Assembly (NCBI RefSeq): GCF_024400215.1 | Contig: NZ_CP053748.1 | Span: 310,001 to 374,000 of the forward strand | DNA from: Massilia sp. erpn | GTDB taxonomy: Bacteria > Pseudomonadota > Gammaproteobacteria > Burkholderiales > Burkholderiaceae_D | Direction of reading: 5' to 3' | DNA: 64,000 bases | Shown here: positions 1 to 64,000 of the stretch, piece after piece | Layout: every line of letters starts with the position of its first letter | Position numbering within the stretch: the stretch's first letter is position 1 | Notes under the pieces: model-generated | Told to the model about the DNA's origin: nothing | The model's input: only the letters and a program-made list of their open reading frames with translations | The model's database searches: none | Position numbers and translations under genes: made by a program

Positions 1-834
1 CCGCTGTCCGCGCATCTCGATCACGTAGATCAGCAGCGGCAGGATCAGCAGATCCAGGCCCACGCTGAACAGCACATAGGAGCTGGTCCACAGCTTCTTA
101 TTGATGGGGAAGGCAAGATCCCAGCACAGCGCCACGCCGATGCAGGCCACGCCCGCCATCATCAGCCGCGCCAGCGTTTCATAGCTGGCGCCCAGCGACA
201 GGATCAGGCGTCCCGCAAAATAGCCGGCGATGACGTTGACGATGGAGGGCAAGGTACTGAGTATGCCCTCCGGATCGAACAGAACGCCCGCCTCCTCATA
301 CATATGCGCCTTGCCCAGCACGGCCAGGTCCAGCTTGTAGGCCGCATTGCCATGCATGCTGTAGTCGCCAAACAGTGCCATCACCAGCCAATAGACCAGC
401 AGCGCGGCGATGCAGAACCACAGCGCGCCCCGCTCTTTGCAGAAATGCAGGATCAACGCCGCGCTGCCGAAGCACAGCGCGATGCGCTGCAGAACACCCG
501 GTATGCGCACATGGTCGAGCGGCCCGGTGAACGGGAACCAGTACACCAGAAAACCCAGCAGGAAAATCAGCGCCGTGCGCCGCCCCACCTTCGCCAGTAC
601 CGCGCCATCGCCCTGCTCCGCATACTTGGGCAGAGCGAAGGCCAGCGCATTGCCGACCACGAAAAGAAAGGTCGGGAACACCCAGTCGGTCGGCGTGAAA
701 CCATGCCAGTCGGCGTGCAGCAGCGGACCGTACACATGGCCCCAGTCGCCCGGCGTGTTCACCACGATCATCAGCGCCACGGTCAGGCCGCGCAGCACGT
801 CAAGCGAGAGATAACGGTTCTGCAGTTTGCTCAT
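1..834 (-). CDS. NagX-like membrane N-acetyltransferase (DUF5009), partial
   Basis: The first 278 residues of a multi-pass membrane protein run off the left edge of the window. The N-terminus carries the family signature LSLDVLRGLTVALMIVVNTP followed by a conserved HGFTPTDWVFPTFLF stretch, as in the heparan-alpha-glucosaminide N-acetyltransferase/NagX family. Several hydrophobic helices follow. The start codon overlaps the stop of the upstream GH18 gene (ATGA, 831-834), so the two are translationally coupled. NagX proteins sit in chitin and N-acetylglucosamine utilisation loci of proteobacteria, which fits the GH18 enzyme, TonB receptor and GntR regulator here. The exact substrate is inferred, and the C-terminus is outside the window. 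Confidence 0.85.
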   Translation of the reverse strand, partial: MSKLQNRYLSLDVLRGLTVALMIVVNTPGDWGHVYGPLLHADWHGFTPTDWVFPTFLFVVGNALAFALPKYAEQGDGAVLAKVGRRTALIFLLGFLVYWFPFTGPLDHVRIPGVLQRIALCFGSAALILHFCKERGALWFCIAALLVYWLVMALFGDYSMHGNAAYKLDLAVLGKAHMYEEAGVLFDPEGILSTLPSIVNVIAGYFAGRLILSLGASYETLARLMMAGVACIGVALCWDLAFPINKKLWTSSYVLFSVGLDLLILPLLIYVIEMRGQR

Positions 835-1799
835 GGCGCCACCTTACCCAGTTCGCGCCCATACACGCCGGCCGCCACGCCCGGCAACGAGCTGCAGCGC
901 GGGTCGGCGCCCGTCGTCGGCTGGCCGCAAGGCTTGTCGCGGTCCAGCGACCAGTAATGCAGGCCCGCCAGCTTCATATCGCGTACGGCGCGCGCCACGG
1001 TGCGCGCATCGCTTTGGGTAAAAACATTTTCCGCCACATCATTCACGCCGATCATCGGCGTCACCTCGATCTGCTCCAGCGGCACCTTGTATTTCATATG
1101 CACGTTCAGCACCGCCTGAATGGCGGAGGAACCCATATCGCAGCGCTGGCCGCGCACCGCGCACACCTTGCTGCCGGCCGGGCCGTAATTCATCACCATC
1201 AGGTTCAGCACATAGTCGCGCAGGCCGCTGCGGCGGATCGCCGCCAGCACCGCCTCGCCGGTGGAGTTCAGGCTGCGCCGGCTGCCATCGGTGGCCGCGT
1301 GCGTGGCCACGGTAAAGCTGAAGCGCAGTTGCGGGCGTTTGCCTTGAGCCTTGACCAGACGCGCCAGCAGGCTGTCGATCTGGGCCGGAGTTTGCGCCGC
1401 TTCAATGTCGAAGTCAAAGCCCAGCAGGTGCGCCGAGTCGTAGCGGGCGATGAATTTTTCCATGCCCTCGTCGCTGGAGCAGGTGAATATGCCGCCCTGG
1501 CCTCCGGTCGATACGATATAGCCGATGCCGGCCGCCACGAACTGCGGCACCTTGGCCGCCGCTACCGTCTGCCCGGGCTGTCCGCCCCAGGTCTCGGCGC
1601 CGCATTCGCCGACGGCAAAGGCCCAGCTCAGCGCTTTGGCATCCAGCCCTTGCAGGGCATTGATGCTGGCTGCCGCGCCATCCAGCGGCAGATGGCGGTA
1701 CGGACTATAGACAAATTGCGGCGCAGCCGCCGCAGGCGCGGATGCAGCCGCAAAGGCTGCCGCGGCGCCCAGCAGCGCCGCCATGACTTTGGTTCTCAT
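831..1799 (-). CDS. Secreted GH18-family chitinase-like glycosidase
   Basis: A 322-residue protein with a signal peptide (about residues 1-26, ending ASAPAAAA). The GH18 catalytic signature is seen as GFDFDIE at residues 127-133: Glu133 would be the catalytic acid and Asp129/Asp131 the assisting residues. The remaining barrel motifs (LMVMNYGPAG, then LHYWSLDRD near the C-terminus) fit bacterial chitinases with a compact catalytic domain and no separate chitin-binding module. A purine-rich Shine-Dalgarno sequence (GGAGAAGAA) precedes the ATG. It lies between the TonB receptor and the NagX-like gene, so periplasmic or extracellular hydrolysis of chitin oligosaccharides is the likely role. Activity on chitin itself is not shown by the sequence. 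Confidence 0.82.
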   Translation of the reverse strand: MRTKVMAALLGAAAAFAAASAPAAAAPQFVYSPYRHLPLDGAAASINALQGLDAKALSWAFAVGECGAETWGGQPGQTVAAAKVPQFVAAGIGYIVSTGGQGGIFTCSSDEGMEKFIARYDSAHLLGFDFDIEAAQTPAQIDSLLARLVKAQGKRPQLRFSFTVATHAATDGSRRSLNSTGEAVLAAIRRSGLRDYVLNLMVMNYGPAGSKVCAVRGQRCDMGSSAIQAVLNVHMKYKVPLEQIEVTPMIGVNDVAENVFTQSDARTVARAVRDMKLAGLHYWSLDRDKPCGQPTTGADPRCSSLPGVAAGVYGRELGKVAP

Positions 1800-1814
1800 T
1801 TCTTCTCCTGCATG

Positions 1815-1845
1815 AAAAAGGGCAGGACTCCGCGTGGTCCTGCCC
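1815..1845 (-). terminator. Rho-independent terminator or attenuator after the TonB receptor
   Basis: A 9-bp perfect stem (1820-1828 with 1837-1845, GGGCAGGAC/GTCCTGCCC) is followed on the minus strand by TTTTT. It lies between the TonB receptor stop and the GH18 start, so it would end most receptor transcripts and lower expression of the downstream enzyme genes. Confidence 0.7.
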
Positions 1846-1872
1846 CATACTGCGATTTACTGCGCTGACGCC

Positions 1873-4536
1873 TTACATCTTGCCCCGGATGCCGAAGAAG
1901 AGCTGCTTGCCGTTCTTGTAGAAGGCGCGCGGCTGGTCCTTGGTGGTGGCGTAGGACTTGAGCGTTGGATCGTTCAAGTCCTTGCCTTCCAGCGAGAGCG
2001 TCAGGTTCTCGGTGAGATTGTAGTTGAAGGCAGCCGACAGCGTGCCCACACCGTCCTGATAGATCGCGCTGTTGCGGTCCAGGCCATTCAGGAAGGCCGA
2101 GCGGTAGCTGTAGTTGATGCGGGCGCTGAACTTGTTGTTCTCGTAGAACACGCCGGCGTTGTAGGAGCGCTTGGAGGTGCCCACCATATTGCAGTCACCC
2201 AGATCGGCGCAGGCCGAATTCGGCGCCTTGCCGGTTTCCTTGCCGTCGGCATAGGTGTAGTTGGCGTTGACGCCGAAGCCATTGCCCAGATCCTGCACAT
2301 ACTGCAGTTCCACGCCGCGCACGCGGGCCTTGGTATTCATCGCGGAACTCATGGTGTAGGTCGTGACGCGGCCCACCGACTGGTTGAAAAATTCCGCCGT
2401 CGAGGCGCCAAAGGTCACATACGACGCCATGTGCATATTGAACACGTTCACGCCCAGCAGCGACTTGGGCATGAAGTACCACTCAATGCCGGCATCCACA
2501 TTGTTCGACAGGATGGGCGTCAGCTTGGGATTGCCGCCGTTGGCCGAGAAGGTCAGGTCGTTCAGGCTGAGCGAGCCGAGGGCGCCGATATCGGGGCGCG
2601 ACAGCGTGCGGCTGGCTGCGCCGCGCAGCACCACGTCCTGCGACAGGTCGGTGCGCAGGTTCAGGCTGGGCAGGAAGTTGTTATAGCTGCGCGAGGTGTA
2701 CTCCGGCGCCCAGCGATCGTTGGGCGAAGCGTTGGCCACATCGATCTGGGTGCGCACGAAGCGCACGCCGAGATTGCCCTGCACCGGACCGAAACTCAGG
2801 TCGCCCATCACATAACCGGCCGAGGCTTTTTCGCGGATCTGGAATTCGCTTTGGTAGGCATGGGTGTCGAAGCTGACGTACTTGTCGCCCCAGGCTTTCA
2901 TTGACTCGCTGGTAAAGGTCCAGCCCTTGTTCAGCAGATTGGGCAGCGGGCTGTCCGGGAAATTGGTCAAGCCGGTAGGCCGGTTGGCGGCCAAGCCGCC
3001 GGCCGGCGCCACGGTACCCGACAGCCAGATCAGGTCGCGCTCATGCTTGGCGTGGCGCAGGCCGAAATGCAGGGTCGGCACAATCTCCCACGGCGTCTTG
3101 TACTCGCCATCGACCTGGCCATAGCTTTCCTTGTCCTTGGCCTTGGTGTCCGAAGCCCAGCCGCTGAAGAAGTTGGCGCCGGTGCGCGGCGTGAAGCTGC
3201 CGGCATTCGGCACGACGACCGTGGCCGGCTGATCCAGGCCATAGGTGGTGATGCTGGTGCCGGAATAGGCCAGCCAGGCTTCATAGCCATAGTCGCGCGC
3301 ATAGCCGGTGCCGCGCGTGGTGCCGATCTGGCCCTTGAATTTCAGGTGCTCGTTGGCGCGCCATTGCCAGTCCAGATTGAGGAACTTGGAATCGCTGTAA
3401 GAGCCGGGACGGGCAATGATGTCCTGCAACGAAGAACCCATATCGCTGCAGTTGGCGACCGGGCAGGCGGCCGGGAATGCGAGCGCCGTGATGGTGTCGC
3501 CCTTGATGGTCCAGGAAGAAGGCTTGATGCCGCCGGTGCCGGCCAGGTTGGCGTTGTTCGACAGCGGCTGGCTGGCGTCCATCATGAAGTTGGCGTTGAT
3601 ATTGTCCGCATCCAGGCGGGTATAAAAGCCGCTGACATCGAAACTGAAATCGGGGCTGACCTTGAACTGCACGTCCAGCATGCCGCCCTTGCGCTCGCGC
3701 TTCTGCTCGAACAAGGCGGTACCGGTCAGCACCGACAGCCATTTGCCGTTCACCTCGGGATTGGACTTGACCCACTCCGGCGCCATGGTGCTGTCCACCT
3801 TGGCCCAGGACAGGAATTCCTGGCCGAGGCGGCGCAGGCTGCGCTTCTCGTCGAACAGCTGCACCAGCACGCCCATATTGCCGGCCTCGTTCTTCCAGTT
3901 GGCCAGGGCGCTGAACTGCGCATCGGTTTTCTTCGGCCCTTCGCTGTACACGCCTTCCACGGAACCCATCAGAGTCCAGGGCTTCTTGAAGCTGAGCGGC
4001 TTGCGCGTTTCGATGTTCACATTGCCGGCCGCGCCGCCCTCGATCAGATTGGCCTGCGCGCTTTTATGCACCGTGACGCGGCCGATCAATTCGGAAGGGA
4101 ACATCGAGTAGCTGACCGAGCGGCCGCCATTGGTGATGTTCGAGATATACCAGTCGCCGCTGGACACGGTATGCCCATTCAGCGTGGTCAGGGTCAGGTT
4201 GGACGGCGTGCCTTTCAGGCTGACGCGGTCATTCTCGCCGAAGCCGCCTTCGCTGCCGCCGGCCGTCGCCACCGACACGCCCGGCACGCGCTGCAGGGAA
4301 TCGGCCACGCTCTTATCCGGCATCTTGCCCACGTCTTCGGCGGTGATCACTTCCACCAGCGACTCGGCATTACGTTTCTGGTTCAACGACTGGGCCAGCG
4401 CGGCACGCACGCCGGTCACGGTGACGACGGCCGACTCATCGACTTTGGAACTGGCTGGCGGGGTTTGCGCCGCCGCACCACTGGCGGCGGTCAGGATGGC
4501 GACCGCGGTGGCGATCGGGGTCAGATTGCGCTTCAT
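1873..4536 (-). CDS. TonB-dependent outer-membrane receptor (proteobacterial carbohydrate type)
   Basis: An 887-residue outer-membrane receptor. The start is set at MKRNLTPI because a strong GGAGGAGA ribosome site lies just upstream; a longer in-frame extension to 4620 lacks such a site. A signal peptide ends near AAAQ. The plug domain follows, with the family motif ITAEDVGKMPDKSVADSL and RVPGV, then a long beta-barrel with many aromatic-rich strands, ending LFFGIRGKM. This architecture is the large Xanthomonas/Caulobacter-type TonB receptor group, often devoted to oligosaccharide uptake. With GH18 and NagX-like genes downstream and a divergent GntR regulator upstream, chito-oligosaccharide uptake is the best inference. 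No TonB box could be assigned with confidence. Confidence 0.9.
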   Translation of the reverse strand: MKRNLTPIATAVAILTAASGAAAQTPPASSKVDESAVVTVTGVRAALAQSLNQKRNAESLVEVITAEDVGKMPDKSVADSLQRVPGVSVATAGGSEGGFGENDRVSLKGTPSNLTLTTLNGHTVSSGDWYISNITNGGRSVSYSMFPSELIGRVTVHKSAQANLIEGGAAGNVNIETRKPLSFKKPWTLMGSVEGVYSEGPKKTDAQFSALANWKNEAGNMGVLVQLFDEKRSLRRLGQEFLSWAKVDSTMAPEWVKSNPEVNGKWLSVLTGTALFEQKRERKGGMLDVQFKVSPDFSFDVSGFYTRLDADNINANFMMDASQPLSNNANLAGTGGIKPSSWTIKGDTITALAFPAACPVANCSDMGSSLQDIIARPGSYSDSKFLNLDWQWRANEHLKFKGQIGTTRGTGYARDYGYEAWLAYSGTSITTYGLDQPATVVVPNAGSFTPRTGANFFSGWASDTKAKDKESYGQVDGEYKTPWEIVPTLHFGLRHAKHERDLIWLSGTVAPAGGLAANRPTGLTNFPDSPLPNLLNKGWTFTSESMKAWGDKYVSFDTHAYQSEFQIREKASAGYVMGDLSFGPVQGNLGVRFVRTQIDVANASPNDRWAPEYTSRSYNNFLPSLNLRTDLSQDVVLRGAASRTLSRPDIGALGSLSLNDLTFSANGGNPKLTPILSNNVDAGIEWYFMPKSLLGVNVFNMHMASYVTFGASTAEFFNQSVGRVTTYTMSSAMNTKARVRGVELQYVQDLGNGFGVNANYTYADGKETGKAPNSACADLGDCNMVGTSKRSYNAGVFYENNKFSARINYSYRSAFLNGLDRNSAIYQDGVGTLSAAFNYNLTENLTLSLEGKDLNDPTLKSYATTKDQPRAFYKNGKQLFFGIRGKM

Positions 4537-4594
4537 GTCTCCTCCTAAGCTTTGCTTTTTTGTGTGGAATTGCATAAAACCAATTGCACGCCAA

Positions 4595-4626
4595 TATACC
4601 CCTATCGCATACCAAATCATTACCAG
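4595..4626 (-). promoter_or_regulatory. Possible operator half-sites before the TonB receptor
   Basis: Three similar short elements lie in the same orientation on the plus strand: TATACC (4595-4600), ATACCA (4609-4614) and TTACCA (4620-4625). They sit about 60-90 bases upstream of the receptor start, in an AT-rich gap. The same TGGTA core occurs in the gntR promoter at 4756-4768, so a shared regulator is possible. This is pattern-based only. Confidence 0.35.
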
Positions 4627-4737
4627 TCATTAGATTTTTTTCAAACGTTGCACAAAAAACACATGCCGCGCTATCAACACTTGGTAAGCGTCAGAGGGAG
4701 GATGCGGTGTTGCAGCCACGCACAGTAGGCTGATGGC

Positions 4738-4768
4738 TTGTGGCATGGTCTTTTTTTGGTATTATCAA
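4738..4768 (+). promoter_or_regulatory. gntR promoter with overlapping near-palindrome
   Basis: A sigma70-like pair TTGTGG (4738-4743) and TATTAT (4760-4765) with a 16-base spacer lies upstream of the GntR gene. The -10 box is embedded in the near-palindrome TTGGTATTATCAA (4756-4768), which would suit autoregulation by a dimeric GntR protein. Confidence 0.45.
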
Positions 4769-4835
4769 AAGACGTTGTTTGACAAGAATGGGGCGCGCAA
4801 GCACGCGCTCCGCACGAGACAAGAAAGAAAGTGGT

Positions 4836-5576
4836 ATGACATCACTTGCAGAAATCATGGAGACCATGGGGCAAACCAGCAGCCTGCCCCTGTACCAGCT
4901 ATTACAGCGCGCCCTGCGCGAAGCCATCGACAAACGCATCTTCGGCCCCGATGAAGCCCTGCCCGCCGAGCGCCAGCTGGCGAGCGAACTGTCGATCTCG
5001 CGCATCACGGTGCGCAAGGCCATCGACGGCCTGGTGGACGAGGGTCTGCTGGTGCGCCGGCCCGGCTCCGGCAATTTCATCAACACCCGCATCGAAAAGA
5101 ACTTCGCCAAACTGACCTCGTTTTCCGAGGACATGCGCGCGCGCGGCCGTACCCCGCGCAGCGTGTGGCTGAAGCGCTCGGAAGGCACGGTCACGCCGGA
5201 AGAAGCGCTGCGGCTGCGGCTCAGTCCCGGTGCCCCGGTGTACCGCTTCAACCGCATCCGCTTTGCCGACGATGTGCCGATGTGCCTGGAGTACGCGACC
5301 ATTGTCGCCACCGCCCTGCCCGCACTGGACGCGGTCGATGTCTCGATGTATGAAGCGCTGGAGAAGGCCGGCAACCGGCCGGTGCGCGCCCTGCAACGCC
5401 TCTCGGCCCTGCTGCTGAACGCGGAACAGGCGGCGCTGCTGCAGGCACAGCAGGGCGATGCGGGACTGGCGGTGGAGCGTCTGGGCTTTTTGCGCGATGG
5501 CCGCGCGGTGGAATTTTGCCGCTCGATCTTCCGCGGCGATATGTACGATTTTGTGGCAGAACTCAGCACGCCCTGA
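4836..5576 (+). CDS. GntR/HutC-family regulator with UTRA domain
   Basis: A 246-residue transcription regulator. A winged helix-turn-helix fills about residues 15-85, with the typical stretch LPAERQLASELSISRITVRK and a wing reading RRPGSGNFI. A UTRA ligand-binding domain follows (from about residue 95, LTSFSEDMRARGRTP). The HutC group binds sugar phosphates or amino sugar phosphates (for example NagR/DasR) among other ligands. It is divergent from the TonB receptor, so it probably controls the chitin/GlcNAc locus. The start at 4836 is the first ATG that keeps the full fold; an alternative ATG lies at 4857. The ligand is inferred from context only. Confidence 0.85.
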   Translation: MTSLAEIMETMGQTSSLPLYQLLQRALREAIDKRIFGPDEALPAERQLASELSISRITVRKAIDGLVDEGLLVRRPGSGNFINTRIEKNFAKLTSFSEDMRARGRTPRSVWLKRSEGTVTPEEALRLRLSPGAPVYRFNRIRFADDVPMCLEYATIVATALPALDAVDVSMYEALEKAGNRPVRALQRLSALLLNAEQAALLQAQQGDAGLAVERLGFLRDGRAVEFCRSIFRGDMYDFVAELSTP

Positions 5577-5592
5577 GTTCAGCCTTCCTTCC

Positions 5593-5838
5593 CTACAGTA
5601 GCTCCGCCGGCGCGGCCTCCTCCTCCGCGCCTTCGCTCTCTTCCCACTCCAGGATATCGCCCGGCTGGCAAGCCAGGCGCTCGCAGATCTTCTCCAGCGT
5701 GACAAAGCGTATGCCCTTGACCTTGCCGGATTTGAGCAATGAGAGGTTTTGTTCGGTGATACCTACATAAGCCGCCAGTTCCTTGGACTTGATCTTACGT
5801 TTCGCCAGCATGACATCGAGGTTGACAATAATGGGCAT
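5593..5838 (-). CDS. Small Cro/CI-type HTH regulator
   Basis: An 81-residue protein that is almost entirely a helix-turn-helix domain (LAAYVGITEQNLSLLKSGK, then FVTLEKICERLACQPGDIL), with a short acidic tail (EWEESEGAEEEAA). This is the YozG-like group that is commonly encoded directly after a DUF2975 membrane protein. The start codon overlaps the stop of the DUF2975 gene by one base (TGATG), so the two are co-translated. Such pairs are thought to act as a membrane protein plus its regulator, but their signal is unknown. Confidence 0.85.
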   Translation of the reverse strand: MPIIVNLDVMLAKRKIKSKELAAYVGITEQNLSLLKSGKVKGIRFVTLEKICERLACQPGDILEWEESEGAEEEAAPAELL

Positions 5839-6410
5839 CAGACGAACCCCTTGTTTTCTTCCTCAAGGCGATGGCCTTCGTGCATGATGGCAGTCAGGAC
5901 GTAGAACAACGCGCACACAAGAACAAGCAACAATTCATTTGAGCTGAAGCTGAAGAGAACTTGCAATATCGGAGTCTTCACCATCGCATTGATGGCAAGG
6001 GCGCGCAGAGGCTTCTCAAGATTGCTCAACACCGTATAGAGGAGAAGCGCCCCGGAAAACGCCTGCATGGCGGCGATGGTACGCAAGGAAAAAATCATAC
6101 CGTCTTTTACGGATGCCAAAATACTATTGAACTGAATAACGGCGTAAAACAGGACACCAAGGGCTAGCACCCCTAGTCCTATGCCCACCAAACGCTGAGC
6201 AAAACTCAAACGAAGCAACTCATCGAAGGTGAGGCCGTCCGGATAGAAAAACATACGCATATAAAACACATACTGACTGTCGACACCTCCCCAACACAAA
6301 CAGAAATACAGTATCTGCAATACAACAAATGCAACAAGAGCAGCTTGCAGGCCACTGCACAGATGCCTCACGGCAGGCTGCCCGCTTCTCAAAATATAAG
6401 AATTAATCAT
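5838..6410 (-). CDS. DUF2975 family membrane protein
   Basis: A 190-residue membrane protein with four predicted hydrophobic segments (near residues 20-45, 75-100, 115-140 and 155-180), the usual layout of DUF2975. The C-terminus is short and charged (HEGHRLEEENKGFV). It is the first gene of a two-gene unit with the small HTH protein downstream (TGATG overlap). The start is placed at the ATG at 6410; no clear Shine-Dalgarno site was seen, and an in-frame TTG lies two codons upstream. Function is unknown. Its base composition is more AT-rich than the neighbouring housekeeping genes. Confidence 0.75.
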   Translation of the reverse strand: MINSYILRSGQPAVRHLCSGLQAALVAFVVLQILYFCLCWGGVDSQYVFYMRMFFYPDGLTFDELLRLSFAQRLVGIGLGVLALGVLFYAVIQFNSILASVKDGMIFSLRTIAAMQAFSGALLLYTVLSNLEKPLRALAINAMVKTPILQVLFSFSSNELLLVLVCALFYVLTAIMHEGHRLEEENKGFV

Positions 6411-6434
6411 CGTCAAACAATAATTTTTTATGTC

Positions 6435-6463
6435 TTTACAATAAATTATGACTGTAATACACT
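6435..6463 (+). promoter_or_regulatory. Predicted sigma70 promoter of the peptide operon
   Basis: TTTACA (6435-6440), a 17-base spacer, then TACACT (6458-6463), in a markedly AT-rich gap upstream of the small peptide gene. This would give a leader of roughly 110 bases before the peptide start. Confidence 0.5.
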
Positions 6464-6527
6464 TTATTCTAACTGATTCGGAAAGCCCTGCAAGGCAGCC
6501 TGATGAGGCAGCGCAAAGTTCAGCGCG

Positions 6528-6543
6528 TTACCGCTCGCGGTAA
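6528..6543 (+). promoter_or_regulatory. Perfect palindrome in the leader of the peptide operon
   Basis: TTACCGC and GCGGTAA (6528-6534, 6537-6543) form a 7-bp perfect inverted repeat with a 2-base centre. It lies between the predicted promoter and the peptide start. It could be an operator for a dimeric regulator; as RNA the loop would be too tight for the full stem. Confidence 0.5.
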
Positions 6544-6582
6544 GAAAGTGTAAGTTGGTGTGAATTACTTTTGGAGTTAGAC

Positions 6583-6750
6583 ATGCAAACCGCAACCAGC
6601 ACTACAAATCAGCAAATAGTTAATGAAGAGTCAAACGACCCTTTCCTCATTGAGGAATTGGAAGCACGCTTTGAGATGGAGACAGTTCCAACCTCCTCAT
6701 TCTCATTGCAAATTTGTGGCTGCGACACGCGTGGGCCGTCAACACCATAG
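6583..6750 (+). CDS. Putative 55-residue precursor peptide (RiPP-like)
   Basis: A short reading frame with a well placed Shine-Dalgarno site (TTGGAG, 7 bases before ATG). It encodes 55 residues: a polar, Gln/Asn/Thr-rich N-terminus, an acidic middle with the helix-like stretch FLIEELEARFEME, and a C-terminal part TSSFSLQICGCDTRGPSTP containing the only two cysteines as CGC. It has no signal peptide or membrane segment. Size, an acidic leader-like half and a small Cys/Ser/Thr-rich tail are the classic layout of a ribosomal peptide precursor. It is followed 25 bases later by a membrane protease and two acyltransferase-like genes on the same strand. No known precursor family is recognised, so the assignment is inference from architecture and context. 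Confidence 0.65.
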   Translation: MQTATSTTNQQIVNEESNDPFLIEELEARFEMETVPTSSFSLQICGCDTRGPSTP

Positions 6751-6775
6751 GTAATCCACAAAGGCAATTTATAGT

Positions 6776-8029
6776 TTGTTCCCGTCCAACCCCAGATCCA
6801 TGCAGCCTACCCCCCTCCTCAAAGACGGCATCCGGATTTCACCCTATGATGGGACAACCTTGCACGCCGCTCCTCGCTTTCTTCTGGAATGCGAGGGGCG
6901 GTATTTTTTGATTTCAGTCGGGACGCGTGCACTGATACTCGCGCTGCTCAGACAACCATCAAGCGACAGCGAACTGGAACAAGCTTTTGTGGCCGAAGGT
7001 GGACCGCCCATGCCCGCCGCCAAGCTGCATGAACTGGGCGCGCAAACTTTGCCACCGGCGCTGCTACACGACGCCCCCAGTACCAAACGCATACGCCCCT
7101 TCTTTATCAGCATGGAACTGCTGTCAGCAGCGCTGGCCGCGCAGCTTGGACAGCGCTTGGCATGGCTGTTTCGGCCGCACTTGGCTGCCGTACTGCTATC
7201 GGCCTTCGCCGTCCTGCATTTCCTTACCCTGCCCGGCGCCATGCAAGCAGTACATGGCAGTTGGCAGGACATGGACACCGTTCCGCTGCTGATCGGTTTA
7301 CTCGTGCTAAGCGGGCTGCTGCATGAACTGGGCCATATCACAGCCTGCCGTTACTTCCGCTGTCCGCACGGCGGCATCGGGATTGGCCTCTATCTGATTT
7401 TTCCCGCCTGGTTTGCCGACGTAAGCCATGCCTGGCGCCTGACACGCCACCAACGCGCCGCGGTCGATCTGGGCGGCGTGTATTTTCAAGCCATCCTGCT
7501 GATCGGGTTGGATGCTTGGGCGCTTGCCAGCGGCGACAGCTTCGTCCTGCAGCTGATCTGGGTGATCACGTTCACCATGCTGTTTACGCTCAACCCCATG
7601 TTTAAATTCGACGGCTACTGGCTGCTGTCCGACCTGAGCGGTCTGCATAATCTGCATCAACAGATGCGTCGTCATACTGTCAGCCTGCTGCTGCGCGTAC
7701 TCGGACGGCCAAGCGGCCAAGCCAGTCGCCCCATGCAGATATGGATCTTGCATGTCTATACCTTGCTGGGCGGCGCCTACTTCCTGTACTTCGGCCATTT
7801 TTTGCTATGCGAGCTGCTACGGCAGTTCACCTCTCTGCCGCTGCAACTGCAGCAGATCGTTCAGGAGTTTGGCAGCGAGGCTGAATTCCTGTCTGCGGCG
7901 CTGCATCTGATGCGTGACTTGCTCTGGCCTGCCATGCTCGTATTCACCAGCATTTTTTTGATTACAAGAGTTCTGCGCACCCTCAGCGATCTTGTCGCCG
8001 CGATCCGAATCCAACAGCAGAGTTTATAG
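6776..8029 (+). CDS. M50 family membrane metalloprotease with PqqD-like N-terminal region
   Basis: A 417-residue polytopic membrane protein. The site-2 protease zinc motif HELGH is at residues 183-187, and the third-ligand motif NPMFKFDGYW is at 273-282. About residues 20-75 (SPYDGTTLHAAPRFLLECEG onwards, then ALLRQPSSDSELEQ) resemble a PqqD/RRE-type peptide-recognition fold, as in M50 proteins of peptide-maturation loci; this part is a pattern judgement. Several hydrophobic helices flank the active site. The start is taken as TTG at 6776 because AAAGG (6760-6764) is well spaced; an ATG at 6800 has no ribosome site. It lies 25 bases after the peptide gene, suggesting it cleaves that peptide or exports the product. 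Confidence 0.8.
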   Translation: MFPSNPRSMQPTPLLKDGIRISPYDGTTLHAAPRFLLECEGRYFLISVGTRALILALLRQPSSDSELEQAFVAEGGPPMPAAKLHELGAQTLPPALLHDAPSTKRIRPFFISMELLSAALAAQLGQRLAWLFRPHLAAVLLSAFAVLHFLTLPGAMQAVHGSWQDMDTVPLLIGLLVLSGLLHELGHITACRYFRCPHGGIGIGLYLIFPAWFADVSHAWRLTRHQRAAVDLGGVYFQAILLIGLDAWALASGDSFVLQLIWVITFTMLFTLNPMFKFDGYWLLSDLSGLHNLHQQMRRHTVSLLLRVLGRPSGQASRPMQIWILHVYTLLGGAYFLYFGHFLLCELLRQFTSLPLQLQQIVQEFGSEAEFLSAALHLMRDLLWPAMLVFTSIFLITRVLRTLSDLVAAIRIQQQSL

Positions 8030-8054
8030 AACGCTCCCGGAAAGGAAATTCACG

Positions 8055-9014
8055 ATGTCCTTGCGAAAGCTACTGCTCGCTCCTTTGGAAAAACTGCTAT
8101 CTATTTCTGATCCCGCCGAACAGATTCGCATCCAACGGGAAACCAGTATGGTGAAATATGCGCAAATGGGCTTGCGCCATTTCCTGAGCCTGCCGCAGGA
8201 GCATGCGTTTGCCACGGCGCAAGCCGGTCTGTGCTCCTATAAACGCCTGCTGCAACGCGGCACCTTGCCAGTGGATACGCCACAACTGCCACCTGTGGCG
8301 AGCGAAGTCACGCAGCGGCTACTGCACGGCTCTTGCATGCTGGCCCTCCCCTTCAATCTAAGCACCTTGCAGTTATTACGCACTCTCCCGGCCGACCTGG
8401 CACGGCGCTCGATCGTGGTTGAAAGCCAAGCCGTAGTGAACGCAATCACCGCCATGAGTTCACCCAACAAGGCGCTGCAAACGATGGCGCCGCGTGACGT
8501 TATCAAACGCGTCAAAGCGGCGCGCACGGATGGCAGTGCGCCCGTACTGTATATCAGCTTCCCGGAATTGCATACGCGCGGCAATGGCACCACCGCATCT
8601 TTGAATTTCCTCGGCAAGTCCTGTACTTTCTCCTTGCTGGAGCCACTACTGTATTGCTTTGGCCTGCAAACCATGCTGACGCTGGCGCCAAATCCTGATC
8701 GGGCATCAAGCCTTCAGCTGCAGCAGTTTGAAGGCGTTGAAACCGACGGCCCCAACGCGGGCAAAGCACTTGCCCTGTGCATGGGTTGGCTAAGCGGGAA
8801 CTTGCAGAATATGGCGCAGGCCTTCCCGGAACTGACACTGAGTTGGCAGCACCTGTACCGGGCCAGCGGGCAGTTTCGCGCGCTTGAACGCAATGACAAG
8901 CTGAAGCAGCTTGAAGCTTACTTCGACGCCTGGCGGCAAGCCGGCCCGGAGTTGGATGCCCAAACTTATGCCTTCGTCAAAAGCCGTTTGACGGAAATGC
9001 GCAATTCGCATTAA
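8055..9014 (+). CDS. Degenerate LpxL-like acyltransferase homologue, function unknown
   Basis: A 319-residue protein of no recognised family. The start is the ATG after GGAAAGGAAA. Its order of segments parallels the LpxL-like protein encoded just downstream: a strand-turn LALPFNLSTLQLL sits where that protein has its HX4 motif, and VLYISFPELHTRGNGTTASL followed by NFLGKSCTF aligns in pattern with VLTIMPDSLGVTGHTSYVPF there. The catalytic His is replaced (Pro99/Phe100 region), so it is probably a non-catalytic or differently acting paralogue, perhaps a partner subunit. The homology claim rests on eye alignment and needs a structure or profile comparison. Confidence 0.6.
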   Translation: MSLRKLLLAPLEKLLSISDPAEQIRIQRETSMVKYAQMGLRHFLSLPQEHAFATAQAGLCSYKRLLQRGTLPVDTPQLPPVASEVTQRLLHGSCMLALPFNLSTLQLLRTLPADLARRSIVVESQAVVNAITAMSSPNKALQTMAPRDVIKRVKAARTDGSAPVLYISFPELHTRGNGTTASLNFLGKSCTFSLLEPLLYCFGLQTMLTLAPNPDRASSLQLQQFEGVETDGPNAGKALALCMGWLSGNLQNMAQAFPELTLSWQHLYRASGQFRALERNDKLKQLEAYFDAWRQAGPELDAQTYAFVKSRLTEMRNSH

Positions 9015-9026
9015 GCAGGAGCACGC

Positions 9027-10049
9027 ATGCAGTACACCGGTTCGGAACTAGTTTTCCTGGCGCGCCAGTACCTGCGCCAAGCCACGCCACAATTTACCTA
9101 CCGCAAAGGAGGCGCCGCGCAGCGTTTTTTCAGCCAATCCATACGCCGCCTCTTTCCGCATATACCTGCAGCAGACTGTCATGAGCTATGCCGACGCCAT
9201 TACTTGTCGATGCACCAGCGGCAGCAACTGCGCCAGCATTTAGGCCGGCTCGATGCATCAGGTATCGAGCGCTTCCTGCATCGGCACGTGAGGGTAGAGG
9301 GCCAGGATTATCTCGACCTGGTACGCAATAGCGAGCGGCCCGTCGTTCTGTTTACGCCTCATTACGGAAATTTCACGATTGTCGCCCTCAAGCTGATCCA
9401 GGCAATCGGGCGCATTAAGACCGTCAACAGCTTCCACAATCCGCTTCCGGCCAGCCATCCCATGGGCGATGTGGAAAGCCTGTTCGGCCGCCTGGGCTAT
9501 GGCTATACTCCGATTCCGAATGATGACAGCGGCGCGGCACTGAAAGCCATCCGCGCATTGCGGCGCGGCGAAGTGCTGACGATTATGCCGGACAGCCTGG
9601 GCGTGACCGGCCATACCAGCTATGTGCCCTTCTTTGGCCATCTGGTGCCGGCCATGGCTGGCGCTTCCTTGTTCGCACTGAAGAGTAATGCGCTCGTCAT
9701 CGGCATTTACGGCTGTCCCGAAGAAGGCCTCCAAACCACCTTGCGCCTGAGCGCACCGCTGGAAATCGAGCGCAACGGAGATCTGGACCTCGATATGCGC
9801 ACTTTGGCGAGCGCCATGTTCCGCGATATGGAGCGCCAGATCCGGCGCTCTCCCGAGCACTGGTATCTGCTGCCTGACATTGGCCGGGCGCTGGCCGAAA
9901 CGCTGCGCCTGGCGCCGCCGGCAGATCTGGGCTGGCTGGGGCAACTGCGCCAGGCCGCGCCCCAGTTCCAGCAAGCCATTCCGGAGCTGGAACGGACGCT
10001 GGCCGAGCTGGCGCAGCGTCAAATGGTGGGCGGCGGCGGCCTGTTCTAA
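9027..10049 (+). CDS. LpxL/HtrB-like lysophospholipid acyltransferase family protein
   Basis: A 340-residue protein with an AGGAG site before its ATG. It shows the LpxL/HtrB-type acyltransferase layout: an N-terminal region rich in basic residues, the catalytic block PVVLFTPHYGNFTIVALK, then IMPDSLGVTGHTSYVPFFG. His112 is present, but the usual acidic residue of HX4(D/E) is Thr117 (HYGNFT), which is unusual. There is no clear N-terminal membrane anchor. It is the last gene of the peptide-M50 operon and only 12 bases after the preceding gene. It could attach an acyl chain to the peptide or to a lipid carrier; lipid A acylation is less likely given the context. Confidence 0.75.
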   Translation: MQYTGSELVFLARQYLRQATPQFTYRKGGAAQRFFSQSIRRLFPHIPAADCHELCRRHYLSMHQRQQLRQHLGRLDASGIERFLHRHVRVEGQDYLDLVRNSERPVVLFTPHYGNFTIVALKLIQAIGRIKTVNSFHNPLPASHPMGDVESLFGRLGYGYTPIPNDDSGAALKAIRALRRGEVLTIMPDSLGVTGHTSYVPFFGHLVPAMAGASLFALKSNALVIGIYGCPEEGLQTTLRLSAPLEIERNGDLDLDMRTLASAMFRDMERQIRRSPEHWYLLPDIGRALAETLRLAPPADLGWLGQLRQAAPQFQQAIPELERTLAELAQRQMVGGGGLF

Positions 10050-10087
10050 TCCGCCGGAAAGCAACGCCGCCTGCCCACCAAACCTCT

Positions 10088-12853
10088 TCAGCGTGCGCTG
10101 CCTGTCGCGCCACCGGCCGCCGCCTTGGGCGCCGCTTCCACCTTGGCCTTGTCGCCGGCCGTGACCACGCTCAGTTTGCCCAGGTCGAGCGCCTTGCGGA
10201 AGGCTGCGCTCACCTGCTCCGCCGTCAGCGCTTTCAGCTTGGCCTCATGCTGGGCGCTGCGTTCGAAGGTCTGACCCAGATACAGGTAGCGGGTCCAGGC
10301 GGCGGCGATCACTTCGTCTTTCGAGCGGCTTTGCAGGCGCTGCTGCAGCAGGCCGGACTTGGCGCCCGCCACTTCGGCCGCCGTAAAACCTTCCTTGGCC
10401 GCGCGCTCCAGCTCTTCTCGGATGGCCGTTTCCAGCTTTTTCAGATTCTGCGGCGCGGCGATCGCCATCACCGAGAAGCCACCCGCGCGGTCCTTCTCGC
10501 CCGCCGCCAGCGAGGAGCCGCCGCCGTAGGACAGGCCGTCCTTCTGGCGGATGCGATCCATCAGGCGCGACTTCATGCCGCCGTCGCCGAAGATGTAGTT
10601 CGCCAGCTCCAGCGCCGGATAGTCGGCATCGTCCTTGTTCAGATCCAGCTCGATATGGGCCGTGTAGAAACCGTTCTCCTTGTCCGGCGTGTCGATGGAT
10701 TTATGCAGCGGCGCCTTGCCTGAATTGCTGTTGGGGATGCGCGCATAAGCGGCTTTGCTCAGCCATCCGCCCAGCTCTTCCTCCACCACCTTGACGGCAG
10801 CGGCCTTGTCGAAATCGCCGACGATGGCCAGCTCGCCATGCGAGGCGCCGTAGAAATCGCGGTAATACGCTTTCACGTCCTCCAGTTTGAGCGCCTTCAC
10901 GCCGGCCAGTTGCTCGTCGATGCTCATCGCGGCGCGCGGGTCGCCTTTCGGATAGTGGTCGAGGTATTCTTCCAGCGCCTGCGTGGCCATTGTCTGCGGG
11001 TCGTTGCGCGCCGCCTCGATGGAAACGATCCACTGCTGGCGCATCTGTTCGAATTCAGCTTCCGGGAAGCTTGGATTTTTCAGCACATGCATCGCCAGAC
11101 GCAGCGCCTGCTCCAGGTTTGGGCGCGTGGTGTCGAACTGGTAGGGGCCGCTGCCCGACATTTTCAGGCGCGAGAAGGCGTCGGCCAATTGCGCGCGGCT
11201 GTACTGGCTGCTGCCGCGCATCAGCATCTGCGCGGTGGCCGTGGCCACCAGCGATTTGCCGAACATATTCTTCTCGTCGCCCCAATGCAGACGCAGCTCC
11301 ACCGACACGGCTTCGCCGCGGTTCTTCTTCGGCAGCAGCGCCAGTTTCAGGCCGCCCAGGGTTTTCAGCTCGGTGCGCGCCATGATATTGGCCTGGCTCG
11401 GGTCGAAGACTTCCGAAGTCAGCACGCTGTCCTTGCCCTTGAAATCCTTCATCACCTCGGCCACGGACGGCGCGGCCGGAATCTCGGCGCGCTGCGGCGC
11501 GTCTTCCGGCAGGAACAGGCCCACGGTGCGGTTGTCGCGCTTCAGATAGCGGCCGGCGGCCTCGCTCACCTGCTGCGCCGTGACTTTCTCCAGATCGTCG
11601 CGGCCCTTGAACAGCAGGCGCCAGTCACCCAGGGCGATCTGCTCTGACAGCGCCACGCCGACCTGCTGCGGGTCGTTGAGCGCCTTCTCGATGCCGTTGC
11701 TGACGTTGCGGCGCACGCGCTCCATCTCCTCCGCTGTCGGCGGCTGCGCGGCGAAGCTCTCGATGGCCGCCACCAGCTGCTCGCGCACCGGCTCCACCGG
11801 CTCGCCCGCCTTCACCAGGGCCGCCAGCACCTGCAGGCCGGGCGCATAGCCGTTCAGGCCAAAGCTGTAGATCTGCGCCGCCTTGCCGCTTTCCACCAGG
11901 GCCTTGTGCAAACGGCCATTGGGCGTATCGCCCAGGATGTCGGACATGAAGCTGAGGGCATCGGCATCGGCATGCAGGGCCGCCGGAATCTTGTAGGCCA
12001 CCGCCACGATCTGCATATCGCCCTTGCGGCGCACAGTGAAGCTGCGCTCGCCGTCCTGGGTCGGTTCCACCGTCCAGAAAGGCGGCAACTGGCGCTTCGG
12101 CTTGGGGATCACGCCAAAGGACTTGCTGATCCAGGCCAGGGTCTGGGACGGATCGAACTTGCCGGCCACCAGCAGCACGGCGTTATCCGGCTGATACCAG
12201 GTGCGGTAGAAAGCCTGCAGGTTCTCGATGCGCACATTTTCGATATCGCTGCGGTTGCCGATGGTGGAACGGCCGTAGCTGTGCCAGTCGTAGGCCACGC
12301 TCTGCATGCGCTTGACCAGCACGCCGAAGGGATCGTTCTCGCCACTCTCGTACTCGTTGCGCACCACGGTCATTTCCGAGTCCAGATCCTTGCGCGAGAT
12401 GAAGGACTTGGTCATGCGCTCGGCTTCCATATCCAGCGCCCATTTCAGGTTCTCGGGACTGGCCTGGAACACCTCGTAGTAGTTGGTGCGGTCGAGCGAG
12501 GTGGTGCCGTTGAAGTCCATGCCGCGTTCGGCGAACTGCTGCGGGATATTGCGGTTGCGTGGCGCGCCCTTGAACATCAGGTGTTCCAGCAGGTGGGCCA
12601 TGCCGGTCTCGCCATAGTTCTCATGGCGCGAGCCGACCAGATACGTGACGTTGACGGTAACGGTGGGTTTCGACGCGTCCGGGAACAGCAGCACTTTCAG
12701 TCCGTTCGGCAAACGGTACTCGGTGATGCCCTCGGCCAACGGGCCTTTGACGACGCCATGCGGCAGGGTTTGGGAATAGGCCGGAGGCAGGAAGGCCAGG
12801 CCGGCCAGCAAGACGGTGGCGCCGAAGCGCGGCTTGAAGGAAATCATGGACAT
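10088..12853 (-). CDS. M16 family zinc peptidase (two-domain, periplasmic)
   Basis: A 921-residue pitrilysin-type peptidase with a signal peptide (ending AYSQ, about residue 28). The inverted zinc motif HXXEH is visible as HLLEHLMFKG near residue 85, with the downstream Glu ligand in the MTVVRNEYESGEN stretch. A second, inactive M16 half begins near residue 480 and contains MAQTELKTL-like and GGMKSRLMDRIRQ segments. This is the usual length for the fused N- and C-domain periplasmic proteases. It is convergent with the peptide operon and probably monocistronic. A role in periplasmic peptide degradation is inferred from family membership. Confidence 0.92.
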   Translation of the reverse strand: MSMISFKPRFGATVLLAGLAFLPPAYSQTLPHGVVKGPLAEGITEYRLPNGLKVLLFPDASKPTVTVNVTYLVGSRHENYGETGMAHLLEHLMFKGAPRNRNIPQQFAERGMDFNGTTSLDRTNYYEVFQASPENLKWALDMEAERMTKSFISRKDLDSEMTVVRNEYESGENDPFGVLVKRMQSVAYDWHSYGRSTIGNRSDIENVRIENLQAFYRTWYQPDNAVLLVAGKFDPSQTLAWISKSFGVIPKPKRQLPPFWTVEPTQDGERSFTVRRKGDMQIVAVAYKIPAALHADADALSFMSDILGDTPNGRLHKALVESGKAAQIYSFGLNGYAPGLQVLAALVKAGEPVEPVREQLVAAIESFAAQPPTAEEMERVRRNVSNGIEKALNDPQQVGVALSEQIALGDWRLLFKGRDDLEKVTAQQVSEAAGRYLKRDNRTVGLFLPEDAPQRAEIPAAPSVAEVMKDFKGKDSVLTSEVFDPSQANIMARTELKTLGGLKLALLPKKNRGEAVSVELRLHWGDEKNMFGKSLVATATAQMLMRGSSQYSRAQLADAFSRLKMSGSGPYQFDTTRPNLEQALRLAMHVLKNPSFPEAEFEQMRQQWIVSIEAARNDPQTMATQALEEYLDHYPKGDPRAAMSIDEQLAGVKALKLEDVKAYYRDFYGASHGELAIVGDFDKAAAVKVVEEELGGWLSKAAYARIPNSNSGKAPLHKSIDTPDKENGFYTAHIELDLNKDDADYPALELANYIFGDGGMKSRLMDRIRQKDGLSYGGGSSLAAGEKDRAGGFSVMAIAAPQNLKKLETAIREELERAAKEGFTAAEVAGAKSGLLQQRLQSRSKDEVIAAAWTRYLYLGQTFERSAQHEAKLKALTAEQVSAAFRKALDLGKLSVVTAGDKAKVEAAPKAAAGGATGSAR

Positions 12854-12930
12854 TCGGGAAAGGCAAAACCCTATCCTACTATGGAACCGGCGCGGTTCCC
12901 GAATGTTATTGACGGCGCTTAAGGCTCGCT

Positions 12931-13260
12931 TCAGGCACTGGCCGAGGCGCGCGTCTCTTCTTCCGGCGTCGGCACCAGGCAGGCGTCAACCACCTGCAGA
13001 TTATTATCGCGCGCAAAAGCGACCACGAAGTGGTAAGCCATCGGCTCCAGCTCGCGCAGGTCATTACTGACCACGACGGCCTTGGTGCCGTTCAGCAGCA
13101 CGGGGCGGACAAGGGGAGAAAACTGCAAGTGGGCGTGGCGCCCGCCGCTGCCTTCCGGTCGGAAGCAGGACATCACCCCGCACAAGCGCTCGGCCCAATC
13201 GCTCGGACGGAACTGCTTGCCATCGGCGGTAACGCCAAGAATAAAGAACTCGCTGGCCAT
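12931..13260 (-). CDS. DUF3579 domain protein
   Basis: A 109-residue cytoplasmic protein matching the DUF3579 pattern common in Betaproteobacteria: FFILGVTADGKQFRPSDWAE at the N-terminus, then RLCGVMSCFRPEG and LVVSND-like motifs (KAVVVSNDLRELEPMAYHFV). The C-terminal 15 residues are low complexity. It stands alone between the M16 protease and the CobD-like gene. Function is unknown. The 190 bases on its upstream side (13261-13450) hold no gene that I can support. Confidence 0.85.
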   Translation of the reverse strand: MASEFFILGVTADGKQFRPSDWAERLCGVMSCFRPEGSGGRHAHLQFSPLVRPVLLNGTKAVVVSNDLRELEPMAYHFVVAFARDNNLQVVDACLVPTPEEETRASASA

Positions 13261-13450
13261 AGGCGGCTTGTAACTAGGGTACGTGGAAGAAGCTTAGGTA
13301 TTATATCTTATAGAAGACCTAAACAGGTAAGTACCTGATTTTCCACCGAAAAAACGCCAACCTCCCTGCCCCGATGCCGGAATGGGGCAGGAAACTCGCG
13401 TCAAAGCCGTATTGTATGCCGCTTCGGCGGCGAAAAGGTTGTTCGTCCGC

Positions 13451-14410
13451 TTAACTGAGCCAGACCGCGCCGGACAGCAACAGCAGCAGCAGCATCCACA
13501 GCAGCAGCGCGCGCCAGACCAGGCCCACGGTACTTTGCAGGGCGCGCACACTCGGCTCCTCACCGGGCAGCGTGTCGATTTCCACCTCGCCGATATCGAC
13601 GGCGGCGGCATCGGAGGGCACGACCTTGGCCGCGTTCTCCAGCGGCGAGCCGAGACGCACGCCCATGGCGCCGCCGCCGGCCGACAGGATGATGCCGATG
13701 GCTTCATCCTTCCAGCGGTGGGCGAAATTGCGCCAGGCGTAGATGGCGTCTTCGAAGTTGCCGACCACGGCGAAGGCCACGGCGGTCAGGCGCGCCGGAA
13801 TCCAGTCGATCCAATAGAAGGCGCGCGCGGCGAATTCGCCGAAGGCTTCATTGCGCATATGTTCCGGCTCGTTCCAGGCGCGCGCCAGGTATTCGGACAC
13901 GCGGTACATCACCGCGCCCGAAGGGCCGAGCGGCATCAGGAACCAGAAGAACACGCCGAACACATTGCGGTGCGAGGTGATCAGGGACTTTTCCACGGCG
14001 ACGCGGGCGATCTCGCTCACTTCCATGCCCACGGTATCCTGCTTGGTCCATTCGGCCAGCAGCGAGCGCGCGGCGGCTTCGTCGCCCGCGTTCAGGGCCA
14101 GCTGGATCGAAGTGAAGTAATGGCTGTAATGGCGGAAGCCCAGGGTCAGGTACACGATGGCCACGTTCCAGGCAAAGGCGGCCAGATACAGCTTGTAGTA
14201 CAGCAGAACCCAGTAAATCAGCGCGGTGGGCAGCATCAGCGCGCCCATCATGAGGAACCAGCCCATCTGGCCATGGCGCTCATGGCCGGCGTTGAACCAG
14301 GTTTCCATGCGCACCGCCAGGCTCTTGATTTCGGCATAGACGGGATTATCTGCGCGCAGGGGCTTGAGTTGCTCCAACAACAACGCGCAAAGAATGGAAA
14401 GAAAAGTCAT
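13451..14410 (-). CDS. CobD/CbiB-family (AmpE-like) inner-membrane protein
   Basis: A 319-residue membrane protein starting MTFLSILCALLLEQLKPLR, preceded by AAAGGA. Hydrophobic helices occur near residues 50-100, 170-200 and at the C-terminus (LLWMLLLLLLSGAVWLS). Motifs typical of the betaproteobacterial CobD/CbiB family are seen: EVSEIARVAVEKSLITSHRN, GPSGAVMYRVSEYL, FYWIDWIPARLTA. Elsewhere CobD/CbiB makes adenosylcobinamide, but no other cobalamin genes are nearby and this lineage often keeps the protein alone. An AmpE-like or other membrane role is therefore possible. Confidence 0.82.
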   Translation of the reverse strand: MTFLSILCALLLEQLKPLRADNPVYAEIKSLAVRMETWFNAGHERHGQMGWFLMMGALMLPTALIYWVLLYYKLYLAAFAWNVAIVYLTLGFRHYSHYFTSIQLALNAGDEAAARSLLAEWTKQDTVGMEVSEIARVAVEKSLITSHRNVFGVFFWFLMPLGPSGAVMYRVSEYLARAWNEPEHMRNEAFGEFAARAFYWIDWIPARLTAVAFAVVGNFEDAIYAWRNFAHRWKDEAIGIILSAGGGAMGVRLGSPLENAAKVVPSDAAAVDIGEVEIDTLPGEEPSVRALQSTVGLVWRALLLWMLLLLLLSGAVWLS

Positions 14411-14456
14411 CAAACGTCCTTTGTGATAGCAATGCCGCAATGCCCGCTACGATAGC

Positions 14457-15113
14457 CTATGCGCGCAAGAAATGAAACAGATTGCGCAGCATGCCGGCCG
14501 TCGCGCCCCAGATGAAGCGTTCCTCGTAAGGCATGGCGTAGAAGCTGCGGCGGCCGCTGGGCAGCTCGGCCGACAGGCGCCGGTGGTTCAAGCCGTCCAT
14601 CAGGAAGGCCAGCGGCACTTCGAAAATCTCGGCCACTTCGCCAGGATCGGCGCGCAGCTCGAACGGCGGCAGCACCAGGCCCACCACCGGCGTCACGCGG
14701 TAGCCGGTGCCGGTCAGGTAATCAGGCAGGTGGCCGATCACCTCGATATGCCGGCGCGCCAGGCCGATTTCCTCTTCCGTTTCGCGCAGCGCCGTTTCGA
14801 TGGGAGAGCCGTCGCCCGGCTCGGCGCGCCCGCCGGGAAAAGCGATCTGGCCGGCATGGTCGTTCAAATGGGCGGTGCGCTGGGTCAGCAGCAGGGACAG
14901 ACCTTCCTCGCGCAGCACCAGCGGCACCAGCACGGCGGCGGCGGTCGGATGCGGGAAGCGCGCCGATTCGTCGGGCAGCTCCGGCGTCCACGCGGGCGGC
15001 TGGGCGAAGCGCTGGCGCAGCCATGCGGGCGCCAGGCGCTCCAGCAGGACGGCCGCTTCGCCGGCGATGGAATCGACCGGCCATTGACTGGGATCGACGA
15101 GTGGCTTACTCAT
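14457..15113 (-). CDS. CoA-type Nudix hydrolase (coenzyme A pyrophosphatase)
   Basis: A 218-residue Nudix hydrolase. The UPF0035/CoA signature LLTQRTAHLNDHAGQIAFPG precedes the Nudix box GGRAEPGDGSPIETALRETE followed by EEIG, giving the REXXEE core that binds the metal. This subgroup cleaves CoA and its derivatives to 4-phosphopantetheine and ADP. It lies just downstream of rplS on the same strand, but a terminator separates them, so it is probably transcribed separately or by readthrough. Confidence 0.9.
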   Translation of the reverse strand: MSKPLVDPSQWPVDSIAGEAAVLLERLAPAWLRQRFAQPPAWTPELPDESARFPHPTAAAVLVPLVLREEGLSLLLTQRTAHLNDHAGQIAFPGGRAEPGDGSPIETALRETEEEIGLARRHIEVIGHLPDYLTGTGYRVTPVVGLVLPPFELRADPGEVAEIFEVPLAFLMDGLNHRRLSAELPSGRRSFYAMPYEERFIWGATAGMLRNLFHFLRA

Positions 15114-15122
15114 GCTGACTCC

Positions 15123-15153
15123 AAAAGAAAAAGGGGTACCAGAGGCACCCCTT
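15123..15153 (-). terminator. Terminator after rplS
   Basis: A hairpin with arms AAGGGGT (15131-15137) and ACCCCTT (15147-15153). On the minus strand it runs into TTTTTCTTTT. It closes the rpsP-rimM-trmD-rplS operon. Confidence 0.75.
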
Positions 15154-15172
15154 CCATTCCGGCAAAACGCTA

Positions 15173-15556
15173 TTACGCGCTTGCTTTCGCTTCTGCGCGA
15201 CGGGTCGGCAGTTTTTCTTTGATACGTGCGGATTTGCCCGAACGCTCGCGCAGGTAGTACAGTTTAGCGCGACGTACGTCACCACGGCGTTTCACTTCGA
15301 TCGAAGCGATCAGCGGGGAGTACAGCTGGAAGGTACGCTCAACGCCTTCGCCGGACGAGATCTTACGAACGATGAAGTTCGAGTTCAGGCCACGGTTACG
15401 ACGTGCGATCACAACGCCTTCGTAAGCCTGGGCGCGCTTGCGGGTGCCTTCGACTACGTTCACGTTAACGACCACGGTGTCGCCAGGCGCGAACTCAGGG
15501 ATGTTCTTGCCCAGACGAGCGATTTCTTCTTGCTCGAGTTGTTGAATCAGATCCAT
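15173..15556 (-). CDS. rplS: 50S ribosomal protein L19
   Basis: A 127-residue protein starting [20 protein letters not shown], with a GGAG site upstream. It has the L19 core [20 protein letters not shown] and [11 protein letters not shown]. The C-terminus extends about a dozen residues beyond the E. coli protein (RRAEAKASA). L19 sits at the 30S-50S interface. It is the last gene of the rpsP-rimM-trmD-rplS operon; a 108-base gap separates it from trmD. Confidence 0.98.
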
Positions 15557-15664
15557 TTTATAGACTCCAATAACCATCTTGCTGGCACCACGGAGTGAAC
15601 CGGCCCAGTAGAGGATGGGGTTAAACACGCGGGCAGACATTGCCCGCACGGTACTACAACAGGT

Positions 15665-16411
15665 TTACAAACCTGCCAAAAACTTTTCATCCTGCTTGCT
15701 CAGCAGGCCTGCGGCGCGGGCCTTCTCCAGCAAGTCGGGGCGTTTGCGCGCGGTCGCTTCCAGCATGCGTTCGCGCCGCCATTTGTCGATCTCGGCGTGG
15801 TTGCCGCCCATCAGAACGGGCGGCACGGCCACGCCTTCATAATTCTCGGGCCGCGTATAGTGCGGCGAATCCAGCAGGCCGTTGACGAAGCTGTCCTCGA
15901 CCGCCGAAGCGTCGGTATTCAGCACGCCGGGCAGCTGGCGCACCACGGCATCCATCAGGGCCATGGCCGGCAGCTCGCCGCCGGACAGCACGAAATCGCC
16001 AAGGCTGATTTCTTCGTCCACGCAGCGGTCCAGCAAACGCTGGTCGACCGCTTCATAGCGGCCGCACAGAATCACCAGGCCGGGTTCCTGCTTCAAATTC
16101 ATCACGCGTTCGTGCGTCAGCTGTTTGCCTTGCGGGGACATGAAGACCACGCGCGGCGCCGGCAGGCCGGCCACGATCTGCCGCTGTTTGGCGGCGTCGA
16201 TGGTCGCTTCCAGCGGCTTGGCCAGCATCACCATGCCGGGACCGCCGCCATAGGGACGGTCATCCACGGTGCGGTGATTGTCGGTGGTGAAATCGCGCGG
16301 ATTCCACAGCGACAGGCCCCACTTCTGCTGCTCGAACGCGCGGCGGGTTACGCCGGACTGCGTCAGTGCCGCGAACATCTCGGGGAACAGGGTGATAACG
16401 TCGAACTGCAT
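15665..16411 (-). CDS. trmD: tRNA (guanine37-N1)-methyltransferase
   Basis: A 248-residue SPOUT methyltransferase that makes m1G37 in tRNAs with GNN-type codon reading, preventing frameshifts. The N-terminus [20 protein letters not shown], the GGGPGMVML element and the trefoil-knot region [20 protein letters not shown] are characteristic. It is 9 bases downstream of rimM and upstream of rplS, the conserved bacterial order. Confidence 0.98.
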
Positions 16412-16420
16412 GACAGTAGC

Positions 16421-16978
16421 TTAGTAGTCCAGGCCCCAGTCCACGACAATCTTCTTCGCGTCCTTGTCCACCGTGATGACAAACTGTTCTACAAACGGGA
16501 TCAGGCGCTCTTGCGCCTCACCCTCGGCGACCGCCGCGGCCGGACCCGTGATGCGCAGGATGGATTGTGGTCCATTGCTCATCATATCGGTCACTTGCCC
16601 CAGGCGTTCGCCCTGCAAATTCTCTACGTCCAGACCAATCAGGTCGGACCAGTAAAACTCATCTTCTTGCAGCGTCGGGAAAAGGCTGCGCGGAATGAAG
16701 ACAGAGGCGCCTTTCAGCGACTCGGCTACATTCCGGTCCACAACGCCCACCAGCTGCGCCACAACGTCGCCGCTGTGGAACTTGGCCCGCTTGACGTCGA
16801 CGTCATGCAGGCCGCCGGGTTTATCCAGCCACCAGGTTTCTACATGCAGCAAGGCATCCGCATCTTCCGAGAACGGACGAACCTTGATTCCACCAACCAC
16901 GCCATAGGCGCCGGAAACAAAGCCTACCTGAACCAGGTCATCGGGGATTTGCACCCCGGATGCAGTCTTGCCGGTCAA
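16421..16978 (-). CDS. rimM: 16S rRNA processing protein RimM
   Basis: A 185-residue RimM protein that binds S19 and helps mature the 30S subunit head. The N-terminal domain shows VQVGFVSGAYGVVGGIKVRP, and the PRC-barrel domain follows (FYWSDLIGLDVENLQGERLG). It ends RLIPFVEQFVITVDKDAKKI plus a short tail. It lies 15 bases after rpsP and 9 before trmD. Confidence 0.97.
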   Translation of the reverse strand: MTGKTASGVQIPDDLVQVGFVSGAYGVVGGIKVRPFSEDADALLHVETWWLDKPGGLHDVDVKRAKFHSGDVVAQLVGVVDRNVAESLKGASVFIPRSLFPTLQEDEFYWSDLIGLDVENLQGERLGQVTDMMSNGPQSILRITGPAAAVAEGEAQERLIPFVEQFVITVDKDAKKIVVDWGLDY

Positions 16979-16993
16979 ACCAGTGAAGCAGAC

Positions 16994-17239
16994 TTAGGCT
17001 GCTTTGTTGCTGGCAACCAGACGAGCAACGGCTGGCGACATTTGCGCGCCAACGCCTTGCCAGTAGGCCAGACGGTCTTGAGCCATGCTGAAAGGCACAG
17101 CTTGACCAGAAGCCATCGGATCGTGGAAGCCGATACGCTCAACGAAACGGCCATCACGACGATTGCGGGAATCGGTCACAACGATGTTATAGAAAGGACG
17201 CTTTTTTGCGCCACCACGAGCTAAACGAATAACGACCAT
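16994..17239 (-). CDS. rpsP: 30S ribosomal protein S16
   Basis: An 81-residue S16 protein: [20 protein letters not shown], then [20 protein letters not shown]. The start is set by this conserved N-terminus; the frame is open further upstream but without homology. It is the first gene of the operon with rimM, trmD and rplS and is preceded by a strong promoter at 17280-17309. Confidence 0.98.
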
Positions 17240-17279
17240 AATATTTCCAAAAAGTGTGCTGAGTCGGAAAAAGCCGCAG

Positions 17280-17309
17280 ATTATAGCGCGCTTTTCCTGC
17301 AACCAGCAA
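17280..17309 (-). promoter_or_regulatory. Promoter of the rpsP operon
   Basis: On the minus strand TTGCTG (17304-17309) and a perfect TATAAT (17280-17285) are separated by 18 bases. The -10 lies 40 bases upstream of the rpsP start codon. Confidence 0.75.
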
Positions 17310-17456
17310 GCATTAAAGACAACGGGTGAGTAACAAGGTAATCCAAGATTATCCCCTACTCCGGCGCCTGGGGCAACCGCTTTGCTTGCAAAAATGCTGG
17401 CCCGGGGCCGCATTATGGCCGATACTGCGTGCTTTCCACGAAAACGCAACAGCGCC

Positions 17457-17873
17457 ATGCCGATTTCGCACAAGAACAAGACTCTTGCCACCCTGCTCGC
17501 CTTCCTGCTGGGCGGCGCGGGCCTGCACCGCTTCTATCTGCGCGGCGCACGCGATCCCTGGGGCTGGGCTCACGCCGCCAGCCTGCTGGTGGCGCTGCTG
17601 GTCTTTATGGCGTGGCGCGAGGCCGACTGGTTCTTCCAGCTGCTGCCGCTGATCCTGTCCATGCTGATCGGCTTTCTCGAAGCCCTGGTGCTGGGCCTGA
17701 TGCCCGACGAAAAATGGGATGCCGGCTTCAACCCCGGCTCCGGCAAGCAATCCGACTCGCGCTGGCCACTGGCCCTGATCCTGGTCCTCACGCTGATGGT
17801 GGGCGCCGGCTGCATGATCGCCACCCTGGCGCGCCTGTTCGACCTGCTCTACACCGGCGGCGCCTACGGCTGA
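17457..17873 (+). CDS. TM2-domain membrane protein
   Basis: A 138-residue membrane protein. The TM2 signature is visible at the N-terminus: [23 protein letters not shown]. It is followed by three or four hydrophobic segments ([54 protein letters not shown]). Function of TM2 proteins in bacteria is not settled. The start is placed at MPISHKNK; an upstream ATG at 17415 is possible. No clear ribosome site is seen. Confidence 0.8.
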
Positions 17874-18005
17874 CACAAGAGCAAACTGTTACGGCTTGTA
17901 ACTTGGGTCAACGTCCGTTTCCAACCGGGCGTTACTGGCATACATTCCAATTGGAAATTCGTCACCTATACTCAGATTACCAGTCACAACAACAGGAGAA
18001 GAAAC

Positions 18006-18425
18006 ATGAACAAGCGCTCGATCATTTTGCCGCTGATGCTGGCCCTGGCCGCTGGCGGCGCCGTGGCGCAGCCAGGCAAGGCCTCGCCCAAATGCAATGA
18101 GTGCGGCACCGTGACCTCGGTGCAAGTTACCGAACGCGATGGCGAAGGCGGCGCGGTCGGCATGATCGCCGGCGGCGTGGCCGGCGCCCTGCTCGGCAAC
18201 CAGGTTGGCGGCGGCACCGGCCGCAAGCTCGCCACCGTGGCCGGCGCTGCAGGCGGCGCTTACGCCGGCAAGCAAATCGAAGGCAAGGTGAACAAGGTAA
18301 AAACCTGGAACATCAACGTCCGCTACAACAACGGCAAGACCGAGAAATTTAGCTTCGACCACGATCCCGGCATGCTGCAAGGCGACCGCGTGAAGAAAGC
18401 CAACAACAGCATCGTGCGCAACTAA
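18006..18425 (+). CDS. Glycine-zipper 2TM-domain envelope protein
   Basis: A 139-residue secreted protein. A signal peptide (about residues 1-22, LALAAGGAVAQ) is followed by a short region with CNECG and then a glycine zipper, GGAVGMIAGGVAGALLGNQV and GGGTGRKLATVAGAAGGAYA, the 2TM pattern of SlyB/RcnB-type outer-membrane proteins. The C-terminus (WNINVRYNNGKTEKFSFDHD) is a small beta-rich domain. There is no lipobox, so it is probably periplasmic or outer-membrane associated. An AGGAGAAGAA site precedes the ATG and a terminator follows. Confidence 0.88.
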   Translation: MNKRSIILPLMLALAAGGAVAQPGKASPKCNECGTVTSVQVTERDGEGGAVGMIAGGVAGALLGNQVGGGTGRKLATVAGAAGGAYAGKQIEGKVNKVKTWNINVRYNNGKTEKFSFDHDPGMLQGDRVKKANNSIVRN

Positions 18426-18443
18426 GCCTTTCTGTTCCACGTC

Positions 18444-18473
18444 AAAAAAGCAGCCTGCGGGCTGCTTTTTTTA
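18444..18473 (+). terminator. Rho-independent terminator
   Basis: AAAAAAGCAGCC, a TGCG loop and GGCTGCTTTTTTT. The A and T tracts make it work in either direction. It ends the glycine-zipper gene. Confidence 0.9.
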
Positions 18474-18576
18474 TTGCACAAATGCGCGCACATATGAACT
18501 TCGGCAGCAAATGTCATATTGCGTTAGCATAAGTTCATCATTATCGAATGGATCATCCCACTCATAAGGAGTAACC

Positions 18577-19572
18577 GTGCAAGAAAACCGTCCGCCATCT
18601 TTTCCGCCGCAATGGCAGCCGCTGGTCGACCAGGCTGCCATCGCCCTGCGCACCCTGGCGCTGGATGAGGCAGCCAAGGAAAAGTTTTGCAAAGATCCCC
18701 TGCTCCAGCCTTTCATGCACCGCGTGGCCAAGCGTTATGTGGCGGGCCAGAAGGTGACGGACGTGCTGGCGCGGGTGGCGCGCATCAATGCGGCCGGCCA
18801 TGCTGCATCGGCCGAGTATATGGGCGAGAGCTGCCGCAGCGAGGCTTTCGTGATGGCGGAAACGGAAGTCTTCATGGAGCTGACCGCCGCCATCGGCCGC
18901 CAGGATCTGAATTGCTCGATCTCCTTCGACCTTTCCCACCTTGGCTCAGTGATCGACGAGGAACTGGGCTATCGCAATGCGCGCCGCATCGCCCGTGCCG
19001 CCGCCAATATCGGCCGTGAGGTGATGATTTCGATGGAGGCTTCCGAACGCACCAGCCAGATCTACGCCATCTACCGCCGCCTGCACGAGGAAGACGGCCT
19101 GGATAATGTGGGCATCACCATGCCCGCCAAACTGCATCGCAGCGTGGATGATCTGCCGATGCTGCTGCGCTATCCGGGCCGCATCCGCCTGGTGAAGGGA
19201 GCGATGCTGGAGCCGGAAAGCATCGCCTATGCGCGCAACAGCCCCGAGCTGGCCGAGGCTTACCGGCGCTTCGGCGCACAGCTGCTGCGCAGCGGTCATA
19301 AATGCTCGATCGCCACGCATGACCGCGGCATACAGCAGGAGTTGAGCGAACTGGCCCTGCACGAAGACATCAACCCGCGCAACTATGAATTCGAATCGCT
19401 GATCGGGCTGGGAACGGAACAGATCGAAGGCTTGCGCGCACGCGGCTTTCCAACCCGCGAATATGCGGTCTTCGGCGAAGAGCACTTCCTGTATGTGCTG
19501 AACCGCATTTCGGAAGAACCGGTGCGCGTGTACCAGGCCGTGGTCGACCTGCTGGCGCCGGGCGCCGCTTAA
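18577..19572 (+). CDS. Proline dehydrogenase family protein
   Basis: A 331-residue FAD-type barrel protein with a GTG start supported by AAGGAG. Family motifs include ISFDLSHLGSVIDEE, RIRLVKGAMLEPES, SIATHDRGIQ and NYEFESLIGLG, matching the monofunctional proline dehydrogenase (PutA N-domain) fold. In the classical enzyme the motif reads RLVKGAY and EFQMLYG, so substrate preference may differ. The 3-prime end overlaps the end of the convergent tetR gene by three bases. No delta-1-pyrroline-5-carboxylate dehydrogenase is adjacent. Confidence 0.82.
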   Translation: MQENRPPSFPPQWQPLVDQAAIALRTLALDEAAKEKFCKDPLLQPFMHRVAKRYVAGQKVTDVLARVARINAAGHAASAEYMGESCRSEAFVMAETEVFMELTAAIGRQDLNCSISFDLSHLGSVIDEELGYRNARRIARAAANIGREVMISMEASERTSQIYAIYRRLHEEDGLDNVGITMPAKLHRSVDDLPMLLRYPGRIRLVKGAMLEPESIAYARNSPELAEAYRRFGAQLLRSGHKCSIATHDRGIQQELSELALHEDINPRNYEFESLIGLGTEQIEGLRARGFPTREYAVFGEEHFLYVLNRISEEPVRVYQAVVDLLAPGAA

Positions 19573-20198
19573 GCCGCGCGCGGCGCCCCCGGCATCAGAT
19601 AGCCGGCCAGCACATCGACGATGTTCTGTTCGATATCCTCCGTGCTGAAATGCGCGGGGGCGTCGATCACGGCCGCGTGCACCAGCGTTTCCAGGGTGCG
19701 TAGCACGATCCACGTGGCCAGGTCGCGGTTGCGCGGCGCGATTTCGTCGGCATGCGTTTCGAGCAGCTCGCGCACGCGGCGGAAGAAGCTGTGGTCGGCC
19801 GGACTTGTATCGTGCGGCGCATCGAAAAAGGGGAACTCCTTCTCCAGCACTTTATGCAGCTCCGGCTCCACGCGGTGCGCCTCCAGCAGCGCGCGCACCA
19901 TGTCCGCCAGCCGCGCGCGCAAGCCGCCCTCCCCCGCGCCATCGAGCACCTTGTCCACCACCGCATACATCTGCGAGGCATGGCGCTCATGCAGGGCGGT
20001 GATCAGCGAATCCTTGTTCGGGAAGTATTGATAGACCGAACCGACGCTGACGCCGGCCCGCTCCGCGACCACATTGGTATTGGTTCCGGCGTAGCCGCGC
20101 TCGGCCAAAACGCGAGCTGTGGCCTCCAAAATGGTCTCCACCATATGCTGCGAACGCGCCTGGCGCGGCATTTTACGGGGCTGTGGCAGTGATTTCAT
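19569..20198 (-). CDS. TetR-family transcription regulator
   Basis: A 209-residue TetR protein. The helix-turn-helix lies near residues 15-60 (ILEATARVLAERGYAGTNTN, then VSVGSVYQYFPNKDSLITAL). A C-terminal ligand domain follows. The start MKSLPQPRKM is preceded by GGAAG. It is divergent from the siderophore-interacting protein gene and two copies of a GAGCAATTGC palindrome lie between them, so it probably represses both. The effector is unknown. Confidence 0.9.
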   Translation of the reverse strand: MKSLPQPRKMPRQARSQHMVETILEATARVLAERGYAGTNTNVVAERAGVSVGSVYQYFPNKDSLITALHERHASQMYAVVDKVLDGAGEGGLRARLADMVRALLEAHRVEPELHKVLEKEFPFFDAPHDTSPADHSFFRRVRELLETHADEIAPRNRDLATWIVLRTLETLVHAAVIDAPAHFSTEDIEQNIVDVLAGYLMPGAPRAA

Positions 20199-20225
20199 CC
20201 GATCTTCCAAATGCGAGTTTTCAAT

Positions 20226-20270
20226 GCGAGCAATTGCACATATTCTGTCAATCATTGAGCAATTGCTCGT
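20226..20270. promoter_or_regulatory. Twin palindromic operators for the TetR regulator
   Basis: GAGCAATTGCAC (20228-20239) and the perfect palindrome GAGCAATTGCTC (20257-20268) are 29 bases apart (start to start). The extended core GCGAGCAATTGC is also read from the minus strand as ACGAGCAATTGC. Both sites are between the divergent tetR and siderophore-interacting-protein genes. Confidence 0.75.
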
Positions 20271-20330
20271 ATTTTAAAGCCGGGAACGGATTTATGCACA
20301 CTTCAACAACTCTTTTTGCGGAGGCCGACC

Positions 20331-21077
20331 ATGGCTGAACGCGACATCATCCCCAAAGCCCTGACCATGCGCTGCCAGGCCGAAGTCATGGCCGTGACCA
20401 GCGTGACGCCGCACATGCGCCGCATCACCCTCGGCGGCCCGGATATTGAGATCTTTCTCGACTATGCCGGCGTGGCGCAGCCAGGCGCCTGGGGCAAACT
20501 ATTCATTCCGAGCGGCGAAGGCCGCGCCTATACCATCCGCCGCCTCGACCGTCAGCAAGGCACGCTGGACATCGATATGCTGCTGCACGGTGGCGAGCAC
20601 GCCGACGGCCCGGTATCCGGCTGGGCGGCGACGGCGAAAGCCGGCGAGGCCGTGGTCTTCGGCGGTCCGCGCAACAGCGGCTTCGAACTGCGGGCGGACA
20701 CGCGCAAGCTGCTGCTGGGCGGCGACGCCACCGCCCTGCCAGCCATGATGGTGATTCTGGAAAGCCTGCCCGAGCAGGTGGAGGCGTGGATGTGGATTGA
20801 AGTAGCCGACCGCGACGAACTGCAGCCCCTGCACACCCGCGCCGAATTGCACGCCCGCTGGCTGTTGGCCGATGCGGCCCAGCTGCCGCCGGGCGCCCTG
20901 CTGGCGCAATCCATCATCGAAGCGGCAGCTGAACCTTTCGACCAGGTCTGGCTGGCAGGCGAATCGGTGGCCATGAAACGCTTGCGCCAGCACTTCCAGC
21001 AAACGCTGGAGATGGATGCGGATCGCGTGGCGGCCAAAGCCTATTGGAAGTACGGCGAACGCGATCACCGCGAGTAA
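20331..21077 (+). CDS. Siderophore-interacting FAD-binding reductase
   Basis: A 248-residue protein of the SIP/ViuB family. The FAD-binding part carries VTPHMRRITLGGPDI and AYTIRRLDRQQGTLDIDMLL, with HGGEHADGPVSGWAATAK; the NAD(P)-binding C-domain includes LLLGGDATALPAMMVILESL and the terminal KAYWKYGERDHRE typical of the family. These enzymes reduce ferric siderophores in the cytoplasm. Start at MAERDIIP after CGGAGG. No siderophore transport gene is next to it, and control by the divergent TetR rather than Fur is suggested by the operators. Confidence 0.9.
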   Translation: MAERDIIPKALTMRCQAEVMAVTSVTPHMRRITLGGPDIEIFLDYAGVAQPGAWGKLFIPSGEGRAYTIRRLDRQQGTLDIDMLLHGGEHADGPVSGWAATAKAGEAVVFGGPRNSGFELRADTRKLLLGGDATALPAMMVILESLPEQVEAWMWIEVADRDELQPLHTRAELHARWLLADAAQLPPGALLAQSIIEAAAEPFDQVWLAGESVAMKRLRQHFQQTLEMDADRVAAKAYWKYGERDHRE

Positions 21078-21145
21078 GCGCCGCCATGACCTTGCTGCGC
21101 ATCCCGCTGCTCAAACGCCTGCGGGCACGCAAGTACGCAGCCGTA

Positions 21146-21763
21146 TCAGCTGCGGCGCGACAGCAGCAGCCCCAGGCCGGCACTGGCCAGCAGGGCCGCG
21201 CAACCGCGGTTGAAGATGCGCTTGCCGCGCGGCTGGGCGAACCAGCGGCGCAGGCGTGTACCCATCCAGGCATAGATGGCGATGGCCACCATTTCGAGCA
21301 CCAGGAATAGCAGGCCGAGAATGGCGAACTGTCCCGCCATCGGCTGCTGCGGATTGACGAACTGCGGCAGGAAGGCCGTGAAGATCAGGATGGCTTTCGG
21401 ATTTCCGGCCGCGACCAGGAATTCCTGGCGCGCCAGCTGCCGGAAGCCGACGCCAGCCTTGGCCTCGCCCTCCTGCCCCGGCGCCGCGCGCCACAGCTGC
21501 CAGGCAAGGTACAGCAGGTATACCGCGCCGACAGTCTTGATCCCGTAGAACAGCAACTCCGATGTATGCAGCACCACCGCCAGCCCGGCCGAAGCCAGCG
21601 CGATCATGCCGGCAAAAGCCAGCAAGCGCCCCAGCCCAGCCGCACAGGACAGGCGGAAGCCATAGCGCGTGGCATTGCTGATCGACAGCAGATTATTCGG
21701 CCCCGGCGCCATATTCAGCGCGAAGCAGGCCGGCACAAACAGCATCAGGGTTGCGAGTTCCAT
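21146..21763 (-). CDS. LysE/RhtB-family amino acid exporter
   Basis: A 205-residue inner-membrane protein with about six hydrophobic segments. The family motif MAPGPNNLLSISNATRYGFR is near the N-terminus, and AAGNPKAILIFTAFLPQFVN lies at the centre. LysE/RhtB proteins export amino acids or homoserine lactone-like compounds. The start at MELATLML fits the usual family start. It is convergent with the siderophore-interacting-protein gene. Substrate unknown. Confidence 0.9.
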   Translation of the reverse strand: MELATLMLFVPACFALNMAPGPNNLLSISNATRYGFRLSCAAGLGRLLAFAGMIALASAGLAVVLHTSELLFYGIKTVGAVYLLYLAWQLWRAAPGQEGEAKAGVGFRQLARQEFLVAAGNPKAILIFTAFLPQFVNPQQPMAGQFAILGLLFLVLEMVAIAIYAWMGTRLRRWFAQPRGKRIFNRGCAALLASAGLGLLLSRRS

Positions 21764-21793
21764 ATGATTTCCCAAAAAGCGGTTCGACGATAA

Positions 21794-22090
21794 CTACTTT
21801 CTCGAGTATCCAGCCTCCCGCTGGCTTCGCAGGCCAAGCACGAAAACTGTGTCCAGCCCATCCAGATACTGATACAGGGCGATATACCCGTGCGACTTGC
21901 GCCCAATGACCAATTCGCGTTTGCCGTTTGCTGCTGGCCGCCCTATAAGCGGGTTCAATAGAAGCACGTCGATCGCCTGCACTATCTCGGCGATACGCGC
22001 GGCAGGATCGGCTTGCCCGTGCTGTTCCAGATAGCGAAAAATCCGGTCGAAGTCTTCAGCCAGTTCAGGAGCCAGCTCAATGCGAGCCAT
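21794..22090 (-). CDS. RelE/ParE-family toxin
   Basis: A 98-residue ParE-like toxin: MARIELAPELAEDFDRIFRY, then PLIGRPAANGKRELVIGRKS and LYQYLDGLDTVFVLGLRSQR. It lies 3 bases downstream of the antitoxin gene, in antitoxin-then-toxin order. ParE toxins inhibit DNA gyrase; RelE toxins cut mRNA, and the sequence favours the ParE group. Confidence 0.87.
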   Translation of the reverse strand: MARIELAPELAEDFDRIFRYLEQHGQADPAARIAEIVQAIDVLLLNPLIGRPAANGKRELVIGRKSHGYIALYQYLDGLDTVFVLGLRSQREAGYSRK

Positions 22091-22093
22091 GCT

Positions 22094-22375
22094 TCATGCC
22101 TGCTTCTTTGGCTTGGGAGCCGTAGCCTGCTTTCCCTGCGCGCGGTCCTCGATATAACGCCGCATGTCGGCCCAAGGTATTGTTTCACCGCTCGACAGAA
22201 TGCGGGCAAAGCGCGCATCGGCCTCGGCATCGAAATCCGCTCTCAGCTCCTCCTGATCCGCTTTCTCTGCAATTGCCTCAAGAATGAAACTCTGCGGTGT
22301 TTTGCCTAGACGTTCAGCCACCTTGGCAATACGCGCCTGTAGGTCTTGTGGCAATTGAATAGTCGTTGTTGGCAT
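22094..22375 (-). CDS. Ribbon-helix-helix antitoxin (CopG/ParD-like)
   Basis: A 93-residue antitoxin. The N-terminal ribbon-helix-helix is MPTTTIQLPQDLQARIAKVA followed by ERLGKTPQSFILEAIAEKAD. The C-terminal part (ARILSSGETIPWADMRRYIE) is the toxin-binding arm, with a lysine-rich tail. It is cotranscribed with the toxin and probably represses its own promoter. Confidence 0.87.
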   Translation of the reverse strand: MPTTTIQLPQDLQARIAKVAERLGKTPQSFILEAIAEKADQEELRADFDAEADARFARILSSGETIPWADMRRYIEDRAQGKQATAPKPKKQA

Positions 22376-22435
22376 GATTCACCCCGCTGGTATTCAATCA
22401 ATGTAACACACGCATTAATCAGGATGAAGCTTCAC

Positions 22436-22463
22436 AAAAAAAGCAGCCCGGAGGCTGCTTTTT
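22436..22463 (-). terminator. Terminator after acyl-CoA dehydrogenase
   Basis: AAAAAGCAGCC and GGCTGCTTTTT around a CGGA loop. On the minus strand it ends in a seven-T run. It lies between the acyl-CoA dehydrogenase stop and the antitoxin start. Confidence 0.88.
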
Positions 22464-22480
22464 GGGGAGGCGAAAGCCGC

Positions 22481-24271
22481 TTAGAACTGATCTTCGCTCA
22501 GGGCCAGGACGCCGGCGCTGCCGTCGATGATGGCGCTGCGTAGGCTGCCCGATTGGCTCAGGATATGGTCGGCGAAGAAGCGCGCGGTGGCGATCTTGGC
22601 TTTGTAGAAGGCGGCGTCGCCTTCGCCCGCTGCCAGCTTGCGCTGGGCGATGACGGCGGCACGCGCCATCTGCCAGCCGCCCAGCACAATGCCGGCCAGT
22701 TTCAGATACAGCACGCTGCCGGCGAAGACGGCTTTGATGTCGCTCTTCATATTGGCCACCACGTAGTCGACCACGGCGTCCAGATCCTGGCTGCCCTGCT
22801 CCAGCTGCCTGCGGATGGCGGCGAAATCGGCACCGTCCAGCGCGCCCAGTTCCGCTTCGGTGGCGCGCACCTGGGCGATCAGGCCTTTGGCGATCTTGCC
22901 GCCGTCGCGCACGGTCTTGCGGCCCACCAGGTCATTGGCCTGGATCGCGGTCGTGCCTTCGTAGATGGTCAGGATCTTGGCGTCGCGGTAGTGCTGCGCC
23001 GCGCCGGTTTCTTCGATGAAGCCCATGCCGCCGTGAACCTGGACGCCGTCGCGCGTGACGTTCTCGGACATCTCGGTGGACCAGCCCTTGATCACCGGCA
23101 CCAGGTACTCGTACACGGCCAGGTTGGCGGCGCGGGTGTCGGCATCGGCGTGGTAGTGTGCGGCATCGCTCAGGCCCGCACCGACATAGGCCAGCGCGCG
23201 CGCGGCTTCGGTCTGCGAGCGCATCGACATCAGCATGCGGCGCACGTCGGGATGATTGATGATGGAGACGGGACCGGCGGAACCGGCCAGGTCGCGCGAC
23301 TGCACGCGCTCCTTGGCGAAGGCGACCGCCTTCTGATACGCGTTCTCGGCCAGGCCGATGCCCTGCATGCCGACGCCGAAGCGGGCCGCGTTCATCATGA
23401 TGAACATGTATTCCAGGCCACGGTTCTCTTCACCCACCAGGGTGCCGATGGCGCCGCCGTTGTCGCCGAACTGCAGCACGGCGGTCGGGCTGGCCTTGAT
23501 GCCCAGCTTGTGTTCGATCGAGACGCAGTGGGCGTCGTTGTGCGCGCCCAGCGAGCCGTCGGCATTGACCATGAACTTCGGCACGATGAACAGCGAGATC
23601 CCTTTCACGCCCGGCGGCGCGTCCGGCGTGCGCGCCAGCACCAGGTGGATGATGTTCTCGGCCATATCGTGCTCGCCGTAGGTGATGAAGATCTTGGTGC
23701 CGAAGATCTTGTAGGTGCCATCGCCCTGCGGCACGGCGCGGGTGCGCACAGCGGCCAGGTCGGAACCGGCTTGCGGCTCGGTCAGGTTCATGGTGCCGGT
23801 CCATTTGCCCGTCACCAGCGGCTCCAGGAAGGTGGCTTTCTGTTCGTCGCTGCCTGCAGTCAGCAGCGCTTCGATGGCGCCGTCGGACAGCAGCGCCACC
23901 AGGGCGAAGCTCAGGTTCGAACCGTGCAGCATTTCCACGCAAGGCGTGCCGACCAGCTTGGGCAGGCCCTGGCCGCCGAATTCGGTGGGATGCTGCAAGC
24001 CTTGCCAGCCCGCTTCGGCAAACTGCTTGAAGGCTTCCTTGAAGCCTTTGGCGGTGGTGACATTGCCGTCTTTCCAGAAGCTCGGCTCCTTGTCGCCCTC
24101 ATGGTTCAGCGGCGCGACCACGCCGCTGCAGAATTTCGCGTTCTCTTCCAGTACCGCTTCCGCCGTTTCAGGCGTGGCGTCCTCGCAGCCAGGCAGCGCG
24201 TTCACGGCGCTCAGGCCCGCCAGTTCGTTCATCACGAACAGCATGTCTTTCAATGGTGCTTGATAGCTCAT
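22481..24271 (-). CDS. Acyl-CoA dehydrogenase, long form with C-terminal domain
   Basis: A 596-residue flavoprotein of the acyl-CoA dehydrogenase family, long bacterial type with an extra C-terminal domain. Motifs: TGTMNLTEPQAGSDLAAVRT, KIFITYGEHDMAENIIHLVL, HGGMGFIEETGAAQHYRDAK and ILTIYEGTTAIQANDLVGRK (the IYEGT C-terminal flavin motif). It oxidises fatty acyl-CoA and hands electrons to ETF, whose genes lie immediately upstream on the same strand. A hairpin at 24285-24332 separates it from etfA. Confidence 0.94.
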   Translation of the reverse strand: MSYQAPLKDMLFVMNELAGLSAVNALPGCEDATPETAEAVLEENAKFCSGVVAPLNHEGDKEPSFWKDGNVTTAKGFKEAFKQFAEAGWQGLQHPTEFGGQGLPKLVGTPCVEMLHGSNLSFALVALLSDGAIEALLTAGSDEQKATFLEPLVTGKWTGTMNLTEPQAGSDLAAVRTRAVPQGDGTYKIFGTKIFITYGEHDMAENIIHLVLARTPDAPPGVKGISLFIVPKFMVNADGSLGAHNDAHCVSIEHKLGIKASPTAVLQFGDNGGAIGTLVGEENRGLEYMFIMMNAARFGVGMQGIGLAENAYQKAVAFAKERVQSRDLAGSAGPVSIINHPDVRRMLMSMRSQTEAARALAYVGAGLSDAAHYHADADTRAANLAVYEYLVPVIKGWSTEMSENVTRDGVQVHGGMGFIEETGAAQHYRDAKILTIYEGTTAIQANDLVGRKTVRDGGKIAKGLIAQVRATEAELGALDGADFAAIRRQLEQGSQDLDAVVDYVVANMKSDIKAVFAGSVLYLKLAGIVLGGWQMARAAVIAQRKLAAGEGDAAFYKAKIATARFFADHILSQSGSLRSAIIDGSAGVLALSEDQF

Positions 24272-24284
24272 CTCATCTCTCCAA

Positions 24285-24332
24285 GAAAAAAGCCACGGTG
24301 GCCCGGCTTGTGTGCCAGAGGCCAGCGTGGCT
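24285..24332 (-). terminator. Attenuator-like terminator between etfA and the acyl-CoA dehydrogenase
   Basis: A 13-bp stem with one mismatch (24291-24303 with 24320-24332, AGCCACGGTGGCC/GGCCAGCGTGGCT). On the minus strand it is followed by TTTTTT and then the Shine-Dalgarno site of the dehydrogenase gene. It would make the last gene less expressed than etfBA. Confidence 0.75.
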
Positions 24333-24364
24333 CTTGATGTTCAATCCACTAGCGTGCGGCTTTA

Positions 24365-25297
24365 TCAGCCCAGTTCTTTGATCAGTTCTGGCACCACTTC
24401 GAACAGATCGCCCACGATGCCGTAGTCGGCAACGGAGAAGATCGGCGCTTCAGGGTCTTTGTTGATTGCCACGATGGTCTTGGAGTCTTTCATGCCGGCC
24501 AAGTGCTGGATCGCGCCGGAGATGCCGACGGCAATGTACAGCGAAGGCGCAACGATCTTGCCGGTCTGGCCAACCTGCCAGTCGTTCGGCACGAAGCCGG
24601 CGTCCACGGCGGCGCGCGAAGCACCCATGGCGGCTCCCAGCTTGTCGGCCAGCGGCTCCAGTACTTTGAAGTTCTCGGCCGAACCGATGCCACGGCCACC
24701 GGACACGATGATCTTGGCGGCGGTCAGTTCCGGACGGTCGGACTTGGCCACTTCGCGGCTGACGAAAGCGGATTTGCCGGAATCGGCAACGGCGGCCACG
24801 GTCTCGGTGGCAGCCGAACCGCCGGTGGCGGCGGCGGCGTCGAAGCCGGTGGTGCGCACGGTGATGACTTTGACCTTGTCCGACGATTGCACGTAGGCGA
24901 TGGCGTTACCGGCGTAGATCGGACGCTCGAAGGTGTCCGGCGCATCGACTTTGGTGATTTCGGAAATCTGTGCCACGTCCAGCTTGGCGGCCACGCGCGG
25001 CAGGATGTTTTTGCCGTAAGCGGTGGCAGGTGCCAGGATGTGGGAGTAAGGAGCGGCAAGCGCCAGCACCTGCTCGGCCACGTTTTCAGCCAGGCCATCG
25101 GCGAAGTGCGGCGCGTCGGCGACCAGCACTTTCGTCACGCCGGCGATTTGCGCGGCTTGGGCGGCAGCGGCGGCGGCATTGCTGCCGGCAACCAGGACGT
25201 GGACTTCGCCGCCGCATTGTGCGGCCGCGGTAACGGTGTGGTGGGTGCTGCCTTTCAGGCTGGCGTTGTCGTGTTCAGCAATAACTAATGCGACCAT
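24365..25297 (-). CDS. etfA: Electron transfer flavoprotein alpha subunit
   Basis: A 310-residue ETF-alpha. The N-terminal AMP-like domain starts [20 protein letters not shown]; the FAD-binding C-domain contains [40 protein letters not shown] and the signature [20 protein letters not shown]. It forms the ETF heterodimer with the etfB product and passes electrons from acyl-CoA dehydrogenases to ETF-ubiquinone oxidoreductase. It lies 37 bases after etfB. Confidence 0.97.
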
Positions 25298-25334
25298 GAT
25301 GATTCCTATATAGGGTTAGACGGCCAGGCCGCGC

Positions 25335-26084
25335 TTAGATAACTTTGGCTTCGGTGCGCAGTTTCGCCACCAGGGTCGCCACGTCCGGTACCTTGATGCC
25401 GGCCGAGCGCTTGGCTGGCTCGGCGACTTTCAGGGTTTTCAGACGCGGGGTCACGTCCACGCCCAGGTCTTCCGGCTTGACGGTATCCAGCGGCTTTTTC
25501 TTGGCCTTCATGATGTTCGGCAGCGTCACGTAGCGCGGCTCGTTCAGGCGCAGGTCGGTGGTGATGATGGCCGGCAGGGTCAGGGACAGGGTTTCCAGGC
25601 CGCCGTCCACTTCGCGCGTCACGGTGGCTTTGCCGTCTTCCAGCACGACTTTGGAAGCGAAGGTCGCTTGCGGCCAGCCCAGCAGCGCAGCCAGCATCTG
25701 GCCGGTCTGGTTGGAGTCGTCGTCGATCGCCTGTTTGCCCAGGATGATCAGTTGCGGCTGTTCTTTGTCAGCCAGTGCTTTCAGCAGCTTGGCCACGGCC
25801 AGCGGTTCCAGTTCGGTCGCGGTTTCCACCAGGATGCCGCGGTCGGCGCCGATCGCCATGCCGGTGCGCAGGGTTTCCTGGCACTGGGTCACGCCGCAGG
25901 ACACAGCCACCACTTCGGTAACTTTACCGGCTTCCTTCAAACGGGTCGCCTCTTCCAGCGCGATCTCGTCGAATGGGTTCATCGACATTTTGACGTTGGC
26001 GATATCAACGCCCGTGCCGTCGGATTTGACGCGCACCTTAACGTTGTAGTCCACCACGCGTTTGACGGGTACCAAGACTTTCAT
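25335..26084 (-). CDS. etfB: Electron transfer flavoprotein beta subunit
   Basis: A 249-residue ETF-beta. Features are [20 protein letters not shown] at the N-terminus, the adenine nucleotide-binding region and the signature [23 protein letters not shown] stretch ([20 protein letters not shown]). The C-terminus ends in KLRTEAKVI. It is the first gene of the etfB-etfA-dehydrogenase unit and has a promoter and a palindrome at 26127-26174. Confidence 0.97.
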
Positions 26085-26126
26085 AGCTGTGCCTTTGGAA
26101 AAATGAATATGTGAAAAGTGGGCTAG

Positions 26127-26174
26127 ATTATAAGAGCAATTTTAGATACGCACCAAATTAAAGCACGATCGTGC
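26127..26174 (-). promoter_or_regulatory. etfB promoter with upstream palindromic operator
   Basis: On the minus strand TTGGTG (26151-26156), an 18-base spacer and a perfect TATAAT (26127-26132). A 12-base perfect palindrome GCACGATCGTGC (26163-26174) lies 6 bases upstream of the -35 box. It is a candidate site for a fatty-acid-metabolism regulator. The rest of the gap 26085-26304 holds no gene that I can support. Confidence 0.65.
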
Positions 26175-26304
26175 GATTTTTTGTTAGTGCGAAGCTTCTA
26201 AAATACCGCAAATTGACTTAAGGCTGGTTTAAGAGGGCTTGTAAGACTGGGTCAAACTGGCGGGCATGACGGGGCAATTACAGCGCCCCGCCCTGCGGGA
26301 AGAC

Positions 26305-26562
26305 TTATTTGCGCTGCATCAGAAAGGTGAACTCGGTGCCGTTTTGCACATGCGACAGCAAGGCATTGCCGGTCTGCTTGGCAAAGGCCTGGAAGTCGCG
26401 CACGGAACCGGGATCGGTGGCCACGATCCTCAGCACCTGGCCGCTTTCCAGTTCGGCCAGTGCTTTCTTCGCCTTCAGAATCGGCAGCGGGCAGTTCAGG
26501 CCGCGGGCGTCGAGTTCTTTATGCACTTCCATGATCGCGGTGTCTACTAGTGTGTCGCTCAT
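26305..26562 (-). CDS. TusA-family sulfurtransferase
   Basis: An 85-residue TusA/SirA-like protein. The conserved Cys-Pro motif is seen in ELDARGLNCPLPILKAKKAL, and the C-terminal half contains VLRIVATDPGSVRDFQAFAK. TusA proteins carry sulfur on the conserved cysteine to tRNA thiolation or molybdenum cofactor steps. It lies downstream of alaS-side sequence on the same strand, but 158 bases separate them. Start at MSDTLVDT. Confidence 0.9.
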   Translation of the reverse strand: MSDTLVDTAIMEVHKELDARGLNCPLPILKAKKALAELESGQVLRIVATDPGSVRDFQAFAKQTGNALLSHVQNGTEFTFLMQRK

Positions 26563-26720
26563 CAATATCTCGCAAAATGTGTACTGATTTCCGACATACT
26601 ACTCCAAAACCTTTGGCTTGACGCACTGCACCAAAATAGTTCTTTCACCGTTGCGACTTCACAACGAGAGATTCGAGTCGGAAAGGGCCGCCCCTAGGGC
26701 GCGGCCCGCATTTTACACTC

Positions 26721-29330
26721 TTATACGCGCTGTTCAACCCATGCTGCAACGCCCGCCAGCGCCTCTGGCAGCGGGCCCGCATTTGGTGCACCGGCCTGCG
26801 CCATATCGGGGCGGCCACCGCCTTTGCCGCCAAGTTGCTGTGCAACAAAGTTGACCAGTTCGCCGGCCTTGACCTTGCCGATGGCATCGGCCGTGACGCC
26901 CGCGATCAGGCTCACCTTGCCGTCGCTGACCGAGGCCAGCACGATGGCGGCCGACTTCAGCTTGTCCTTCAGCTTGTCCATGGTTTCGCGCAGCGCGGTG
27001 ACGTCGGCGCCTTCCATGGTGGCAGCCAGCACCTTGATGCCCTTGATGTCGACGGCCTGGGTGGCCAGTTCGTCACCCTGGCCGGAAGCCAGCTTGGATT
27101 TCAGGGCCGCCAGTTCCTTCTCCAGCGATTTGACCTGATCCTGCACGGCGCCGATCTTGGCGGTCAGCTCTTCCGGATTGGATTTCAGCGCGGCAGCAGC
27201 TTCGTTCAGTTTGCGCGCCATCGACTGCACCAGCGCCAGCGCGCCTTCGCCCGTCACCGCTTCCACGCGGCGGATGCCGGCAGCGACGCCGCCTTCGGAG
27301 GTGATCTTGAACAGGCCGATATCGCCGGTGCGGTGCACGTGCACGCCGCCGCACAGCTCTTTGGACGAGCCGATGTCCATCACGCGCACTTCATCGCCGT
27401 ACTTCTCGCCGAACAGCGCCATCGCGCCATGCTTGACGGCGTCGTCGAAGGACATATTGTGCGACTGGGTGGCGGCATTGGCCAGGATTTCGGCATTGAC
27501 GATGGCTTCCACCTTGGCGATTTCCTCGGCGGTCATCGGCGCATTGTGGGAGAAGTCGAAACGCGCCTTGTCCGGATCGACCAGCGAGCCTTTCTGCGCC
27601 ACGTGGGAACCCAGCACTTCGCGCAGGGCTTTGTGCATCAGGTGGGTGGCCGAGTGGTTGCGGATAGTGCGGCCGCGCAGATGCTGGTCCACTTCCGCGC
27701 CCACGGCGTCGCCCACTTTCAGCGCGCCGGAAGCCAGCACGCCATGGTGGCCGAAGACGTCAGCCTGGATTTTCAGGGTGTCTTCCACTTCGAACTTGGC
27801 GCCGGCAGACTGGATCAGACCCTGGTCGCCCACCTGGCCACCGGATTCGGCGTAGAACGGGGTGGTGTCCAGCACCACGATGCCCTGTTCGCCCGCTTTC
27901 AATTCCTGCACCGCGGCGCCGTTGGCGTACAGCGCGATCACTGTGGAGTTGTGCTGCAGCTGGTTGTAGCCGACGAACTTGTTCTTCTCGCCGCTGTATT
28001 CCACGTTGGCGGCCATCTTGAACTTGCCGGCAGCGCGCGCCACCTTCTTCTGGTTTTCCATGGCGGCGGCGAAGCCTGCCTCGTCCAGCACCACATCGCG
28101 TTCGCGGCAGATGTCGGCGGTCAGGTCCAGCGGGAAGCCGTAGGTGTCGTACAGGGTGAAGGCGGTGGCGCCGTCCAGGTTCTTCGGATCTTTCGCCAGC
28201 TGCGCTTCCAGGATCTTCATGCCGTGTTCCAGCGTTTCGCCGAAACGCTCTTCCTCGGCTTTCAGCACCTGGGCCACGCGGTCCTTGGCTTCGGCCAGCT
28301 CGGGGTAAGCCTGGCCCATCTCGATGTTCAGGTCCTGCACCAGCTTGTAGAAGAATGGCTTGGACTGGCCCAGCTTGTGGCCGTGGCGCAGCGCGCGGCG
28401 GATGATGCGGCGCAGGACGTAGCCGTGGCCTTCCGAGCTTGGAATCACGCCGTCGACGATCAGGAAGGAGGCGGCGCGGATATGGTCGGCGATCACGCGC
28501 AGCGATTTGTTTTCCAGGTCGGTGGCGCCGGTTTCGCGCGCGGCGGCCTTGATCAGGTTCTGGAACAGATCGATTTCATAGTTGCTGTGCACGTGCTGCA
28601 GCACGGCGGCCAGACGCTCCATGCCCATGCCGGTATCGACGCAAGGCTTGGGCAGCTTGCTCATATTGCCCTGTTCGTCGCGGTTGAACTGCATGAACAC
28701 CAGGTTCCAGATCTCGATGAAGCGGTCGCCGTCTTCCTGGTCGGAGCCCGGAGGACCGCCCCAGATGTCGGCGCCGTGGTCGTAGAAAATCTCGGTGCAA
28801 GGGCCGCAAGGGCCGGTGTCGGCCATCTGCCAGAAGTTGTCGGAGGCGTAGCGCGCGCCCTTGTTGTCGCCAATACGGATGATGCGCTCTTTCGGCACGC
28901 CGATTTCGTTGGCCCAGATATCGTAAGCCTCGTCGTCTTCCATGTAGACGGTGACGGTCAGCTTCTCGGCCGGCAGCTGGTAAACCTTGGTCAGCAGTTC
29001 CCAGGCGTACTGGATGGCGTCGCGCTTGAAGTAGTCGCCGAAGCTGAAATTACCCAGCATTTCGAAGAAAGTGTGGTGGCGCGCGGTGTAGCCGACGTTT
29101 TCCAGGTCATTGTGCTTGCCGCCGGCGCGCACGCAGCGCTGCACGGTGGTTGCGCGCGAATAAGGGCGCGTATCGAGGCCGAGGAACACGTCTTTGAACT
29201 GCACCATGCCGGAATTGGTCAGCAGCATGGTCGGGTCGTTGCCTGGCACCAGCGGGCTGGAACGGACGATCGTATGACCCTTGGATTCGAAGAATTTAAG
29301 GAACTTCTCGCGGATTTCAGATGATTTCAT
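26721..29330 (-). CDS. alaS: Alanine-tRNA ligase
   Basis: An 869-residue class II alanyl-tRNA synthetase. Seen in order are the N-terminal [20 protein letters not shown], the motif 2 region [20 protein letters not shown], the editing domain [20 protein letters not shown] with the zinc-binding [13 protein letters not shown], and the C-terminal DHHA1-like segment with [12 protein letters not shown]. Length fits the family. It charges tRNA-Ala and edits mischarged Ser/Gly. A GC-rich imperfect hairpin lies after the stop. Confidence 0.98.
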
Positions 29331-29431
29331 GTCGTATTGGCTTAAGTTGCAGGCTGGTGCAAAGGGTCGATTATACGTGATAGTCAGGGGCCGGCGGTGG
29401 GCGCCGGCCTCTAGCTATATTGGGACGGGAT

Positions 29432-30184
29432 TCAGGCAAAAGAAGGGCCGATCAGGTCGATGCGGTCGGTGCAGAAGCCATCCACGCCCCAACCCAGGAT
29501 CTGGCGCGCTCGCTCGGCCTCGTTGACGGTATAGCAAAACAGGCCGAAACCGGCGGCCTTGATGGCCTGCGCCAGTTCCGGCGTCAGGTGTTTGTGGTTG
29601 GTGTGGATGGCGACCGCTTTCAGCGCGCGCGCCTGCGCTTCCCAGTCGGCCGGAATGCGGTCCAGCAGATAGGCGCGCGGCAGCTCAGGCACGGCATCGC
29701 GCGCCGCCGCCAGCGCCACCGCACTGAATGAGGACAGCAGCGGCATGGCGGCCGGGTCGCCCGCCGCAATTTCGGCGCCGAAGCGGCCGCGCGTGGTCAG
29801 CGCCACCCAGCTGCCGGTTTCCTCCTCAAAGCCCGTCACCGGCTTGATCTCGATATTCATCCAGATGCGCTGCTCCTTGCAGTAATCGACGAACTCGAGG
29901 AAGAGCGGCACCGGCTCGCCGCGGAACTCCGGGCCGAACCAGCGGCCCGCATCCATCTTCGCCAGCGCGGCGGCGCTGGTTTCGGCCACCTGACCCTGGC
30001 CCCAGACGGTACGACCGAAATCGGGATCGTGCATTACCACGCCGATGCCGTCCTGCGACAGCATCACGTCGAATTCCACGGCGCGGAAGCCATAGGCCAA
30101 GCCCGCGCGCAGGCCGGCCAGGGTATTCTCAGGGGCCAGCGTGCCGCCGCCACGGTGCGCGACTATTTTTGGGTAAGGCCACAT
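29432..30184 (-). CDS. ugpQ: Glycerophosphodiester phosphodiesterase
   Basis: A 250-residue cytoplasmic GDPD enzyme. The catalytic motif is clear at the N-terminus: IVAHRGGGTLAPENTLAGLR, with AVEFDVMLSQDGIGVVMHDP supplying the Glu, Asp and His. The C-terminal FGLFCYTVNEAERARQILGW and GVDGFCTDRIDLIG complete the TIM barrel. It hydrolyses deacylated phospholipids to glycerol 3-phosphate and an alcohol. Start at MWPYPKIV, 9 bases after GAGGA. No Ugp transporter genes are adjacent. Confidence 0.92.
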   Translation of the reverse strand: MWPYPKIVAHRGGGTLAPENTLAGLRAGLAYGFRAVEFDVMLSQDGIGVVMHDPDFGRTVWGQGQVAETSAAALAKMDAGRWFGPEFRGEPVPLFLEFVDYCKEQRIWMNIEIKPVTGFEEETGSWVALTTRGRFGAEIAAGDPAAMPLLSSFSAVALAAARDAVPELPRAYLLDRIPADWEAQARALKAVAIHTNHKHLTPELAQAIKAAGFGLFCYTVNEAERARQILGWGVDGFCTDRIDLIGPSFA

Positions 30185-30240
30185 AGGCAAACATCCTCGT
30201 TTTGAGCACTAAGGAATTAACCACCTTAGCACGGACTCGG

Positions 30241-30270
30241 TTGACATCAAGACGCTTGACACAATATTAA
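30241..30270 (+). promoter_or_regulatory. Promoter of the CoA transferase gene
   Basis: A consensus TTGACA (30241-30246), 18-base spacer and TATTAA (30265-30270), 77 bases before the ATG. Confidence 0.7.
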
Positions 30271-30346
30271 TGGACATTCGTTGCAGCGGGGCCGCGCAAC
30301 CGTTAAGCTAGCGCACCGGCGCAATCGCCTCCTATAGAGAAAGTCC

Positions 30347-31603
30347 ATGCCCGCATCACTGACTCCCTCCCCTGCTGCCCAGGCCAAGGCTCTGGGTCAT
30401 CTCCGCGTTCTGGACCTGAGCCGCGTGCTGGCCGGTCCCTGGTGCTCGCAAAACCTGGCCGATCTGGGCGCCGACGTGATCAAGGTCGAGCGCCCCGGCA
30501 ACGGCGACGACACGCGCGCCTGGGGGCCACCCTACGCCAAGGATGCGGAGGGCAAGGACACCAGCGAAGCGGCCTACTATCTGGCGGCCAACCGCGGCAA
30601 GCGCTCGATCACCGTGGATATCTCCAAGCCTGAGGGACAGGCCCTGATACGCGAACTGGCCAAACACGCCGACGTGGTGCTGGAAAATTACAAGGTCGGC
30701 CAGCTGAAACGCTATGGCCTCGACTATGAGTCACTGAAAGCCGTGAAGCCGGACCTGGTGTATTGCTCCGTCACGGGCTTTGGCCAGGATGGGCCATATG
30801 CCCACCGCGCCGGCTACGACTTCCTGATCCAGGGCATGGGCGGGCTGATGTCCATCACCGGCGAGCGCGACGACCTGCCCGGCGGCGGCCCGCAAAAGGC
30901 CGGCGTGGCCTTGACCGACCTGATGACCGGCATGTACTCCACCATCGCCATCCTCGCCGCCCTCACCCACCGCGACCGCACGGGCGAAGGCCAGTACATC
31001 GACATGGCCCTGCTCGACGTGCAAGTGGCGATGCTGGCGAATATGGGCAGCAATTACCTGAACAGCGGCAAGTCGCCCAAGCGCTGGGGCAATGCGCATG
31101 CCAATATCGTGCCGTATCAAACCTTCGCCTGCGCCGATGGCCACATCATCGTCGCCACCGGCAACGACGGCCAGTACCAGAAATTCGTCGAAGTGGGCGG
31201 CCGCGCCGAACTGGCTGATGATCCGCGCTTCGTCACCAATCCCTTGCGCGTGCAGAACCGCGACGTGCTGGTGCCGATTCTGGCCGAGATGGTCAAAACC
31301 AAAACGCGCGACGAATGGATTAGCCAGCTCGAAGAAGTCGGTGTTCCCTGCGGCCCGATCAACGACCTGCATGACGTCTTCCAGAACCCGCAAGTGCAGG
31401 CACGCGGCATCGTCACCGAAACCCCGCACCCGACGGCCGGCAAGGTCAAGCTGGTGCGCAGCCCGATGCGCATGTCCGGCACCCCGACCGACGGCAGCGC
31501 CGCCCCGCCCCTGCTGGGCCAGCACACCGACGAAATCCTGCGCGAAGTGCTCGGCCACAGCCCCGACGACATCGCCACCCTGCGCGCCAAAGGCATCCTC
31601 TAA
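30347..31603 (+). CDS. CaiB/BaiF family (class III) CoA transferase
   Basis: A 418-residue class III CoA-transferase. Motifs are LRVLDLSRVLAGPWCSQNLA, GADVIKVERPGNGDDTRAWG, and the catalytic region KAGVALTDLMTGMYSTIAIL, where the aspartate near residue 191 is the expected covalent-intermediate residue. CaiB family members move CoA between dicarboxylic or carnitine-like acids; the substrate here is not evident. It is monocistronic with its own promoter, and an intergenic palindromic repeat follows. Confidence 0.93.
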   Translation: MPASLTPSPAAQAKALGHLRVLDLSRVLAGPWCSQNLADLGADVIKVERPGNGDDTRAWGPPYAKDAEGKDTSEAAYYLAANRGKRSITVDISKPEGQALIRELAKHADVVLENYKVGQLKRYGLDYESLKAVKPDLVYCSVTGFGQDGPYAHRAGYDFLIQGMGGLMSITGERDDLPGGGPQKAGVALTDLMTGMYSTIAILAALTHRDRTGEGQYIDMALLDVQVAMLANMGSNYLNSGKSPKRWGNAHANIVPYQTFACADGHIIVATGNDGQYQKFVEVGGRAELADDPRFVTNPLRVQNRDVLVPILAEMVKTKTRDEWISQLEEVGVPCGPINDLHDVFQNPQVQARGIVTETPHPTAGKVKLVRSPMRMSGTPTDGSAAPPLLGQHTDEILREVLGHSPDDIATLRAKGIL

Positions 31604-31614
31604 ACCCGCAACGT

Positions 31615-31669
31615 TTGATCTACATCAGCAAATGTCCCACCCTGGTGCCTGACACCAGGGTGGGACATT
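31615..31669. repeat. Intergenic palindromic repeat, copy 1
   Basis: A perfect 17-bp inverted repeat (31631-31647 with 31653-31669) with loop CCTGA. It lies between convergent genes (CoA transferase and a hypothetical protein) and is directly preceded by TTGATCTACATCAG (31615-31628), similar to an FNR-type site. Two related copies occur at 53002-53097. Confidence 0.85.
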
Positions 31670-31705
31670 GTTTGATTTGGCGCAAAGTCTTTGCGGGCTA
31701 AGCCT

Positions 31706-32032
31706 TTAGCTCAGGCATTCGCGGAAGTAGCAGAGCTCACCGTGCACCTGGTTGACGGCGGACTTCAATTGACCGGAGACGGGCAGGCCGCTGCCGCAGA
31801 CGGTTTTGGCACGTTTGCCGAGTACTTCCATATCGCCCAGCATTCTTTGAATGCGCTCGCCGTCGCTGCCGGCCATCAAGCCGACCAAGACATCCGATTG
31901 CTTGTCCAGTTTCTGGATGCAGGTACGCAGTTCGCCAGGCAGATTGCGCTCGGCCGAGCAGGCTTGCGCGGCTTGGCCAATGGCAAATTGCAGGCTGTTG
32001 AAACGGGCACGCATTTCGTTTTGTTGCAGCAT
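31706..32032 (-). CDS. Uncharacterised protein of 108 residues
   Basis: A predicted helical soluble protein of no recognised family. It carries four cysteines (ACSAER, RTCIQKL, KTVCGSG, ELCYFRE) and no signal peptide. The start ATG is well supported by GAGGGAGA. The codon pattern is GC3-rich like its neighbours, so it is likely a real gene of this lineage. It is convergent with the CoA transferase gene. Confidence 0.7.
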   Translation of the reverse strand: MLQQNEMRARFNSLQFAIGQAAQACSAERNLPGELRTCIQKLDKQSDVLVGLMAGSDGERIQRMLGDMEVLGKRAKTVCGSGLPVSGQLKSAVNQVHGELCYFRECLS

Positions 32033-32223
32033 GACGATTCTCCCTCTTCAAAAAGCAGCACGGTTGTGCCGATAAGGCTACGACTTGTCGAGTTCGCCAG
32101 AGTTTCCGCCGCCCGTCGCGCCGTTGAGCGGCCTCAAGCACAACAAGCGTTCTCGGACGTGACGTCGCGCGGGCACGACATCAACTATCATCAACGGCAT
32201 TACATGCCACCAAAGGATTTCTC

Positions 32224-32805
32224 ATGAGCACCAAGGACACGCGCAGCCAGAAAGAAAAGATGCTGGCCGGCGATCTGTATATAGCCGACGATCAGGAATT
32301 GAGCGCTGCCAGCCGGCGCGCCTTTTTGCTGATGCGCGAATACGATGCGGCGTATGGCAAGGATCTGGACGAGGCGCAACGCCTGCTGCATGAAATGCTC
32401 GGCAGTGTGGGCGACGGCGTGAACATCAAGCCGCCCTTCATGATCGATTACGGCTTCAATATCAGCGTGGGCGCCAACACTTTCGCCAATTACGGCCTGG
32501 TGGCGCTGGACGTGGGCAGCATCACCATCGGCCGCGATGTGCAGATCGGCCCGAATGTGCAGCTGCTGACGCCGACGCATCCGCTGGAGCCGGAACTGCG
32601 CCTGGCCAAGTACGAGGCCGCCAAGCCCATCGTGATCGAGGATAACGTCTGGCTCGGTGGCGGCGCCATCGTGCTGGCGGGCGTCACCATCGGCAGGAAC
32701 AGCGTGATCGGCGCCGGCGCCGTCGTGACCAAGGACATTCCCGCCAATGTGGTTGCGGTCGGCAATCCGGCCCGCGTCATCCGCCAGACCGGGCCGCAGG
32801 ATTAA
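32224..32805 (+). CDS. Maltose/galactoside O-acetyltransferase (left-handed beta-helix)
   Basis: A 193-residue hexapeptide acetyltransferase. An N-terminal Maa domain (KEKMLAGDLYIADDQELSAA) precedes left-handed beta-helix repeats (IKPPFMIDYGFNISVGANTF, ITIGRDVQIGPNVQLLTPTH). The catalytic His is in LLTPTHPLEPE. The C-terminal VVAVGNPARVIRQTG is the typical family tail. These enzymes acetylate sugars from acetyl-CoA in the cytoplasm. The ATG follows closely on AAAGGATTTCTC. Confidence 0.93.
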   Translation: MSTKDTRSQKEKMLAGDLYIADDQELSAASRRAFLLMREYDAAYGKDLDEAQRLLHEMLGSVGDGVNIKPPFMIDYGFNISVGANTFANYGLVALDVGSITIGRDVQIGPNVQLLTPTHPLEPELRLAKYEAAKPIVIEDNVWLGGGAIVLAGVTIGRNSVIGAGAVVTKDIPANVVAVGNPARVIRQTGPQD

Positions 32806-32820
32806 GCACTGCCTGCAAGT

Positions 32821-34041
32821 TCAGGTCGCGGCGAGGCTGGGCGTGGCGCTGCCGATGGGCAGGAGTTTGCGCAGGCGCAGGGCGATCAGCAGCGCCAGCG
32901 ACAGGAAGATGGCGAGCAGCAGCACCACGCCGGCCCAGCCGCCGCGCGACCAGGCCAGGCCGCACAGCCAGCCGACCAGGCTGGAACCGAGGTAGTAGAA
33001 GAACAGGTATAGCGCCGAAGCCAGGGCCTGTGGCGCGCGGGCGCGCCGGCCCACCCAGCTGCTGGCGATGGAATGCGAGGCGAAGAAGCCGAAGGTGGCC
33101 AGGGCCATGCCGGCCACGACCAGCAGCAGGTTCTCCGCCAAGGTCAGCAAGAGGCCGGCGCCCATCACCGTCATCACGATCCACAGCACGCCGCGCCGTC
33201 CCAGCTTGTCGGCCAGCTTGCCCGCCCAGACCGAGCTGAAAATGCCGATCAGGTAAAGGAAGGAAATCGCGCCCACCAGGCTCTGGCTCAGATGATAGGG
33301 CGCGGCCAGCAGGCGGTAGCCGATGTAGTTGTAGGCGCTGACGAAGCAGCCCATGAGCAGGAAGGCCAGCGCAAACAACCAGGGCAGGCCATCGTCGCCC
33401 AGATGCTGGCGCAAGCCGCCGGCCAGGGCGGGCCAGCCGCCCTGCACCGGCCGGAAATTGCGCGAGGCGGGCAGGCTGCGCCAGAACTCGACCGCCGCCA
33501 GCAGGCCGGCGATGCCGACCGCCGCCAGCGCCACCCGCCACGACAGGAAGTCGCTGAGCACCGAGGTCAGTACCCGCCCCACCATGCCGCCGAAGGCGCT
33601 GCCGCTGATGTAGAGGCCCATCGACAGGCCGAGCGAGGCCGGTTCGATCTCTTCGCTCAGATAGGCCATGGCGACGGCCGGCATGCCACCCAGCGCAACG
33701 CCGAGCGCGGCGCGCATCAGCAGCAGCTGGTGGTAGTCCTGGGCGAAGGCGCACAGTAGAGTCATCAGCGCGGCCGTGGCCATGGCGGCCACCATCAGCG
33801 GCTTGCGGCCCAGGCGGTCGGACAGCACACCCGATACCAGCAGGGACAGGGCCAGCGCGCCCGTCGCCACCGACAGCGAGAGGCTGCTCTGGGCCGGGGT
33901 CAGGGCGAATTGCTGCGCCATCACCGGCATCAGCGGCTGCACGCAGTACAGCAATGCAAAACTGGAAAAGCCGCCGAAGAACAGCGCGCGGTTCGTGCGC
34001 TTGAATTCGGGACTCCCTGCGGCGATAGCGGTGCGGGACAT
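32821..34041 (-). CDS. MFS transporter
   Basis: A 406-residue major facilitator protein with 12 hydrophobic segments. The signature between helices 2 and 3 reads VSGVLSDRLGRKPLMVAAMA, and the second half carries the equivalent WAGKLADKLGRRGVLWIVMT. The start at MSRTAIAAGS follows GGAGG. It is divergent from a LysR regulator, so it is probably controlled by it. The type resembles small-molecule or drug exporters (YnfM-like); the substrate is unknown. Confidence 0.92.
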   Translation of the reverse strand: MSRTAIAAGSPEFKRTNRALFFGGFSSFALLYCVQPLMPVMAQQFALTPAQSSLSLSVATGALALSLLVSGVLSDRLGRKPLMVAAMATAALMTLLCAFAQDYHQLLLMRAALGVALGGMPAVAMAYLSEEIEPASLGLSMGLYISGSAFGGMVGRVLTSVLSDFLSWRVALAAVGIAGLLAAVEFWRSLPASRNFRPVQGGWPALAGGLRQHLGDDGLPWLFALAFLLMGCFVSAYNYIGYRLLAAPYHLSQSLVGAISFLYLIGIFSSVWAGKLADKLGRRGVLWIVMTVMGAGLLLTLAENLLLVVAGMALATFGFFASHSIASSWVGRRARAPQALASALYLFFYYLGSSLVGWLCGLAWSRGGWAGVVLLLAIFLSLALLIALRLRKLLPIGSATPSLAAT

Positions 34042-34146
34042 GGAACGGCCTCCATCAAAAAGCATGCTCTCATCTTAGGATTGCGCTCTATTACTGTCCA
34101 ATATATATTTGAAGCATAATTAATACTTTAAAGCGATTACTGAAAT

Positions 34147-35100
34147 ATGGAACTGCGCCATCTGCGCTACTTCGTCGCCGTCGCCGAAGAGCTGAGTTTC
34201 ACGCGCGCGGCCGAACGCCTGCACATCGGCCAGCCGCCCCTAAGCCAGCAAATCCAGGCGCTGGAAGCGGAAGTCGGGGCGCGCCTGCTGGAACGCAGCA
34301 AGCGCTGGGTCAGGCTGACGGAAGCGGGCAAGCTGTTTCTGGCCGATGCGCGCCGCGTGCTGGCCTTGTCGGAACAGGCGGTGCTGACGGCGCAGCGCGC
34401 CGAGCGCGGCGAGGCGGGCGAACTGCGCATCGGCTTCACCTTTTCCACGCCCTTCACGCCGCTGTTCGCGCGCGTCATCAATCTGTACCGCCAGCGCTTT
34501 CCGCAGGTGACCTTGACCTTGCGCGAGCTGGCCACCCTGCACCAGATCGACGCCATCGAGGCGCATGAGCTGGACCTGGGCTTCATCCGCCCGCCCGAGG
34601 TGCCGATCGCGGAAGGCATCGGCATCACCGAGTTGCGCCACGATCCACTGCTGCTGGTGCTGCCGGCCAGCTCTCCGCTGGCGCGCAAGAAGCGGGTGGC
34701 GATCAGCGAGCTGCAAGGTCTGCCCTTCGTGATGTATCCGAAGAATGCGGGGACGGGGATTTATCCACAGATTTTCCGCCTGTGCCGCGCCGCCGGTTTC
34801 GTGCCGAAGATCGGCATGGAGGCGGGCGAGGCGTCCACCATCATCGGCCTGGTGGCGGCGGGTTGCGGCGTGTCGGTGCTGCCCGATTCCTTCAACCGCA
34901 TGCATATGGAAGGCGTGGTGTACCGGCCCCTGGCCGATCCGGCGGCGACCACCGAGCTATGGCTGGCGCAGCGGCGCACCGACAGCAGCCCTTTGGTGGC
35001 GGCCTTTATCGCGCTGGCGCGCGAGGCGGTAAGTGAATTGGATGAGATGGACGCGCTGTCCCGCTCTCCAAAGAAAGCGGGACAGGCTGGCCGGACTTAA
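34147..35100 (+). CDS. LysR-family transcription regulator
   Basis: A 317-residue LysR protein. The N-terminal DNA-binding helix-turn-helix is MELRHLRYFVAVAEELSFTR followed by AAERLHIGQPPLSQQIQALE. The substrate-binding domain starts near residue 90 and is of the CatM/BenM-like type (GELRIGFTFSTPFTPLF). It is divergent from the MFS transporter gene, the usual LysR arrangement. Its 3-prime end overlaps the convergent gene by four bases. Confidence 0.94.
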   Translation: MELRHLRYFVAVAEELSFTRAAERLHIGQPPLSQQIQALEAEVGARLLERSKRWVRLTEAGKLFLADARRVLALSEQAVLTAQRAERGEAGELRIGFTFSTPFTPLFARVINLYRQRFPQVTLTLRELATLHQIDAIEAHELDLGFIRPPEVPIAEGIGITELRHDPLLLVLPASSPLARKKRVAISELQGLPFVMYPKNAGTGIYPQIFRLCRAAGFVPKIGMEAGEASTIIGLVAAGCGVSVLPDSFNRMHMEGVVYRPLADPAATTELWLAQRRTDSSPLVAAFIALAREAVSELDEMDALSRSPKKAGQAGRT

Positions 35101-35969
35101 TCGTAGTCGGCTTCCAGTTCGGAGCCGGCGTAGTTTTCCAGGTCGGCGAACAGGGTTTTCATGGCCGTGCGGCCAGGGATTTTTTGCAGCACCGTGCAAG
35201 TGCGGCGGTACAGGTCGATGCGGTCGAGCAGCACGGCATGGTGCTGCACCGGCACCACGGCGGCCAGGGCCGCCCAGCCGGCCTCAAAGTCGGGCTTGTG
35301 CTTGCGCACCGCCTTCACGAAGCGTTCGAACTCCTTCTGCCCCGTGCGCGCCACTACGCGTCCGCCGCCTTCGACGGCGAAGATGATGGACAGCGCAATC
35401 ACGCCTTCCGCATTCAGGTCGGCATCCTTGACCGGGCCTTCGCTGTTATGGCGGCGCAGCCAGTTGGCAAGGCGCACCACGGCCTGCACTTGCTGGCGCT
35501 GTTTCAACTGCGTCTGGAACTTGTCCGGGCCATTCCAGTTCTGGTTCGGATCGGTGAAGCAGATGTCGAAGAACAGGTCGCGCAGACGGCGCTGGGAATA
35601 CACCGGATCCAGGTCGTACTCGCCCACCAGGGTATCTTCCGGCATCTGCGACAACTCTTTCAGCTGCCGGAAGCCGGCCTGGAAGGCCGCCTCGGCGCCG
35701 TTATCGACCAGGAAATCGAGCGCCGCCTGGTCGCTGTCCACCGCCAGCAGCTGCTCCAGGCCCAGCGAGACGCCGCCCACCGTCAGGTTGAGCGCCTTCT
35801 GGATGCCTTCGGCGGTGCGGTTGTTGGTGAACTTCTCCGCCACCATGGCCGTGATGCCGGTCAGCTCGTCGGCCAGCATCACGGCTGCGTCCGGGCGGTC
35901 GTCGCCCGGCAGCAGCTTGATGGCGCGCGTCAGGCGCGGCAGGCTTTCTTGTACGAGTGCGGGCAGCAT
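35097..35969 (-). CDS. Uncharacterised protein, last gene of the J-domain operon
   Basis: A 290-residue soluble, mostly helical protein of no recognised family. Segments include VGGVSLGLEQLLAVDSDQAA and LKQRQQVQAVVRLANWLRRH. It has no signal peptide or membrane segment. It starts within the stop codon of the preceding gene (TGATG overlap), so its translation is coupled to it. It shares the operon with two other unknown proteins and a J-domain protein, so a role with the chaperone system or in assembly of a complex is possible. Confidence 0.75.
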   Translation of the reverse strand: MLPALVQESLPRLTRAIKLLPGDDRPDAAVMLADELTGITAMVAEKFTNNRTAEGIQKALNLTVGGVSLGLEQLLAVDSDQAALDFLVDNGAEAAFQAGFRQLKELSQMPEDTLVGEYDLDPVYSQRRLRDLFFDICFTDPNQNWNGPDKFQTQLKQRQQVQAVVRLANWLRRHNSEGPVKDADLNAEGVIALSIIFAVEGGGRVVARTGQKEFERFVKAVRKHKPDFEAGWAALAAVVPVQHHAVLLDRIDLYRRTCTVLQKIPGRTAMKTLFADLENYAGSELEADYD

Positions 35970-36748
35970 CAGTTGAAGATCCCCGTGCCCATGCTGCGGC
36001 GCGAGCCGGCCTTGGCCGCCGTGCTGCGGGTGCTCGGCACCTGTTTGCGCAGACGGTACAGCAGCTCCTTGGTGGAGCGCTGCAGGAAGGATGGTTCCTC
36101 ATCCGGGTCGTCGCTGAATTCGGCGTCGGCCAGGTCGGCGCTGTGGCGGAAGTCAGGGAACAGTTCGAACAGGGCGCGGTCCCAGCCATCTTCACTGGCC
36201 TTGGCCAGCGCCAGCGCCAGCGGCACCACATCGTTGTCGGACGTGGTCTGGCCGGTGATGTACGGGCCTTTGGAGATGATCTCGCCGGCCAGCTCCAGCA
36301 CCTCTTTCGGCGCCATCGAGAACAGGATGGCGAAGGCGGTGCAGCCCCAGTCGGTGGCCGATGCTTCCTGCAGCAGCTCGTTGCGGCGTTCCTCGTCCTC
36401 GGTGCCGAACACCACGCCGTGGATATGCGCGAACAGCGATTCGGCGATGCGCTCGGGGTCGTCCTCGATCAGATCGTCCGGCCAGGTCGCAGCCAGATAG
36501 GCCAGGCTCTGCGCCCAGGCCTTGGGCGGCACCAGCAGGGTCGCCAGCGACAGCTTGCCGCCGTCGAAGCCGGCCATATGCAGCGCCGTCACGTGCGGCG
36601 GAATATTGTTGAGCACTTCCACCACGGCCAGGTCGCCATGCTGTTCAGCGGCGTCGGCGAAAGCCTGCTCGGCGTGGCTCAGGGAGCCGGCCAGCACCAG
36701 TTCCGTCACCTGCTTGCTGATGGCTGGCAGATTGCTGTTATCGGACAT
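35969..36748 (-). CDS. Uncharacterised protein, third gene of the J-domain operon
   Basis: A 259-residue soluble protein of no recognised family, helix-rich with acidic stretches (FSDDPDEEPSFLQRSTKELL) and a basic C-terminal tail (RSTAAKAGSRRSMGTGIFN). The start ATG at 36748 follows AAGGAGAGC and overlaps the upstream stop by one base (TGATG). It is clearly translated in a tight unit with its neighbours. Confidence 0.75.
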   Translation of the reverse strand: MSDNSNLPAISKQVTELVLAGSLSHAEQAFADAAEQHGDLAVVEVLNNIPPHVTALHMAGFDGGKLSLATLLVPPKAWAQSLAYLAATWPDDLIEDDPERIAESLFAHIHGVVFGTEDEERRNELLQEASATDWGCTAFAILFSMAPKEVLELAGEIISKGPYITGQTTSDNDVVPLALALAKASEDGWDRALFELFPDFRHSADLADAEFSDDPDEEPSFLQRSTKELLYRLRKQVPSTRSTAAKAGSRRSMGTGIFN

Positions 36749-37251
36749 CACTGCTCTCCTTCCTGATCGAACATCTGGGCGAAATCGTCGCTCACCGCGT
36801 CGTCGTAGTCGTCGCCATCGTCGCCGTCATCGCCCTCGGCCAGCTGGTCGAGCGACACATCGTCTTCCGACCACAGGCGTGGATGCTTGTGCAGGAAGGC
36901 GGTGATGATGGCCTGGCGTCCCAGGTCGGGGTAGTTCTCTTCCAGCGCGGCATACATCTTTTCCGCCTCGCCGGAGCAGGAGGCGGCGGCGAACACGCGC
37001 GCCGCGTCGCCGTCTTCGAAATCGCCCGCCTCTTCCAGGATGGTCTGGCGGTCGTGGAACTCGATATGGTCCACCAGGGCGAAGGCCATCATGTTCAGGT
37101 CTTCGATGCCGGCGCCGCTCGCATATTCAGACACCAGGGCCTGGATCATGTTCTGGTAATTCTTGCGGTCGGGCGGATCGCCCAAAATGCCTTCGATCTG
37201 GCCGCCCAATTCGCGCGACTGATAGGCGAATTCAGGGTGTACTCTACTCAT
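36748..37251 (-). CDS. Uncharacterised acidic protein, second gene of the J-domain operon
   Basis: A 167-residue protein of no recognised family. The first 130 residues look helical (REGGQIEG-like ELGGQIEGILGDPPDRKNYQ); the tail is strongly acidic, with GDDGDDGDDYDDAVSDD. It is 39 bases downstream of the J-domain gene and overlaps the next gene by one base. Acidic tails occur in chaperone cofactors and in nucleic-acid mimics; neither is demonstrated here. Confidence 0.72.
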   Translation of the reverse strand: MSRVHPEFAYQSRELGGQIEGILGDPPDRKNYQNMIQALVSEYASGAGIEDLNMMAFALVDHIEFHDRQTILEEAGDFEDGDAARVFAAASCSGEAEKMYAALEENYPDLGRQAIITAFLHKHPRLWSEDDVSLDQLAEGDDGDDGDDYDDAVSDDFAQMFDQEGEQ

Positions 37252-37290
37252 TGCTTATATTCTTTCAGGATGATGTTGTGTGGCGCGGCT

Positions 37291-37584
37291 TCAGGCGGCG
37301 GGCAGGCCCACGCCGTGCAGGCTGAAGACCGAACGCCACAGCTGATACGCCTCCGCCTCCGGATCGATGACGATGCGGTGGTTCAGGCTCTGGTTGTACT
37401 CTTCGCGCTTGACGGGGTCGGACAGCACCTCGTAGGCCTTCACGATGGCCTTGAAGCGGGCGTCCGCGCCGGGCGCCTGGTTGCGGTCCGGGTGGAAACG
37501 CATGGCCAGCGACCGGTAAACCTTCTTGATTTCCTCGTCCGAGGCATTGGGCGCGACACCGAGCACATTATATAAATTATCCAT
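37291..37584 (-). CDS. Small J-domain (DnaJ-like) protein
   Basis: A 97-residue J-domain protein: [20 protein letters not shown], then the HPD motif in [20 protein letters not shown] and [17 protein letters not shown]. It lacks the Gly/Phe, zinc-finger and C-terminal domains of DnaJ, so it is a type III co-chaperone that recruits an Hsp70 to a specific client. The C-terminal about 27 residues ([20 protein letters not shown]) are not part of the J-domain. First gene of a four-gene operon with three unknown proteins. Confidence 0.92.
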
Positions 37585-37718
37585 AAGGAAACTCCGGGGC
37601 CGATTGCCGATAATGTGTAAAGACGAATTATCCTATAGAAAAGCATATGCCGTCCCGCTGGATGGTCGCCGCGTACGGTAAAATGCACGATATTCGACTC
37701 TTTTCCCGTCCTTTTTAC

Positions 37719-39485
37719 ATGAGCAACGACAAAAACAGCGCTGCACCCGTACCGGCATCGAATTTCCTGCGCAATATCGTGGAGGCCGACCTGGCCGCCG
37801 GCACCCATCAGCGTGATGGCCTGCCGCCGGTCATCACCCGCTTCCCGCCCGAGCCCAACGGCTATCTGCATATCGGCCACGCCAAATCCATCTGCGTGAA
37901 CTTCGGCATGGCGCGCGATTACCAGGGCCGCTGCCACCTGCGCTTCGACGACACCAATCCGGCCAAGGAAGAACAGGAGTACGTCGACACCATCATCGAC
38001 AGCGTGCAATGGCTGGGCTTCAGCTGGACGCAGCCGGGCGACCAGGGCGACCAGGAATACCTGCATTACGCCAGCGATTACTTCGACCAGCTGTATGCGA
38101 TGGCCGAGTACCTGATCACGGCCGGCTATGCCTATGTGGACAGCCAGAGCGCCGAAGAGATGGCGGCCAACCGCGGCAACTTCGGCGCGGTGGGCAAGAA
38201 CTCGCCCTTCCGCAACCGTCCGCGCGAGGAATCGCTGCAGATGTTCCGCGATATGAAGGCCGGCAAGTACAAGGACGGCGAACATATCCTGCGCGCCAAG
38301 ATCAGCGAAGACGCGATGTCCTCGCCGAATATGAATATGCGCGATCCGGCCATCTACCGCATCCGCCACGCGCACCACCACCGTACCGGCGACGCCTGGT
38401 GCATCTATCCGATGTACGACTACACGCACCCGATTTCGGATGCGCTGGAAAACATCAGCCACTCCATCTGCACGCTGGAATTCCAGGACCACCGCCCCTT
38501 CTACGACTGGCTGCTGGAAACCCTGTCGGCCGGCGGCTTCTTCAAACAGCCAGTGCCGAAACAGTATGAATTCGCGCGCCTGAACCTGACCTACGTCGTC
38601 ACCTCCAAGCGCAAGCTGCGCCAGCTGGTGGACGAGAAGATCGTGAGCGGCTGGGACGATCCGCGCATGCCGACCATCGTCGGCCTGCGCCGCCGCGGCT
38701 ACACGCCGGAAGCGATCCAGCTGTTCTGCGAACGCATCGGCGTCAGCAAGTCCGATGGCTGGATCGATTACGGCGTGCTGGAAGGCGCGGTGCGCGAAGA
38801 CCTCGATCCGAAAGCGCCGCGCGGCATCGCCGTCCTGCGTCCGTTGAAACTGATCATCGACAACTTCGATGCCGACGCCAGCGTGGAGTGCTCGTCACCC
38901 GTGCATCCGCACCATCCGGAACTGGGCAATCGCACCTTCCCGATCACGCGCGAAGTGTGGATCGAGGAAGAAGACTTCATGGAAGTGCCGAGCAAGGGCT
39001 TCTTCCGCCTGTATCCGCCACAAGGCGAACATGCAGGCAGCAAGGTGCGCCTGAAGTACGGCTATGTGGTGGAATGCACCGGCTTCGACAAGGACGAAAA
39101 CGGCAAAGTCGTTGCGGTGCACTGCAACTACTTCCCGGATTCCAAGTCGGGCACGGACGGCGCCAATAACTACAAGGTGAAAGGCAATATCCACTGGGTC
39201 AGCGTGGCTGCCGCGCTGCAGGCCGAAGTGCGCCTGTACGACCGCCTGTTCACCGAAGCGCAACCGGATGCCGGCGGCAAGGACTTCATGACGGCGCTCA
39301 ATCCGAACGCGCTGGAAACCGTGACGGCCTATCTGGAACCGGGCATGCAGGACGCTGCGGCCGACCAGCGCTTCCAGTTCGAACGCCATGGCTACTTCGT
39401 GGCCGACCGCGCCGATTCCCAGCCAGGCAAGCCGGTATTCAACCGCATTGTCACGCTGAAGGACAGCTGGGGTTCGGCCAAATAA
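37719..39485 (+). CDS. glnS: Glutamine-tRNA ligase
   Basis: A 588-residue class I synthetase. It shows the HIGH-type motif PPEPNGYLHIGHAKSICVNF, a KMSKS-like VTSKRKLRQLVDEK element and the C-terminal beta-barrel anticodon-binding domains (GIAVLRPLKLIIDNFDADAS, GYVVECTGFDKDENGKVVAV). The start at MSNDKNSA matches family length; an upstream in-frame extension is not supported. It is followed by a strong terminator. Confidence 0.97.
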   Translation: MSNDKNSAAPVPASNFLRNIVEADLAAGTHQRDGLPPVITRFPPEPNGYLHIGHAKSICVNFGMARDYQGRCHLRFDDTNPAKEEQEYVDTIIDSVQWLGFSWTQPGDQGDQEYLHYASDYFDQLYAMAEYLITAGYAYVDSQSAEEMAANRGNFGAVGKNSPFRNRPREESLQMFRDMKAGKYKDGEHILRAKISEDAMSSPNMNMRDPAIYRIRHAHHHRTGDAWCIYPMYDYTHPISDALENISHSICTLEFQDHRPFYDWLLETLSAGGFFKQPVPKQYEFARLNLTYVVTSKRKLRQLVDEKIVSGWDDPRMPTIVGLRRRGYTPEAIQLFCERIGVSKSDGWIDYGVLEGAVREDLDPKAPRGIAVLRPLKLIIDNFDADASVECSSPVHPHHPELGNRTFPITREVWIEEEDFMEVPSKGFFRLYPPQGEHAGSKVRLKYGYVVECTGFDKDENGKVVAVHCNYFPDSKSGTDGANNYKVKGNIHWVSVAAALQAEVRLYDRLFTEAQPDAGGKDFMTALNPNALETVTAYLEPGMQDAAADQRFQFERHGYFVADRADSQPGKPVFNRIVTLKDSWGSAK

Positions 39486-39504
39486 AGTATTGCCTTTTCA
39501 AATG

Positions 39505-39529
39505 AAACCGCCTTCGGGCGGTTTTTTTT
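39505..39529 (+). terminator. Terminator after glnS
   Basis: AAACCGCC, loop TTCG, GGCGGTTTTTTTT. A UUCG tetraloop and eight T residues make it a strong terminator. Confidence 0.93.
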
Positions 39530-39550
39530 CATCAAAAACAAATCTAACGT

Positions 39551-39564
39551 TTGAGCTTTATCAA
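39551..39564 (+). promoter_or_regulatory. FNR/ANR-type box upstream of the histidine kinase
   Basis: TTGAGCTTTATCAA fits TTGAT-N4-ATCAA with one mismatch. It lies 95 bases before the kinase start. An exact match of the same motif lies upstream of the first repeat protein (41510-41523). Confidence 0.55.
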
Positions 39565-39658
39565 GAGAACAAATACACTACATCCTATATGGCGTTGCCT
39601 TATTTGAAATATTCGAAATTATTAAACATTTTCGCTTGAAAGTTGCCGCGCCCACGGT

Positions 39659-41458
39659 ATGCGCATTTTCCCAAAACAGCGACAACCCTCCACCCTGAGC
39701 AATCCAAAAGCCTGGGGCGGCGTTCTGTTGTCCCTGGGCGTCGGCGCCCTGCTGTATTTCGTCGCCTACACCTCCACCGAGAGCGAGGCGCGCGAACGCT
39801 TTGCTATTCAAGCAGGTAATACCCAATACAATATCGTGGCCGGCATCAAGGCTTATACCGATGTGCTGCGCAGCGCCGCCAGCTTCTTCCAGGCCGTGGA
39901 CGAAGTCACGCCGGAAAACTTCCGCCGCTATGTGTCGGGCCTGGACCTGGCCGAACACTTCCCCGCCATCGCCAGCATCAATTTCGCCCGCCATCTGAAA
40001 GCGGAACAGCGCCCGGCCTTTGAACAGGGCATGCGGCATTGGGGACAAGGCGAAGGCTATCCCAGCTTCCGCCTGCAGCCGCCGGGACTGCGCTCAGAGT
40101 ATGCGGTGCTGACCCTGCTCGAACCGATGACCGACAACCACACCAAGTACGGCATGGATATCGCCATCCGCCCGCAGGTGGCGCAGGCACTGGCGCAATC
40201 GCGCGACAGCGGCGAGTTAAGCAGCTCCGGCCAGCCTGTGGGCCTGACCGAGCCTGGCCAGTCGGGCATGGGCCTGCGCCTGCCGGTATACCGCAAGGGG
40301 CTTCCCGCTTTCAGCGTGGCGGAAAGGCGGGCCGCGTATATGGGTTCGGTCGGTATCGGCTTCAGCATCCAGCGCCTGATGCAGGGCGCGCTGGCCGACA
40401 CTTCGCTGCAGCAGATGCGCGTGACCCTGTACAACGGCATCGCCAAACCCGGCGCGCCGGCGCCGCTGCTGCTGTTCGACAGCGAGTCCGGCATGGCGCA
40501 TGGCCCGCAGGAAGCGAGCTTCGAACTGGATCTGCCGGTGAACTTCAACGGCCATTTGTGGAACGCGCATTTCAGCATGCCGGAGCGCGCGCTGTATTCG
40601 CGCTTCGACGTGTATCTGCCTTGGCTGGCGGGCGCGCTGAGCGGCACCGCCTGCCTGCTGCTGTATGCCTTATTCCATACCTTGAGTTCTTCGCGCCAGC
40701 GCGCGATCAAGATGGCGCGCGCCATGACGCGCGAGCTGCGCGATTCGCAGGCCAAGCTGCAGCTGTCGCACCAGAAGCTGCGCCGCCTGGCGGCCCACTC
40801 CGACAAGATCAAGGAGGAAGAACGCAAGCGCATCGCGCGCGAAATCCACGACGATCTGGGCCAGAATCTGCTGGTGCTGCGCATTGAAGCCGATATGCTG
40901 GCCTCGCGCACGCAGGGACACCATCCGCGCCTGCACGCGCGCGCCAGCGCCACCTTGCGCCAGATCGACAACACTATCGGCAGCGTGCGCCACATCATCA
41001 ACGATCTGCGCCCGCATGTGCTGGACCTGGGCTTGAGTGCGGCCGTGGAATGGCAGATCGGCCAGTTCCGCCAGCGCTCCGGCATCGGCTGCGAGCTGGT
41101 GGAAGACGGCAGCGACAAGGATATCGACGACCATTGCGCCACAGCCTACTTCCGCATCCTGCAGGAATCGCTCAGCAATATCAGCCAGCACGCCAAGGCC
41201 AGCCAGGTGCGCGTCGAACTGCGCCACCAGGGCGGCATGCTGCGCATGACCATCAGCGACAACGGCGTGGGCATCCGCGCCAGCAGCCGCAACAAGTCAG
41301 GCTCCTTCGGCCTGGTGGGTATCGAGGAGCGCGTCAATCTGCTCGGTGGCCAATGCTCCATCATCGGCATTCCAGACGCGGGCACGACGGTGACTGTGAT
41401 GGTGCCGCTGCACGCTTCCCTCTCCGCGACGCCTTCTGCCGCCACGCTTCCAGCCTAA
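39659..41458 (+). CDS. Orphan CHASE-domain sensor histidine kinase (HisKA_3)
   Basis: A 599-residue membrane kinase. It has an N-terminal membrane helix (about residues 20-38), an extracytoplasmic CHASE domain (about 75-300, with FRRYVSGLDLAEHFPAIASI and EPMTDNHTKYGMDIAIRPQV), and a second membrane helix near 320-345. A HisKA_3 dimerisation domain follows with the phospho-acceptor His397 in RIAREIHDDLGQN, then a HATPase with NISQHAKASQV and NGVGI. This is the NarX/DegS class. No response regulator gene is adjacent. It lies upstream of the repeat-protein genes with an FNR-type box on both sides. Confidence 0.9.
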   Translation: MRIFPKQRQPSTLSNPKAWGGVLLSLGVGALLYFVAYTSTESEARERFAIQAGNTQYNIVAGIKAYTDVLRSAASFFQAVDEVTPENFRRYVSGLDLAEHFPAIASINFARHLKAEQRPAFEQGMRHWGQGEGYPSFRLQPPGLRSEYAVLTLLEPMTDNHTKYGMDIAIRPQVAQALAQSRDSGELSSSGQPVGLTEPGQSGMGLRLPVYRKGLPAFSVAERRAAYMGSVGIGFSIQRLMQGALADTSLQQMRVTLYNGIAKPGAPAPLLLFDSESGMAHGPQEASFELDLPVNFNGHLWNAHFSMPERALYSRFDVYLPWLAGALSGTACLLLYALFHTLSSSRQRAIKMARAMTRELRDSQAKLQLSHQKLRRLAAHSDKIKEEERKRIAREIHDDLGQNLLVLRIEADMLASRTQGHHPRLHARASATLRQIDNTIGSVRHIINDLRPHVLDLGLSAAVEWQIGQFRQRSGIGCELVEDGSDKDIDDHCATAYFRILQESLSNISQHAKASQVRVELRHQGGMLRMTISDNGVGIRASSRNKSGSFGLVGIEERVNLLGGQCSIIGIPDAGTTVTVMVPLHASLSATPSAATLPA

Positions 41459-41509
41459 GCCATGACCGGAAAAATCACGTGTAATTTTAGGAATTTGCTT
41501 CAAAAAAGC

Positions 41510-41523
41510 TTGATGAAAATCAA
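41510..41523 (+). promoter_or_regulatory. Perfect FNR/ANR-type box upstream of the first repeat protein
   Basis: TTGATGAAAATCAA is an exact TTGAT-N4-ATCAA. It lies 88 bases before the start codon, where a class I or II activator site would be expected. The flanking bases extend the palindrome (CTTGAT/ATCAAG). Confidence 0.65.
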
Positions 41524-41611
41524 GATTGCCGGACATCACGTCGGCAAGAATGTCCTTGCACCACGCAGTTTTTTCTTTCTCACCAGCCACAAACACTGAA
41601 AGGAACTACCA

Positions 41612-42427
41612 ATGAACGCAACCGACTTCAAGGCTATCGCAGAACTGGATCTGGACCCGATCAAGGTCAAGCTGATGCATGTCGAATCCGGGGAAGGCTG
41701 GAGCCTGGAGCGCGCCAATGCGGTGGAATTCGAATACCGCCGTTTCCTGTACCTGATGAAGAAATTCCCCAAAGAGCAAACCGCACCGCTGATGGATGTG
41801 GATATTTTCTGGCACTACCATATTCTCGACACCATGAAATACGCCGTCGATTGCCAGGCCGTGTTCGGTTATTTCCTGCACCATTTCCCCTACATCGGCC
41901 TGCGTGGCGAGGACGATGAAGTGGCGCACGCCCGCGTCGGCCAGCGCATGAAAGAGCTGTACGAAGAAACCTTCAAGGAACCGTATGTGCGCAGCCAGGC
42001 CGCCTGGTCGGGCGCTGCCGTGCAGCAGGGCGATGCGCAGACCGCCTGGTCCGGTGCCGCCGTGGAAGCGCAAACCGCGTGGTCCGGTGCCGCGGTGCAG
42101 GCACAAACGGCATGGTCGGGTGCGGCCGTGCAGGCACAGACCGCCTGGTCCGGTGCCGCCGTGCAGAAAGAGACGCCGCAAGCACAGACGGCTTGGTCGG
42201 GCGCAGCAGTGCAAGCGCAAACGGCCTGGTCCGGCGCAGCGGTGCAAGCGCAAACCGCCTGGTCCGGCGCCGCCGTGCAAGCTGGCGCCGCCGAAACCGG
42301 CAGCGCCTGGTCGGGTGCGGCAGTGCAGCAGGGCGCAGCCCCAGCCCAGACCGCCTGGTCGGGCGCGGCGGTGAGCCAACCCACCAGCTTCTACACCAGC
42401 CGTCCCTCCCTGCCCCAGCAAGCCTGA
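41612..42427 (+). CDS. Repeat protein with conserved N-domain and ten AWSGAAV repeats
   Basis: A 271-residue protein. Residues 1-130 form a conserved domain with an aromatic/His-rich core (DVDIFWHYHILDTMKYAVDC, then VFGYFLHHFPYIGLRG), reminiscent of the GRDP/DUF1399-like N-terminal region. From residue 131 there are ten copies of AWSGAAV separated by 4-9 residue linkers, mostly QAQT. The C-terminus is SFYTSRPSLPQQA. No signal peptide is present. The start follows GAAAGGAAC. The protein may be a multicore peptide precursor or a repeat structural protein. A near-identical N-domain with different repeats is encoded 263 bases downstream. Confidence 0.72.
   Translation: MNATDFKAIAELDLDPIKVKLMHVESGEGWSLERANAVEFEYRRFLYLMKKFPKEQTAPLMDVDIFWHYHILDTMKYAVDCQAVFGYFLHHFPYIGLRGEDDEVAHARVGQRMKELYEETFKEPYVRSQAAWSGAAVQQGDAQTAWSGAAVEAQTAWSGAAVQAQTAWSGAAVQAQTAWSGAAVQKETPQAQTAWSGAAVQAQTAWSGAAVQAQTAWSGAAVQAGAAETGSAWSGAAVQQGAAPAQTAWSGAAVSQPTSFYTSRPSLPQQA
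42002..42373 (+). repeat. Tandem coding repeats, ten AWSGAAV units
   Basis: Ten units of about 11-16 residues in which the core AWSGAAV is invariant and the linker varies (QAQT most often, also longer forms such as KETPQAQT and AGAAETGS). The DNA shows many synonymous differences between units, so selection on the peptide is suggested rather than very recent DNA duplication. Confidence 0.9.
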
Positions 42428-42445
42428 TCTGGCTTGAGTCCCTGC

Positions 42446-42479
42446 CGCCTCCGGCGCCAAAATCAAGGCGCCGGAGGCG
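42446..42479 (+). terminator. Long hairpin between the two repeat-protein genes
   Basis: A perfect 13-bp GC-rich stem (42446-42458 with 42467-42479) and an 8-base AAAATCAA loop, 19 bases after the first repeat gene. No T run follows, so it may be a weak terminator, an mRNA 3-prime stabiliser or an attenuator. Confidence 0.6.
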
Positions 42480-42524
42480 CGTGTCGCAGTTGCGCTACAG
42501 CATCACATTTTTCGAAATCCTGGC

Positions 42525-42552
42525 TTGTATTCCGCAACATCCTGCTTATACT
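42525..42552 (+). promoter_or_regulatory. Promoter of the second repeat-protein gene
   Basis: TTGTAT (42525-42530), a 16-base spacer and TATACT (42547-42552), 139 bases before the start codon. Confidence 0.6.
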
Positions 42553-42690
42553 GAGCTTCGTTGATGAGGTTTTTGTTGCTCCGCATCAATCCATCGTTCC
42601 CAGCCTCCCGAACGTGCTCGACGCCCAGCCAGATAACAGCAGGCCACGGACGGCGTCCCTTTTTCTTCCATTCATACAAAGGGATTTATC

Positions 42691-43506
42691 ATGATTTCAG
42701 CAGAAAGCTTCAAAGCCATCGCCGAGCTCGACCTTGAGCCTATCAAAGTAAAAATCATGCACGAGGAATCGGGCGAAGGTTGGTCGCTGCAGCAAGCCAA
42801 TGCCGTGGAATTCGAATACCGCCGTTTCCTGTACCTGATGAAAACCTTCCCGCACGAGCAGACCGCGCCGCTCAAGGATGTCGATACGTTCTGGCACTAC
42901 CACATTCTCGACACCATGAAATACGCCATCGATTGCGAAGCCGTGTTCGGGTATTTCCTGCACCACTTCCCGTATATCGGCCTGCGCGGCGAAGACGACC
43001 TGGAAGCCCACCACCGCGTCGGCGAGCGCATGAAGGAGTTGTATGAAAGCACCTTCGGCGAAAGCTATCTGCGGGCAGAACAGGCTTATTCCGGTGTGCC
43101 GTCCCAGCAAGCCTCGGCCTATTCCGGCGTGCCGACCGTGGCTTACTCCGGTGTCCCTGCCGCTGCAGCGAAAACCGCGTACTCGGGTGTTCCCTCGGTA
43201 GCGTACTCCGGCGTACCGGCGGCCCAGGCGCAAACCGCCTACTCCGGGGTGCCGGCCAAACGGGCGGCAACGGCTTACTCCGGCGTGCCCGCCGCGCAAG
43301 CCCAGACCGCTTACTCGGGGGTGCCGGCCCAGCGCGCTGAAACGGCCTACTCGGGTGTGCCGGCGGCACAGGCCAAGACGGCGTACTCCGGCGTGCCTTC
43401 GGTGGCCTACTCCGGCGTGCCCAGCAGCCAGGCCAAGCAAGCCTACTCGGGCGTGCCTGCCGTGAAAACCGATGCCTTCTATGCCCAGCGCCCGCGCCTG
43501 GCTTAA
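42691..43506 (+). CDS. Repeat protein with conserved N-domain and twelve AYSGVP repeats
   Basis: A 271-residue paralogue of the upstream gene, same length. Residues 1-131 are nearly identical in pattern (DVDTFWHYHILDTMKYAIDC, then VFGYFLHHFPYIGLRG). From residue 132 there are twelve copies of AYSGVP with linkers such as AAQAQT, SV and AKRAAT, and the tail is AFYAQRPRLA, matching the FYxxRPxL tail of its partner. The Trp/Tyr position changes between the two proteins (AWSGAAV against AYSGVP). No signal peptide. Preceded by AAAGGGA. It may be a core-variant precursor or structural repeat protein. Confidence 0.72.
   Translation: MISAESFKAIAELDLEPIKVKIMHEESGEGWSLQQANAVEFEYRRFLYLMKTFPHEQTAPLKDVDTFWHYHILDTMKYAIDCEAVFGYFLHHFPYIGLRGEDDLEAHHRVGERMKELYESTFGESYLRAEQAYSGVPSQQASAYSGVPTVAYSGVPAAAAKTAYSGVPSVAYSGVPAAQAQTAYSGVPAKRAATAYSGVPAAQAQTAYSGVPAQRAETAYSGVPAAQAKTAYSGVPSVAYSGVPSSQAKQAYSGVPAVKTDAFYAQRPRLA
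43084..43458 (+). repeat. Tandem coding repeats, twelve AYSGVP units
   Basis: Twelve AYSGVP units separated by 2-6 residue linkers. The core is invariant and linkers vary. The paralogue has ten AWSGAAV units instead. Confidence 0.9.
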
Positions 43507-43534
43507 ACACTCAACGCTGGGAAACAAAAAAACA

Positions 43535-43565
43535 ACGGCCGCCTCCTGTTGCCAGGAGCGGCCGT
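43535..43565 (+). terminator. Bidirectional terminator after the second repeat gene
   Basis: ACGGCCGCCTCCTG and CAGGAGCGGCCGT form a strong stem with one bulged base and a TTGC loop. It lies between the repeat gene and the convergent HTH gene. Confidence 0.75.
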
Positions 43566-43586
43566 TTCGCTTGAGTGTGGCGCAGC

Positions 43587-43829
43587 TTAGTGGGCCATCA
43601 TCTCGCGCAGTTCACGGATGCTGAAATCGCTGATCTCGTGCATACGGATCAGGATGGTAGCGCCGATCGGCAGGGTGTTGTGACGGATTTTGCTGATGAC
43701 CGGCGGCGCCACTTCCAGCGCGCGCGACAAGGCCGCGTCATTTTTCAGCTGCAGTTTCTCGATAATCGCATCCAGAACGCGATTGGGGTTGTAAGTCGGC
43801 GAAGCCGTAATTTCTTTGAGGGACATCAT
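43587..43829 (-). CDS. Small HTH regulator, XRE-like
   Basis: An 80-residue protein (MMSLKEITASPTYNPNRVLD), whose middle has an HTH-like stretch AALSRALEVAPPVISKIRHN and a terminal EISDFSIRELREMMAH. It is of the small Cro/CI or LexA-like DNA-binding kind, without a second domain. The start is ATG 43829 or 43826, after AAGAG. It faces the repeat-protein genes and could regulate them or itself. The 200-base gap upstream (43830-44076) shows no gene. Confidence 0.72.
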   Translation of the reverse strand: MMSLKEITASPTYNPNRVLDAIIEKLQLKNDAALSRALEVAPPVISKIRHNTLPIGATILIRMHEISDFSIRELREMMAH

Positions 43830-44076
43830 TAACTCTTTTCTTGGATCGAATCGGCCGAATTTTTGCAAAAACACGACACTTTGAAAAAATAAAAAACGAA
43901 GCTATACCGATTTGGCGCTCGAAAAGGCCTCGAATGACGCGTTTTTCAGCACACGGACGATATGATACACGGTTCTGTTGCTGATAGCTTAACTCTCACT
44001 TAAATTTGTGAGAATTTGATAGATTGTAGCGCCATTTCCTATGCTAGGAAATTTCCTGCTCGAAAATACAACAGGA

Positions 44077-44325
44077 TTAGCGGGAATTATTTGGCAGGAA
44101 GGCGCTGCAAAACCATGCCAGGCATAGCAGGGCCGAGAGGCGGGCGACGGTGGAGGGGAAGGTCAGGGCACCGGCATAGCCGGAATGGGGACAAAGCGAC
44201 CAGCCGAGCTGGCGGCGGATTTCAGCAGGCGTGGGAGGCGGCAAATCCTCCTGTCGCCGCTGGGCGACGCGCTGCGCCAGGTAAGCACGGACTTGCTCCT
44301 TGCTGGGATGCTGGATGATCTGCAT
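44077..44325 (-). CDS. Small uncharacterised protein of 82 residues
   Basis: A small protein starting MQIIQHPSKEQVRAYLAQRV, with a strong GGAGG site before the ATG. The first half is basic and Arg/Gln-rich (AQRRQEDLPPPTPAEIRRQL); the C-terminal part has a hydrophobic stretch (ARLSALLCLAWFCSAFL) that may be a membrane anchor. This type of small protein is a common orphan in this family. No function is known. Confidence 0.65.
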   Translation of the reverse strand: MQIIQHPSKEQVRAYLAQRVAQRRQEDLPPPTPAEIRRQLGWSLCPHSGYAGALTFPSTVARLSALLCLAWFCSAFLPNNSR

Positions 44326-44427
44326 ATACCCTCCTTCACACCATGACTTCACCTTAGTGCAGCAACCAATGCCTTGCTTGATACACCGCAAACAAGGCAG
44401 GCGGTCCGACAGGATCGCGCAGAAAAC

Positions 44428-45321
44428 TTACACTGCGCTTGCGCGCGCGGCTTGCAAACCGTCAGTAACATCAGTGTACCTCAGGCGCACGCCAAGTTCA
44501 GTCTTTAGCCGCTTGTTGCGCAAACGCCGCGATTCCGACATGAACGACAGCAAGGCCGGCGATACCGCCGCCGTCAGCGCCGCGCGTTCCAGCCGGGGCG
44601 GACGCGGCAGACCGAACACGTCGGCTACTGCATCAAAATACTCCCCCATCTTCATACTGCTGTCATCCACGGCGTGATAAACCCGGCCCGGCTGGCCATG
44701 TTGCAGCGCGCGTACAACAATTTGCGCCAGATCATCGGCATGGATATGGTTGGTATACACATCCTGTTCCGCCAGCAAGGCCGGCGTGCCGTCCCGCAGG
44801 CGCTTGAGCGGCAGCCGGTCGGCCGCATAAATGCCCGGCACGCGCAGGATGCTGACCCGGCCGCCGCGCCGCCGGGCCCAGGCGCGCAGTACCTGCTCGG
44901 CGTCGACGCGGCGCAGCGCGCGCGCATTGCGCGGCGCCACCGGGCGCGTTTCATCGAACAGCGCGCCGCCGCAATCGCCATACACGCCGGTGGTGCTGAT
45001 ATACACCAGCTGGGCCGCCGGCGGCAGCACGGCCGCCAGGCGCCGCGTGCGGCGGTCGAGCTTGCCCTCGGTCTGCGGCGGCGCCAGATGCACGATGCGC
45101 GGCGCCAGTCCCGCCAGGCGGCGCAGCGTGGCCGGCTGGTCGAGATCGGCAACGATGGGCACGGCACCGGCGGCGCGCAATTCGGCGCAGCGCTCCGGCT
45201 GGCTGGTCACGGCAAATACGCGATAGCGCTGGCGCAGCAGCGGCAGCAGGCGCATGCCGACATCGCCGCAGCCCAGAATCAGCAGGCGCGGCAGCTTGAG
45301 AATTGGTTTTCTGGTTTTCAT
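44428..45321 (-). CDS. NAD-dependent epimerase/dehydratase (YeeZ-like SDR)
   Basis: A 297-residue extended-SDR protein. The Rossmann motif is ILGCGDVGMRLLPLL, and the catalytic YISTTGVYGDCGGALFDETR carries the S/T-YxxxK type region of YeeZ/YcfH-like proteins. The C-domain contains IHADDLAQIVVRAL. It is probably a nucleoside-sugar or isoprenoid epimerase of unknown substrate. Start at MKTRKPILK; the frame is open further upstream without support. Confidence 0.85.
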   Translation of the reverse strand: MKTRKPILKLPRLLILGCGDVGMRLLPLLRQRYRVFAVTSQPERCAELRAAGAVPIVADLDQPATLRRLAGLAPRIVHLAPPQTEGKLDRRTRRLAAVLPPAAQLVYISTTGVYGDCGGALFDETRPVAPRNARALRRVDAEQVLRAWARRRGGRVSILRVPGIYAADRLPLKRLRDGTPALLAEQDVYTNHIHADDLAQIVVRALQHGQPGRVYHAVDDSSMKMGEYFDAVADVFGLPRPPRLERAALTAAVSPALLSFMSESRRLRNKRLKTELGVRLRYTDVTDGLQAARASAV

Positions 45322-45464
45322 AGCCGCGATTGTAGGGCGGGCGCGGAAAACGCGCTGGCGCAGCCAGCTAGGCCGCAAGAAAGGGGTAGTGTAGAATACC
45401 CTGGTCGTTCGCTTGAAAACACCATAAGAATCAAAAGCTTATCCTGCCAATTGCCCCCACCAAT

Positions 45465-46490
45465 ATGACTTTCCAGATTACCGTTCAGCCCAGCGGCCAT
45501 CAATTCACCTGTGACGAAGACGAAACCGTGCTGGCCGCCGCCATGCGCGCCGGCGTCGGCCTGCCATATGGCTGCAAAAACGGCGCCTGCAGCTCCTGCA
45601 AGGGCAAGGTCTTGTCCGGTTCCGTGAGCCACAAGCCGCACCAGCAACGCGCCCTGCCGCCGGAAGAAGAAGAAAAAGGCGTCTCCCTGTTCTGCTGCGC
45701 CGTACCGCATTCCGACCTGGTACTGGAAGCCCGCGAAGTCGCAGGCAGCAGCGACTACCCGATCAAGAAAATGCCTTCGCGCGTGGCGACCATGGAAAAA
45801 GTGGCGCCGGACGTGATCGTGATCTCGCTGCAGCTGCCGGCCAACGAAGCACTCAAATACCGCGCCGGCCAGTACATCGAATTCATGCTGCGCGACGGCA
45901 AACGCCGCAGCTACAGCATGGCGACCGCGCCCGACAACGGCCCGATCACCCTGCACATCCGGCATATGCCGGGCGGCCTGTTCACCGACCAGGTCTTCAG
46001 CACCATGAAGGAGCGCGACATCCTGCGTTTTGAAGGCCCGCTCGGCACCTTCTTCGTGCGCGAAGATTCGGACAAGCCCATGGTCTTCCTCGCTTCCGGC
46101 ACCGGCTTCGCGCCGATCAAGGCCATTGTCGAGGAAATGCAGCGCGCCAAATCCTCGCGCCCAATGACCCTGTACTGGGGCGGCCGCCGTCCGCAGGACC
46201 TGTATATGGATGCGCTATGCCGCCAATGGGCCAGCGCAATGCCCAACTTCACCTACGTGCCGGTGGTATCGAATGCGCTGCCGGAAGACGGCTGGAGCGG
46301 CCGCACCGGCTTCGTGCACCAGGCCGTGATGGCCGACCTGCCCGATATGTCAGGCTACCAGGTGTATGCCTGCGGCGCGCCGATCGTGGTCGATAGCGCC
46401 AAGCGCGACTTCGTCGCCCAATGCCAGCTGCCGGACGAAGAGTTCTACGCCGACGCCTTCACCAGCGAAGCCGACCTGGCCAAGCCGTAA
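45465..46490 (+). CDS. Ferredoxin reductase-like (CDP-6-deoxy-delta-3,4-glucoseen reductase family)
   Basis: A 341-residue flavo-iron-sulfur reductase. An N-terminal plant-type 2Fe-2S domain has LPYGCKNGACSSCKGKVLSG and a fourth Cys in SLFCCAVPHS. The FAD domain contains KRRSYSMATAPDN, and the NAD domain MVFLASGTGFAPIKAIVEEM with a YACGAPIVVDSAKRDFV end. It resembles AscD/RfbI and CDP-6-deoxyglucoseen reductases, which are often generic reductases in Betaproteobacteria. No deoxysugar genes are nearby, so that name only marks the family. Confidence 0.88.
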   Translation: MTFQITVQPSGHQFTCDEDETVLAAAMRAGVGLPYGCKNGACSSCKGKVLSGSVSHKPHQQRALPPEEEEKGVSLFCCAVPHSDLVLEAREVAGSSDYPIKKMPSRVATMEKVAPDVIVISLQLPANEALKYRAGQYIEFMLRDGKRRSYSMATAPDNGPITLHIRHMPGGLFTDQVFSTMKERDILRFEGPLGTFFVREDSDKPMVFLASGTGFAPIKAIVEEMQRAKSSRPMTLYWGGRRPQDLYMDALCRQWASAMPNFTYVPVVSNALPEDGWSGRTGFVHQAVMADLPDMSGYQVYACGAPIVVDSAKRDFVAQCQLPDEEFYADAFTSEADLAKP

Positions 46491-46593
46491 GCATCCCGCC
46501 CCCGTCCGCCATCGTCCGCTGGCGGGCGGCGGCGGACGGGACGTGTTTCACCGCATGCAGGCCACGCCTGCATGCCGCCACAACGTCCGCCCC

Positions 46594-47829
46594 ATGTCAC
46601 TGCTCTCCGAATCACACGGCTTCAGCGTCCTCAAACACCGCAACTTCGCTTTCTATCTTTCCGCCCGCATCCTCGGCACGCTGGCCGTGCAGATGCAAAG
46701 CGTCGCCATCGGCTGGCAGATGTATGCGATGACGCACAATCTGTTCTACCTGGGCCTGATCGGCCTCGCGCAGTTCGCGCCCTTCCTGCTGCTGATCCTG
46801 TACGCCGGCCATGCGGCCGACCGCCATAACCGCCGCAGCATCATCATCTGCTGCATGGGTGCGCAGCTGCTGTGCGGCTTGCTGCTGCTGGCCTTTACCT
46901 ACAGCGGCATGAGCGCCGTCTGGCCGGTGTTCGCCGTACTGCTGCTGTTCGGCAGCGCGCGCGCCTTCATGAGTCCCGCCACGCAAGCGGTGCTGGTGAA
47001 TATGGTGCCGCAGGAATCGTTCAGCAAAGCGGTGGCGCTGAGCAGCTCCAGCTTCCACGTGGCGGTGATCCTCGGTCCCACGCTGGGCGGTCTGCTGTAT
47101 ATCGCCGGCCCGGGCGCGGTATATCTAAGCGCCACGCTGCTGCTGGTGGCGGCCGTGCTGCTGATGGCCGCCACCCGTCCCGCGCCGCAGGTGCGCAGCA
47201 AGGAACCGGCCAGCTGGCACAGCGTGCTGGAAGGCCTGCGCTTCGTCTTCTCGCGCCCCGTGATGCTGGGCGCCATCTCGCTCGACCTGTTCGCCGTGCT
47301 GTTCGGCGGCGCCACCGCCCTGCTGCCGGCGCTGGCGCATGACGTGCTGCACACAGGCCCCAGTGGCCTCGGCCTGCTGCGCACCGCGCCGGCCATCGGC
47401 GCGGCATTGTGCTCGGTGACGCTGGCCTTCATCCCCATCACGCGCCGCGTCGGCATCTGGATGTTCGGCGGCGTGGCAGTGTTCGGTGCCGGCACCATCG
47501 TGCTCGGCGCGACCAGCAGTTTTGCCGTCGCGCTGGGCGCCCTGCTGCTGATGGGCGCGGGCGATATGATCAGCGTCTATGTGCGGCACCTGCTGGTGCA
47601 GTTCGAAACGCCGGACGCGATACGGGGCCGCGTCAGCGCCGTCAACGCCGTCTTTATCGGCGCCTCCAATGAGCTGGGCGAGTTCGAATCGGGCCTGACG
47701 GCAGGCTGGTTCGGACTGACGCGCGCCGTCATCTTCGGCGGCGCCGCCACCTTGCTGGTGACCGGGCTGTGGGCCTGGCGTTTTCCCGTACTGTCACGCA
47801 TGGACCGCTTTCCCCACCATAAAGTGTAA
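46594..47829 (+). CDS. MFS transporter (EntS-like)
   Basis: A 411-residue transporter. The start is the MSLLSESHGFSVLKHRNFAF frame. The first helices include AFYLSARILGTLAVQMQSVA and the loop YAGHAADRHNRRSIIICC (MFS signature), with GDMISVYVRHLLVQFETPDA and a C-terminal LSRMDRFPHHKV. It is typical of EntS-like MFS exporters. Its start lies about 100 bases after the reductase gene, and upstream reading frames into that gap are not supported. Confidence 0.88.
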   Translation: MSLLSESHGFSVLKHRNFAFYLSARILGTLAVQMQSVAIGWQMYAMTHNLFYLGLIGLAQFAPFLLLILYAGHAADRHNRRSIIICCMGAQLLCGLLLLAFTYSGMSAVWPVFAVLLLFGSARAFMSPATQAVLVNMVPQESFSKAVALSSSSFHVAVILGPTLGGLLYIAGPGAVYLSATLLLVAAVLLMAATRPAPQVRSKEPASWHSVLEGLRFVFSRPVMLGAISLDLFAVLFGGATALLPALAHDVLHTGPSGLGLLRTAPAIGAALCSVTLAFIPITRRVGIWMFGGVAVFGAGTIVLGATSSFAVALGALLLMGAGDMISVYVRHLLVQFETPDAIRGRVSAVNAVFIGASNELGEFESGLTAGWFGLTRAVIFGGAATLLVTGLWAWRFPVLSRMDRFPHHKV

Positions 47830-47841
47830 GATTGGCACGCT

Positions 47842-48501
47842 ATGCGCCTACCCGCTCATCATTTCATCCGCAGCCGCCCGCACCTCAGCCTGGCCATTGC
47901 GCTTGGCGCGGTGGCCGGCCTGCTGCTGCCGTCCGCCTGGACGCTGCTGACACGCCTGCTCGGCGCCTGGAATGTGGCGGTGTGGGCCTATCTGCTGACC
48001 ATGATGTGGATGATGGCGCGCGCCGACTACCGCAAGGTGCGCCGCATCGCCGCCGCCCAGGATGAGAATGCGGCGGTGATACTGCTGACCCTCTGCGTGG
48101 CCGCCTGCATGAGTCTTGCCGCCATCAGTTCGGAGCTGGCGGCCGTGAAAGACCTGCCGCAAGGCGAGCGTCCGCTGCACTATGCTTTTGCGGTCCTGAC
48201 CCTGCTCGGCTCCTGGTTCCTGGTGGGCATGCTGTTCTGCAGCCACTACGCCCACCTTTACTACAATGCCCCGACTGCGCGGCGTCCGCTGCAATTTCCC
48301 GACCACGATTGCCAGCCCAATTACTGGGACTTCCTTTACTTCTCCTTCACCATCGCGGTGGCGGCGCAGACCTCGGACGTGTGCGTGCAATCGCAGTCGC
48401 TGCGCAAGCTGGTGCTGGGGCAATCGGTGCTCAGTTTCTTCTTTAACCTCGTTATATTGGGGCTGTCCGTGAATATTGCAGCCTCAATGTTGAATAGTTG
48501 A
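47842..48501 (+). CDS. DUF1345 family membrane protein
   Basis: A 219-residue integral membrane protein, about five or six helices, with the DUF1345 patterns WAYLLTMMWMMARADYRKVR and YWDFLYFSFTIAVAAQTSDV. The N-terminus has a positively charged start MRLPAHHFIRSRPHL. It lies 12 bases after the MFS gene on the same strand and may be in one unit. Function unknown. Confidence 0.88.
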   Translation: MRLPAHHFIRSRPHLSLAIALGAVAGLLLPSAWTLLTRLLGAWNVAVWAYLLTMMWMMARADYRKVRRIAAAQDENAAVILLTLCVAACMSLAAISSELAAVKDLPQGERPLHYAFAVLTLLGSWFLVGMLFCSHYAHLYYNAPTARRPLQFPDHDCQPNYWDFLYFSFTIAVAAQTSDVCVQSQSLRKLVLGQSVLSFFFNLVILGLSVNIAASMLNS

Positions 48502-48592
48502 GTAATCCGCTGCGCTACCCTGCAAGTTCGGCCAAAAGGAGTAAGATGGAATCGCGTTGATACGCGACTTGATGAACAAACGGGAGCAGCAA

Positions 48593-48946
48593 ATGCAAAT
48601 CCATGTGAACACCGATAAAACCATCGAACGTCATGCAGGTCTGGACGACCATGTACACAATGTCGTCAGCACTGCGCTCAACCGGTTCGGCGAACACATT
48701 AGCCGTGTCGAAGTTCACCTCAGTAATAACAATGCGCAAAAATCGGCCGATGGCGAAATCCGCTGCACGATCGAAGCGCGCCTCAATGGCTACCAGCCGA
48801 TTGCCGTCAGCGATCATGACGCCACCCTGCACCAATCCATCGGCGGCGCGGTGGAAAAGCTGAAACGCTCGGTCGACAGCACCCTGGGGCGCCTGTACGA
48901 CAAGCGTCACGCGACGCCGGACTTCGTCGAGGACCAGGCTGAGTAA
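48593..48946 (+). CDS. HPF/RaiA-family ribosome-associated protein
   Basis: A 117-residue ribosome hibernation-type protein, MQIHVNTDKTIERHAGLDDH, then NNNAQKSADGEIRCTIEARL and the basic RSVDSTLGRLYDKRHA. It is a short-form protein that lacks the long HPF C-terminal domain. GGGAG precedes the ATG; a farther upstream frame start is not supported. Such proteins bind the 30S decoding centre in stress. It stands alone with its own terminator. Confidence 0.85.
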   Translation: MQIHVNTDKTIERHAGLDDHVHNVVSTALNRFGEHISRVEVHLSNNNAQKSADGEIRCTIEARLNGYQPIAVSDHDATLHQSIGGAVEKLKRSVDSTLGRLYDKRHATPDFVEDQAE

Positions 48947-48967
48947 GCAGGCAAGTAGTCAGCAAGC

Positions 48968-48997
48968 AGGCGCCGGCAACGGCGCCTTTTGTTTTTT
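48968..48997 (+). terminator. Terminator after the HPF-like gene
   Basis: AGGCGCC, loop GGCAAC, GGCGCCT followed by TTTGTTTTTTT. Confidence 0.85.
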
Positions 48998-49007
48998 TAT
49001 GGGCCGC

Positions 49008-49784
49008 TTATGCGCCCAGGCCGCGCAGATAGCGCAAGCCCTGCAAGGCGCGGCTGCCATACCAGGACATCATTTCCCCATCCACCAGCTGCACCGGTTT
49101 GCCGATCTGCTTTTCCAGCGCATCCGCATGCGCCTCGGTGAAGCGGTAAGGCTCGGACGAGAGCAGCACCTGGTCGATCTGCGCCAGCAGCTCCGGCGTC
49201 CAGTCGAAACGCGGATAGCGCGCCGCGCCCAGATCGGGAATGCGCCAGCCGATCTGCTCCAGCATGCGGGCGATATAGGTCTCGCGCGAAACACTCATCC
49301 ACGGATCCTGCCAGATGCAGTACAGCACGCGCTGCGGCGGACCTTTCGGCGCGGCCTGCAAAGCGGCATATTCGGCGGCGAAGGCGGCGCACCACTCCTC
49401 GGCGGCCTGCTCCGCGCAAAATACGCCGCCCATCAGGCGCGCCAGTTCCAGGTTATCAAGCGGCTGCAGCGGATGCGTGACCACGATGTGCGGCACGAAT
49501 TCAGCCAGCTTTTCCACCGTGGGCTTTTCGTTCTCGTCGATATTCACCACCAGATGGCTGGGCGCCAGCTTGCGGATCTTGTCGAAATTAACATCCTTGG
49601 TGCCGCCGATTTTGGGAATCGCCTGCACCACCTCGGCCGGATGGATACAGAAGCCGGTGCGGCCCACCAGTTTTTGGCTCAGTCCCAGATCGCACAGCAG
49701 CTCGGTGATCGATGGCACAAGTGAAACAATGCGGGCATCGGGAGCGGGCGCATGTTCGCGGCCCAGGGCATCGGTGAAGGTCAT
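49008..49784 (-). CDS. BtuF-like cobalamin/metal-chelate-binding protein without signal peptide
   Basis: A 258-residue helical-backbone metal receptor protein: DARIVSLVPSITELLCDLGL, VGRTGFCIHPAEVVQAIPKI, GGTKDVNFDKIRKLAPSHLV, then CIWQDPWMSVSRETYIARML. This matches the periplasmic binding protein BtuF family, but there is no signal peptide or lipobox, so it may be cytoplasmic. The start is placed at MTFTDALGR; an alternative GTG lies at 49826. No ABC transporter genes are adjacent. It is divergent from the diguanylate cyclase gene. Confidence 0.82.
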   Translation of the reverse strand: MTFTDALGREHAPAPDARIVSLVPSITELLCDLGLSQKLVGRTGFCIHPAEVVQAIPKIGGTKDVNFDKIRKLAPSHLVVNIDENEKPTVEKLAEFVPHIVVTHPLQPLDNLELARLMGGVFCAEQAAEEWCAAFAAEYAALQAAPKGPPQRVLYCIWQDPWMSVSRETYIARMLEQIGWRIPDLGAARYPRFDWTPELLAQIDQVLLSSEPYRFTEAHADALEKQIGKPVQLVDGEMMSWYGSRALQGLRYLRGLGA

Positions 49785-49843
49785 CTGTCGCGCGGTATCG
49801 AATGTTGGTGCGGTATTGAAACACACCCGGCGGCGATTGCGCT

Positions 49844-50857
49844 ATGATTGCCTGTGAGCATTCCGCACATCGAAAGCCTAACTTGAAACAGATCAGTACC
49901 TTCGGCGCTTCTGCCTGGCAGATCGGCGAACTCCATTTGTTCCGCGACGCCGATCCCAAGCAGCTCGCCCCGCTGCTGAGCGCCTGCCCCGTGGTGCAGG
50001 TGGAGCAAGGCGAAACGGTGTCGGACCTGCATTGCGCCCGCCTCTACATCGTGCTGCGCGGCGCGCTGGCCGTGGGCGCCGACACCCGCACCGGCATGGC
50101 CGACGGCACCATCAGCAAGGTGCTGCCCGGCGAGAGCGTGGGTGAACAGTCGGTGCTTGACGAGGAAGCCAATCTGAATCCCATCGTGGCCATGGAACAG
50201 AGCGAGCTGCTGCAAATCGAAGCGGCTACCGTCTGGCGCCTGATCGACGAATCGAACGGCGTGGCGCGCAATCTTCTGCGCCTGTTGTCCTTCCGCATCC
50301 GCGCCGCCAATGCCCAGCTGCGGCGGCGCCAGAAGCTGGGCGAATTCTACCGCCAGCTGTCGATGGTCGACGGCCTCACCAGCCTGTATAACCGCGCCTG
50401 GCTCAACGACCTGCTGCCGACCATGGTGGCCTCGGCCCACGACACGCAGGCGCCGCTGTCGCTGGTGATGATCGATATCGACCACTTCAAGAAGTTCAAC
50501 GATAGCCACGGCCACTTGCAGGGCGACCAGGCGCTGCGCACGGCGGCCCAGGTGCTGAGCGGCGCGCTGCGTCCTTCCGACTGTGCGGTGCGCTATGGCG
50601 GGGAAGAGATGATGGTGATTCTGCCGAATACCAGCATCGGCCTGGCGCAATCGGTGGCCGAGCGCCTGTGCGAACGCATGCGCCAGGCGGTGGTGTTTGG
50701 CGATATGCGCCTGCCGCTGCCGCATATCACGGCATCGTTCGGCGTGGCGGCCCTGCAGCCGGGCCAGGATGAGCAGGCCCTGATCGCCGCCGCCGACGCG
50801 GCCCTGTACCGCGCCAAGGAAACGGGACGCAACCGGGTGGCGGTGGCCGCAGCCTGA
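49844..50857 (+). CDS. Diguanylate cyclase with N-terminal cyclic-nucleotide-binding domain
   Basis: A 337-residue protein. A cNMP-binding beta-roll covers about residues 30-150 (LYIVLRGALAVGADTRTGMA, SKVLPGESVGEQSVLDEEAN). A GGDEF domain follows with DGLTSLYNRAWL, DIDHFKKFNDSHGHLQGDQA and GGEEM at 252-256 in place of GG(D/E)EF. An RxxD inhibitory site (RPSD, 243-246) is 5 residues upstream, so feedback control by c-di-GMP is expected. The replaced F may affect activity. cAMP-type sensing to c-di-GMP output is the implied role. Confidence 0.9.
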   Translation: MIACEHSAHRKPNLKQISTFGASAWQIGELHLFRDADPKQLAPLLSACPVVQVEQGETVSDLHCARLYIVLRGALAVGADTRTGMADGTISKVLPGESVGEQSVLDEEANLNPIVAMEQSELLQIEAATVWRLIDESNGVARNLLRLLSFRIRAANAQLRRRQKLGEFYRQLSMVDGLTSLYNRAWLNDLLPTMVASAHDTQAPLSLVMIDIDHFKKFNDSHGHLQGDQALRTAAQVLSGALRPSDCAVRYGGEEMMVILPNTSIGLAQSVAERLCERMRQAVVFGDMRLPLPHITASFGVAALQPGQDEQALIAAADAALYRAKETGRNRVAVAAA

Positions 50858-50861
50858 ATCC

Positions 50862-51479
50862 TTACGCGGCCTTGGCAGCCTTGCCGCTGTCCTGCGTCGA
50901 TGCCGTCTGCGTAGTGGGCTTGGTGGGCGGCGTCTGCTCCGGCTTCTCGGCATTGGCGGCGCGGCGGCTGGAGACGAAATCGGCATAGCCCTTCTGCACC
51001 AGCTCATAGGTCTTGTCGATATTGGCGGAGATATCGCCGCCCAGCACTTTCAAGCCCTGTAGAATATCGCGCGCTTCCTTGAAGCCTTTTTCGAAGCCGC
51101 CCTTGATGGTATCCATGAACTTGTCCAGCGCCTCGTCCTCGCCCAGGGTGGGATTCTGCTTCTTGTAAGCGTCGAAGAAACCGGTGGACAGCGAGACGAT
51201 GCGGCCCGCCGTGCCTTCCGGCGTATTGTCCTGCGAGACCGCGTTCTGCACCGCGTTCTCGCCGTAATCGGCCTTCAGCGCCTCGTTGATGCTGGTGAGC
51301 GCCGATTTATAGACCAGGGCCAGCGGATCGTTCTGCGAACCGATGGACACCGACAGCGAAGCTTGCAGAATATTCGCATTCATCTGCAATTTCGCCTTAT
51401 TGGCCGGCGTGACCGAAGCGTCGGAACCGGTACCCGCCACCGTATTGCTGCGGGTATTCAGGGAAACAGGATTTGACAC
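50862..51479 (-). CDS. DUF5610 domain protein
   Basis: A 205-residue protein of the DUF5610 group. The start is taken as GTG at 51479 because a strong AAGGAGGT site lies just upstream; a longer frame starting at 51512 includes that site and is unlikely. Seen are PLALVYKSALTSINEALKAD, GTAGRIVSLSTGFFDAYKKQ and DKFMDTIKGGFEKGFKEARD. The tail is low complexity (KPTTQTASTQDSGKAAKAA). No signal peptide is seen. It is convergent with the diguanylate cyclase gene and 50 bases from the divergent sbcB gene. Confidence 0.8.
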   Translation of the reverse strand: MSNPVSLNTRSNTVAGTGSDASVTPANKAKLQMNANILQASLSVSIGSQNDPLALVYKSALTSINEALKADYGENAVQNAVSQDNTPEGTAGRIVSLSTGFFDAYKKQNPTLGEDEALDKFMDTIKGGFEKGFKEARDILQGLKVLGGDISANIDKTYELVQKGYADFVSSRRAANAEKPEQTPPTKPTTQTASTQDSGKAAKAA

Positions 51480-51529
51480 AATAGACCTCCTTGCTTCAGC
51501 ATGCGACAACAAGAACCACTTTGCAAAAT

Positions 51530-52975
51530 ATGAGCAACCACACCTTCCTCTGGCACGATTACGAAACCTTTGGCATCGTGCCGCGCCGCGACCGTCCCGC
51601 CCAATTCGCCGCCATCCGCACCGACGCCGAACTCAATGAAATCGGCGAGCCGATCATGCTGTTCTGCCAGCCCGCCAGCGACTACCTGCCCGACCCGCAA
51701 TCCTGCCTGATCACCGGCATCACGCCCCAGCAATGCCTGGAACAGGGCGTGCCGGAGCACCGTTTCGCCGCCGTCATCGAAGAGGCGTTTTCCCAGCCCG
51801 GCACCATCGGCGTCGGCTACAACACCATCCGCTTCGACGACGAAGTGACGCGCTTCCTGTTCTGGCGCAACCTCATCGACCCTTACGCCCGCGAATGGCA
51901 GAACCAGTGCGGCCGCTGGGATCTGCTGGACGTGGTGCGCATGTGCTACGCGCTGCGCCCGGAGGGCATCGAATGGCCGAAGCACGAAGATGGCCGTCCC
52001 AGCTTCAAGCTCGAACACCTGAGCAAGGCCAATGGCCTGGCGCACGAAGCGGCGCACGATGCGCTATCCGACGTGCGCGCCACCATCGCCCTGGCCCGCC
52101 TGATCCGTCAACAGCAGCCCAAGCTCTTCGACTTCTGCCTGGCCCTGCACAAGAAGGATCGCGTGGCCGAGGAAATCGGCATGCACCTGCCGCCGGCCCA
52201 GCGCCAGCCCTTCCTGCACGTCTCGGGCATGTTCCCGGCCGAGCGCGGCTGCCTGGCCCTGGTCTGGCCGCTGGCGCCCCACCCCAGCAACAAAAACGAA
52301 GTCCTTGTATGGGATTGTAGCTTCGATCCGGGCGAATTGTTCAATCTGGATGCCGAAACCGTCCGTCTGCGCCTGTTCAGCCGCAGCGCCGACCTGCCGG
52401 AAGGCATGACCCGCCTGCCGATCAAGAGCGTGCACCTGAACAAATCGCCCATGCTCGTTAGCAATTTGAAAACCTTGACGCCGCAGATGGCCGCGCGCTG
52501 GGGGCTCGACCTGGAACAAGGCCGCAACCACGCCCAGCTCGCTGCAGCGGGACCGGATTTATCGGCACTGTGGGCCGAAGTCTTCCAGCGCGCCGCATCC
52601 GAAGCGGCCGATGTGGATGAAGACCTGTACGGCGGCTTCGTCGGCAATAACGACCGCCGCCTGCTTGAAACGCTGCGCAAGCAAAAGCCCGAGCAGTTGG
52701 CCACCGCCACCGCCCACTTCCAGGACGATCGCCTGAGCGAGCTACTGTTCCGCTACCGCGCCCGCAACTTCCCCCACACCCTCAGCGAGGAAGAACAGGA
52801 ACACTGGGAACAGCACCGCGCCGCCCGCCTGTTCGAAGGCGAAGCCGGCGCGCGCACGGTCGAGCAGCTTTTCATGGAAGTCGACCAGTTGTCAGAGACC
52901 GCCGACGAGCGCGGTGAAGAAATCCTCGGCGCCCTCTACGACTACGCCGAAATGATCGCCCCCCAGCGCTACTAA
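51530..52975 (+). CDS. sbcB: Exodeoxyribonuclease I
   Basis: A 481-residue DEDDh 3-prime to 5-prime exonuclease. The first motif is FLWHDYETFGIVPRRDRPAQ (Asp, Glu), the second GVGYNTIRFDDEV and the third AAHDALSDVRATIALARL. The C-terminal SH3-like and helical parts contain PMLVSNLKTLTPQMAARWGL and RYRARNFPHTLSEEEQEHWE. It degrades single-stranded DNA in repair. Start at MSNHTFLW. It is convergent with pyrF, and palindromic repeats fill the gap between them. Confidence 0.95.
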   Translation: MSNHTFLWHDYETFGIVPRRDRPAQFAAIRTDAELNEIGEPIMLFCQPASDYLPDPQSCLITGITPQQCLEQGVPEHRFAAVIEEAFSQPGTIGVGYNTIRFDDEVTRFLFWRNLIDPYAREWQNQCGRWDLLDVVRMCYALRPEGIEWPKHEDGRPSFKLEHLSKANGLAHEAAHDALSDVRATIALARLIRQQQPKLFDFCLALHKKDRVAEEIGMHLPPAQRQPFLHVSGMFPAERGCLALVWPLAPHPSNKNEVLVWDCSFDPGELFNLDAETVRLRLFSRSADLPEGMTRLPIKSVHLNKSPMLVSNLKTLTPQMAARWGLDLEQGRNHAQLAAAGPDLSALWAEVFQRAASEAADVDEDLYGGFVGNNDRRLLETLRKQKPEQLATATAHFQDDRLSELLFRYRARNFPHTLSEEEQEHWEQHRAARLFEGEAGARTVEQLFMEVDQLSETADERGEEILGALYDYAEMIAPQRY

Positions 52976-53001
52976 GCCCCTACGTTTGACCTACCGCAAA
53001 C

Positions 53002-53097
53002 AATGTCCAACCCTGGTGTCAGGCACCAGAGTCGGACATTCTTTGATCTTGCTCAAGAAATGTCCTACCTTGGTGCCTGACACCAGGGTGGGACATT
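53002..53097. repeat. Intergenic palindromic repeat, two tandem copies
   Basis: Two 39-base palindromes related to the one at 31631-31669. The first (53002-53040) has loop TCAGG and two mismatches in the stem. The second (53059-53097) has loop CCTGA and two changes that still allow G-U pairing. The loops are reverse complements, so the two are in opposite orientation. They lie between the convergent sbcB and pyrF genes. Confidence 0.85.
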
Positions 53098-53124
53098 CTT
53101 TGATTTGGCGCAAACGCGCTGTGC

Positions 53125-53946
53125 TCAGGCGCGGTGCAGGTTGATGGCGTCGCGGGTTTCGAGGGCGACGCGGCGGGCGGCGGCGGCAAAGTCTTCGCCG
53201 GCTTGCGGCGCCGCGTACAGGATGGCGCGGGAGGAGTTGATCATCATGCCGGCGCCGGCTTTGCTGCGGCCGGATTTGACGGTGGCTTCGATGTCGCCGC
53301 CCTGGGCACCTACGCCTGGAACCAGCAGCGGCATGTCGCCGACGATGGCGCGGACCTGGGCCAGCTCTTCGGGATAGGTGGCGCCGACCACCAGGGCGCA
53401 TTGGCCGTTGGCATTCCATTTTTCGGCGACCAGGCGCGCTACGTGCTGGTACAGCGGCTTGCCGTCCACTTGCAGGAATTGCAGGTCGGAGCCGCCTGGG
53501 TTCGAGGTGCGGCACAGGACGATCACGCCGCGGTCCGTCCATTCCATATACGGCTCAACCGAGTCGGAGCCCATATACGGGCTGACGGTCACGGCGTCGG
53601 CACCGTAGCGGTCGTAGGCTTCGCGTGCATACTGCTTGGCGGTGGCGCCGATGTCGCCGCGCTTGGAGTCGAGGATCAGCGGGATGTGCGGATATTTTTC
53701 GCGGGCGTAGGCGCAGATGTCTTCCAGCTGGCGTTCGGCGCTCAGGGCGGCGAAGTAGGCGATCTGCGGCTTGAAGGCGCAGGCCAGATCGGCGGTGGCG
53801 TCGATGATGGCGGTGCAGAATCGGTAGATGCCGTTCGGGTCTTGCTGGAACTGGGCCGGCAGGCGCGCCATGTCGGGGTCGAGACCAACGCACAGCAGGG
53901 AGTTATTGGCAGCCCACGCGGCGTTCAGTTTATTCATAAAAGTCAT
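53125..53946 (-). CDS. pyrF: Orotidine 5-phosphate decarboxylase
   Basis: A 273-residue OMP decarboxylase of the type 2 subfamily (longer than the E. coli form). Motifs include [20 protein letters not shown], the catalytic [40 protein letters not shown] and [20 protein letters not shown]. It makes UMP from OMP, the last step of pyrimidine synthesis. The start is ATG 53946 after GGGG; a second ATG lies at 53937. Confidence 0.96.
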
Positions 53947-54053
53947 GGCAGCCCCTTTTTATTCGTCGTTGCAAACCCTACATTATAACTTGCCCGGCGA
54001 ACGCCCCGGATTTTGCAAAACGTGTATATTTGTCCATATACAGGAGGAAAATC

Positions 54054-54656
54054 ATGCGCAAACACCCGTTTTCACGCTGGTTCATACTCGGTTTTCTCGC
54101 GGTCCTGCTTTCGGGCTGCGGCTATAACGAATTCCAAAGCAAGGATGAGGCGATCAAGGCCGCCTGGGGCGAAGTGGTCAACCAGTACCAGCGCCGCGCC
54201 GACCTGATTCCCAATCTGGTGAACACGGTGAAGGGCTATGCCTCGCATGAGAAGGAAACGCTGGAATCGGTGACGCGCGCCCGCGCCGCAGCCACCAGCA
54301 TCCAGGTCACGCCGGAGGTGCTGAACAATCCGGCGGCCTTTCAGAAATTCCAGCAGGCGCAGGGCGAGCTATCCTCGGCACTTTCGCGGCTGATGGCGGT
54401 GTCGGAAAAATATCCCGACCTGAAAGCCGATACCAGCTTCCGCGACCTGCAATCGCAGCTGGAAGGCACAGAGAACCGCATCACGGTGGCGCGCCAGCGC
54501 TATATCGCTTCGGTGCAGGAATACAATGTGCTGGCGCGGCGCTTCCCCACCAACCTCACGGCGATGATCTTCAGCTACGAGGTCAAGCCGACCTTCCAGG
54601 TCGAAAACGAGAAAGCCATTTCGACCGCACCCGCCGTCGATTTCGGCAAAAAATAA
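54054..54656 (+). CDS. lemA: LemA-family lipoprotein
   Basis: A 200-residue LemA protein. A signal sequence with lipobox LLSGCGY precedes the LemA core: AIKAAWGEVVNQYQRRADLI, PNLVNTVKGYASHEKETLES and RYIASVQEYNVLARRFPTNL. The start at MRKHPFSRW follows AGGAGGAAA. It is the first gene of a unit with two TPM-domain proteins, a common bacterial pairing of unknown function, probably at the cell envelope. Confidence 0.95.
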   Translation: MRKHPFSRWFILGFLAVLLSGCGYNEFQSKDEAIKAAWGEVVNQYQRRADLIPNLVNTVKGYASHEKETLESVTRARAAATSIQVTPEVLNNPAAFQKFQQAQGELSSALSRLMAVSEKYPDLKADTSFRDLQSQLEGTENRITVARQRYIASVQEYNVLARRFPTNLTAMIFSYEVKPTFQVENEKAISTAPAVDFGKK

Positions 54657-54668
54657 GGACTTGCCGCG

Positions 54669-55493
54669 ATGCGCCGGCACCCTCTCCTTCCTGCCCTGCT
54701 GGCCTTCATCCTTGCCTGGATGATGACGGCGGCGCAGGCGCAATCTTTCGTCGCGGTGCCACCGCTCAAGGCGCGCGTGACCGATCAGGTGCATATGCTG
54801 AACGATCAGCAGCGTAATGCGCTGGAAAACGTGCTGGCCGATTATGAGGCCAAGAGCGGCAGCCAAATCGCCATCCTGATCGTTTCCAGCACCGCACCCG
54901 AGGCCATCGAGCAGTACAGCATCCGCGTCACCGACGCCTGGAAACTGGGACGCAAGGGCGTGGACGACGGCGTGCTGCTGCTGGTGGCAAAGGACAACCC
55001 GGCATCCCTGCGCCGCCTGCGCATCGAAGCGGGACGCGGCGTGCAAGGCGTGCTGACCGATGCCCAATCCAAGCGCGTGCTGCAGGATGTGATCGCGCCC
55101 CACTTCCGCCAGAATGATTTCTACGGCGGCCTGGTGGCGGGCACCGGCGCCATCGCCACCTTGCTGGATAAGGAGCACTTCCCCGCGCCGCAACAGAAAG
55201 CGCCAGCCCACGCCGGCGATGAAAGTCCAGGTATCGGCTGGCTGCTGCCGCTGCTGCTGTTCGGCGCCTTCGTTCTGCTGCCGCTGATGCGCGGCAGTGC
55301 GCGGCGCGGCTTGCGACGCGACGGCTGGCGTTCGGATGCCGCAGGCGTGATGCTGGGCAGCGTCATCGGCAATGCCTTGAGCAATGCCTCGCGCGGTGGC
55401 GGCGGTGGCGGCGGCGGTTTTGGCGACAGCGGCGGATTTGGCGGCGGTGGGGGCGGCAGCTTCGACGGCGGCGGCGCCTCGGGGGACTGGTGA
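54669..55493 (+). CDS. TPM-domain (YgcG-like) membrane protein with glycine-rich tail
   Basis: A 274-residue protein. A signal sequence (about 1-25, AQAQS) precedes a TPM domain (VTDQVHMLNDQQRNALENVL, then GSQIAILIVSSTAPEAIEQY and LLVAKDNPASLRRLRIEAGR). A transmembrane helix (GWLLPLLLFGAFVLLPLMRG) and a Gly/Ser-rich tail with FGGGGGGSFDGGGASGDW follow. It is 12 bases after lemA. The family is a TPM_phosphatase-like fold, but its enzyme activity is unproven. Confidence 0.93.
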   Translation: MRRHPLLPALLAFILAWMMTAAQAQSFVAVPPLKARVTDQVHMLNDQQRNALENVLADYEAKSGSQIAILIVSSTAPEAIEQYSIRVTDAWKLGRKGVDDGVLLLVAKDNPASLRRLRIEAGRGVQGVLTDAQSKRVLQDVIAPHFRQNDFYGGLVAGTGAIATLLDKEHFPAPQQKAPAHAGDESPGIGWLLPLLLFGAFVLLPLMRGSARRGLRRDGWRSDAAGVMLGSVIGNALSNASRGGGGGGGGFGDSGGFGGGGGGSFDGGGASGDW

Positions 55494-56017
55494 TGAGCAC
55501 TCTACCCACCAGCTTTGCAGGGCGCTGCCGGCGCGCATTGCGCCATCTGCTGACCGGTTCCGCATCCGGCAAACGCTGCTTCCCGCCCGCCACGCTGGCC
55601 GCCATCGAGCAGGCCATCGGCGAAGGCGAGAAACTGCACCGCGCCGAAGTGCGCCTGATCGTGGAGGCGGCACTGGACGCCGGCGCGGCCTTCCGCAACG
55701 TCAGCAACCGCGAGCGCGCGCGTACCCTGTTTGCGCAATACGGCATCTGGGATACCGAGGAAAACTGCGGTGTATTGATTTACGTGAACCTGGCAGCGCA
55801 CGAAGTCGACATAGTGGCCGACCGCAATGTCGGGCGGCAGGTGCCGGAGCAGGACTGGCAAGCCATCTGCGGCACCATGACGCAAGGCTTCGCCCAAGGC
55901 GACTTCCATCACAGCACGCTGGCCGCCCTGCAACAGCTGAACGACATTCTGCACAAGCTGTTCCCCGCCGACGGCACCCGGCCCAATCAGTTGCCCAATG
56001 ATGCGCTGATTCTCTAG
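55493..56017 (+). CDS. Second TPM-domain protein
   Basis: A 174-residue protein with a TPM-like domain: HRAEVRLIVEAALDAGAAFR, ERARTLFAQYGIWDTEENCG, VLIYVNLAAHEVDIVADRNV, QDWQAICGTMTQGFAQGDFH. It lacks an evident signal sequence and a glycine tail. The ATG overlaps the stop of the preceding gene (TGATG), so the two TPM genes are coupled. The lemA-TPM-TPM unit suggests an envelope-associated complex. Confidence 0.88.
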   Translation: MSTLPTSFAGRCRRALRHLLTGSASGKRCFPPATLAAIEQAIGEGEKLHRAEVRLIVEAALDAGAAFRNVSNRERARTLFAQYGIWDTEENCGVLIYVNLAAHEVDIVADRNVGRQVPEQDWQAICGTMTQGFAQGDFHHSTLAALQQLNDILHKLFPADGTRPNQLPNDALIL

Positions 56018-56058
56018 GCTACAATCCGCCCCATCCTGAACAGACAGAATAAACGCTC

Positions 56059-56823
56059 ATGAAACTTACCCAAAAAGTCGCCATCGTCACCGGCGCCACC
56101 CAAGGCATCGGCCTCGCCTGCGCTCAGCGCCTGGTGGCCGAAGGCGCGCAAGTCATGCTGGTCGATATCAAGCCCGAAGGCCAGCAGGCTGCCGAGACGC
56201 TGGGCGAGCAGGCGCGCTTCTTTGCGGCCGACGTCAGCCAGAAAGCCGATGTCGATGCGCTGGTGGCGGCCACCCTCGCTGCCTTCGGCCGTATCGATAT
56301 CCTGATCAATAACGCCGGTGTCACGCATGCCGCCGATTTCCTCGACCTGACGGAAGAGGATTTCGACCGCGTGCTGCGCGTGAACCTGAAATCCATGTTC
56401 CTGTGCAGCCAGGCGGTGGCACGCGAGATGGTGAAACAGCAAACTGGCTGCATTATCAATATGTCGAGCGTGAATTCCGAGCTGGCGATTCCGAACCAGG
56501 TGCCGTATGTGGTGTCGAAAGGCGGCGTCAACCAGCTGACCAAGGTGATGGCGCTGAATCTGGCGCCGCACGGCATCCGCGTCAACGGCATCGGACCGGG
56601 CACGATTCTGACGGAGCTGGCCAAGAAAGCGGTGCTGGGCAGCCCCGAGGCGCGCCACACCATTCTCTCGCGCACCCCGCTGGGACGCTGCGGCGAACCG
56701 GAGGAAGTGGCCGCCATCGCCGCCTTCCTCGCCAGCGACGATGCCAGCTATATGACGGGCCAAACCCTGTATGTCGACGGCGGCCGCCTGGCCTTGAACT
56801 ACACCGTGCCGGTCAAGAACTAA
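56059..56823 (+). CDS. Short-chain dehydrogenase/reductase
   Basis: A 254-residue classical SDR. It has a GATQGIGLACAQRL Rossmann motif (TGxxxGIG), NNAGVTHAADF, the catalytic Ser in INMSSVNSELAIPNQVPYVV with the YxxxK motif (YVVSKGG), and the family end GQTLYVDGGRLALNYTVPVK. Substrate unknown; it resembles glucose or 3-oxoacyl dehydrogenases. It is followed by the small RNA candidates. Confidence 0.93.
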   Translation: MKLTQKVAIVTGATQGIGLACAQRLVAEGAQVMLVDIKPEGQQAAETLGEQARFFAADVSQKADVDALVAATLAAFGRIDILINNAGVTHAADFLDLTEEDFDRVLRVNLKSMFLCSQAVAREMVKQQTGCIINMSSVNSELAIPNQVPYVVSKGGVNQLTKVMALNLAPHGIRVNGIGPGTILTELAKKAVLGSPEARHTILSRTPLGRCGEPEEVAAIAAFLASDDASYMTGQTLYVDGGRLALNYTVPVKN

Positions 56824-56863
56824 GATATACGAATAATCTATGACAGGTATCGAAAACAAAAAT

Positions 56864-56892
56864 TAGACATATATGCCGCGACGCAGCATAAT
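56864..56892 (+). promoter_or_regulatory. Promoter of small RNA candidate 1
   Basis: TAGACA (56864-56869) and CATAAT (56887-56892) are separated by exactly 17 bases, each with one mismatch to consensus. The start site would be near 56899. Confidence 0.65.
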
Positions 56893-56898
56893 CTCTCC

Positions 56899-56959
56899 TG
56901 TCTCCACTATTCTCCTCCAAGAAAATAGTTTTAAGCCCGCCTCGAGCGGGCTTTTTTTT
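56899..56959 (+). ncRNA. Candidate small RNA with CUCCUCC loop
   Basis: A 60-base noncoding stretch from the predicted start near 56899 to a strong terminator (AAGCCCGC/GCGGGCTT, 56933-56959). It contains a 6-bp hairpin (56906-56911 with 56924-56929) whose 12-base loop is CTCCTCCAAGAA. Promoter, hairpin, exposed anti-Shine-Dalgarno loop and terminator together fit a trans-acting sRNA. No known family was recognised. Confidence 0.6.
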
Positions 56960-57017
56960 ATTCCGCGTTTTGTGCCTTGCATATTGCGTAGTGTCATAAC
57001 AGCGTAACAATCCCACC

Positions 57018-57185
57018 ATATACTGATCACATCTGCCGCACATGCAACCGATATGCGTGGCGGCAGGGAAGGTGTGCCGGAGGAATCCGGTGCACCGCAC
57101 CGAATTGAGTTTGTACTTTGTTTCTTGATGTTCTCTTGGCCCGAATGGGTTTTTCGCCCGCTCTTGTAGCGGGCGTTTTTTCTTT
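57018..57185 (+). ncRNA. Candidate small RNA 2, with stem-loops and terminator
   Basis: A non-coding region with two further stem-loops: CTGCCGC/GCGGCAG around 57033-57066, then GGTGTGCCGG/CCGGTGCACC (57071-57094, G-U pairs) with an AGGAAT loop, ending in a strong terminator (CGCCCGCT/AGCGGGCG plus a T run, 57155-57185). A weak promoter-like pair lies upstream (TTGCGT 56984, AACAAT 57006). The loop sequence CGGAGGAAT complements the CTCCTCC loop of the first candidate. Expression is unproven, and it could instead be a structured leader. Confidence 0.4.
57155..57185 (+). terminator. Terminator before the VanZ-like gene
   Basis: CGCCCGCT (57155-57162) and AGCGGGCG (57168-57175) with loop CTTGT and TTTTTTCTTTT. 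The VanZ-like gene starts 22 bases later. Confidence 0.85.
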
Positions 57186-57206
57186 TAGCGTGGTATCGTT
57201 CGGCCC

Positions 57207-57602
57207 ATGCTCAATCTAATCCAACAACTGTTTTTGACTTCCTCCCACGCCCGCTTGCGCTATTGGGGGGCAATGGCGAGTTATGTGCTGATCCTGATTA
57301 TCGGCTCGATCCCCGGCGCGCGCGCCGATATGGGCGAAGTCGCTTCCGGCATCGTGCTGCATTCCTGCGCTTATGCGACCCTGGCTTTTCTGCTGTTCAC
57401 CGGCGGCAGCGGCAATCCGGCCCAGCGCGCGCTGAAGGCGGTGCTGACGGTGGCCGTGATGGGCGCGCTCGATGAAATTGTGCAGAGCTTCTTCCCCTAC
57501 CGTCACGGTTCGATCCAGGACTGGTGCGTGGATTGCAGCGCCGCCATCGTCTGCGCCACCTTCATGTGGGCGCTGTGGTCACACCGCAAGGTGGCGGCCT
57601 AA
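57207..57602 (+). CDS. VanZ-family membrane protein
   Basis: A 131-residue protein with three or four membrane helices, MASYVLILIIGSIPGA, LHSCAYATLAFLLF and AIVCATFMWALWSH. The conserved DEIVQSFFPYRHGSIQDW motif is typical of VanZ-like proteins. The start follows no strong ribosome site. The stop TAA is adjacent to the TTG start of the next gene, so the two are likely co-translated. VanZ relates to glycopeptide tolerance in some Gram-positives; the role here is unknown. Confidence 0.87.
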   Translation: MLNLIQQLFLTSSHARLRYWGAMASYVLILIIGSIPGARADMGEVASGIVLHSCAYATLAFLLFTGGSGNPAQRALKAVLTVAVMGALDEIVQSFFPYRHGSIQDWCVDCSAAIVCATFMWALWSHRKVAA

Positions 57603-58361
57603 TTGATCGGCCGCCAGTACGTTTCGCGTATCACCCTGCAGCGCAGCGCCGTGCCGGATTTCGGCGCCTACCCTTTCGCGCTGCCCGCCATCCGCAACTT
57701 CTCCAGCATCGACCTGCATCCGAAGGTGACGCTGCTGGTAGGCGAGAACGGTTCGGGCAAATCGACTTTGCTGGAAGCGGTGGCGGTGGCGCTGGGCTTC
57801 AATGCCGAAGGCGGCACCAAGAATTTCCGTTTCTCGACGCGCGCTTCGCATTCGGCGCTGCACCAGTATCTGCGCATCGCGCAAAGCATCCATAAGCCGC
57901 GCGACGGCTTCTTCCTGCGCGCCGAGAGCTTCTTCAACGTGGCGTCGGAAATCGAGGCGCTGGACAAGGGGCCGGGCGGCCCTCCCATCATTAATTCTTA
58001 TGGCGGCCGCTCGCTGCATGAGATGTCGCATGGCGAATCCTTCCTGGCGCTGATGATGGAGCGCTTCGGCGGCCATGGCCTGTATATCCTCGACGAGCCG
58101 GAGGCGGCGCTGTCGCCGCAGCGCCAGCTGGCGATGCTGAGCCGCATGCACGACTTGGTGCGGCGCAATTCGCAGTTCATCATCGCCACGCACTCGCCCA
58201 TCCTGCTCGCCTATCCCGAGGCACGGATTTACTCCTGTTCAGCCGAAGGCATCCACCCCATCCGCTACGAGGACACAGAACACTACCAGGTGATGCACGA
58301 TTTTCTGGTGAACCCGCAGCGCATGCTGGACGTGCTGCTCGACCGTTCCGAGGAAAACTAG
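57603..58361 (+). CDS. ABC-like AAA ATPase (no transmembrane partner)
   Basis: A 252-residue ATPase of the AAA_21/AAA_15 type. Walker A is LLVGENGSGKSTLLEAVA, and Walker B is YILDEPEAALSPQRQL, with the signature-type LHEMSHGESF. The start is TTG at 57603, immediately after the upstream stop; no ATG precedes the conserved N-terminus. It has no membrane domain. Such free-standing ATPases act in defence, DNA repair or translation control, and none can be assigned. Confidence 0.86.
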   Translation: MIGRQYVSRITLQRSAVPDFGAYPFALPAIRNFSSIDLHPKVTLLVGENGSGKSTLLEAVAVALGFNAEGGTKNFRFSTRASHSALHQYLRIAQSIHKPRDGFFLRAESFFNVASEIEALDKGPGGPPIINSYGGRSLHEMSHGESFLALMMERFGGHGLYILDEPEAALSPQRQLAMLSRMHDLVRRNSQFIIATHSPILLAYPEARIYSCSAEGIHPIRYEDTEHYQVMHDFLVNPQRMLDVLLDRSEEN

Positions 58362-58657
58362 GCACCCTGCCCTTTGCTGTCATCGCGCTCGAATTGCAGG
58401 CTGCGCTGGCCGCTGCTGGCATCCCTGGCGATCCGGCGCAGCATGGCACGTGTGCGGCGGCGCTGGGTGGCGACCGCCAAGGCGCCGATGGCTTTCTCCG
58501 CGTCGGCGCGCAAAGCCAGCAGCTGTTCGGACTGGGCCTGGCGCACCAGTCCATACAAGGCTTGCGTGAAAACGTGGCGGGTGCGCGCATCGTGCTGATC
58601 GCCGCAGGCGCTTGCCACCAGCTCTTCCACTATCCAATCCGTACCGTACTGTTGCAT
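58358..58657 (-). CDS. Uncharacterised protein of 99 residues
   Basis: A small, basic, helical protein (MQQYGTDWIVEELVASACGD, LRADAEKAIGALAVATQRRR, then RIARDASSGQRSLQFERDD). It has no signal peptide. The ATG at 58657 follows AAAGG, whereas an alternative ATG at 58663 leaves no room for it. The 3-prime end overlaps the end of the ATPase gene by four bases. Function is unknown. Confidence 0.65.
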   Translation of the reverse strand: MQQYGTDWIVEELVASACGDQHDARTRHVFTQALYGLVRQAQSEQLLALRADAEKAIGALAVATQRRRTRAMLRRIARDASSGQRSLQFERDDSKGQGA

Positions 58658-58748
58658 GAGCATCCTTTATCAGTGCTTTGCGGATGATCAATTATTGCGC
58701 CGGCGTCCTCGCGCTCTTTGATGTGCGTCAATCCGGCGGCAGGCGGAT

Positions 58749-59681
58749 TTAATAAACCTGCTCGACCTCGTAACCGCGCCGTTTCAGCAGTTGCGGCACA
58801 CTGTTTTCACCGAGCAGATGCAGCAGGCCGATGCCGACAAAGGCGCTGTGCTCACGCGCCATGATGGATTCGATATTCGCCGCCATTTCGGGATTGCGCT
58901 TGCCCAGCAAGGTCTGCTCCATGAAGCGTGCCGACACGCTATCGCCCGTGGTCAGCTCACGCGACAGTTCAGCCATGCGCACGCGGTCGGCGGCGCTCCA
59001 GGCATCGATCAGGCCCGCCGATTTTTTCAGCGCGGCGCCGCTGTCGATATCGTCCAGATTCTCCAGCAGATAGCGCTCCTGCTGGGCCGCGCTCAAGCCA
59101 TCGAAAAGGCTGAGCTGATATTCGGCCGTCTCCAGTTCGCGCAAGGGCTTCTGCTGGCGCAGGGCCGCTTCGAGCAGAAAGCCTTCCACGCCCTTGCTGC
59201 GCTGGTAGCCCAGCTTTTCCATCTCCCTGCCGACCAGGATATTCGCCACCAGCCAAGGGCGGAAGCCTTCCACGCTGGCGAGCGGCATGCCGTTCCTGTC
59301 CAGCGCCGCCTGCAACCGCGCCAGCGCGGCAGGCGACAGGTGGTCGCGCAAGCTCTGGCCGGCCGGATAGCTGCCGTATTTGCCGAGCGCCAGCTGAAAA
59401 TCGTCGTTGGCGCGCACGTCCAGTTCCAGCACCAGGGTGCGCGCTTCAGCCAGGGCGCGGCTCACCTCCGGCTCCAGCGGATAGAAGTTCTGCTTGCCGA
59501 CGTGGATGGTGCCGAAGAGATAACTGCTGACGCCATGGTGGCGCACGCGATACAGCACGCCGCGGCGCGGCACGGCACTGTCCTCCTGCGCCTGCGACAA
59601 AGTGGAAGGAATGCTCATTTCCACGCCATGCACCGTTTCTGAAAACAAAAATGGAAGAAGAATCAATAACTTGCGAAACAT
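58749..59681 (-). CDS. TraB/GumN-family protein
   Basis: A 310-residue secreted protein with signal peptide (MFRKLLILLPFLFSETVHG). The TraB/GumN family (ChaN-like/TIKI) motif is seen as SSYLFGTIHVGKQNFYPLEP, then LVLELDVRANDD, with SAFVGIGLLHLLGENSVPQL at the C-terminus containing the second conserved GxxHLxG. These proteins have a haem- or metal-binding, protease-like fold. It is monocistronic, and its role is unknown. Confidence 0.9.
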   Translation of the reverse strand: MFRKLLILLPFLFSETVHGVEMSIPSTLSQAQEDSAVPRRGVLYRVRHHGVSSYLFGTIHVGKQNFYPLEPEVSRALAEARTLVLELDVRANDDFQLALGKYGSYPAGQSLRDHLSPAALARLQAALDRNGMPLASVEGFRPWLVANILVGREMEKLGYQRSKGVEGFLLEAALRQQKPLRELETAEYQLSLFDGLSAAQQERYLLENLDDIDSGAALKKSAGLIDAWSAADRVRMAELSRELTTGDSVSARFMEQTLLGKRNPEMAANIESIMAREHSAFVGIGLLHLLGENSVPQLLKRRGYEVEQVY

Positions 59682-59839
59682 GCCAGACCCCGCAGCAGCT
59701 CCGCCGGCCGGCGGATGTTGTTGCTCATGGTAAAGCCATTTTGCGCAAAAGAAGATGAAATCCCGGCGCTTTTTTGTCCGCGCCGGGAGAAAACAACAGA
59801 AGGCTTGCTACTTCGTCAGCTACTGGTCAAGAAGACCAC

Positions 59840-61336
59840 TCAGCGCGCCAGCTCCACCAGCACCGCCGTGTACATTTCCAGGTTCAGCATCAGCTGCTTA
59901 TGCGTGATGAACTCGTGCTCGGAATGGCCGGTGTAGACCTGGCCCGGCATGCCGGGGCCGAAGCTGACCGCATTCGGGAACAGGCGCGAATTGGTGCCGC
60001 CGCCGATCGACACCGGCTGCGCATCCTTGATGCCGGTGTAGTGTGCGAACACATTCAGCAAAGTGGGAATCTGCGGCGCCTTCTCCTGAATCCATGGATC
60101 ACCGACGTACATATTGATGCTGCCCTTGGCGCCGCGCGCCGCGTTCCAGCCGTCGAAAGCCTGCTGGAATTCGGCCTTCAATTCATCAGCCGTCTTGCCG
60201 CGCGGGCGGCGCAGGTTGATGTTCAGCTCCAGGCCTTCGTTCGACTGCTTCAGCACCGTGGGCGCCACCGTCATCGGCCCCATGAAGCTGTCGCGGTAAG
60301 CGGCCTTGCCGAACTTCTCGCCATAGATGCCGGTGCCGATCGTCTCATTGAGGAAAGACACCATATTCGCCGCCGACGTTCCCTGCCATGGACGCACATT
60401 GAGCGCATCGGCCAGCATGCTGATCGCGTTCACGCCATCTTCCGGCTTGGACGAGTGGGCCGATACGCCGAGCGCCTTGATCTTCAGCGTGCCGCCCTGC
60501 CAGTCGTACTGGTAACGCATGCCTTTCTGCGCGGCGGCGCGGGCGCGGATCTGCGCTTCCAGCTCCGGCGTGGCCTTGTCGATCGTAGCGCTGGCATCCT
60601 CCGGAATCTGGCTGCCGAAGAAGCCGCCGGCAAAGCTGCTCAGCACCGGGCCGGCGACATTTTCCACCTGCACCCAGTGCGGCAGCTTGACCGTCAGCGA
60701 GCCATAGCCCTTCTCCGCCGTCACCACCGGATATTCGGCATCGAGCGTGATGTTGACCTGGGGCGGCTCATGGTTTTTCAGGAAGGCTTCCAGCGGCGCC
60801 CAGTCGGATTCCTCGGCCATATACACATACAGCTCGATGCGCTTGCTCAGCGCCAGCTTGCGGTCCTTGATCGCCTTCATCGCGTACAGGGCGGTGGCGA
60901 TCGGGCCTTTATCGTCCTCGGTGCCGCGGCCGATCAGGCGTCCCGGCTCGCTGGTGGCGTCCAGCTTGAAGGGCGACTGCTTCCATTTGGCGGGATCGAC
61001 CGGCTGCACATCGCCGTGGGTGATCACGCCCACGCGTTCCTTGCCCTGGCCCATGCCGATCACCACCACATAGCCGTGGTCCTTGAAGTCGAAGCCCAGG
61101 CGTTCGGCCTCCTGGCGCAGGAATTTCTTGAAGCCCGCATGCTCGGGATTGTTTTCGAATGCGATCTTCTTGTCTACTACGGTATTGAAGCCGACCATGG
61201 TGGCCAGGCTCTTGATCATCGGCTTTTCGTAGGTGCTGCGGGCATGGCGGGCGGTGCTGGTGGCGGCATCGCTCAGGGGAGCGGCATGCAGCGGGGCTTG
61301 CAGCAGCAGGCCAAGAAGGGCAATCTTTTTCAGCAT
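59840..61336 (-). CDS. M20-family zinc dipeptidase, secreted
   Basis: A 498-residue M20 peptidase. It starts at MLKKIALLGLLLQAPLHAAP, a signal peptide; a longer in-frame region upstream is not coding. Zinc motifs include GVITHGDVQPVDPAKW (HxD), GRGTEDDKGPIATALYAMKA and YVYMAEESDWAPLEAFL (EE), with the terminal HSEHEFITHKQL. This is the PepV/carnosinase-like group. It lies 11 bases downstream of the solute-binding protein gene. Confidence 0.93.
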   Translation of the reverse strand: MLKKIALLGLLLQAPLHAAPLSDAATSTARHARSTYEKPMIKSLATMVGFNTVVDKKIAFENNPEHAGFKKFLRQEAERLGFDFKDHGYVVVIGMGQGKERVGVITHGDVQPVDPAKWKQSPFKLDATSEPGRLIGRGTEDDKGPIATALYAMKAIKDRKLALSKRIELYVYMAEESDWAPLEAFLKNHEPPQVNITLDAEYPVVTAEKGYGSLTVKLPHWVQVENVAGPVLSSFAGGFFGSQIPEDASATIDKATPELEAQIRARAAAQKGMRYQYDWQGGTLKIKALGVSAHSSKPEDGVNAISMLADALNVRPWQGTSAANMVSFLNETIGTGIYGEKFGKAAYRDSFMGPMTVAPTVLKQSNEGLELNINLRRPRGKTADELKAEFQQAFDGWNAARGAKGSINMYVGDPWIQEKAPQIPTLLNVFAHYTGIKDAQPVSIGGGTNSRLFPNAVSFGPGMPGQVYTGHSEHEFITHKQLMLNLEMYTAVLVELAR

Positions 61337-61347
61337 ATGTCTCGTCG

Positions 61348-62085
61348 TTATTGGTAGTTGGACACGATCCGGTGAATCACGCCGTCGCGGTGCATGCCCG
61401 CGATGGCCGCATTCACGTCCGCCAGCGTCACGCTGGCCTTCTCCGACACCGCGCAGCGGGTCAGATAGGTTTTGACGTGAAGCGGTGGATGGATCTCGAT
61501 GTGATCGCCCAGTTTCAGCCGGTAGTCGAGCAAGGCCTTCAAGGTGGCCGCATGCCTTACCCGTCCCAAACCCAGCTTGCGCAGGTTGATCTCGTTGGAG
61601 GGACCGTCGGCGCGCACAAACTGCGCGCCCAGGGCATGCTCCAACTCCGGGTAATGATAGCCCAGGACGGTAGCAATCTGCTGGCCGCCCACATCGGCCA
61701 CCGCCAGGGGACGTGGCCAGCGCCGGTCGGAGACCAGCAGCTCGGTGACGGGAAAGAAGGGGGAACTCCAGTAAAAGCTGCCCGGCAGCCATTCCGGCAT
61801 ATACATGCACAGCACGTCGGCGCGGCCCGCTTCCAGGGTCTGGGCGATGCGCTTGCGCGGCATGGCGAGAAATTGTGCGCGCCGCCCCAGCTGCTGCGCC
61901 AGGGCTTCGCCCAGATCCTTGTGGATGCCGCCCACCAGCTCCCCGGCGCGGAATTCGGAAATCGGCATTTCGGTGCCGGTGGCCACCAGCACGATCAGGC
62001 GCCCCGGATCGGCCAGGGCCGGCGCCGCCAGCAGCAGGACCGCCAGCAGGCTGCATGCGGCCCGCCGCAGATATCGAAATGTCAT
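61348..62085 (-). CDS. Periplasmic solute-binding-domain protein (family 3)
   Basis: A 245-residue protein with signal peptide (MTFRYLRRAACSLLAVLLLA). The body resembles amino-acid-type solute-binding proteins: VATGTEMPISEFRAGELVGG, IHKDLGEALAQQLGRRAQFL and DVLCMYMPEWLPGSFYWSSP. A Cys-containing tail (KTYLTRCAVSEKASVTLADV) follows. It has no transporter partners, so it may be a sensor or a scavenging protein. A start at 62100 is also possible. It is 11 bases upstream of the M20 gene. Confidence 0.83.
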   Translation of the reverse strand: MTFRYLRRAACSLLAVLLLAAPALADPGRLIVLVATGTEMPISEFRAGELVGGIHKDLGEALAQQLGRRAQFLAMPRKRIAQTLEAGRADVLCMYMPEWLPGSFYWSSPFFPVTELLVSDRRWPRPLAVADVGGQQIATVLGYHYPELEHALGAQFVRADGPSNEINLRKLGLGRVRHAATLKALLDYRLKLGDHIEIHPPLHVKTYLTRCAVSEKASVTLADVNAAIAGMHRDGVIHRIVSNYQ

Positions 62086-62230
62086 GAAACAGAAACCCAT
62101 ACCAAGAGAAGGGTTACCAGTTTACCGTCTTTCGTCGCCGCCCCCAAAGTGGCGTGTTGGATGCAAGTCATACCCACGCGCATGACAGGGCCTTGCTTGA
62201 AAGCCCGCGCCACAGCCCAATATCGACGCC

Positions 62231-63223
<993 letters not shown>

Positions 63224-63243
63224 GTAAACCATAGGAGCCGCGA

Positions 63244-64000
63244 TTGACGCAGCCTAAGCATCACCACGAAATTTCACCAGCCATGGTCTGGCTGCTGGCC
63301 ATCGCCAGCGGCCTGATTGTAGCCAATCTGTATTACGCCCAGCCGCTGGTGGGCCCGATCAGCCAGGCCACCGGCCTCGCTCCCGGCGCGGCCGGCCTGA
63401 TTGTCACCCTGACCCAGCTCGGTTACTGCGTCGGCCTGCTGTTCATCGTGCCACTGGGCGACCTGGTGGAAAACCGCCGCCTGATCTTCACCGCCCTGCT
63501 GGTTGCCGCCCTGTCCCTGCTCGGTGCGGCCAGCACCAGCAATGCCACGCTGTTCCTGCTCTCGGCCCTGTGCATCGGGATCAGCTGCGTCGCAGCCCAG
63601 GTGCTGGTGCCATTTGCCGCCCACCTGTCCTCGCCGGAAAAGCGCGGCCAGACCGTGGGCTCGGTAATGAGCGGTTTGCTGATGGGCATCATGCTGGCGC
63701 GGCCGATATCGAGCGTGGTGGCGGATTTTCTGGGCTGGCACGCCATCTTCTTCATCTCCGCCGTCAGCACAGCGGCCCTGGCCTTCGTGCTGCGCCGCAA
63801 GCTGCCGTTGCGCCAGCCGCAGAATGCGATCAGCTATCCGGCCCTGCTGGCGTCGCTCTGGCATCTGCTGCGCGACACGCCGGTGCTGCGCCGCCGCGCC
63901 CTGTACCAGGCTTGCATGTTCGGCGCCTTCAGCCTGTTCTGGACCACGGTACCGCTGGTGCTGGCCGGTCCGCACTTCCAGATGTCGCAGACCGGCATCG
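63244..64000 (+). CDS. MFS transporter, partial at the right edge
   Basis: The first 252 residues of an MFS permease, open to the window end. The start is TTG at 63244 after AGGAG (63233-63237), with [20 protein letters not shown]. The helix 2-3 loop reads [20 protein letters not shown], and several membrane segments follow. It resembles arabinose or drug efflux proteins (AraJ-like). Cotranscription with the flavin monooxygenase is likely. Confidence 0.88.

Follow-up and report, generated by a model that had tools for sequence, protein, structure and literature searches.

A candidate RiPP-type maturation cassette related to daptides combines an M50 protease with two proteins of predicted LPLAT fold

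The biosynthesis of epipeptides involves a radical SAM epimerase. Their small peptide is matured by an M50 protease (EpeP/YydH; PMC10885120), and the daptides of Microbacterium paraoxydans have an intramembrane site-2 protease, MpaP, with an N-terminal RRE (PMC10036551). The daptide precursor carries the leader motif ELExMEAP, its leader residues Leu -7 and Met -4, three residues apart, are essential, and the accessory genes include an acyltransferase of another family, PF00583 (PMC10036551). A 2022 review called it very rare for ribosomal peptides to be lipidated; it covers selidamides, where GNAT-family enzymes act on ornithine or Lys, as well as lipolanthines and goadvionins, which are hybrids with polyketides (PMC9505594).

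The locus compared here lies in a window of 64,000 nucleotides, the whole stretch of DNA that was analysed. One strand carries four genes, encoding a 55-residue peptide, an M50 protease, ORF3 and ORF4, all of them present as the first-pass annotation had claimed. The precursor peptide gene (6583..6750, + strand; ATG start, GGAG at 6573-6576) encodes MQTATST...FLIEELEARFEMETV...ICGCDTRGPSTP. Residues 21-35, the leader block FLIEELEARFEMETV (6643..6687, +), are proposed as recognition motif on account of their conservation and likeness to the daptide motif, and residues 36-55 (6688..6747, +), with C45 and the invariant C47 (6715-6723), are proposed as core on account of Cys conservation. Downstream follow an M50 intramembrane metalloprotease of 409 residues (6800..8029, +; HELGH 7322-7336, DGYW 7610-7621), the N-terminal part of which is a proposed RRE; ORF3 (319 residues; 8055..9014, +), a putative pseudo-acyltransferase of predicted LPLAT fold without recognisable catalytic His; and the LpxL-like ORF4 (340 residues; 9027..10049, +), which keeps His112 (9360-9362) and has Thr117 (9375-9377) at the acid position. 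The M50 gene probably starts at ATG 6800 rather than TTG 6776, because in the related locus L008 the frame opens just one codon before the equivalent ATG. Spacings of 25, 25 and 12 bases had been given for the unit; the last two are right, but peptide and M50 genes are 49 bases apart when counted from ATG 6800. A scan for promoters and terminators yielded signal below shuffle level. Divergent from the operon lies a gene for a DUF2975-like membrane protein (5838..6416, -; 25.2 bits, cutoff 27), paired with an HTH_26 (Cro/C1-type) regulator (5593..5838, -), and a TonB-dependent receptor gene is found 2 kb away in the window with a regulator gene between.

Does the 55-residue peptide look like a precursor? 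In this and the LPLAT-linked loci the precursors have a leader [FY]xxExLExRxEM, or in its longer form [FY]xxExLExRxEMEAV, followed by a short core usually with CxC; a database search returned about 310 precursor relatives. E24, L26, R29, E31, M32 and C47 are invariant in all 24 aligned precursors, whereas the first Cys (C45) is not. Among the 120 listed of the 310 relatives, for which core Cys statistics were taken, a Cys follows the leader motif in every case and CxC in 108; the first Cys is replaced by Ser or Thr in 10, and 106 cores have exactly two Cys. The differences among four relatives in a 13-residue leader block are all synonymous, the whole gene gave dN 0.155 and dS 0.534 in one pair, and the conservation exceeds chance. 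The C-termini differ, the window peptide ending in ...GPSTP and relatives in ...TIEN, ...KVTW and others. A conserved leader and a more variable core thus stand beside a maturation enzyme, the pattern by which RiPP precursors are recognised. None of 33 precursors matches an NCBIfam family at E up to 1.

The active site of the M50 protein is intact (HELGH and NPMFKFDGYW), in agreement with its initial description as a membrane protease. It scores 85.4 bits against the NCBIfam model daptide_HExxH (NF041824; cutoff 300) and 55.3 bits against that for YydH/LiaK of epipeptides (cutoff 225), homologous to the former though far below its cutoff, and below the cutoff of the latter too. These matches support kinship with the proteases that cleave RiPP leaders in daptides and epipeptides, and among known proteins MpaP of the daptides comes closest. 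A PqqD-like N-terminal region had also been proposed. Pfam recognised no PqqD family in the M50 protein (31 members scanned), and profile comparison of its N-terminus with nine PqqD proteins gave no significant match (probability 2); indirect support comes from relatives. Of the five M50 proteins among six that were scanned, L031 (LPLAT-linked), G447 and L024 (no LPLAT found) align to the daptide-protease profile from near its start, L016 and L074 do not, and neither does the window M50.

The likeness to daptides lies in the sub-cutoff match of the M50 protein to the daptide model and in a small precursor with the leader ExLExRxEM, often continued as EALEARFEMEAV/P, against ELExMEAP. However, L26 and M32 are six residues apart, i.e. 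with three extra residues between Leu and Met, the precursors have no invariant C-terminal Thr, and in place of daptide modification enzymes, none of which was recognised, the locus has two LPLAT-fold proteins and a core with CxC. Besides the unit, the Pfam scan took in both divergent neighbours and, between 831 and 16411, eight flanking ORFs; in the unit and these eight ORFs it revealed neither an oxidative decarboxylase nor an aminotransferase, methyltransferase or ABC transporter, and nothing recognisable as an exporter or immunity gene. We know of no Pfam model for MpaB, which could escape such a scan. With epipeptides the locus shares the combination of M50 protease and small peptide, but the precursor is of another kind and the unit has no recognised radical SAM epimerase. 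A daptide or epipeptide proper was rejected because of the precursor's C-terminal end, the enzymes and the model cutoffs. If our reading is right, a fatty acyl group on a ribosomal peptide would be common to this system and to selidamides, lipolanthines and goadvionins, for which, however, passages of the 2022 review mention no LpxL-fold enzyme (PMC9505594). The first-pass annotation knew of no described system with this gene set. No published description of the four-gene combination was found in the open-licence PMC literature, where a subscription paper could be missed and where the papers retrieved were reviews and articles on lipidated RiPPs and daptides, but a protease with RRE and an ELExMEAP leader have a precedent in daptides (PMC10036551).

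Both downstream proteins are predicted to have the LpxL/PatA fold, and the closest folds are LpxM and PatA. LpxM acylates lipid A and PatA acylates mycobacterial phosphatidylinositol mannosides. ORF4, which is also assigned the LPLAT fold, matches PF03279 at 4.5e-17 (Pfam) and contains PHYGNFT, confirming an LpxL-like protein with HYGNFT in place of HX4(D/E). In the 24 ORF4-type sequences compared the His of this motif is always present and the acid never, and because of this loss ordinary LpxL catalysis may not run in ORF4. Its His, N165, D189, F203 and G212 are invariant across 20 aligned rows, from which L075, L081, L089 and L120 were left out; L075 and L081 have also lost the G and F flanking the His. 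ORF3 matches no Pfam family (one chance-level match at 0.089), its predicted model has the LPLAT fold, and the block LALPF, aligned to TPHYG of ORF4 in a modest alignment (prob 34, E 4e-4), contains no conserved His, which fits the earlier label of a degenerate acyltransferase-like protein. The middle ORF of L074 resembles ORF3 weakly (prob 27), those of L075 and L081 are not recognisable as such (prob 0.5). Known LpxL, LpxM and PatA differ from the pair in that the acid is missing from ORF4 and the His not recognisable in ORF3, and in the gene context of peptide precursor and M50 protease.

The genes recur together as a set. Among the 80 M50 loci retrieved, some of them from MAGs labelled Eisenbacteria and Opitutia, 21 contain an LPLAT, and a precursor of this type is encoded in every one of these 21 genomes, which represent Oxalobacteraceae genera, Colwellia, Thalassotalea, Shewanella, Pseudoalteromonas and several MAGs. 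The first-pass annotation had made its case depend on the peptide gene being kept beside the others, and on this point the case holds, since distant taxa retain the peptide next to the remaining genes. Natural M50-ORF3 and M50-LPLAT fusions tie the enzymes together; in one fused M50-LPLAT case (G334) the precursor model found no peptide. An Acidobacteria MAG (L017) has two such precursors and an M50, and the LPLAT model matched nothing in its 13-kb locus. The cassette is rare: among 369 class-level genomes the precursor model matched the window's own genome alone, and among 295 genomes of the order of Colwellia it matched two that were already known.

How might the four proteins act together? 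On balance we lean towards a cassette for RiPP-type maturation that is a sibling of the daptide system; the LPLAT pair would tailor the core and the M50 protease remove the leader. Briefly, the short precursor would be recognised via its leader [FY]xxExLExRxEMEAV, and ORF4 would modify the short core, most likely through transfer of a fatty acyl group, while ORF3, which has the same fold, would be a partner without catalytic activity. Our first guess for the acyl site is the conserved Cys, followed by the new N-terminus or a Thr/Ser. The membrane-anchored M50 would then cut off the leader, perhaps near MEAV/P, and a small lipopeptide would be released. Homology to characterised systems suggests that the M50 recognises and cleaves the leader; beyond this, we infer acylation and its site, the sequence of steps, the cut site, the partnership of ORF3, export and a biological role. 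A maturation route with acyl transfer had been proposed before, and the conserved peptide, the kinship of the M50 with RiPP proteases and the LpxL/PatA folds are in line with maturation, the acyl transfer itself being conjectural. Going further, the locus might represent a new RiPP class in which an acid-less LpxL-fold enzyme and its His-less twin S-acylate a peptide thiol with a fatty acyl group from a carrier, so that the peptide becomes a substrate in the membrane for an intramembrane protease with an RRE, a proposal we put forward tentatively and regard as doubtful. To our knowledge, an LPLAT acting on a peptide would be the first. If LPLAT-fold enzymes lipidate peptides, a superfamily known for lipid substrates opens to peptide chemistry, and leader motif, M50 and LPLAT pair together would provide a search handle for a family with about 310 precursor relatives. 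Moreover, a daptide-like protease-and-leader module is combined here with unrelated partner enzymes, in Proteobacteria and in MAGs (Eisenbacteria, Opitutia).

Alternatively, the peptide could be a pheromone-like signal, matured by the M50 and sensed via the divergent DUF2975/HTH pair, with the LPLAT-fold proteins serving as lipid or acyl-carrier scaffolds that acylate no peptide. DUF2975-like and HTH homologues adjoin the cassette in L008-L014 and L120, HTH homologues also in L018, L022 and L016, the last with a DUF2975 and an AraC-type protein, and such conservation suggests that the DUF2975-like protein is linked to the cassette. The absent acid of ORF4 and the absent His of ORF3 would suit scaffolds as well. 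However, 10 of the 21 LPLAT loci (e.g. L019, L038), some of them incomplete at their ends, yielded no such regulator, and the five invariant residues of ORF4 favour a kept active site, so that we consider a signal unlikely. It could also be imagined that a small molecule is built on the C-terminal part of a peptide carrier and cut off by the M50, much as in pearlin pathways, where C-terminal products are set free by the M50 proteases TglG and TmoG (PMC10885120). The proposed core is indeed short and C-terminal, but the unit has no recognised peptide aminoacyl-tRNA ligase, the last Cys is followed by a median of 4 residues in the 120 listed precursors, and both named models matched by the M50 are leader proteases, which makes this highly improbable.

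We give equally little credence to an envelope-lipid operon with ORF4 acylating lipid A or another lipid, the M50 acting in regulation as a site-2 protease and the peptide serving as a regulator: LpxM and PatA are the closest folds, but the peptide family looks like leader plus core and conserves Cys strictly, and the M50 matches RiPP proteases. Furthermore, the two best PF03279 genes of the genome lie at 1.387 Mb (215 and 125 bits) with intact HX4(D/E) motifs, HLGCFE and HFVCLD, whereas ORF4 has lost this motif; because these strongest lipid A acyltransferase-family genes are elsewhere, ORF4 is unlikely to be a housekeeping copy. That the mature CxC peptide binds a metal such as copper and is merely anchored in the membrane by the LPLAT pair is very unlikely, since CxC in 108 of 120 listed precursors and the TonB-dependent receptor gene 2 kb off, though behind a regulator gene, stand against just two Cys in 106 of 120 listed cores and no metal transporter recognised in the unit; this idea overlaps with the maturation cassette that we favour.

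A plasmid-borne cassette was rejected, as a comparison with 72,556 plasmid records left ORF4 unmatched at 1e-5 and gave the M50 partial, distant matches in 17 of them, none covering 80%. Anti-phage defence was likewise rejected, the four cassette genes having no PADLOC match at E up to 0.01; the neighbouring HTH regulator gave two weak PADLOC matches (4.6e-5 and 9e-4).

Four same-strand genes in tandem, as the first-pass annotation had described, are all present at 6583-10049 of the forward strand: a 55-residue precursor peptide (6583-6750), an M50 protease (6800-8029), ORF3, a divergent lysophospholipid-acyltransferase (LPLAT)-fold protein (8055-9014), and the LpxL-like ORF4 (9027-10049). The protease more probably starts at ATG 6800 than at the earlier TTG 6776, since the frame of a relative's locus (L008) opens just one codon ahead of the equivalent ATG. 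The genome is a single contig of 6.15 Mb, and its closest named relatives are Massilia and Pseudoduganella. Judged by its conservation, the 55-residue ORF is a real gene. GGAG precedes its ATG and is kept in three relatives, every difference in the 13-residue block FLIEELEARFEME is synonymous (window, L008, L009 and L120 compared), and over the whole gene dN is 0.155 and dS 0.534 between the window and L009. Counting the genome of the window itself, three of 61 encode the peptide, and in the other two it lies immediately upstream of the M50 gene.

A profile search of 5.8 billion proteins returned 310 precursor relatives at E ≤0.01. Among the 120 listed, 118 carry the leader pattern and all 120 a slightly wider one; 108 have a CxC core and 10 more [ST]xC, Trp shortly precedes a Cys in 89, and a median of 4 residues follows the last Cys, these core counts being biased upward because the search profile included the core. 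E24, L26, R29, E31, M32 and C47 are invariant across 24 aligned precursors. Of these 120, 19 have a longest contig equal in size to that of a listed M50 protein (offset controls, n=100: mean 0.6, maximum 3), indirect evidence that precursor and M50 genes are neighbours, mostly in metagenomes.

How often does the complete set recur? Public genomes scanned with the M50 alignment yielded 391 relatives, and the 80 best-scoring were retained. The ORF4 model, built on loci picked after initial BLAST inspection, matched strongly in 21 of these 80, possibly an undercount since contig ends cut some loci; a weak 22nd match (L068) was left out. The 21 LPLAT loci come from Massilia, Pseudoduganella, Duganella, Janthinobacterium, Colwellia, Thalassotalea, Shewanella and Pseudoalteromonas and from MAGs labelled Burkholderiales, Lysobacteraceae, Eisenbacteria, Opitutia or plain 'bacterium', and ORF3 is recognisable in 18. 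The precursor model (E ≤0.01) detects a precursor in all 21 genomes, 18 of which had fed the model while L015, L031 and L037 are independent of it. The suspected association is borne out: the peptide shares a locus with the M50 and LPLAT genes in 20 of the 21; in L015 it sits at the end of a different contig, and the M50 contig also ends. Over all genomes scanned with this model the tally is 26 of 28, or 25 of 27 distinct genomes, as G001 and G843 share identical positions and are evidently one. The two without are G859 (the weak L068) and G334, where a 62-residue ORF with Cys directly upstream of a fusion gene is possibly a diverged precursor.

The enzymes themselves are physically linked. 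M50 and ORF3 are fused in a single frame in Duganella guangzhouensis (L014), as are M50 and an LPLAT protein in G334 (L089). In 14 loci, window included, M50-ORF3 spacing is -14 to 25 bases and ORF3-ORF4 spacing -4 to 19 bases, with gene starts picked by hand; gene order departs from the usual in L031, L037 and L020. M50 and ORF4 distances correlate with r 0.951 over 22 loci (L120, L017 and L037 excluded; none of 2000 permutations reached this value). The correlation is compatible with common inheritance but reflects species relatedness as well.

What could such a unit make? By homology, the M50 protease would recognise the leader and cleave it off. The LPLAT pair, ORF3 and ORF4, are the only recurrent enzymes besides M50, and the simplest reading is that they would transfer an acyl group onto the core. 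A thiol requires less activation than a sugar hydroxyl, so the conserved core Cys would be the natural acceptor, and this low demand might be why ORF4 tolerates losing the acid. N165, D189 and other ORF4 positions are invariant in 20 aligned rows, which suggests a retained pocket. The odds that the unit makes a lipopeptide are roughly even.

The cassette is best read as a RiPP-type one. Its leader EALEARFEMEAV/P is similar to the daptide motif ELExMEAP, in which, according to the available excerpt of the daptide report, L(-7) and M(-4) are needed for the oxidative decarboxylation step (PMC10036551). By protease and leader it is a probable sibling of the daptides, whereas partner enzymes and core differ. 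A genome of the same genus (G447) combines a related M50 with an arginase-family protein and, ~2.5 kb further on, two precursors (SIEELETRLEM...SCSRCC); the RiPP pathway to phaeornamide employs a peptide arginase, as excerpted from PMC9505594, and by analogy this set would lend added support to the RiPP frame. No published description of the cassette was found in the open-licence literature searched.

Several points count against the reading as a whole. Distribution is patchy: a full-length, close M50 (E <1e-112) occurs in 5 of 74 genus genomes and any match in 14, mostly partial and inside longer frames, and the precursor was detected in a single genome (the window's own) out of 369 from the class and in two out of 295 from the Colwellia order, both of them already known. 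The RRE in the N-terminal part of M50 is a putative domain. Neither the unit nor the eight flanking ORFs (831-16411) contain a recognised exporter or self-protection gene, and the latter, which include TonB-dependent receptor, GntR-type regulator, M16 peptidase, DUF3579, CobD/AmpE, NUDIX and TrmD-type genes, no recognised RiPP enzyme or transporter. In an Acidobacteria MAG, two precursors of the same leader type accompany an M50 gene (L017 5510-7305), with a GTPase-like ORF upstream by eye, and the LPLAT model found nothing across the fetched 13-kb locus.

Two genes that overlap by 1 base are divergent from the operon (5593-6416, reverse strand), one for a DUF2975-like membrane protein and a small one for an HTH_26 regulator. 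Both have homologues in L008-L014 and L120, the HTH additionally in L016, L018 and L022 and the DUF2975 protein in L016; they are possibly a sensor or immunity pair. Related exported proteins lie downstream of the cassette in L011-L014 (L012 9256-9972, above cutoff for DUF2987; L014 9146-9799), and a DUF2987 protein follows the fusion in G334 (L167 6682-7512); an exported protein of this type is a recurrent accessory. A Lysobacteraceae MAG has three precursor-like ORFs ahead of a single M50 (L074 5115-5943). In G447 (L168 5308-9710) the arginase-family protein bears an extra N-terminal region and both precursors have the cassette's kind of leader, with core SCSRCC, possibly a separate RiPP cluster with Arg-to-Orn conversion. 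In Colwellia and Thalassotalea the cassette is followed by a small exported PDZ-like protein, just under cutoff for PDZ models (L021 4739-5101, L016, L018, L022), and in Shewanella and Pseudoalteromonas by an alpha/beta hydrolase whose start looks, by eye, like that of a lipoprotein (L019 4382-5422, L038 8761-9840).
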